26,839 nt of DNA from a virus, in the IMG/VR virus record IMGVR_UViG_3300020395_000085, positions 1 to 26,839 of that record; one strand, 5' to 3'. The translations under genes were made by a program, and so were the position numbers. Below, piece after piece: positions 1 through 26,839 of the stretch (positions within the stretch are counted from its first letter, which is position 1; each line of letters opens with the position of its first letter). Under the pieces are notes generated by a model. It did not search any database. It saw nothing but the letters and a program-made list of their open reading frames with translations, and was not told the DNA's origin.

Positions 1-4
1 GGGC

Positions 5-604
5 ATGCGTGAGGCAACCACAATTACCTCTAAATCGGGATCGAATGGGATGTCGTTGAGCGGTAATGACTGTCTTGTTCAAGGTCTTACTTTCAAGGTA
101 AACAACGGCAAGCATGGCATTACCGTTACTGGCCTTCGCAACTCTGTGAAAGATTGCTCTTTCTTGGATGTCAGTGGTGCGCCTACGTCTTATCTGCAGG
201 TAGATGGCCAAAGCGGAAGCAAGGGCGTTGGCACTCGCGTGTCTGATTGTTACTTCGGCTTGGATGCGGTTACCGCAATCCAGTTGTCGGCAGACGGTAA
301 CGATCAAATTGAAGATGTGATTATTGAAAATTGCATTATCAGTGCCGCAACCCAAGGTCTTATGTTTCCTGCTCACAATGCAACCGACATTATTGTTCGC
401 GGGTGCTTGTTCAATGAAGCAACGGACCCGCTGCATTTGACCAACGGCAAAACGTATAACGGCAGCATTATTGTTGACTGTTCGTTTGCTCAGGCAACTG
501 CATCCAAGGCAAATATTACAAACAACCCAGGGTCGTTTCCGGCGTCGCTGTTGTTTGTTTGCAATAAAACTGTTGCTGGCATCAGCACGGCACAGCCAAG
601 CTAA
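5..604 (+). CDS. Beta-helix tail spike/fibre protein, N-terminus probably cut by window edge
   Basis: This 199-residue reading frame is open to the left edge, so the ATG at 5 is probably internal and the true protein longer. The sequence is a run of short beta-strand rungs with N, D, G and C at turns (for example VKDCSF, VSDCYF, IENCII, VRGCLF, IVDCSF), spaced about 20-25 residues apart, which is the pattern of a right-handed parallel beta-helix of the pectate-lyase type. Phages use this fold in trimeric tail spikes and fibres that bind or cleave surface glycans. No catalytic residues can be assigned. It sits just before the adaptor and nozzle genes, which fits a tail component. Its TAA overlaps the next ATG (TAATG). 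Confidence 0.7.
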   Translation: MREATTITSKSGSNGMSLSGNDCLVQGLTFKVNNGKHGITVTGLRNSVKDCSFLDVSGAPTSYLQVDGQSGSKGVGTRVSDCYFGLDAVTAIQLSADGNDQIEDVIIENCIISAATQGLMFPAHNATDIIVRGCLFNEATDPLHLTNGKTYNGSIIVDCSFAQATASKANITNNPGSFPASLLFVCNKTVAGISTAQPS

Positions 605-1065
605 TGCCGATTACACCTGAGATGCTCCAGCGGTCGCGAGCAATGAAAGCAAGTGACCGCTGGACTTCTTACGTTCGTGAGCAGTACCCGCCTGCTTCGG
701 ATGCGCGTGTTGTTGTGGCATTTGACAGCGAGCTGGCACGGTGGATTTTATGTTACGACACTGAAGATGTTGTAGTTACCTCTGCCGGTCCAGCCCGTTG
801 TCGATACCTCAAAGCATTCTATGTTTGGGCTGGACCCAACGATTCATACCTAGAGCCTGGGCCTGCTGTGATTCGATGGCTGCGAGATCATGATCTTTAT
901 TCTGAAGAAAGCGTTGGCGAATGGGAGGATGCTCACTTTGCGCCTGTTGCTGCAGAGAAAAAGCGCCGAGAAGCCAACGCATGGGACGATGTGAGATACG
1001 AAATGAAGCAACTCTACAATGCATCAGGCGGTGTCATTAAAGAGTTTGTTGGGGGTGTGCGTTGA
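604..1065 (+). CDS. Hypothetical phage structural-region protein
   Basis: A 153-residue protein that I do not recognise. It starts with ATG in a TAATG overlap with the upstream beta-helix gene and its TGA lies inside the next start (TTGA), so it is embedded in the tail operon. The sequence is soluble, with a beta-rich middle (VVVAFDSELARWILCY at about residues 36-51), aromatic residues, and a charged helical C-terminal third rich in E, K, R and W. There is no signal peptide, membrane segment or metal motif. By position it could be a small tail-completion or chaperone-like protein, but that is only inference. Confidence 0.75.
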   Translation: MPITPEMLQRSRAMKASDRWTSYVREQYPPASDARVVVAFDSELARWILCYDTEDVVVTSAGPARCRYLKAFYVWAGPNDSYLEPGPAVIRWLRDHDLYSEESVGEWEDAHFAPVAAEKKRREANAWDDVRYEMKQLYNASGGVIKEFVGGVR

Positions 1066-1781
1066 ACCTTGGTGAAATGAAAGTATTAGCCAGAGATCTT
1101 CTTGGTGAAAAAGGAGAGTACTGGCCTAGCGCACAGATGGACAGGATAGCAAACACCGCCAACAGAATGGTCTATCGTTCTGTAACCAACATTGACCCAT
1201 CTTATTTTGGTGAGTCAAAGCGGATAACATATCCAGCAGATGCAACAGAGGTGTCTCTCGATAACGTAAGCTACCTTGGGACTAGCCCATATAAGGTTCT
1301 TGATGTTGCACACCTCGGCACAGATGCGGCGGTGTCTAGTTCAAACCAGCCGGTGTCGCTTGAATACATCCGACCTGACGAACAATACAACTCACCGTCC
1401 ACTTTGCATGACCCTCACTTTCACCAGTATGGTTCTCGGTTTTATCTTCGTTGGACTCTTGAGGGAGACAACGACTTAAAGCTAATTAGCGTGCCCGCGA
1501 GTGAAGTCTATCTGTATGTTCGTTATGTCAGGCACCCAAGAACGTTGTCTGGTTCAACCGATGAGCTTCTTCACCCAGACAACGCAGTGGCTGCAACAAC
1601 TTCATATGCAGAAGAGTTTCATGACTTGGTTTTAGTTACATTTACCAAGCTACTTACGATGAAAGAAAGACGGCAGGGCGGAGAGATTACTGAGCTGTAT
1701 GTGTGGGTTCAGAATGAAGTGCGTCAAGCTGAGAACACCCGGTCTAATACTTCAAAGATGCTATATGAGTCACCTTACTAA
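1062..1781 (+). CDS. Head-tail adaptor candidate (SU10-type adaptor family)
   Basis: A 239-residue protein starting with TTG in a TTGA overlap with the previous stop; no in-frame ATG lies close to this point except codon 6, and the overlap pattern of the neighbours favours TTG. The N-terminus, MNLGEMKVLARDLLGE, followed by an alpha-helical segment ending near ANRMVYRS and then beta strands (YLYVRYVRHPR), resembles the adaptor proteins that sit under the portal in SU10-like podoviruses, where the N-terminal helices bind the portal and the rest contacts nozzle and fibres. The C-terminal part is helical (FHDLVLVTFTKLLTMKERR). The next gene is the nozzle candidate, the expected neighbour. Family assignment is by recall of sequence style, not by search. 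Confidence 0.6.
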   Translation: MNLGEMKVLARDLLGEKGEYWPSAQMDRIANTANRMVYRSVTNIDPSYFGESKRITYPADATEVSLDNVSYLGTSPYKVLDVAHLGTDAAVSSSNQPVSLEYIRPDEQYNSPSTLHDPHFHQYGSRFYLRWTLEGDNDLKLISVPASEVYLYVRYVRHPRTLSGSTDELLHPDNAVAATTSYAEEFHDLVLVTFTKLLTMKERRQGGEITELYVWVQNEVRQAENTRSNTSKMLYESPY

Positions 1782-4021
1782 TGCCGCAACACTTTATAAA
1801 GGGACCGTTCAAGGGAATTGAAGAGCGCGAGTCGTTCCAGACAGAGCAGCACCTTGAGACAGCAATCAATGTTAACCTTAGCAGGGGTTATATTGAGCCT
1901 CGCCCAGCCAAGCACTGGCGGTGGTTAATAAAAACAGATGGCGTGTTTATGACGCCAACGGAATACATCAACCTATCATACGGCCAGCTACACCTGTCTG
2001 ACAGAGAGGGGCAGCAAAACCCCTACCTGCTTATTGTTGGTCCGTCTAGTTTGGCGGGCGGGGTGCCCACTGTTTATTGGGTTGACCTGAACACAAACGT
2101 TATAAATTCAGCAACAATGGACGCCTGCAAAACGGCAGACCAGAAATTTACGTGTGGGTTTGTTGACGCAATTCTTCCAGGCGCCAGGTTCGCAACCATA
2201 ATAACAACACGAGATGCTGTTTATGTGTTTTCGCCCGGAAACGAGAACTCAGAATCCGCAACACTTCGCCTTGTTAACATGACCAGCTATGGCACAGAGG
2301 GTGGAGATGCTGGCCGGTACTACGACGACCTGTACTTCTATGGCGCATCGCCCCCCGTTGGGGACATTGTAGAAACCCACATGGCGATGACATGGTACGC
2401 GGGTTTTTCTGGTGAGCGTATAATGAAGTTCACCGGGGACGTGGCCACCCGCCAAGACTTCTTAGATCAGAACATAGTTATCCCAGCACAAAACGGAATC
2501 CTGCTAACCAAGTATATGTTCTGCTCTGGCGATCCGAACGACCCGCTGTCTATCAACGAGACACTTATGCGGACAATGCCCGGACTGAGCGAAATAACCG
2601 GACTGCTTTCCTTTAAGGACTTTTTATATCTGTTCACTCGCGACTCCATATGGGCGCACGTTGACATGAAAAGAACATGGAAAGTATCAACCGTTGGATG
2701 TACTGCGCCAAGGTCAATTATACAGGCCAGAGACAAGTTCTATTTTGTGAACAACGATGGCATCTGGGTGAGCAACGGAAGTGATGTCCAGAGGATATCA
2801 GATCCCATAGGGTCTTTGTTTTCTGATGCGCCAGAGGCGGACTATATTCCAGACATCCTTGCATACAACAACCATCAAACGTTTGTTGGCTACGGAATGC
2901 ACAACCAAGGGGCTGCGACTTTCTGGGGGATGCCGTGGCGGATTGACAAGTCAAGGCTTCATAGCTGCACGGCAGTTCATTATCAAAAAGCCAATCAGAT
3001 CTGGTTCAACGTGCCAATACGCGGGATCCAGGGTGTTCATGACGGGGAAGCCCGTGAGCCTTCGTTTATTCTTAGGCCAAATGCATTGACCATTGTCTAT
3101 GACTACGAGTTGAATGCATTTACCTACTACATTGATGACAATTTGAAGACCTCTGCCTTTTGCACCGATGGCGTGTATTGGGACAAGGGCGACACAATGT
3201 TTGTTCTGTCTTCTTTTTCTGATGGCAGCGGTGGAGATCCGGTCGGTTGTCGTCTTGAAACGTTTGGTCACCCAGGGAAAGATAGCGTGACACTGGGTTA
3301 CCACGTGAGCGCCCTAAGTGACATATACCCAAAGATCAGATCAACAGCATATGTGTGGAGTACGACAAAGCTGTTTAGAGATAATCAGCAATTTGCCGAC
3401 ATACGGCGACCTCGGCTGGACATGATGAGCTGGGGCAAGCGGCCAACCTATTTTCACACATTTCCAGGGATTGGCGCAGGTGGAGGCTCTAACGATGTAA
3501 CCGTACCAGCAGGCCCTCAATGGTTTATGGAGACAGAGAATGCCCCGTTCGACACCCATGTTGAAAGGTTTGATTCTACCGGCACAGTGGTTACAGATTA
3601 TCCCGAAAGGTACAGCACGGTTGGGTATCTTCAGACCCACCCCAAGTCTGGCGACCCAGAGCTAAGGCCAGACGGAACTTCTATAGCAACGCCTGACGAA
3701 GCAGAGGTGTCTGGCTTTTTCTGGAGTTCATCTACTTCAACAATGGGGAAGTGGGCCAACAACAGGTCAGACTTGGGCACTGGCGGCGTAGACAAAGAAG
3801 ATACGATGCAGTGGTGTGGTAACGAGTGGTGGTGGCAGCAGCTTTATTTACCCTCTGGTGAAATAAACGGCAAATGGATTCGCTTGGGCGTTGCTCAGAT
3901 CCCAGCGTTTGACGCACCCGGTGGAACCATATCAATGGACGACAGAAGAGAGTTCCCTCCACCCGTTGGCATTGTTAGATCTATAGCCTTTGAAGTAGAG
4001 CCAATGGAGACAGAGAGATGA
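1781..4021 (+). CDS. Tail nozzle / tail tubular B-like protein
   Basis: A 746-residue protein whose ATG overlaps the adaptor stop (TAATG). The start, MPQHFIKGPFKGIEERES, followed by a segment with GYIEPRPAKHW, is the typical opening of nozzle and T7 gp12-like tail tube proteins, in which a short 'GP-x-GI' motif precedes an arginine-proline beta strand. The middle (about residues 275-345) carries propeller-like blades such as FLYLFTRDSIW and FVNNDGIWVSNG, again usual in nozzle proteins. A W-rich stretch (NEWWWQQLYLPSG, about residues 681-693) lies near the C-terminus. Such proteins form the hexameric tip of a short tail, closing the DNA channel. The stop overlaps the next start as ATGA. Confidence 0.65.
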   Translation: MPQHFIKGPFKGIEERESFQTEQHLETAINVNLSRGYIEPRPAKHWRWLIKTDGVFMTPTEYINLSYGQLHLSDREGQQNPYLLIVGPSSLAGGVPTVYWVDLNTNVINSATMDACKTADQKFTCGFVDAILPGARFATIITTRDAVYVFSPGNENSESATLRLVNMTSYGTEGGDAGRYYDDLYFYGASPPVGDIVETHMAMTWYAGFSGERIMKFTGDVATRQDFLDQNIVIPAQNGILLTKYMFCSGDPNDPLSINETLMRTMPGLSEITGLLSFKDFLYLFTRDSIWAHVDMKRTWKVSTVGCTAPRSIIQARDKFYFVNNDGIWVSNGSDVQRISDPIGSLFSDAPEADYIPDILAYNNHQTFVGYGMHNQGAATFWGMPWRIDKSRLHSCTAVHYQKANQIWFNVPIRGIQGVHDGEAREPSFILRPNALTIVYDYELNAFTYYIDDNLKTSAFCTDGVYWDKGDTMFVLSSFSDGSGGDPVGCRLETFGHPGKDSVTLGYHVSALSDIYPKIRSTAYVWSTTKLFRDNQQFADIRRPRLDMMSWGKRPTYFHTFPGIGAGGGSNDVTVPAGPQWFMETENAPFDTHVERFDSTGTVVTDYPERYSTVGYLQTHPKSGDPELRPDGTSIATPDEAEVSGFFWSSSTSTMGKWANNRSDLGTGGVDKEDTMQWCGNEWWWQQLYLPSGEINGKWIRLGVAQIPAFDAPGGTISMDDRREFPPPVGIVRSIAFEVEPMETER

Positions 4022-4806
4022 GGCGGCGATTTGACTACAACAACAGAGTCAAAAGCAGCGGCCTTGGTCAACCAGACAGCATACATCATTTGATAACAGC
4101 GGAAGATGCGCTTGAGAAAATAGACAACATTGGTGTAACAGTGGCGCCGGGCGAACCGCTAAGTGCAATCATTAGCTCACTGGGCCAACTTGGCGGTCGG
4201 ATATTCCTGACCGAGGGGACACACGCTGTTGTCTCTACCATAGAAATAACAACCCCGGTTCAAATCATTGGGCTAACCCCAGGGCGCACAAGAATAACCC
4301 GCCTTGTTGACTCAACAGACCCAATCATTCGAGTTTCTTCTGACAAGGTAAAGCTAGAGAACATTAGGTTTACAGACACACACCAGAACTCAAACCTAAT
4401 TGAAGTTTATGGTGATGATTGTGACATCAATGATTGCGTCTTTGATTCATTCAAGACAGCAATACACCTGGGATTTAACACAGGGAGAACGCTTTCCCCG
4501 ACAAGAACATCAATTACCAGATGTAGATTTGTTGAGGGCAAAACAACCGGGGTTGCGGGTGGAGATGGAAAAGATATATACTCCCCGGCAATATATTTAA
4601 ATAGTACAACAGAGGCAATCGTCGCTGGCAATCAGCTTGGCGAATACGCCTCCCCTTCTAGTACAGACACAAACGTCATTGAAACCTCTGCAAGTACAAC
4701 AAACTCCACCTTCACAATGAACGTGGCCCCAAGTTGGAATATAAGATATAAAGGGGGGAGTGGAAATGTAAACGCAGGTAATGTAGCAACGGTGGTAACC
4801 TTCTAA
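4018..4806 (+). CDS. Beta-helix tail spike protein
   Basis: A 262-residue protein beginning in an ATGA overlap with the nozzle gene. Residues about 40-90 read as the opening of a pectin-lyase-like fold (GGRIFLTEGTH then VVSTIEITTPVQIIG), the 'generate a feature, then covering strand' pattern of many phage spikes. Rungs follow (VKLENIRFTD, CDINDCVFDS, TSITRCRFVE, AIVAGNQLG). The C-terminal 50 residues are T/S/N-rich and may be the trimer or attachment region. The protein would bind or degrade a surface polysaccharide; catalytic residues are not evident. It is the second beta-helix gene in the first 5 kb, the other lying at the left edge. The N-terminal 40 residues, charged and polar, could dock to the nozzle. 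Confidence 0.75.
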   Translation: MRRRFDYNNRVKSSGLGQPDSIHHLITAEDALEKIDNIGVTVAPGEPLSAIISSLGQLGGRIFLTEGTHAVVSTIEITTPVQIIGLTPGRTRITRLVDSTDPIIRVSSDKVKLENIRFTDTHQNSNLIEVYGDDCDINDCVFDSFKTAIHLGFNTGRTLSPTRTSITRCRFVEGKTTGVAGGDGKDIYSPAIYLNSTTEAIVAGNQLGEYASPSSTDTNVIETSASTTNSTFTMNVAPSWNIRYKGGSGNVNAGNVATVVTF

Positions 4807-5318
4807 TGGCAATCATAACCAAACCACATACGTTCACAGCAGGTCAGGCCGCAGTGGCCAGTGAAGTTAATAGTAACTTTGACACACTTTACTCTGCTGT
4901 TAACGGTGGCCTAGACACAACTAATATATCAACCAATAAGCATCTGATTACATGGACGTTGCAGGCAACGCTTCAGTCGCCTGCGGCTACAGAGTATTTT
5001 TGCATAAGAACCCCATCTGGGATTGGCGCTGTTACGCTTTTGGAGATGAGTGTCATTGCGGGCCAATCAGCAGGAATGGCTGGCCAGATAACAGTTGACC
5101 TGCTTGAAGTAACAAACCCAGCTGGCCCTGCCTTTAGTGCAGCAATAAACACATCGTCTGCAGTATGCACCGCGTTGTTTACCCCAGCAACTGTTACATC
5201 TTTTACGGGTACGGTTGCTGCAAATAAGACCTTGGCATTCAAAGTAGAGTCAACTGCAGCTTGGACAGGCAACAACGTAACACTTTGTCTAATTGGCAAG
5301 TCATTGATTCAATCGTAA
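4806..5318 (+). CDS. Small phage fibre/virion protein
   Basis: A 170-residue protein with an ATG in a TAATG overlap. Its N-terminus (HTFTAGQAAVASEVNSNFD, then LYSAVNG) is a motif that recurs at the start of many phage fibre and virion-surface proteins, where it is thought to mediate attachment or trimerisation. The remainder is a threonine/alanine-rich beta protein (LLEVTNPAGPAFSAAI; TLAFKVESTAAW), like a jelly-roll or receptor-binding head domain. No membrane segment or signal peptide. Position after the spike gene and before the internal virion proteins supports a virion role. The exact place in the particle is inference. Confidence 0.65.
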   Translation: MAIITKPHTFTAGQAAVASEVNSNFDTLYSAVNGGLDTTNISTNKHLITWTLQATLQSPAATEYFCIRTPSGIGAVTLLEMSVIAGQSAGMAGQITVDLLEVTNPAGPAFSAAINTSSAVCTALFTPATVTSFTGTVAANKTLAFKVESTAAWTGNNVTLCLIGKSLIQS

Positions 5319-5328
5319 GGAGAGGCTT

Positions 5329-5736
5329 ATGTCACTTATTTACAAGGCAGAAGATCACAAAAAGTCCAACAAAACTGACACTTCTCAGTTTGGAAAATAC
5401 CTCGGGAAGTTAGGCGCTATTGCAGGAGGGCTTCTCGGTAGCGTGGGTGGGCCTGCTGGAACAGTTATTGGGTCTGCAGCTGGTGGTGCTCTTGGGCTGT
5501 TTGGTGGCGAAAGCGGAAAGGATCAATACCTAAAGCAAATGACCGACAAAGAGCAGTGGATGCCGCTTACTTCTGCCTCAATGGGCGGCGGTGCATTCAA
5601 TTGGACAAACCCCGCCGTAAACCCAATGTTAGAGCGCATGGGTTTTGGTGGAGAAGCCGGAAGGGCGCTCGAAGACGAGTATGAAAAAGAACAAAAGAGA
5701 CAAGCAATAATGTCAATGCTGACAGCGGGGATTTAG
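5329..5736 (+). CDS. Glycine-zipper virion protein (possible ejection/pore protein)
   Basis: A 135-residue protein with a good Shine-Dalgarno, AAGGAG at 5317-5322, overlapping the previous stop and lying 6 bases before ATG. Residues about 28-60 form a glycine/alanine-rich hydrophobic stretch (LGAIAGGLLGSVGG, GTVIGSAAGGALGLFGG), a glycine-zipper pattern able to insert in membranes as packed helices. Flanks are charged; the C-terminus is helical. Proteins of this kind occur among internal virion proteins of podoviruses and are suspected to help open a channel through the host envelope. That role is inference from composition and from the neighbours, three further probable internal virion proteins. 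It could also be a small assembly protein. Confidence 0.65.
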   Translation: MSLIYKAEDHKKSNKTDTSQFGKYLGKLGAIAGGLLGSVGGPAGTVIGSAAGGALGLFGGESGKDQYLKQMTDKEQWMPLTSASMGGGAFNWTNPAVNPMLERMGFGGEAGRALEDEYEKEQKRQAIMSMLTAGI

Positions 5737-5738
5737 TT

Positions 5739-6974
5739 ATGGCTTTTAGGTTTCAACAACAAGACAACAGGAGCAAGGGCCAGTCGAGTAACGCTGGGCT
5801 TCCAAAGGGGGCGCCACCTGTTCCATCTGTCCCTGCCCCGGCATCGGTTTCTCGCGTTGAATCAACGCAACCACCAAGAGCAGGTGGATCGCCAGCATAC
5901 CAACCACCACCACAGCAGCAGCAAACGCCGGTTCAGCAGGTTGCTCGTGCGCGAATGCAGCAGGCGCAAGCCAGCCCGGTATCAAGGCAACCGGCTCAGA
6001 TTAGGCCAATGGCTGCAACATCTCCCCACCCGGTAGGGGCAATGAATCAAGCGATGGCAGCGCAGGCACTTTCAACTCCCGTTGCCGGGGTTGGCATGCA
6101 GTACAATCCAATGGCAGCGCAAGCCCCTATGTCACCTTACATGCTACAGGTTGAAGGGGCAGAAGAGCCGGTAGACGCCAGTGAAGTGCATACGCCCACC
6201 GAAGTCCCACACTATGACCCTGATGCTTCACAAGAGAAGTCCGATAAGCAGTTCACAGGTAAAAACCCAGTTTACCAAACAATGACTTCTGATGGGCTAA
6301 CAACAGAAGCAGACCCTGAAGACATTGTGGGTCTTGTTGCTAAAAAGATGATGGAGGGCGCAGGCGTTTTATCAGATGAGGACATTGAGGACAGGGTTGA
6401 GAGGTTCAGGAAAGCCCAGTGGGATCAGGCCAGGCGCAGAATGTATGAAAGAAAAATAGAGCTGGCCCAGACTGGCCTGATGGGGACCGGCGCGGGCCAA
6501 ATGGCACTGGCGGCAATGGAAATGGAAGCGGCAAGAGACATTGGGAACGCAGAGGCAGACATGCGAGTTGACCTTCTGAGGGCTAACATGCAAGCAGAAG
6601 CGCAGTACTTAAATACTATTGGTGGATATGCAAACAACATGCGTGCCCAGAATCTTATGGAACAGCAGGCTGTTATTGATGCGGCAATGCAAGGGCCAGA
6701 GGCATTGAACGAGCTACTTGGTGCCAATGGCTTTACCCCGAAAGATTACGAAAAGCTAAGTCAGGAGCTGAGAGACTGCGGCAGCAATCTTGCCTGTGTT
6801 CTTGAAAAGTTGATGTCTATAAAGCTAACCAAGGGCGACACCCTTGCATATGTAGAGCCTGGAAGCGACGCGCCACGGCTGGATGAAGAGGGGAAAATAT
6901 TGCCACCTAAGAGGCACTGGGAGAGTTCCCTTTCTGGGTCGGGAGCCGACACAGGGTCGGGACTGCCCGGTTAA
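5739..6974 (+). CDS. Probable internal virion protein, P/Q-rich N-terminus and helical core
   Basis: A 411-residue protein two bases after the previous stop. Residues 1-150 are disordered, rich in P, Q, A and S (for instance YQPPPQQQQTPVQQVARARM), residues about 190-300 are long charged and alanine/methionine-rich helices (GQMALAAMEMEAARDIGNAE), and the last third is soluble, with a pair of cysteines (LRDCGSNLACVLEK). The tail ends in ADTGSGLPG. The mixture of disordered head and long helix resembles internal core or ejection proteins of short-tailed phages; scaffolding would be an alternative, but the gene lies downstream of the tail genes rather than next to a capsid gene. No enzyme motif is visible. 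Confidence 0.6.
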   Translation: MAFRFQQQDNRSKGQSSNAGLPKGAPPVPSVPAPASVSRVESTQPPRAGGSPAYQPPPQQQQTPVQQVARARMQQAQASPVSRQPAQIRPMAATSPHPVGAMNQAMAAQALSTPVAGVGMQYNPMAAQAPMSPYMLQVEGAEEPVDASEVHTPTEVPHYDPDASQEKSDKQFTGKNPVYQTMTSDGLTTEADPEDIVGLVAKKMMEGAGVLSDEDIEDRVERFRKAQWDQARRRMYERKIELAQTGLMGTGAGQMALAAMEMEAARDIGNAEADMRVDLLRANMQAEAQYLNTIGGYANNMRAQNLMEQQAVIDAAMQGPEALNELLGANGFTPKDYEKLSQELRDCGSNLACVLEKLMSIKLTKGDTLAYVEPGSDAPRLDEEGKILPPKRHWESSLSGSGADTGSGLPG

Positions 6975-7015
6975 ATGCAGAACTAACCTAAACTAACGCA
7001 GCATAGGGGGCTTTC

Positions 7016-8317
7016 ATGGCCGTATTTGGAAACATTTTAGATCGAATAGCGAACAAAAAATCAAAGCTGCAGCAGGCCGAGACTGAAAAGCGACGAATTG
7101 ATGAAATGGTGCGGGCAAATAAAGAAGAAGCAGCTCGCCGGGAAAGAGAGTCCTTTCTAAAGCCTGTAATGGAGCAGCGAGCTAGGGACGCTCAAACCTA
7201 TAGCTTGCCTGGCGTAATGGGCCTGGCCAAGGGGGCCGAAGACGAGTTCCGTGCCAAGCGTCAGGAGGGTCGGGCCGTAGCCAAGGAGGACCGCGCAAAG
7301 ACTAAGGAATTCCGCACGGAAGCTTCATTTATTAGAGCACAGCGGCTTGCAGACTCCACCGAAAACCTAAGCAGAATTAAACGAGCACAACTTGCTGGCA
7401 TCCCTCTGGGTGATGTTGAGCTTGTGGGTGGCCCCAGTCCACAAGACAGAGCGAGACTAGCCGCACAGGCAAAGCAGCTTACCAGTCAACAAGTCCTTGA
7501 TAACAAAATGAGAGCGGCTGAACTACAGCTTAGATTTCAATCAACAAACAAGGCCAGAAGGCCAGTAAGCGAGCAAGCGAAAGTTGATCAAGGCGCGGAA
7601 AAAACCTATGCCACTTTACCGGAAACAGTTCTTGCGTTCGATGTGCCAGACGCCACGGAGCCAAAGAAAAAAAGAAACAAAAGCGGCGGCGGCGGCGGCG
7701 GCGGCATGTGGACTCTTTATGCGGGGCAAGAGGTAAGCGAAAAGGGCAAAAAAAGAAGAAGGATTTTTAGCAAGAAGACGCTGCAAGATTCAGCAACAGT
7801 TGACGAAAAGAACAGAATCCGCCTGCTTTATTCTGTTGAGCTAAAGGCCAGAAAGGCAGCAAAAAAAGGCGAGGTCATGGCAGATATTGAAGCGACGAGT
7901 AGGGCGCTTTTGGGCAGGGTTATTAAGGACTCTGGCGACCTTGCTCAGGCTCTCAAAAGCGAGCGAAGGGGCATGTTGAGTGGGATTGCAAACAGGTCTG
8001 GCGCCAAGCGGTATTCGGAGCCAAAGGATGGAACCAAACTACAACGACAAAAGTGGAAAGAGAAACTAAACATTACTTTCTTACCAACCCGTGGATACGT
8101 TACAAAAAAACTTGAGCGGATGGCGAACCAGTGGGCACTAACAAAAGCCGGAAAAAAACCAAGAAGAGGAGACAAGGACGCCGACGGCAATCCGCTATAT
8201 GCTAGCAATGCTGAACACGCAGCAGCGACCGAGGTTTGGGCAAAAGAAGCAAACAGCATTGCGGCGCTTCGCTTGGAGAGACTTAGGGGCGAGTACGGCA
8301 TGGGTGGAACTAAGTAA
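7016..8317 (+). CDS. Probable internal virion protein, K/R-rich with poly-glycine hinge
   Basis: A 433-residue protein preceded by AGGGGG at 7005-7010, five bases before the ATG. It is highly basic and helical: residues about 10-80 are a likely coiled coil rich in K, E, R and Q, followed by similar segments, then a lysine cluster and a run of seven glycines (near residues 224-230) encoded by a perfect (GGC)7 tract, then a second basic domain of about 200 residues. The glycine run looks like a flexible linker between two DNA- or RNA-compatible basic domains. Its place between other internal virion candidates suggests a DNA-packing or ejection role. No homologue is recognised. The TAA overlaps the next ATG (TAATG). 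Confidence 0.6.
   Translation: MAVFGNILDRIANKKSKLQQAETEKRRIDEMVRANKEEAARRERESFLKPVMEQRARDAQTYSLPGVMGLAKGAEDEFRAKRQEGRAVAKEDRAKTKEFRTEASFIRAQRLADSTENLSRIKRAQLAGIPLGDVELVGGPSPQDRARLAAQAKQLTSQQVLDNKMRAAELQLRFQSTNKARRPVSEQAKVDQGAEKTYATLPETVLAFDVPDATEPKKKRNKSGGGGGGGMWTLYAGQEVSEKGKKRRRIFSKKTLQDSATVDEKNRIRLLYSVELKARKAAKKGEVMADIEATSRALLGRVIKDSGDLAQALKSERRGMLSGIANRSGAKRYSEPKDGTKLQRQKWKEKLNITFLPTRGYVTKKLERMANQWALTKAGKKPRRGDKDADGNPLYASNAEHAAATEVWAKEANSIAALRLERLRGEYGMGGTK
7685..7705 (+). repeat. (GGC)7 trinucleotide tract coding for poly-glycine
   Basis: Seven uninterrupted GGC units inside the 433-residue gene code for seven glycines. The tract directly follows an A-rich lysine-coding stretch. Perfect codon repeats of this length change length easily by slippage, and a change would alter the linker without breaking the frame. 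Confidence 0.9.
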
Positions 8318-11300
8318 TGAGCAGGGGTAGGCGCCGTGGCCGAGATGACGAATACCAGAACCCTTTTTCATCTGGTAAGTTTTTTAAGCCAACATCATAC
8401 GGTAGAGAAAAACGGGATTCATACGATGAAATCCTAGAGCTGGCCAATTTACTTGGTGACGACTCCACCACTGCGATTGAAGCGGGGAAAGATGGCCTTG
8501 CCGAGGACGCTCTTGCAGAAGGTTTTAAGATATCTCCAGTCGAACCCCCGCCCGGCCAGCCTGAAGCCCCGGAAAAGCCCACAGTCTTGGACGGTGGCTG
8601 GCTAACAGAGCAAGGGTTCTGGAAGCCAGAGAACGTTGCTAAAGAAGAAGAGATTGCCAAAAAACACTGGCAAGACAAGATCCCCACCGTCAAAAGAGTT
8701 GGCAGGATTTACCGTAGCTTTGGTCGGCAAACTGGAGAAGCAGACGTAACCTTTCCAGATAAAACCGTCAGAAGAATGCCCTATACAGAGGCTTACAAGT
8801 TTATAAAACAGCCAGACGAGACTTGGGCCGACTATGCAGCGCGGCGACAGGCTGAGTCTTCTGGACTAAAAAAAGCACTGCCGTCACTTTATGACAAAGA
8901 CGCACGGGTAATTGATGCGGCAACAGACCCAGTAAAAACAACCAGGAAAACAGCTGCAGGCGTAGTCCAAGAAACAACACCCGGAACGCCCGGCATAGAC
9001 GCAAGTGTCGATGTCCGTGAGCGCCACGGCTTGGTCAAGCAAGAGCCTTACAGCCTTGCCGGTCAGCTGGCAGAGTCCGAAAGTTTGATTGAAAAGGTTG
9101 GAGATGTTGCAGTTTTCGCGGCGTTGCCCTTTTATCAAGCAGGCCTTCGGTTGGCAAAGGACACAGCTGGGGCGTGGAAGGCCGTTGGCGTAAACCCAAC
9201 CACAATCCAGCGGGTTGCACAACGCCAGCTAAACATGATTGCCAAGGCAGGCGGAACTGGGTTTAACCTCATCAACCTTATTTATGAAGCCCCTGACTTT
9301 TTACAAAGCATGCTTCCGACTCTTTCAGAAACCCCCGGAAGGCCGCAGTCATTGCAAGAAAGAAGGGAGGCAAGGCGCCAACGGCTTGGCATAGACAAAG
9401 TAACCCTCGGGGACTACGTTGATTTCAGGATACCCACAGAAGAAGAGCTTCTGAAGCGCGCACAGTACGAACCAAACACAAGAACTGCATTTGGTGACGA
9501 CCAGATAACAAAAAACGAATGGGGCAATCTTGCCGCCTACGCTGCAAACAGAGCGCACATTGTTGGTGACAGCAGTCGGGTGCTTGGTGGTGACTTATCA
9601 GAGCAAGCGCCTGTTGTGGAGCCTATTCACACCTCTTCTGATGTTACTGGGCTTCCGATGCCACAAAAGATGGCTCAAGTTACTTTTGCAAATGGCAAAG
9701 AAGAGGTCATGCCATTAGAGCAGGCCATGGATGTTTTGGCCGAGCACCGAAAGAAAAACCCCAAAGGGCATTGGGAAGAAGAAGAGTGGGATGAGTTTAG
9801 CGCAGATCGGTTTTGGGACAACACTCTCGCAGAAATGGAAGGGCTTGTAAGCATTATCCCTGCAGTTGTGTCTGGAGTAATGTGGGTAGGCTCTGGTCGT
9901 CGATTAGAACAAGTCGCTGGAACCTCTGCCCACTACCTTGTTGGAGAAACTGCGGCATTCACGGGCGAACACTTGGCAATGCTTGCAAAGGGCGACATTG
10001 ACAAGTTTGTTGAAACGGGCCTTATCTCGGCAATTGCAGACGTTGGTCTTCTTTGGGGTGGTGTTTCGACTGCTGCCACTGCCAGGGCAAGTCAATTATT
10101 AAGAAAAGCAGAGCACGCTTCTGGCGCAAGCAACTCAGCATCCAGGATACAGCAGGCTGCTAATAATATTATAATCAACGAAAACCAAGCTGCACAGACC
10201 GGGCGCCAAGGGCAAAGCGCAAGCCGAGCTTCAAAGTCTGCCAATGAGGCAAGTAGGATAAGGAATGAGGTTAGCGAGCTTGAGTCTAAGCTGGCAAAAG
10301 CCGAGGCCGAGCTAAAAAGAGCTGGACAAATCAATAGGCGAGCATCATTTATTGCTGAGTCTTCGTTGTACGAATCAATGGGTGTGGTTGATGAAGCACA
10401 AATTGCAAGACTGCAAGAAGCTGTTGCTAACACAAAGGCCGAATTAGATTCATTGCGACGAAAGTCTGTTGCCGCCGATTTGCTTGCCCAAAAAGCCCAA
10501 GAGCAGTCTGCGCTATTTACGGCTACAGATGAAATCGTTGGCTCTCAAGAGATGCGATTGGGAGGAAAACGCGAGGGTGAAGTATCAAACCTGCCCAGCG
10601 AGCTTCAGGGTCTACATGGAACATATGATGACCTAACCAAAGAGTTAAGCGATGCCATAGAGGCTGAAGGCAGATACCTTAACGAAGCAAGACAAACGCT
10701 AGACATTATAGAGGATGCGGCAAAAACAGAACGGGCTGCTGTGTCTGCTGTTGAAAGACAGTCTATTCATGACCGTTTTGTGTCAAAAAATAAAACTAAG
10801 TCTGCAGACGCTTTAGCACGTGAAGCCATTGCGGGATTGAAAAAGACAGAACCACCTAGCCCAGGCAGAGATCCTGACATTGGCATTAAGCAAGCCCTTG
10901 AGTCCATATCAAAAAGAAGGTCAGACGAGCTAGGGGAGTACACCACTGCGACTGGTGAGCTAAACGACAAAGCGATAGATCTTATTACTAAAGGAAAGCT
11001 TGAGTCCGTGCCTGTAGAGATTTTATACAGGTATCAAAGAAGGATTAGAAATAAGTATCGATCACTAGATAATGGCGAGTTGGGCGCCAACTTAGAACTG
11101 AAGCTAGATGCTCGCCTAAAGGAACGACCAAAGACCCTGAAAGAAGAGGGCTTGATCGCAGGAGGAGACAATCTTCCTAGCCCGCTGAAAATGAAGGCTC
11201 AGGAAATAGCAAAAGAACGAAACCAGCTCCAGTCAAACCTGCGGCTTGCTGGCCATGAAAAAATAAAAAACATTGCAGAGAGATTAGCATCTGGCGAAAT

Positions 11301-14300
11301 GCAGTATGTTGACCTTTTGGCAAAGGGCTGGACCCTTGATGACATTGCTGACTTAGATCGGTTGAGGGCTTTATCTGGACCCTATAGCCCGCTGATGCGA
11401 GGGCAAGCAGAAAAAATAAAAAGGGCAATTGATAGACTAGATAAAAAAGGAGAAGCGGCAGCGCAAGAGCTGAGAAACATCGAATCCGCCAAACAGAAAC
11501 AGGCCGGAAAAGCAGCAGTCCTAAAAGCAAAAGCTGCGGCCAACAACATCAAACAGCTTATGAAAGAGTCGATTGAGAATAGAATCAAAGACTCAATTAA
11601 GCGCAGCCCTGATGATGTGACCCCCCTCCCAATACTAGAAGACTTAAAGGGTGAACCGATCCCTGGTACCGTCCGCACTACAATTGAGTCAGCATCTGAT
11701 GTAGAGGAAAAGCTAAGGGCCGGTCTTGCTAACACAGCAGATGAAATAACCAAAAGATTAGAGGCATTGAAGGCCGAGCAGTCCGCCGTACAAGCCTCTG
11801 CCGTTAGAAGACTAAAAGTAAAAAGATCGACCAAACTTACCCCTGAGCAGAACAGGCTTCTTGATGCGGCGGTTCACTGGGAAGGTGTTGCCCAAGCCAG
11901 CAGACTTCTTCATTACGCCTTTGACCCAGTTGGGTTCATTGGCGCAGGCAACAGAATGAAGAACTGGCTTATTGACAGGTACGGCACAACATATGAAGGC
12001 GCCTTGAGTACGGTAACAAAAGGCACGATTGAAGGCAGTAAACTACTCAGCAAACAAGCGGCACATGAGCTTTTACTTGCGTCAAGATATTGGCTTAGAA
12101 GTCCAACGAGAACAGACTCTGTACCGCTTGCTTTGTACAACGCCTTTGCTCGTGAAGCAGAAGGTGAAATCCACGAGGCGTCATTTAAAATAAGAACAGC
12201 CTTGAAGGAAATATCAGACAATGAAGTTGTTGTCGTAACCAGCGAGGGCGCAAATAACCCTGAAAAATTTATTCAAGATTTGGCGAGCAAGTACAAAACC
12301 ACAGTTAAGACTATTGTTTCAAAAAACAAGCTGGGTCTTGATCCTGGCTTCAGTTGGGATACACGCACTGCAGATGACATACACAAGCAGCTATCAGAGC
12401 TTGGCAAACGCCTTCGAGATCAAAAGAAGGACATTGATCCCAAACTGAATGAAGAAATTACAAGTAGACTGATAGTTGCCATTGACGAGCTTCCTGATAA
12501 AGACATACATAAGCACTATTCCCTGCTTCAGGATATTGTTGAAAACATCGCCGACCAAGGGGATCTTGGCAAACGCCTTCGAGATCGAAAGAAGCGCATT
12601 GATGCCGAACTGAAAGAAGTAATTGCAAACCCATCTAAAATACACTTACAAGAAGGTCAGCGCATTTTAGTCAGGGATGTTGCAAACCCAGAGCGAAGAA
12701 ATAAAAGGGTAACCACCGTATCGCAGGCATTGCATTATGAACATGCCGACCTTACTGAACACGTTACAAGAGAAATTGACGAAATTGGCGGGATAGAGAG
12801 AGTTCGGTTTGTAGCAAATGAAGACTCACCGGACGTATGGAAAGACTGGACAGTTACTGCAAACCACTACCTTGAAATCATAGACCTTTCGAGACAAACG
12901 ACCATTGAGTCTATAGAGCTGGGCCTTCTCAAAGATTTACCTGGGCTGCATGAAATCTGGGCGCCAAACGTTTACCCATTTGAAGCAAGGCTAGAAGCGC
13001 TTGAAAAAAGAGTAAAAGAAAAATGGGGGGCAGAGATTGCCGATGCAAAAAAAACAGGGGCACCTGCCAAGGAAATAGAACGTCTAGAAAAGCAGATGAA
13101 AAATGACCTCGAGCGCAAAACGGTGGATTATAAAATCCGTGAAGCGCAACGAACAACTGGCGGTGGTCAGACCCTTGAGGGAATAGGCGGTGAGTCGCTT
13201 CGACAAAGAAAGTTAGCAGTGCCTGACCCAGAAACGGGCAAAGCGACAATTCCAATTGAAGACAGAATAGATAAATACGGGATGGCAGCCGACCTGTACT
13301 CAACAGCAATGATCGGCATTCTTCGCCAAAAAAGAGACATTGCAACAGCAAGGATGTGGAAGCGAATTGCCAATTCGCCAGACATTATGTCTCACGTAGA
13401 AAAGCCTGGATGGGTGCTAGTAAAAAACACAGACGTTGATGGCACAATGAAGGTAAAAAAATATGGCAACTCGTTGCCAGAAAGATTTTATCTTCACCCA
13501 GACGTATACTGGGATCTCAAGGGAACTGGCCAGATGATGGATTGGTCAAAAAGGCTCCCCGTCCAAGTGCTTTCTCTTTGGAAGGGAATGAAGACCGCAA
13601 TGTCTATTGGTTCGCATGTAACAAATGCGCTAACCAACACCCTTGTCCTTGGTCCAATGGCAGGCCTTTCTCCCTTGAATCCAAATGACGCTAAGTTTTT
13701 CGGGCAAGCTGCCAAAGAATTCTGGACAGGCGGAAGCAGCAAAAGCTACCAGCAGTTTGTTATTGACCAAGGCAGAGGGCCGACTGCACAGATTAACAAA
13801 CTAGAAATGGTGGCCGACACCAAGAAGGCATACGGGGCGCTTTACACAGGTATTTCCGGCCAAAGCAAAAACGCCATGGATACCTTCATTAAAATATTTG
13901 AAATGACAGCTGACCCAGGCAACGAAAAAACCTGGAGTATAGTAAAAAAAGCCATTCCAAAAAAAGCGCAGGCCCTGAAAGATCTCATCATTGATTACCC
14001 TGGTTTATTTTATCAAGCGGGCGACGACTTCTTTCGTTATGCGCTTTACCTAAAAAACACAGCCAAAGGAATGGGCAGCGTAGAAGCGGCACAGGTATCC
14101 AGAAAAGCCTTTGCGGCATACGAATCCATTGCACCAATGTTCCGCATAATGGCGACATCCATGATCGGAAAACCATTCCTTGCGTTTGATGCGGCCATGA
14201 TACCGCAGGTAACAAAATGGATCCGCGATAACCCAGTTCGAGCAAACATCTGGGTAGACTTGTATGAGTCAATGACAGATATAAATTTTGCGGCAAGCGA

Positions 14301-15555
14301 AATGACAGAAGAAAGGTGGGACGAATACCAAAGCAACTTACCCCGCTATGATGTCAATCGAATGGCTGGAATAAGAAAGCTATTCCCAACGCTTGGGCAG
14401 GACGCTCTTGGTCAAGAGCGATATTGGAACTGGCAGCGAATTGCTATTGGCTCAAGATTTTTCCCAGAAAAAGGCGAAGAAGGCTTTAGCCGGGCGCACG
14501 CTACCCGAGCGTTTGCAAGTGAAAGCCCATACGCTGCTGGCTTATATCTTTGGCTTGGTAACCGCGACATTAAGTTTAATAGGTACTATGATCCGGCTGA
14601 CCCAACAACCGATGCCGCAAAAAGCCAATGGGCGTGGCAAACTGCCTTACCGTCCATCGTCCCCGGCGGGTACGCCTGGAACCGAGTAAAAGACTCTGGG
14701 TTTCGCTTCTTTTCAAACAATGAGATCGGCAGGCCGAGGCGCGGAAGACTGACTGCAGAATCTCCTGCAGAAGCTCTTTTGTATTACTTCACAGGGCAAC
14801 GGGTTGCGACATATGACCCCATAGAGCGGGCGGGCCTAAAGAAAGAAGAGGAGAAGTTTGAAAACATATCAATCGAACGAAAAGGGCCTAAAGCCGTCTA
14901 TGAGCGGGCAATCAAATCTTTTGTAAACGATACTCACAGGTTTATAAAAACCCCAGACCAGCTCAGGGGGTTCCTTGAAAAGATAGCGGAAGACCCCAAA
15001 GGCTTGGCCGCAATGAAACAAAACACCATTGACGATGAAGTCAAGGCCGCCTGGGATGCGCGTAACAGCGCACGGCACGCCCGTTTTGCAAAAATCTCAA
15101 TCCGGGCACAAGATCATAGAATGGGCCTTGACCCATCGAGCAGTCCCGCTGCCGTAAAAGCAGCTAACGATGCTACACTAAAAACACTGAACAACATGCT
15201 AAACAAAACCATGGCAACAACCCTGAATAGAAAAGGGAAGCTTTCTGATTTTGGAAAGTACTCAGATGTGCTTGAATTTATTGAAGCTCAAAAAAGAACA
15301 GAAGGCTGGAAAGGGGAGGCCAGGATAACGGTTTACAATAAAATTATTAAAAACCTAACCAAACTTGGTCGCCACAAAGAAGCAGCAGAATTTGTGAGAG
15401 ACTACCTTCAATATCAAAAGCCTGACGCTTACCTTGAGACATGGCATACACTTGATAAGAACAAGAAGAGAAAAACCACATGGTATGAGATGAAATTAAG
15501 AGGTATAAGAAGTAGTCAGAGAAGAGCTATAAAGAAAAGAGCTGGAGTAAACTAA
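8317..15555 (+). CDS. Giant internal virion / DNA-ejection protein candidate (2412 residues)
   Basis: One uninterrupted frame of 2412 codons, starting in a TAATG overlap. The N-terminus is basic. A short motif of the form VTF-x-x-K-x-x-x-MP-x-x-x-A occurs twice, at about residues 144-164 and 455-475. Two hydrophobic segments at about 509-527 (IIPAVVSGVMWVGSG) and 566-587 (ISAIADVGLLWGGV) could insert in a membrane. Residues about 600-1160 are long charged coiled-coil helices. A 20-residue duplication lies near 1362-1436. The region about 1760-1990 (with GDDFFRYALYLKNTAKG and MIGKPFLAFDAAMIP) resembles the 'large polyvalent protein' LPD38-type domain found in giant phage proteins. No lytic transglycosylase or RNA-polymerase motif was found. 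Size, position and helices fit an ejectosome protein; function is inference. Confidence 0.6.
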   Translation: MSRGRRRGRDDEYQNPFSSGKFFKPTSYGREKRDSYDEILELANLLGDDSTTAIEAGKDGLAEDALAEGFKISPVEPPPGQPEAPEKPTVLDGGWLTEQGFWKPENVAKEEEIAKKHWQDKIPTVKRVGRIYRSFGRQTGEADVTFPDKTVRRMPYTEAYKFIKQPDETWADYAARRQAESSGLKKALPSLYDKDARVIDAATDPVKTTRKTAAGVVQETTPGTPGIDASVDVRERHGLVKQEPYSLAGQLAESESLIEKVGDVAVFAALPFYQAGLRLAKDTAGAWKAVGVNPTTIQRVAQRQLNMIAKAGGTGFNLINLIYEAPDFLQSMLPTLSETPGRPQSLQERREARRQRLGIDKVTLGDYVDFRIPTEEELLKRAQYEPNTRTAFGDDQITKNEWGNLAAYAANRAHIVGDSSRVLGGDLSEQAPVVEPIHTSSDVTGLPMPQKMAQVTFANGKEEVMPLEQAMDVLAEHRKKNPKGHWEEEEWDEFSADRFWDNTLAEMEGLVSIIPAVVSGVMWVGSGRRLEQVAGTSAHYLVGETAAFTGEHLAMLAKGDIDKFVETGLISAIADVGLLWGGVSTAATARASQLLRKAEHASGASNSASRIQQAANNIIINENQAAQTGRQGQSASRASKSANEASRIRNEVSELESKLAKAEAELKRAGQINRRASFIAESSLYESMGVVDEAQIARLQEAVANTKAELDSLRRKSVAADLLAQKAQEQSALFTATDEIVGSQEMRLGGKREGEVSNLPSELQGLHGTYDDLTKELSDAIEAEGRYLNEARQTLDIIEDAAKTERAAVSAVERQSIHDRFVSKNKTKSADALAREAIAGLKKTEPPSPGRDPDIGIKQALESISKRRSDELGEYTTATGELNDKAIDLITKGKLESVPVEILYRYQRRIRNKYRSLDNGELGANLELKLDARLKERPKTLKEEGLIAGGDNLPSPLKMKAQEIAKERNQLQSNLRLAGHEKIKNIAERLASGEMQYVDLLAKGWTLDDIADLDRLRALSGPYSPLMRGQAEKIKRAIDRLDKKGEAAAQELRNIESAKQKQAGKAAVLKAKAAANNIKQLMKESIENRIKDSIKRSPDDVTPLPILEDLKGEPIPGTVRTTIESASDVEEKLRAGLANTADEITKRLEALKAEQSAVQASAVRRLKVKRSTKLTPEQNRLLDAAVHWEGVAQASRLLHYAFDPVGFIGAGNRMKNWLIDRYGTTYEGALSTVTKGTIEGSKLLSKQAAHELLLASRYWLRSPTRTDSVPLALYNAFAREAEGEIHEASFKIRTALKEISDNEVVVVTSEGANNPEKFIQDLASKYKTTVKTIVSKNKLGLDPGFSWDTRTADDIHKQLSELGKRLRDQKKDIDPKLNEEITSRLIVAIDELPDKDIHKHYSLLQDIVENIADQGDLGKRLRDRKKRIDAELKEVIANPSKIHLQEGQRILVRDVANPERRNKRVTTVSQALHYEHADLTEHVTREIDEIGGIERVRFVANEDSPDVWKDWTVTANHYLEIIDLSRQTTIESIELGLLKDLPGLHEIWAPNVYPFEARLEALEKRVKEKWGAEIADAKKTGAPAKEIERLEKQMKNDLERKTVDYKIREAQRTTGGGQTLEGIGGESLRQRKLAVPDPETGKATIPIEDRIDKYGMAADLYSTAMIGILRQKRDIATARMWKRIANSPDIMSHVEKPGWVLVKNTDVDGTMKVKKYGNSLPERFYLHPDVYWDLKGTGQMMDWSKRLPVQVLSLWKGMKTAMSIGSHVTNALTNTLVLGPMAGLSPLNPNDAKFFGQAAKEFWTGGSSKSYQQFVIDQGRGPTAQINKLEMVADTKKAYGALYTGISGQSKNAMDTFIKIFEMTADPGNEKTWSIVKKAIPKKAQALKDLIIDYPGLFYQAGDDFFRYALYLKNTAKGMGSVEAAQVSRKAFAAYESIAPMFRIMATSMIGKPFLAFDAAMIPQVTKWIRDNPVRANIWVDLYESMTDINFAASEMTEERWDEYQSNLPRYDVNRMAGIRKLFPTLGQDALGQERYWNWQRIAIGSRFFPEKGEEGFSRAHATRAFASESPYAAGLYLWLGNRDIKFNRYYDPADPTTDAAKSQWAWQTALPSIVPGGYAWNRVKDSGFRFFSNNEIGRPRRGRLTAESPAEALLYYFTGQRVATYDPIERAGLKKEEEKFENISIERKGPKAVYERAIKSFVNDTHRFIKTPDQLRGFLEKIAEDPKGLAAMKQNTIDDEVKAAWDARNSARHARFAKISIRAQDHRMGLDPSSSPAAVKAANDATLKTLNNMLNKTMATTLNRKGKLSDFGKYSDVLEFIEAQKRTEGWKGEARITVYNKIIKNLTKLGRHKEAAEFVRDYLQYQKPDAYLETWHTLDKNKKRKTTWYEMKLRGIRSSQRRAIKKRAGVN
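12400..12624 (+). repeat. Direct duplication of a 60-base unit within the giant gene
   Basis: Copies at 12400-12459 and 12565-12624 match at 53 of 60 positions, and the first 22 bases are identical. They are 165 bases (55 codons) apart in the same frame, both coding for a helical unit of the form LGKRLRD-x-KK-x-ID-x-x-L-x-E-x-I. The similarity stops sharply at both ends. Confidence 0.9.
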
Positions 15556-15974
15556 TGGGTGTTAATACTTTCAAACATAAAGTTGCTTTTACGGCAAACG
15601 GTGACAAAGCGACGCTGCGCCTACCAGCAGCATACGACGTAATACAGATTCAGTTTCATCCGGCAGCTGGCCAGACCGCAGCGGCAGGGGACTTGATGCT
15701 CATCGAGGGCGTTGACGAAGACGACGAGACTATCGTACTTCCGGGTGGTTCCGGCGCAGGCGGCGCTTTTCTGTTGAACGCAGATCAAGTTCTCCAGTTT
15801 AGCTGGAAGGGTCCAGCCGTAAAGCTTACCTACACCGAGGTTACTGGCGCACTAAACATGACCGTAAAAGTAAAAACGTTCATGGAAAACTCAGGCGATA
15901 CCGACACGGGAAGTGGCTACCCTACTGCGCTAGCGGCTGCAGCTGGAAACCCAACAAGAACACTAAGGGGCTAA
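15555..15974 (+). CDS. Small beta-rich virion protein
   Basis: A 139-residue protein with its ATG overlapping the stop of the giant gene (TAATG). It is a compact beta protein: VAFTANGDKATLRLPAAYDV at the start, then an acidic loop (VDEDDE) and strands such as LQFSWKGPAVKLTY, with a flexible G/A/T tail containing DTGSGYP. There is no membrane segment or signal. It lies between the giant ejection candidate and a long fibre gene, so a head- or tail-decoration protein or fibre-connector is plausible. I do not recognise a family. The DTGSG-x-P tail motif is shared with the end of the 411-residue protein. Confidence 0.7.
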   Translation: MGVNTFKHKVAFTANGDKATLRLPAAYDVIQIQFHPAAGQTAAAGDLMLIEGVDEDDETIVLPGGSGAGGAFLLNADQVLQFSWKGPAVKLTYTEVTGALNMTVKVKTFMENSGDTDTGSGYPTALAAAAGNPTRTLRG

Positions 15975-15977
15975 CCA

Positions 15978-17411
15978 ATGTCAAGACGCAGTGTAAACAG
16001 GAACTTTATCTCTAGTGCCGGTTCCGAAGCGGCAGAGAATCTTTCAGACGGGACCGTTAGTGGTGGTATTGACATTTCTGGCGCTTTGTCTTTTGACGGT
16101 GCCACGGGTATTACTTCAATAGACACAGACATTAGCAGTGTATCAAGCTCTGACGACACTCTTGCATCGGCTAAAGCCATCAAGACGTATGTTGATTCGG
16201 TTGCAGGCGGTGGCGGTGATATTACTGCTGTGTCACTAACCGGCGACAGCGGCGGCGCACTCAGCGTTGCAAGTGGCTCTGCGGGGTTTACGATTGCGGG
16301 CGGCGAAGGCATTGATACTTCGGGATCATCCACAACAATAACCATTGCAGGTGAAGAGGCTACAACCAGTAACAAGGGTATTGCTTCATTTAGCTCTGAC
16401 AATTTCGATGTCTCATCTGGCGCAGTCACTATCAAAAGCGGCGGCGTTGATTTGAGTGACGAGGTAACGGGGACTTTACCTGTTGACCACGGCGGAACCG
16501 GTGCAACTTCTCTGACAGATAAATCTGTGATGATATCGCAGGACAGCGGCACAGATACATTGACTTCGTTACCGCTTACCGGCAGCGGTGAAATCGTGAT
16601 CGGCGGCGCATCCGGCCCAGCAGCGGCAACACTAACCGCAGGCAGCAACGTCACCATTACAAATGGCGACGGCTCAATTGAAATTTCTGCCAGTGGTGGC
16701 GGTGGCGGTGGCGCTGTATCAGCTGTTGCAAATGGTAGCAACAATCGCATTGCGACATTTAGCAGCAGCGACGCATTGAACGGTGAGGCTAATCTTGAGT
16801 TCGACGGTACCGATCTCAGCATTGCCGCAGCAGGAAAGATTGAATTTAGAGATACCGGCATCTATGCCCAAAGTGACGAAGACGGCCACCTGTCGATCGT
16901 AGCCGATGGCCATGTGACGACCAGCGGATTTCCATCAAACGAGAACAACATCGGCACCTCTGCAACGTCGCTGCCGTCTATTTACGCTCACGCAGGTGAC
17001 GCAACCGGGGAAAAAATAGGCTATCTCACAACGACCGGCGGCGATGCGCTGACAGTCGGTTTGATGTATTACCTAAGCGACCACCCCGAGTGGCACCAAA
17101 CGAGCGCAGTAGATGCCGACGAAGGCGCCGGGGACCTACTAGCCATCGCACTGAATACCAACGCAGCGGCCAACGGCGGCTCTATGCTCTTGCGTGGGCT
17201 TGTCCGGCTTGATTCAGGCGGTTATGTAGGCACGGCGGCAGTAGGCAAGACGGCTTACATGTCAGAGAGCGTCACAGGCAAAATTGATTTCGACAAGCCC
17301 ACAGCATCGGGAAACATTCAAAGGGTAGTCGGGCACTGCGTCCAAAAAGACGGTAGCAACCACATCTTGTTCTACTTCAATCCATCGAATGACTATGGCG
17401 TGGTGGCCTAA
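15978..17411 (+). CDS. Tail/virion fibre protein
   Basis: A 477-residue protein of S/T/G/D-rich beta strands. Landmarks: a shaft-type head with [18 protein letters not shown] (residues about 60-77), a strand repeat region, the motif [15 protein letters not shown] (about 168-182) that is widespread in phage fibre shafts, a six-glycine hinge (about 240-245), and a C-terminal domain of about 170 residues ending NDYGVVA that resembles knobs of marine phage fibres. Such proteins form trimeric fibres that recognise host surface receptors. The ATG is three bases after the previous TAA, and the stop overlaps the next ATG. GC-rich third positions leave a long accidental frame open on the opposite strand. 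Confidence 0.8.
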
Positions 17412-18253
17412 TGGGAACTCCGCTTATTAGTTGGAACGGGATTGACACTTATAAATTAAAATCTTGGAACGGCTCAGAAAAGCAGACTCTTTCAGGGATT
17501 AACGGCACTGACTTGTCGCCACCACCAAAGTTTTTCAGCATGTTTGAAGATGGCAGCGGCACCACGAGCGCCGATCTTTCTTTAGGAACAACGGCGCACG
17601 ATGCTGAGTTTGTTGGCGCTGCCGAGTGGTACACAGCAAGTACGGCAGCAGGCACCTACGCTATTGCAACGGGAACTGGTGAGGCCATAAAAATTGACGA
17701 TCATAATGATCTTGACTGGCCCGTTGATGGTGAATGGGCGTTTTCAACTTACACTGCAACGCTTTCTAATACCTATGCTGGTTGCCTAGTCAAGCGAGCG
17801 GGCAGCGGTAGTGCCTATCGAGGCTTTGCTCTGTATTTTCTAAACGGCGTAATTGATTGTTATATTGTTGATGCATATTCAAGCGAAGCACTACACGTCA
17901 AGGGCACTGGCACAAGCACAAATATCAAAGACGGCAACTGGCATCACGTTGTGGTTTCATGGGATGGGACAACCTCACAAGGTGCAAGCTCTTTGTCAAT
18001 CTGGATTGATGGCGCTCTTCACACTACAGGCAACTCAAAGCTAGCTGTGCATAGTGGCATTGACTCGCTTGACAGCAATAGCACAATAACAAATTCAGTT
18101 GATATATACCTGTCAAACTCTTCCGACACTCAAGTTTACCCATCAGGCGGCGTTGACCATACGGCGATTTGGAACGGAACAGGGCTGACCGCAACCCAAG
18201 TGGCAGTGCTTTATAATTCGGGCACGCCAATTGATGTTAGAAGGGGGCTGTAG
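17411..18253 (+). CDS. LamG/concanavalin-like lectin-domain protein
   Basis: A 280-residue protein starting in a TAATG overlap. After a short head (residues 1-35) comes a laminin-G/concanavalin-A-like beta sandwich: FSMFEDGSGTTSADLS, then strands and the family hallmark DGNWHHVVVSWDGT (about residues 174-187) followed by LSIWIDG (about 195-201) and ending with a 'bound by count' type segment TATQVAVLYNSG. LamG-like domains bind carbohydrates, so this is probably an adsorption or fibre-tip protein acting with the fibre encoded just upstream. Fold assignment is confident; ligand is unknown. Confidence 0.8.
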   Translation: MGTPLISWNGIDTYKLKSWNGSEKQTLSGINGTDLSPPPKFFSMFEDGSGTTSADLSLGTTAHDAEFVGAAEWYTASTAAGTYAIATGTGEAIKIDDHNDLDWPVDGEWAFSTYTATLSNTYAGCLVKRAGSGSAYRGFALYFLNGVIDCYIVDAYSSEALHVKGTGTSTNIKDGNWHHVVVSWDGTTSQGASSLSIWIDGALHTTGNSKLAVHSGIDSLDSNSTITNSVDIYLSNSSDTQVYPSGGVDHTAIWNGTGLTATQVAVLYNSGTPIDVRRGL

Positions 18254-18426
18254 TGGCACAGATAAAGGAACCGCAATACTTAGCGGCGGCAATCTGGGAA
18301 CACGTTGTGCAGAACCCTGATGACTTGCCCGTGTTGGCTCAAGCTGAATCGGACATCCTGGAAGGAACAATGACATTAGCCGAAGCACAAGCGCATGAGT
18401 TCTCAGATATATTAGTAGAGGAGTAA
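18253..18426 (+). CDS. Small hypothetical protein (57 aa)
   Basis: A 57-residue acidic helical protein starting with GTG that shares one base with the upstream stop (TAGTG). It reads MAQIKEPQYLAAAIWEHV and continues helical to an acidic end (DILVEE). The tight stop-start junction and the absence of any gap on either side (three bases to the next ATG) support it as a real gene; AGAGGAG near its end serves as ribosome site for the next gene. No family is recognised. It could be a small assembly or fibre-chaperone protein, but nothing in the sequence shows this. Confidence 0.65.
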   Translation: MAQIKEPQYLAAAIWEHVVQNPDDLPVLAQAESDILEGTMTLAEAQAHEFSDILVEE

Positions 18427-18429
18427 ACC

Positions 18430-18636
18430 ATGAAACATCATTCTTTTCCTGTTGAGCTTCCGGCGCCAAAACCGGTTGTCGCTGCAACACCAAAGAAAAA
18501 AGCAAAAAAGAAAAAACCTGCCGTTAGCTTGGACAACACAAAAGCAGAGCTTCTCGCTGCAGCCAAATCACTGGGCCTTGATGTTCCAAGCCGTTCAACA
18601 AAAGCAGATGTATTGGCACTAATAGAGGAAGCTTAG
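18430..18636 (+). CDS. Small basic protein with HeH/SAP-like C-terminal domain
   Basis: A 68-residue protein preceded by AGAGGAG seven bases or so before its ATG. The first 33 residues are proline/lysine-rich and disordered, including PKKKAKKKKP. The last 32 (TKAELLAAAKSLGLDVP then TKADVLALIEEA) form two short helices joined by a turn, the pattern of HeH/SAP-like and Rho N-terminal helix-extended-helix domains, which are common in small phage proteins and usually bind nucleic acid. The lysine run would favour DNA or membrane contact. It lies directly before the endolysin gene. Function unknown. Confidence 0.7.
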   Translation: MKHHSFPVELPAPKPVVAATPKKKAKKKKPAVSLDNTKAELLAAAKSLGLDVPSRSTKADVLALIEEA

Positions 18637-18637
18637 G

Positions 18638-19489
18638 TTGGAAGACGAAGAGGTTATACGCCTTCAAACGGCACTGCTTGCCCTTGGCCATGAGCCAGGG
18701 ATGATTGATGGCCTTCTTGGCCCAAAGACAATCGCAGCAGCCGCTCGCTTTATGTGGCTAGAGCATGGAGACTTGTCTGTCGCAAGAGCGGCATACGAAA
18801 GGCTCCGGCCAGCACCAGAGCCAAGCGTTATCACCTCGGGCATTGATGTGTCCTCTTATCAGGGTGTGGTGGATTGGGAGAAAGTTGCTGGGGCCGGGCA
18901 CCGGTTTGCGTGGGTAAAATGCTCTGAAGGCACTACTCACAAGAACAAAGGGCGACAAGCCCGGATGGACGGTGCCCGCGCCTTTGGCATTCCCGTTGGT
19001 GGATACCATTACGCATTGCCTAAAACGTACAGGAACATCGGGTTGAAGGATGCTGTAAAAGAAGCGAACAATTTCTTAAGCTGCTATGGAACCCCGCAAC
19101 CCGATGATCTTGTTCCCGCGTTAGACCTTGAGTCAGGGCTAATCAAGGGAGCAGAGAACCACAACTACAATGTCGAGTGGTCACTCAAATGGTGTGAAGT
19201 GGTGGGCAAAGAGCTTGGCTGCACGCCGATTATCTACACCGCCAGATGGGCAACGCAAAGCAGGATTGTTCGCGCCGACCAGGCGCTACTTGACGAGCTA
19301 GCAAAGTTTCCATTGTGGTGGGCAGAGTATCGATCTGAGTCAACGAAAGAGCCACGCAAGAACATGTTCCCTTGGGAAGCTTGGGATGTATGGCAATGGA
19401 CTGGAAGCGGAACAGTGCCGGGAGTCAAGGGAAAGTGTGATATCAATCGCATGAGAGAATCATCCCTCAAAGGATTAAGGATATCATGA
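18638..19489 (+). CDS. GH25-family endolysin with N-terminal peptidoglycan-binding domain
   Basis: A 283-residue muramidase that hydrolyses the N-acetylmuramic acid to N-acetylglucosamine bond of peptidoglycan. Residues about 5-40 form a PG_binding_1 helical domain (LQTALLALG, IDGLLGPKTIAAAARF). From residue 67 the GH25 barrel begins with SGIDVSSYQ (Asp70), followed by YHYALP (123-128), ALDLE (Asp163 and catalytic Glu165), IIYTARW (198-204) and WDVWQWTGSG (249-258). The start is TTG, supported by GAGGAAG upstream and a full N-terminal domain. There is no signal peptide, so export should depend on a holin from the genes just downstream. N-terminal binding domain fits a phage of a Gram-negative host. 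The stop overlaps the next start (ATGA). Confidence 0.93.
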   Translation: MEDEEVIRLQTALLALGHEPGMIDGLLGPKTIAAAARFMWLEHGDLSVARAAYERLRPAPEPSVITSGIDVSSYQGVVDWEKVAGAGHRFAWVKCSEGTTHKNKGRQARMDGARAFGIPVGGYHYALPKTYRNIGLKDAVKEANNFLSCYGTPQPDDLVPALDLESGLIKGAENHNYNVEWSLKWCEVVGKELGCTPIIYTARWATQSRIVRADQALLDELAKFPLWWAEYRSESTKEPRKNMFPWEAWDVWQWTGSGTVPGVKGKCDINRMRESSLKGLRIS

Positions 19490-19767
19490 CGAAATCTGAT
19501 TGGTTTAAAGTTATAACAATAATTGGCTCGGCAGGGGTTATAGTAATTGGGGTTTTGTTCAATGCAAACCACAGCATACTAAGCAATGCAGATAGCGTAA
19601 TTCGACTGGAAAAGGCAGACGAAAAGCAAGACGCCAGAATCGTCAAGCTAGAAGAAAAGACATCCTCAATTGACAGCAAACTTGGAAGAATTGAAACCCA
19701 GCAAGCTGCTAACACTAAGCTGCTAGAAAAGCTGGATGCAAAAATGGACAAGGTACTAAGCAAATGA
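19486..19767 (+). CDS. Membrane-anchored coiled-coil protein, possible i-spanin or holin-like
   Basis: A 93-residue protein starting in an ATGA overlap with the endolysin. Residues about 6-27 (WFKVITIIGSAGVIVIGVLF) are one membrane helix; residues about 40-93 are a heptad-rich coiled coil with K, E, L and I. N-terminal anchor plus long coiled ectodomain is the architecture of an i-spanin (Rz-like), which links inner and outer membrane during lysis. XhlA-type proteins have the reverse order, so they fit less well. Position between the endolysin and the holin-like gene supports a lysis function. A similarly built protein is on the minus strand at 26326-26646. Confidence 0.65.
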   Translation: MTKSDWFKVITIIGSAGVIVIGVLFNANHSILSNADSVIRLEKADEKQDARIVKLEEKTSSIDSKLGRIETQQAANTKLLEKLDAKMDKVLSK

Positions 19768-20147
19768 CAAAGAAAAAAACAGCACCAGAAAAAAAACCAA
19801 TGACCAAGAGTCTAACAATGCAGTCTGCCGTAGCTCTGGGCATCTTAGTAATCGTAAAGGCAGTGCTGCCGGTGTACACAGGTTATGAAATCAGCGATGA
19901 ATTGTTTACGAGTTTATGCTCACTGCTTGGCGTTTCTCTTACATACGGCCTCCGCCGCGCCTTACCTGTTGTTATGCTTTGCTTGCTACCACTGGGAACA
20001 ATCCAGTGCGGACCAAGCTTATGCGAAAAAGTAGCAATTGAAATCGTAAAACACCCAGAGCTTACATCGCCTCCAGCAGGGAAGGTGCTTATCAAATGTG
20101 ATGGTGTGCTCAAAGCCGAGCTGATAGGCAAAAAGGTGAACAAGTGA
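19764..20147 (+). CDS. Holin-like membrane protein with a lipoprotein-like C-terminal part
   Basis: A 127-residue protein in an ATGA overlap. After a lysine-rich start, residues about 16-67 read like a phage holin: a helix (MQSAVALGILVIVKAVLPVY), a short polar turn, a second helix and LTYGLRRAL, the ending seen in several class II-type holins. Then residues 71-127 begin with a new hydrophobic start (MLCLLPLGTIQC) and continue as a soluble cysteine-containing tail with a proline pair. That second part looks like a secretory or lipoprotein signal and an Rz1-like o-spanin body. An ATG codes for Met71 at 19974, without a clear Shine-Dalgarno. Either a fused holin/o-spanin or two overlapping in-frame products is possible. 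Confidence 0.6.
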   Translation: MTKKKTAPEKKPMTKSLTMQSAVALGILVIVKAVLPVYTGYEISDELFTSLCSLLGVSLTYGLRRALPVVMLCLLPLGTIQCGPSLCEKVAIEIVKHPELTSPPAGKVLIKCDGVLKAELIGKKVNK

Positions 20148-20365
20148 CACCGAAAGAAGTTATTGCACAGCTTATCTCTGTTACAGAAGAACAAGCGAAG
20201 CACCACCTACCAAGTTACATTCAAGACAGCTGGGTAGCCGCTCTAACTGAATTGATTGAAAAAGGCCTGTACCACGCCTGGATAGAGGTAATTGAAAATT
20301 TACAACTCGTGCAACTTGAAGCTAACGAGATAACTATTGTAGATAAGCGAGAACAAGGTGGCTAG
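20144..20365 (+). CDS. Small hypothetical protein in the lysis cluster
   Basis: A 73-residue helical protein starting with GTG in a GTGA overlap with the holin-like gene. It is amphipathic and acidic (EEQAKHHLPSYIQDSW, then LTELIEKGLYHAWIEVIENL), with no membrane segment and no cysteines. Placement between lysis genes and an unknown gene suggests an accessory lysis or late protein. No family is recognised. The next gene starts eight bases before this one ends. Confidence 0.65.
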   Translation: MTPKEVIAQLISVTEEQAKHHLPSYIQDSWVAALTELIEKGLYHAWIEVIENLQLVQLEANEITIVDKREQGG

Positions 20366-20906
20366 CCCAAAGGAGTCCAACCCACGGCGAGCGGCGATTC
20401 TGTCGTTGCTAAGAAAAAGCCCATCGCCTGGGCTGGGAGTGGACTTAGAAAAACCCCCGGACGCAAGAACGCCGCTTGAAATGGCTGGCGCAAAAATGCA
20501 ACAGGTTGGAGAGAGCTTCCCTGCTTTTGTGTCAAAAAGCCCCTCTAACGAGTACACTGCAGGGATCCGGGGCGATATCGGAGGGCACAATCTTGCTGGC
20601 AAGCTAACGCTTGGTCAACGCGAAAAGCAATTCGAGGTAATTGCAAACAATCTGGGCATATCCCCGCAAGAACTTCGCCTATGGCTGTCCATTGCTGGCA
20701 AAGAGCCAAGCGGCGCTGGTGCAGCATACAAGGGTTCTAACTTATCCGCGTCAGTTGAAGCCCGCTTGCCAGAAGGGGAACGATCAGTGTCTGGAAGCCT
20801 TGGGTATGACATGGGCGACGCAGGGTCGGTAGAGGCTGAAGGCAGCTACAATATTGATGATCCTAAATCGTCCCGGTTTATGGGAACCTACACAAAAAGA
20901 TTCTAA
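20358..20906 (+). CDS. Hypothetical protein with beta-barrel-like C-terminal half
   Basis: A 182-residue protein starting with GTG, eight bases inside the previous gene. The first 60 residues are polar and proline-rich. From about residue 64 there are alternating-residue strands (YTAGIRGDIGGHNLAGKLTL, SASVEARLPEGE, VSGSLGYDMG, VEAEGSYNI) and the chain ends in TYTKRF: alternating strands with a terminal Phe resemble the closing strand of outer-membrane barrels. No signal peptide is present, so if it reaches the envelope it must do so during lysis or from the virion. This is the last gene before the regulatory gap and therefore the end of the late block. Function unknown. Confidence 0.65.
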   Translation: MASPKESNPRRAAILSLLRKSPSPGLGVDLEKPPDARTPLEMAGAKMQQVGESFPAFVSKSPSNEYTAGIRGDIGGHNLAGKLTLGQREKQFEVIANNLGISPQELRLWLSIAGKEPSGAGAAYKGSNLSASVEARLPEGERSVSGSLGYDMGDAGSVEAEGSYNIDDPKSSRFMGTYTKRF

Positions 20907-20907
20907 G

Positions 20908-20940
20908 TTGACAAACACTCAGTGAGTGTGTCTTTATAGC
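20908..20940 (+). promoter_or_regulatory. Weak sigma70-like promoter ahead of the replication initiator
   Basis: TTGACA, a perfect -35, lies at 20908-20913 just after the stop of the late block. The -10 is poor: TATAGC at 20935-20940 has four of six matches but a 21-base spacer; closer hexamers match only two or three positions. A palindrome sits in the spacer. The gap is the only real intergenic space among the + strand genes between the lysis and early modules, so a start of transcription here is plausible. Confidence 0.4.
20915..20929. promoter_or_regulatory. 15-base palindrome, possible operator
   Basis: ACACTCA-G-TGAGTGT has perfect 7-base arms around one central base and lies in the spacer of the putative promoter, a standard place for a repressor operator. 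A 14-base match to it occurs inside the initiator gene at 21380-21393. Confidence 0.5.
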
Positions 20941-20961
20941 TTCACAACTATGTGAGGTTTT
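20940..20961 (+). promoter_or_regulatory. Hairpin over the ribosome binding site of the replication initiator
   Basis: CTTCACA (20940-20946) can pair with TGTGAGG (20951-20957) with one G-U pair and a four-base loop, followed by TTTT and the ATG at 20962. The only Shine-Dalgarno-like bases, GAGG at 20954-20957, lie in the 3' arm, so folding would hide them. The stem plus T run could alternatively act as a weak terminator for the late genes. Confidence 0.45.
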
Positions 20962-22089
20962 ATGGCACGTCAAAGAACAATACAGCCTTCCTTTTGGAAG
21001 GATACAACTACATCTAAATGGCCCACTGATAGCCGATTGCTTTTCATTGCACTATGGAATGAGTCGGATGACTATGGGGTTGTCGAAATAGACCCAACGT
21101 CTTTACACGCTCTTGTTTTCCCAGGTTACAACGTGGATGTGCGCCAAGTGCTGCAGCCACTGGTGAATGACTCCCAATTAAAGCTGTTTGCTCACGAGGG
21201 TAAGCACTATGGCTACATGCCTATTTTTGTAGAGCAGCAGGTCGTTAACAGGAAAAGCAAGAAGCGAAACCCAGAACAAAAAGAGGACTCACTGGTTGCA
21301 TGCTCGGACCTTGAGGTTGATCAGCTTTTTAGCGATGCACAACACTTACTCCAACCGGAGAATGCTGACACTTCAACCGAACACTCAGTGAGTCCTCATG
21401 GAGACTTTCCCCCTCGCGCGCACACACGCGGGCGTAAGAAGAATATTAACTTAACTAGTATTAACTTAAACAAAGAAGAGGAAGATCTTAACGCGCGCGA
21501 GACACCTTCCCCTTCCGTTGTTAGTCGCTTAATGGCGGAAGTTTGGAATCCAGGTAAAGCAACAAAAGCCAAGCAGTACTTCGATTACTATAATGAAGTT
21601 GGCGCAAGAACCACGAAGGGCTGGCATAAAAAACACTGGGACACCTACAAGCTTACGGTAATGGCATGCGTTGGCCTGGTGAACGACTCGGAGATGAAAA
21701 TGATTATCGACTTTGCTGCCACCAATCCAAGGTGCAGGTACAAGGGCAGTGATGATTTATTCATCTACCCTGCGCTTGTTTTTGGCAGACAAGGCGAAGA
21801 CCCTCGGCGAAGGCTGGATGCTCTTCTAAGCCGCGCAAAGCAGTGGCGCTCTTCCCGAGTGGCAAATCAACCAGCGAGCATTCCAGAGCATGAGAAGGAA
21901 AGAAACCGACAGAAAGCCGCCTCTCAGCTCACTTTAATATCCAAAGACCCATTACCCTACCTAAACAGGTTATCGGGCAGTCAGGCCCACAGAACAAAGG
22001 TTTTACAGGGTATATTGCAAGAGCTGCAGAAAAGGAGTGTTGATGGGCAACCCATATTTGACTATTTCAAGGAGGTTTCTCATGCCTAG
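20962..22089 (+). CDS. Replication initiator / replisome organiser-like protein
   Basis: A 375-residue protein. The N-terminus (RTIQPSFWKD, LLFIALWNESDDYGVVEIDP, ALVFPGYNVD, then YGYMPIFVEQQVVN) is the typical winged-helix opening of phage replisome organisers and DnaD-related initiators, covering about residues 1-115. A low-complexity polar linker (about 115-185) contains the NINLTSINLN segment often seen in such proteins, and its DNA carries a candidate origin. Residues about 190-270 make a second domain (SRLMAEVWNPGKATK, GSDDLFIYPALVFGR) likely to contact helicase or DNA. The last 100 residues are helical and basic. It would bind the origin and load host helicase. It starts at the ATG behind the RBS hairpin and opens the early block. 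Confidence 0.75.
   Translation: MARQRTIQPSFWKDTTTSKWPTDSRLLFIALWNESDDYGVVEIDPTSLHALVFPGYNVDVRQVLQPLVNDSQLKLFAHEGKHYGYMPIFVEQQVVNRKSKKRNPEQKEDSLVACSDLEVDQLFSDAQHLLQPENADTSTEHSVSPHGDFPPRAHTRGRKKNINLTSINLNKEEEDLNARETPSPSVVSRLMAEVWNPGKATKAKQYFDYYNEVGARTTKGWHKKHWDTYKLTVMACVGLVNDSEMKMIIDFAATNPRCRYKGSDDLFIYPALVFGRQGEDPRRRLDALLSRAKQWRSSRVANQPASIPEHEKERNRQKAASQLTLISKDPLPYLNRLSGSQAHRTKVLQGILQELQKRSVDGQPIFDYFKEVSHA
21380..21393 (+). promoter_or_regulatory. Second copy of the operator-like palindrome inside the initiator gene
   Basis: These 14 bases are identical to 20914-20927 in the upstream promoter region; here the palindrome core is ACTCA-G-TGAGT. Both copies have TGACA shortly upstream. This copy codes for residues around HSVS in the linker and lies 20 bases before the candidate origin. 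Confidence 0.4.
21413..21501. other. Candidate replication origin within the initiator gene
   Basis: A perfect 9-base inverted repeat, CTCGCGCGC (21413-21421) and GCGCGCGAG (21493-21501), brackets an A/T-rich core that contains the direct repeat TATTAACTTAA at 21444-21454 and 21459-21469. GC arms around an A/T-rich core in the linker of an initiator gene recall the lambda origin inside gene O. It is also possible that it is simply low-complexity linker coding sequence. Confidence 0.4.
22069..22075 (+). promoter_or_regulatory. Strong ribosome binding site fixing the nuclease start
   Basis: AAGGAGG is a full-strength Shine-Dalgarno six bases before the ATG at 22082. The same reading frame is open further upstream to an ATG at 22037 without a comparable site, so 22082 is the better start. 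Confidence 0.8.
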
Positions 22090-22435
22090 TGGTGCATACA
22101 ACAGGAAAAAAGGTCATGACTTTGAACGAGAGTGTGCCCGAAAGTTCAGGGACGTTATGCCCAACTGCACTATTAAGCGGGGGATTCAAACTCGCGGTGG
22201 CGAGGAGGATAAGGTTGCTGATTTGCAAATGCCCGTCTTCGCCCCTGAGTGCAAGCGGACAAAGCAGCCCAATATTCGCCGTGCCTATGAGCAGGCAGTT
22301 GCTGCCTGTCCTGAAGGTAAAATTCCATGTGCCATTACTCGCGCAAATGGCAGGGGGCAACCCGTTTTATTCACACTATCGATGGAAGACATGCTCGACT
22401 TTATCGGCGAGTGGTACGAAAGCCGAGAAAAATGA
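22082..22435 (+). CDS. PD-(D/E)XK nuclease, VRR-NUC/resolvase-like
   Basis: A 117-residue protein starting behind AAGGAGG and overlapping the initiator stop by eight bases. Motifs: GHDFERE at residues 11-17 (Glu15), Asp47 in VADLQM, Glu56 and Lys58 in APECKRT, and a later Gln71 in YEQAV. This order, E ... D ... ExK ... Q, is that of small PD-(D/E)XK nucleases such as phage Holliday-junction resolvase-like and VRR-NUC proteins, with D47, E56 and K58 as the likely metal site. It would cut branched or damaged DNA during replication or recombination. Its stop overlaps the next start (ATGA). Subfamily is uncertain. Confidence 0.8.
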   Translation: MPSGAYNRKKGHDFERECARKFRDVMPNCTIKRGIQTRGGEEDKVADLQMPVFAPECKRTKQPNIRRAYEQAVAACPEGKIPCAITRANGRGQPVLFTLSMEDMLDFIGEWYESREK

Positions 22436-22728
22436 GCCAGCAAAACATCACACGGTATTGCTGCGACAACTGCAAGAGAGAGGTTTTCTCTACAAGCCAG
22501 CCACCTGGGTGGTCAGCAATTGGCTTCGCGATGCAAACGCAAGTCATTTTTGAAAAAGCAGATATTTGCGACAGCTGCTCTCAGGCATTCATAGGCACAA
22601 TGAATAAGCGGAAACAAATTGAATCAGGACGCTTCAAAGAACGAAAGCTTCCCGTTCATAACGCTCCCCATCCAATGAATGCTGATAGCTTTCCGTTTAC
22701 CTCCAGAAGCGATTCAGAAAAAAAATAA
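22432..22728 (+). CDS. Small zinc-ribbon protein
   Basis: A 98-residue protein starting in an ATGA overlap; the frame is open upstream, but the overlap with the nuclease stop marks this ATG. Two CxxC pairs, CDNC at residues 11-14 and CDSC at 46-49, separated by a beta-rich 31 residues with W and F, make a zinc-ribbon of the type used for DNA or protein contact. The C-terminal 45 residues are polar and lysine-rich. It may be a small DNA-binding accessory of the early operon; the partner is not identifiable. Confidence 0.75.
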   Translation: MSQQNITRYCCDNCKREVFSTSQPPGWSAIGFAMQTQVIFEKADICDSCSQAFIGTMNKRKQIESGRFKERKLPVHNAPHPMNADSFPFTSRSDSEKK

Positions 22729-22766
22729 TTTTTCGTATTGACCTCTCCCAAAAAACCACTTAAGAT
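22717..22766 (+). promoter_or_regulatory. Strong sigma70-like promoter with UP-like element before the Fe-S nuclease
   Basis: TTGACC (22738-22743), a 17-base spacer and TAAGAT (22761-22766) match the consensus at five of six and four of six positions with ideal spacing. The preceding A-tract and T-tract (22717-22733) resemble an UP element. The expected start is near 22773, and an in-frame GTG is at 22774. The TTG of this -35 is also the first possible start of the downstream gene. Confidence 0.55.
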
Positions 22767-23685
22767 GCGCGACGTGCATCAAGAAAAAATTACTTATACC
22801 GCGCTTTCTGCGTTTCGGAACTGCCGTCAGAAATACAAGCATCGTTATGTGGACGAGCTTGTGTTGGATAGGCCAAAGGGAAATGCCCTTTGGATAGGCA
22901 CTTTATTCCATGAAGGCATTGAGCGTTTCTATCGCGGCGAGTCAATGACAGATATTGTCAGTTACGTCGCATCTCAAAAAGATGACCTGGGCGATCCTGA
23001 CCGCTGGCTTCGTGTCAACGCAATGCTGATAGCATATGCTGACAAGTACAAAGATGAGCAGCTGGAAATCATCGCCCTTGAAGATGAGTTTGAGGTGCCA
23101 ATAATCAACCCGGCAACGGGGAAAAAGAGCACCACCATGGTTCTCGGCGGAAAGATAGACGGGCTAGTGAAATGCGATGATGGTGCTTTTGCAATCTTTG
23201 AGCACAAGACAACAGCTGTGCCCATTCAGAATTACATCAAAACCTTGTGGAGCGATTTTCAGACACGCCTTTATTGCGATGCCTACAGCAGATATAAGGG
23301 GATAAAGGTAAACAGGGCGGTCTTTAACATCATCAAGCGTAGCCAAAGGCGCCGCAAGCGACACGAGGCAGATGACGACTTTCTTATTCGTCTTATAGAA
23401 GATACAGAGTTCTATCGCCAGGAGCTTATTTTCGGCAAAGGAATGCTTGGTGAAATCAAAACCCAGCTTTGGGATTTGAAGGACAACATGCAACAAGCCA
23501 GACGGGAAAACCGCTGGTATAAAAACGAATCACAATGTCGCAGCTTCTTTGGAATTTGCGATTATTACGACTTGTGCAGCAGCGCAAATAACCCAATTGT
23601 TCGCAATTCAATGTACATGAAGCGCGAACGTCACGAAGAATTAGGAGAAGGCAACTATGTTACCGACAAAACCAACGCCACCTAA
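22738..23685 (+). CDS. Cas4/AddB-like Fe-S PD-(D/E)XK nuclease
   Basis: A 315-residue protein (from the TTG; ATG at 22765 and GTG at 22774 are shorter options and none has a Shine-Dalgarno). Motifs in order: ALSAFRNCRQKYKHRYV with Cys29, GTLFHEG with His58, GGKIDGLV with Asp141, FEHKTT with Glu155 and Lys157, FQTRLYCDAY with Gln175, and a C-terminal Cys267, Cys274, Cys280. One N-terminal plus three C-terminal cysteines and the H-D-ExK-Q core are the layout of Cas4 and AddB-type exonucleases with an iron-sulfur cluster. It probably resects DNA ends to feed the annealing protein encoded next, with which it overlaps by 29 bases. Confidence 0.82.
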   Translation: MTSPKKPLKMRDVHQEKITYTALSAFRNCRQKYKHRYVDELVLDRPKGNALWIGTLFHEGIERFYRGESMTDIVSYVASQKDDLGDPDRWLRVNAMLIAYADKYKDEQLEIIALEDEFEVPIINPATGKKSTTMVLGGKIDGLVKCDDGAFAIFEHKTTAVPIQNYIKTLWSDFQTRLYCDAYSRYKGIKVNRAVFNIIKRSQRRRKRHEADDDFLIRLIEDTEFYRQELIFGKGMLGEIKTQLWDLKDNMQQARRENRWYKNESQCRSFFGICDYYDLCSSANNPIVRNSMYMKRERHEELGEGNYVTDKTNAT

Positions 23686-24430
23686 AGTCAACATGAGTGA
23701 CTTGAGTGTGCTTATCTACGGCGACCCCAAGTGGGGAAAGTCGAGCTTTTGCAGCCATGCAGAAAAGGCTTTGTTTATTGCGACAGAGCCGGGGCTAAAT
23801 CATCTTGAGGTGTTTCAAGTTCCTGTAAAAGAGCGGCAACTTGTTTCCGGCAAAGATGACGAAGGAAACGTAGCCGAGAAAGAAATGTGCGGATGGGAGT
23901 ACATCAAGTACACCTACAAGCATTTGCTTCATAAAGACCACGGCTTCAAGACAGTTGTATTCGACACAATTGATGTCGCTTATGACCACTGCTACACCTA
24001 TGTGTGTAAAAAGAACGGATGGGAAAGCGCCGATAAGGATCTTTCTGGCGACAAATTAGGCTGGGGGGAAGGCTGGCGAGCAATCAACGACGAATTCAAA
24101 ACAGTGCTTCGTCGTTTTCAAGAGCTTGGAATGGGAATGTACCTTGTGTCGCACTCGGTGGTTAGGGAAGTTGACTCGCGCGTAACTTCTAAAAAGACTA
24201 CACCAACACTTCCTGGTGGCGCACGAAAAGCCGTATTGGCGATGAGCGATATTGTTATGTATGCAACGAGCAATGCGGACGGAAGGCTTATACTGACAAA
24301 AAACCATGCAACTTATGAAGCTGGTGACAGGACGGAAAGACTGCCAGAAAAATTCCAAGTACCAAATGGCGACACCCGCCTTGCGGAAACTTACAACACA
24401 TTCAAAAAAGCAATCAGGGGGAGTAAATGA
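23657..24430 (+). CDS. Sak4-like RecA-fold annealing ATPase
   Basis: A 257-residue ATPase. Walker A is GDPKWGKS at residues 22-29; Walker B is VVFDT at about 100-104. Later conserved-looking parts are MYLVSHSV (sensor-like strand) and a C-terminal region with MSDIVMYATS. This is the AAA_24/Sak4 family of truncated RecA-like single-strand annealing proteins common in phages, which work with an SSB-like partner. It starts with ATG after AGGAGAAGG, inside the last 29 bases of the nuclease gene, and ends in an ATGA overlap with an SSB-like gene, exactly the neighbours expected. It should promote recombination and repair of phage DNA. Confidence 0.82.
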   Translation: MLPTKPTPPKVNMSDLSVLIYGDPKWGKSSFCSHAEKALFIATEPGLNHLEVFQVPVKERQLVSGKDDEGNVAEKEMCGWEYIKYTYKHLLHKDHGFKTVVFDTIDVAYDHCYTYVCKKNGWESADKDLSGDKLGWGEGWRAINDEFKTVLRRFQELGMGMYLVSHSVVREVDSRVTSKKTTPTLPGGARKAVLAMSDIVMYATSNADGRLILTKNHATYEAGDRTERLPEKFQVPNGDTRLAETYNTFKKAIRGSK

Positions 24431-24972
24431 ACAAGATAGATATGAGTGCAATTCAGCGTGAGCTTTCTGTATTTTCAGACGTAAAGCCAAAGGGAGAAAA
24501 GAAAAAAGAATTTCGCGATCCGCCAGACGGTTACTACACTGTGATGGTTGACAAGGCGCATTGGGGCACAGCGAGTACTGGTACGCTTTATTTGAATTGG
24601 CATCTGAAGATTTTGGATGGCGATTGCCAGGGGCAATACCTTTTCAAAAAGCATTATCTCAAAGCGGGGAATTCAAAGAACTTTGAGTTTTTCGCGGCGG
24701 ACATGGCGACAGTGCTGGGTGAATCAAGCCCTCAGATTTGCGATATCAATGGAGAGCCAGATCCTGCGTTCTGCAGCCGCCTTTTAGATCACACCCTTGC
24801 TGTAAAAAAAGTAACACGAGTAGACGATAATAATAGTTACAACGTTTACATCAATGGTTGCAGCACGAGAAACGAGGAAGAAGGCGCTGTTGCTCACAAG
24901 CCAATTGAGACAAAGGAAGCATTGGCCGAAGCTCTTCCAGATTTTTTGAGCGATGATGACATCCCATTCTAA
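24427..24972 (+). CDS. DUF669-type ssDNA-binding-like protein with acidic tip
   Basis: A 181-residue protein starting in an ATGA overlap with the Sak4-like gene. The middle (GYYTVMVDKAHWGTAS, LYLNWHLKILDG, FKKHYLK, VKKVTRV, YNVYINGC) reads as an OB-like beta barrel of the DUF669 family, which accompanies Sak/Sak4 annealases in phages. The chain ends DDDIPF, the same kind of acidic hydrophobic tip by which bacterial SSB recruits DNA repair and replication proteins. It most likely coats single-stranded DNA and directs the annealing protein. Strand-by-strand fold assignment is inference. Confidence 0.78.
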   Translation: MNKIDMSAIQRELSVFSDVKPKGEKKKEFRDPPDGYYTVMVDKAHWGTASTGTLYLNWHLKILDGDCQGQYLFKKHYLKAGNSKNFEFFAADMATVLGESSPQICDINGEPDPAFCSRLLDHTLAVKKVTRVDDNNSYNVYINGCSTRNEEEGAVAHKPIETKEALAEALPDFLSDDDIPF

Positions 24973-25273
24973 TGATACCACTGCCACCGGAATGGCCAGC
25001 GCCTCCCCCAACTTTTCAAAACACCTTAGCAGTGTCTTGTCAGAGTTGCGGGAATTGCTCATGCAAAGACATCGCCACCATGGCGATTCAGCATTCAATC
25101 CGGTGGCAGTATTCCACAAAGGAAGTGCAGAAGAGCGCCTGCGCGTGATGCTCGACTATAAGCTGACGCGGTTCTCTGGTGGCTCTAAGGCACTTGAGGA
25201 AGAGAACATCAACGACCTTATTGGTTATTTGATTCTTCTTAAAATAAGCAGGAGGCAGCAGGGTGACACGTAA
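24953..25273 (+). CDS. MazG-like / DUF6378-like protein
   Basis: A 106-residue reading frame overlapping the SSB-like gene by 20 bases. Starts at 24953, 24956 or 24992 are all possible; none has a strong Shine-Dalgarno, and homologous-looking sequence begins near residue 33. The core (LSELRELLMQRHRHHGDSAF, then RLRVMLDYKLTRFSGG and ENINDLIGYLILL) is the helix pattern of MazG-like and DUF6378-type phage proteins: a 'YGD'-like start, a lysine-arginine helix and a D-x-x-GY helix. Such proteins are linked to nucleotide pyrophosphate hydrolysis or nucleotide modification. Assignment is by pattern only. Confidence 0.6.
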   Translation: MMTSHSNDTTATGMASASPNFSKHLSSVLSELRELLMQRHRHHGDSAFNPVAVFHKGSAEERLRVMLDYKLTRFSGGSKALEEENINDLIGYLILLKISRRQQGDT

Positions 25274-25625
25274 GGTAAATCACAGCGATCCAGAGCTTAT
25301 AAAAGCAGCCGTTGATCAAACAGCACCTGCCCTGATGCACCTTGCGTTTACCGACGAGCCAGAGATGGTAAAGCAGTTGCGGGTAGTTGTAACGATGAGT
25401 CAAGCCGACTACAAGCTATGGGATACTATCAGAAAAAGCTATGCCTCTCACAAGACCTGGAAGCGCCTTATCTCCCGCACCATGTGGCTCACTGCCCGCG
25501 TTATTCGCACAGGGCGTAGCCTGGTCGATGGTCAGGAGATTAAGTGGCGTGCAGCCGGGATAGAAACGATTCCAAAACAAATTCAACAATGCCGCAAATG
25601 CGGATGTCCCTGTCACAAGGAGTAG
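25263..25625 (+). CDS. Early hypothetical protein with C-terminal cysteine cluster
   Basis: A 120-residue protein starting with GTG after AGGAGG (about 25251-25256), with an 11-base overlap with the MazG-like gene. It is basic and helical (WDTIRKSYASHKTWKRLISRT, about residues 53-73, is a likely nucleic-acid contact) and ends CRKCGCPCHKE, four cysteines and a histidine able to bind zinc. It could be a DNA-binding early regulator. I do not recognise a family. Confidence 0.7.
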   Translation: MTRKVNHSDPELIKAAVDQTAPALMHLAFTDEPEMVKQLRVVVTMSQADYKLWDTIRKSYASHKTWKRLISRTMWLTARVIRTGRSLVDGQEIKWRAAGIETIPKQIQQCRKCGCPCHKE

Positions 25626-25630
25626 CAACT

Positions 25631-26104
25631 ATGGAAAAACAAGAGCTGAAAAAAGAAATCCTCGAACTCGCCAAACCTCACTGGGTACCAATTAGCCGAA
25701 ACCTTGGCAGATGGGTACGCACCACTGAAGCAATGAGAGAGCTTGTGAGAGAGGGCTTGGTAGATAACCAGAAAAAGCGTATTGATGGAAAGGTAGTGTG
25801 GTGTGTCCGCCTAAAACAAAAGGCCGAGCCAATCTTTCACCCAACCCTTGGCATGTCAAAAGTCACTCACAAGGTTTGGGGAACAACCGTCAGCACCCTT
25901 GAAGCAAGACACTGGTGGGTGGTAACCACTGGACCGCTCATCGCTGACACAGATATGGACTGGATCTTCGCTGCACTAAAAAAAGCAGGCATTAGAGCGC
26001 CCTGGGTAGGCGTTGGAAGAGAAGAGAATCGGTGGGTTATCGATTTACCCCAAAGAGAAGCAGAGAAGCTGGGTAAGAAAATACCCACTTCCGACAATAT
26101 ATAG
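25631..26104 (+). CDS. Early hypothetical protein, helical N-terminus, W-rich
   Basis: A 157-residue protein; ATG at 25631 follows AAGGAG (25617-25622) at eight bases, so this start is preferred over the in-frame ATG at 25544 inside the previous gene. Residues about 5-44 look like a winged-helix DNA-binding unit (ELKKEILELAKPHW, then AMRELVREGLVD and a wing with VVWCVRL). The rest is tryptophan-rich and beta/alpha mixed (RHWWVVTTG, DMDWIFAALKKAG), which could be a small ligand or partner domain. A role in early gene control is possible. No homologue recognised. Confidence 0.7.
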   Translation: MEKQELKKEILELAKPHWVPISRNLGRWVRTTEAMRELVREGLVDNQKKRIDGKVVWCVRLKQKAEPIFHPTLGMSKVTHKVWGTTVSTLEARHWWVVTTGPLIADTDMDWIFAALKKAGIRAPWVGVGREENRWVIDLPQREAEKLGKKIPTSDNI

Positions 26105-26137
26105 AATATGAAAGAATTCCCATTAGAGTAACTATAC

Positions 26138-26305
26138 TTGAACTACGACCAAAGAATAGATACCTGCCTAAAATGCGAACACCTAAAAAGTAAGTTCACA
26201 CCCATCTGCAGTAAATGTGGCTGTATGGTCTTTCTAAAAGCCAGGATACCGTTTACTCAGTGTCCCCTAAAAAAGTGGCGACAAGGAACAGACCAAGCCA
26301 AATAA
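26138..26305 (+). CDS. Small Cys-rich zinc protein (DUF6171-like)
   Basis: A 55-residue protein from a TTG start; the frame has a stop (TAA at 26129-26131) just before it, so TTG is the only start. It contains CLKC at residues 10-13, CSKCGC at 24-29 and CPLKKW at 42-47, the pattern C-x2-C...C-x2-C-x-C...CPL-x-KW of the small phage zinc-finger proteins of the DUF6171 type, seen in many tailed phages. A weak AGAG lies about ten bases upstream. It closes the + strand early block, 20 bases before the convergent gene. Confidence 0.75.
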   Translation: MNYDQRIDTCLKCEHLKSKFTPICSKCGCMVFLKARIPFTQCPLKKWRQGTDQAK

Positions 26306-26325
26306 TCACCGTTATAATAAATAAC

Positions 26326-26646
26326 TTACTCACCTATCTTAAAATTCGCCAACGATTGGCGCTCCCTGGCCAACAGCTCTCGCTGCGCCTCCTTAACCTC
26401 GTTCTGTAACCGAGCCTCGTTCTCACGGCAGTCACGGCGGATATCGGTGATTACCACATCATACCGTGCACGCATATCTTCTACCCGCTTATCAAAGTCT
26501 TCACCGATAGCATTAACCTGCTCTTGAAACCGCTCAACCAGGTTATCTAACCGTTTTTGCATCTGAATAAACTGGTACACCAAAAACCCAGAGAATAAAC
26601 CCAAGGCGCCGAAATCTACTAACTGACTTATAAGCTGGTCTGTCAT
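26326..26646 (-). CDS. Minus-strand membrane protein with coiled coil
   Basis: A 106-residue protein on the opposite strand, the only clear minus gene. Residues about 11-29 (DFGALGLFSGFLVYQFIQM) are one membrane helix; residues about 30-100 are a heptad coiled coil with many E, R and Q (MQKRLDNLVERFQEQVN; EVKEAQRELLARERQ). It is convergent with the Cys-rich gene, its stop being 20 bases from that gene's stop. The architecture equals that of the 93-residue lysis-cluster protein, so it may be a holin-like, spanin-like or superinfection-type envelope protein; no more can be said. Confidence 0.65.
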   Translation of the reverse strand: MTDQLISQLVDFGALGLFSGFLVYQFIQMQKRLDNLVERFQEQVNAIGEDFDKRVEDMRARYDVVITDIRRDCRENEARLQNEVKEAQRELLARERQSLANFKIGE

Positions 26647-26655
26647 GACGACGTT

Positions 26656-26661
26656 ATTATA
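26656..26661 (-). promoter_or_regulatory. Consensus -10 box just before the minus-strand gene
   Basis: On the minus strand the sequence is TATAAT, nine bases before the ATG. A transcript starting at the usual distance would begin about three bases before the start codon, and no Shine-Dalgarno is present. A matching -35 at 17 bases is not evident. Confidence 0.4.
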
Positions 26662-26839
26662 AGAGGGGTGGGGGGAGGTTGATATACAATTTTATAATAA
26701 ACACAACGGCGACAGGGTACCCCCCCTTCGACACAGAACGTTGCTGCTGGCGGGCGGCGGCGTGGGGGGGGTAGTCAATTGAACGGTGCGGGCGATTGTC
26801 ATCTGACCGGTCGGTTGGTTGACGGCTGGCCGGGTGATT
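26662..26839. other. Right-end segment without a gene, G- and C-tracts
   Basis: Stops interrupt every frame I checked, and no coding region is supported here. The segment holds G-runs at 26665-26678, a C7 run at 26720-26726, a G8 run at 26764-26771 and GC-rich stretches, against an AT-rich piece near 26684-26700. It may be a control region or a hard-to-assemble junction. Confidence 0.5.

Follow-up and report, generated by a model that had tools for sequence, protein, structure and literature searches.

The T7 model set out in excerpts of PMC8954989 has gp14 as an outer-membrane pore, gp15 as a periplasmic tunnel and gp16 as the inner-membrane and cytoplasmic part. According to the same excerpts, basic C-terminal residues of T7 gp16 are needed for infectivity, and the gp16-type family diverges beyond sequence similarity. 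T7 gp16 also carries an N-terminal transglycosylase, which is confined to the T7 branch; gp16 of P22 and the P22-type members have none in that account. A further described assembly is PDB entry 9k3a, entitled 'Cyanophage A4 pre-ejectosome with C1 symmetry', in which chain A is identical to ORF26 (1114 aa) of Anabaena phage A-4L and chain B is ORF27. ORF26 is the large gene that closes an adaptor, nozzle and internal protein cassette. Arthrobacter phage Jasmine, Microbacterium phage Shocker and Cellulosimicrobium phage DS1 encode giants of 1743-1803 aa (phrog_36598, unknown function) at the end of a run of adaptor, nozzle, small, mid-sized and mid-sized genes. Larger still are the DarB-like anti-restriction proteins BcepIL02 gp70 and its sister JC1 gp69, late virion gene products of more than 4000 aa which, in the JC1 table, have transglycosylase-like, methylase- and helicase-like domains; 51 unique peptides of JC1 gp69, an LPD38 protein, were recorded from purified virions (PMC9144972, Table 6).

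The window, the whole stretch of DNA analysed here, is one virus record of 26839 bases. Its largest gene occupies 7239/26839 bases (27.0%), in agreement with a sequence-only reading that had put it at over a quarter of the window. The open reading frame starts with ATG, has no internal stop, and encodes a protein of 2412 aa (P0001). It overlaps the preceding 433-aa gene and the following 139-aa gene, in each case by TAATG. This coupling to both neighbours, together with homologues in three other viral records, indicates that the frame is a real gene.

Contig L001 overlaps the window over 19.1 kb at 99.9% identity, and L010 supplies the genes upstream: TerL, portal (phrog_156, E 1.5e-51), a scaffold-like gene and the major capsid protein (phrog_14242, E 2.2e-35). 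The portal and capsid proteins of Jasmine, Shocker and DS1 are ~24-27% identical to those of the window phage, and the gene order is the same, with the giant in the same place. In the window the tail adaptor and nozzle-like genes are followed by repeat-rich and short fibre-like genes, a 135-aa Gly-zipper protein, proteins of 411 and 433 aa, and the giant; fibre-like genes, an endolysin and a spanin-like gene lie 3′ of it. A search of phages with the nozzle protein gave nothing. Homologues of the 411- and 433-aa proteins were found at equivalent positions in L085, L144 and G004, which shows inheritance of the cassette as a block. The giant is the last and largest gene of this small, mid-sized and large internal-protein cassette, as are the gp16-type ejection proteins of T7, and a position after adaptor, nozzle, Gly-zipper and two mid-sized proteins is the usual place of an ejection protein.

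Two repeat-rich genes lie near the tail genes (5-604 and 4018-4806), the first of which is longer in L001 (294 aa); presumably they encode beta-helix (pectate-lyase-like) proteins. L085 has two short fibre-like paralogues (15607-16709) where the window has one (4806-5318).

An alignment scan with the capsid protein led to records L082-L085, whose capsids are 64% identical; one of these records, G004, holds a giant of 2345 aa. This protein (P0003, from G004/L143) is ~36% identical to P0001 over residues 1160-2260. A scan with the conserved region yielded a giant of 2264 aa in L144 (L144g; 35% over the same residues), and the closest homologue, in L002, has 2392 aa and 95% identity. Conservation between P0001 and P0003 is highest at residues 1661-1990, where 145/317 aligned residues are identical. 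It is lower everywhere else, at about 19-38%, from 49/254 (residues 621-940) up to 67/177 (residues 1991-2170). Residues 1661-1990 are also the most constrained stretch in the comparison of the window with L002 (pN 0.0013, pS 0.0234). Differences between these two genes concentrate at residues 1-60, 821-850 and 1346-1438, and the whole-gene dN/dS of 0.70 gives no clear purifying signal. Purifying selection is signalled by residues 1661-1990 and by the comparison of P0003 with L144g (pN 0.27, pS 0.75, saturated), which shows coding constraint. Searches with P0001 of phages (E <= 0.01) and plasmids (E <= 1) returned nothing, and residues 1162-2412 gave only two chance-level matches to phages (E 5). 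In genome contigs, 16 pattern matches for P0001 and six for the Jasmine-type alignment included no relatives; no prophage relative was therefore seen with those patterns. Two Manatee Spring giants (UOF80550, UOF78512) and CRP-7 gp35 were dropped, having no convincing BLAST match to P0001; UOF81946 was kept.

Table 1. Features of the giant gene and the cassette upstream of it. Residue numbers are those of the giant protein; positions are those of the window.
Feature	Position	Strand	Basis
Tail adaptor (Pfam SU10_adaptor)	1062..1781	+	30.0 bits, cut-off 27
Tail nozzle-like protein, 746 aa	1781..4021	+	phrog_3287, E 1.5e-4; homologue in L085
Small Gly-zipper protein, 135 aa, gp14-like by position	5329..5736	+	Gly-zipper E 0.0036, below cut-off; PHROG matches to Gly-rich stretches
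Mid-sized ejection-cassette protein, 411 aa	5739..6974	+	homologues in L085 (E 9e-7) and L144 (E 2e-5)
Mid-sized ejection-cassette protein, 433 aa	7016..8317	+	homologues in L144 (E 4e-5) and G004 (E 8e-4)
Giant gene, 2412 aa (P0001)	8317..15555	+	ORF, homologues, coding constraint, TAATG overlaps
Residues 1-60, variable N-terminus	8317..8496	+	28/46 aligned residues identical to L002; ~96% in the rest
Residues 509-527, hydrophobic segment 1	9841..9897	+	Kyte-Doolittle 19-mer mean 1.63; conserved in P0003, L144g
Residues 569-587, hydrophobic segment 2	10021..10077	+	Kyte-Doolittle 19-mer mean 1.48; conserved in P0003, L144g
Residues 1301-1345, degenerate LysM-like first half (strand, two helices)	12217..12351	+	Pfam, profile, AF2
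Residues 1346-1438, variable insertion inside LysM-like fold, holding repeat 12397-12463/12562-12628	12352..12630	+	homologue alignment
Residues 1439-1456, LysM-like last strand	12631..12684	+	AF2, alignment
Residues 1665-1984, core module homologous to C-terminus of Jasmine-type giants	13309..14268	+	hhalign, conservation
Residues 1991-2170, where LPD38 lies in DarB-like proteins	14287..14826	+	position only; LPD38 is a positional guess
Residues 2393-2412, basic C-terminal tail	15493..15552	+	net charge +8; +7 and +8 in P0003, L144g

The relationship of the giant to described proteins was sought by profile-profile comparison, one of the checks suggested by the sequence-only reading. A seed alignment of the giants of DS1, Shocker, Jasmine and UOF81946 led to 57 viral loci with relatives, and module-bearing ORFs were obtained from all 57. 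The 61 module sequences were reduced to 48 at 85% identity. In hhalign the core module matched this 48-sequence profile with P 1.5e-7 (prob 94, score 76). The reversed profile scored 23, 25 column shuffles at most 28, 25 block shuffles at most 31, and unrelated capsid and portal alignments 22. The match strengthened with the depth of the window family, from P 4.4e-4 (window and L002) to 2.8e-7 with P0003 and 1.5e-7 with L144. When the four full-length seed giants served as target, a better match was obtained with three members (1.1e-6) than with four (3.9e-5). The match is collinear: the window motifs GW..V, LPxxFYLHPDVYWD, WKxxKT...H.TN, GDDFFR and KPFLAFD...IP align with GFV, LP..vY.d..iA, WK.G.TI.RPGHHIRN, RDH.vR.AHFID and IPFYSW.RKAIP of the relatives. 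The core module of the window protein is thus homologous to the C-terminal module of the Jasmine-type giants.

This match would not have emerged from HMMER alone. With the 48-sequence profile the whole-sequence score of P0001 was negative, the sole scoring stretch being residues 1678-1770 (4.8 bits), and P0001 did not match phrog_36598, whereas 33/33 relatives scanned did. Outside the module no similarity between P0001 and the Jasmine-type giants was detectable. Unlike P0001, the giants of Jasmine, Shocker and DS1 end soon after the module, and the Jasmine-type giants have no consistent basic tail. Downstream of capsid relatives a Jasmine-type giant was found in 7/57 loci; many loci end before that place. 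Structure prediction, also suggested by the sequence-only reading, failed for the window protein: AF2 with four sequences gave a low-confidence model of residues 1160-2260 (pLDDT 38.9, pTM 0.24). The structural evidence from whole-model comparison therefore concerns relatives only. For these, an alignment (A8) covering 33 of the loci gave a model of a relative's module of 596 aa with pLDDT 83.0 and pTM 0.72.

When this model was compared with the PDB by Foldseek, 49 matches were obtained at E <= 10 and none at E <= 0.001. In a second-look alignment to 400 PDB chains, 9k3a_A ranked first (155 residues, rmsd 4.8), with a Z of 4.8 that was only 0.1 above that of a designed protein. The BFVD entry A0A059PYE1 from A-4L, of 1114 aa and so of ORF26 length, was matched with E 2.9e-4 (rank 27 of 34). 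ORF26 itself matched the Jasmine-type profiles with P 7.5e-6 (prob 84) for the shorter giants, 3e-4 for all and 1.4e-3 for the long giants; reversed ORF26 gave P 0.33 with the all-giants profile. These were the only three to stand out among 15 profile-by-A-4L-protein comparisons, ORF27 and ORF28 having no match to the profiles. As a Z below 8 may mean only a common arrangement, the link to 9k3a is suggestive and no proof. It rests on three related tests, and P0001 is reached solely by way of the intermediate family: no match to ORF26-28 was obtained with the profile of the window family itself. ORF26 resembles P0001 in its place at the end of the cassette and differs in its length.

The sequence-only reading had described two hydrophobic segments and long coiled coils. 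The hydrophobic segments were readily located (Table 1). Their spacing of 60-61 residues is kept in both distant homologues, and a third segment (residues 1944-1962, mean 1.31) lies inside the conserved module. The coiled-coil signal was weak: a crude heptad test gave p <= 0.02 in 5/43 segments of 56 residues, scattered along the protein, and residues 617-728 are rich in AEKRQL. The last 20 residues carry a net charge of +7 to +8 in all four homologues. P0001 thus resembles gp16 of T7 and P22 in its place in the cassette and its hydrophobic regions, and that of T7 in its basic C-terminus; the two conserved hydrophobic segments may correspond to the putative transmembrane regions of the gp16 type. 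Neither P0001 nor its four-sequence profile gave a match to T7 gp15-16 or SU10 gp23-24 in hhalign, or to T7 gp14-16 and SU10 gp20-24 in HMMER, T7 gp16 being represented by a single sequence. The suggestion that the giant forms the tube carrying DNA through the envelope found no support: in the excerpted T7 model (PMC8954989) gp15 makes up the periplasmic tunnel, and the inner-membrane and cytoplasmic part belongs to gp16, the largest of the proteins. By this analogy a tube would not be the likeliest role of P0001.

The absence of a known enzyme motif held on wider search. No Pfam match fell below E 0.2 and no PHROG match below E 0.04, and PDB sequences gave no match up to E 10; neither an enzyme domain nor a clear match to a non-virion enzyme family was found in Pfam, PHROGs or the PDB. 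Sub-threshold Pfam matches (YicC, DUF2379, CbbQ_C and others) were judged compositional. Searches for a peptidoglycan hydrolase were negative for the giant and for the three smaller genes that precede it, and the N-terminal transglycosylase of the T7 branch had no match in P0001 (Pfam, PHROGs). In place of the enzymatic part that had been thought possible, the sole extra domain signal was a degenerate LysM-like (wall-binding) fold at residues 1301-1456. This signal may instead be due to chance, the segment being ordinary helical sequence, an explanation that we find doubtful but far from negligible. P0001 scores 14.6 bits, below the cut-off of 20.9 for LysM (PF01476), the GDT motif is missing, and the fold is broken by ~90 residues. 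Against chance, the segments cut from two relatives, which align with residues 1301-1345 and resemble the first half of LysM, reach 21.8 and 20.8 bits (16.1 and 14.7 in the whole proteins), and in a search of the PDB with a three-homologue profile, LysM or wall-binding proteins were the seven best of 13 matches (best E 7e-8 for the whole sequence, 0.014 for the best single stretch). In the AF2 model (pLDDT 38.9 overall, block means of 53-75 in the first LysM-like part) strand 1303-1306 precedes two helices (1315-1325 and 1330-1336), and a second strand follows at 1449-1452. This predicted order would be that of LysM, with ~90 residues inserted ahead of the final strand. The insertion, one of the fastest-changing parts of the protein, contains a 67-nt near-repeat whose copies are 87% identical; L002 does not have the first copy, so the duplication or deletion is recent.

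LPD domains were named for their unknown function. The sequence-only reading had noted a resemblance to LPD38 in the C-terminal region. Tested directly this failed: PF18857 (cut-off 27 bits) had no match in P0001 at E <= 10, with LPD38 of BcepIL02 gp70 detected at 126.8 bits as positive control, and the four-sequence profile of P0001 gave P 0.52 with LPD38 proteins in hhalign. Through the intermediate Jasmine-type family, a relationship of the C-terminal module was obtained. The C-termini of six DarB-like/LPD38 proteins matched the 48-sequence profile with P 3.1e-6 and score 61.7 (controls <= 28.8), over 323 columns that include the region before LPD38 and reach into it. An LPD38-region match was present in 133 records, the profile being built from only six proteins. 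In BFVD the relative's model had 34 matches at E <= 0.001. Eleven of these bear the name 'Large polyvalent protein associated domain-containing protein', 12 are unnamed and two are named members of the Jasmine-type family itself. The alignment of the window protein stops at residue 1984, and the placing of LPD38 at residues 1991-2170 is therefore only a positional guess. By profile and predicted structure, three groups of giant phage proteins are joined in this way by a link that is indirect but controlled.

These results, together with the gene order, make it likely that in this uncultured short-tailed phage P0001 is the largest of the ejection (internal virion) proteins, its presence in the virion and its injection being inferred. 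The delivery role proposed by the sequence-only reading is therefore well supported by the gene order and by a module shared with giants that have relatives in virions or in a pre-ejectosome structure, the tube excepted. The conserved hydrophobic pair, the basic tail and a wall-binding-like fold replacing the transglycosylase place P0001, by analogy with T7, as the counterpart of gp16. It would be a gp16-type ejection protein with no enzyme, probably anchored in the inner membrane, and not a tube alone. Several copies would sit in the capsid beside the portal and pass out through the nozzle, either ahead of the DNA or together with it. Along with the proteins of 135, 411 and 433 aa whose genes lie just upstream, they would help to build a complex for DNA delivery. 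The hydrophobic pair may then insert in the inner membrane and the LysM-like fold contact peptidoglycan; the C-terminal module and basic tail may be the part in the capsid core and, later, the part that handles DNA.

Alternatively, P0001 could be a polyvalent effector as understood by Iyer and colleagues, which would be injected and would act in the host by means of enzyme domains diverged beyond recognition. In favour of this, its C-terminal module is linked, though indirectly, to the LPD38 region of the DarB-like polyvalent proteins, and packaging and injection of polyvalent proteins have been proposed (excerpts of PMC5512222). We nevertheless consider this unlikely, since P0001 matches no enzyme family in Pfam or PHROGs and nothing in the PDB, as judged from four sequences only, and is poorly conserved outside the core. 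The several enzyme domains of different activity that define a polyvalent protein were not found in it (Pfam, PHROGs), nor were any of the domains listed for the DarB-like proteins. That P0001 is a tail or tape-measure-like structural protein which stays in the particle is very improbable: it is large, helical and one in a row of structural genes, and A-4L ORF26 carries the annotation of tail fibre protein and its PDB chain the name Tail protein, but the adaptor and nozzle upstream are of the short-tailed type, no tail-tube or sheath gene was recognised in the window or in a 13.9 kb overlapping contig, and the title of 9k3a speaks of a pre-ejectosome.

Returning to P0001 as an ejection protein, we tentatively propose, at somewhat short of even confidence, that unrelated-looking phage giants have in common a general ejectosome-core carrier, made up of a module of ~320 residues and, after it, LPD38 or a counterpart of LPD38. 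On this proposal the DarB-like polyvalent proteins would be ejectosome cores that have gained enzyme cargo, and P0001 a cargo-free version with a split LysM-like wall-binding fold. By profile comparison, the C-terminal module appears to be common to many giant phage proteins, some of which have so far been known just for the anti-defence enzymes that they carry. LPD38-type C-termini may be core modules of ejectosomes, and in this lies the broader interest. If the DarB-like C-terminus is such a module, direct tests could be made of the way in which polyvalent effectors are packaged and injected, and a role could be given to many phage giants now labelled 'hypothetical'. For the window phage group, its largest gene would receive a label. 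A literature search, with most subscription papers and bioRxiv preprints outside its scope, found no statement that LPD38 C-termini are ejectosome modules.

Some long frames in these records look like antisense artefacts. One of 296 aa, rich in Pro, Ser and Val, lies on the minus strand at 15971-16861, antisense to the fibre-like gene 15978-17411. Minus-strand open frames of ~750 aa across the capsid gene region of the capsid relatives L119, L125 and L132 are probably of the same kind. Further along the window, positions 20962-24972 hold a replication and recombination block, with PHROG matches to an initiator-like protein, a RusA-like resolvase, an exonuclease, a Sak4-like annealing protein and SSB.
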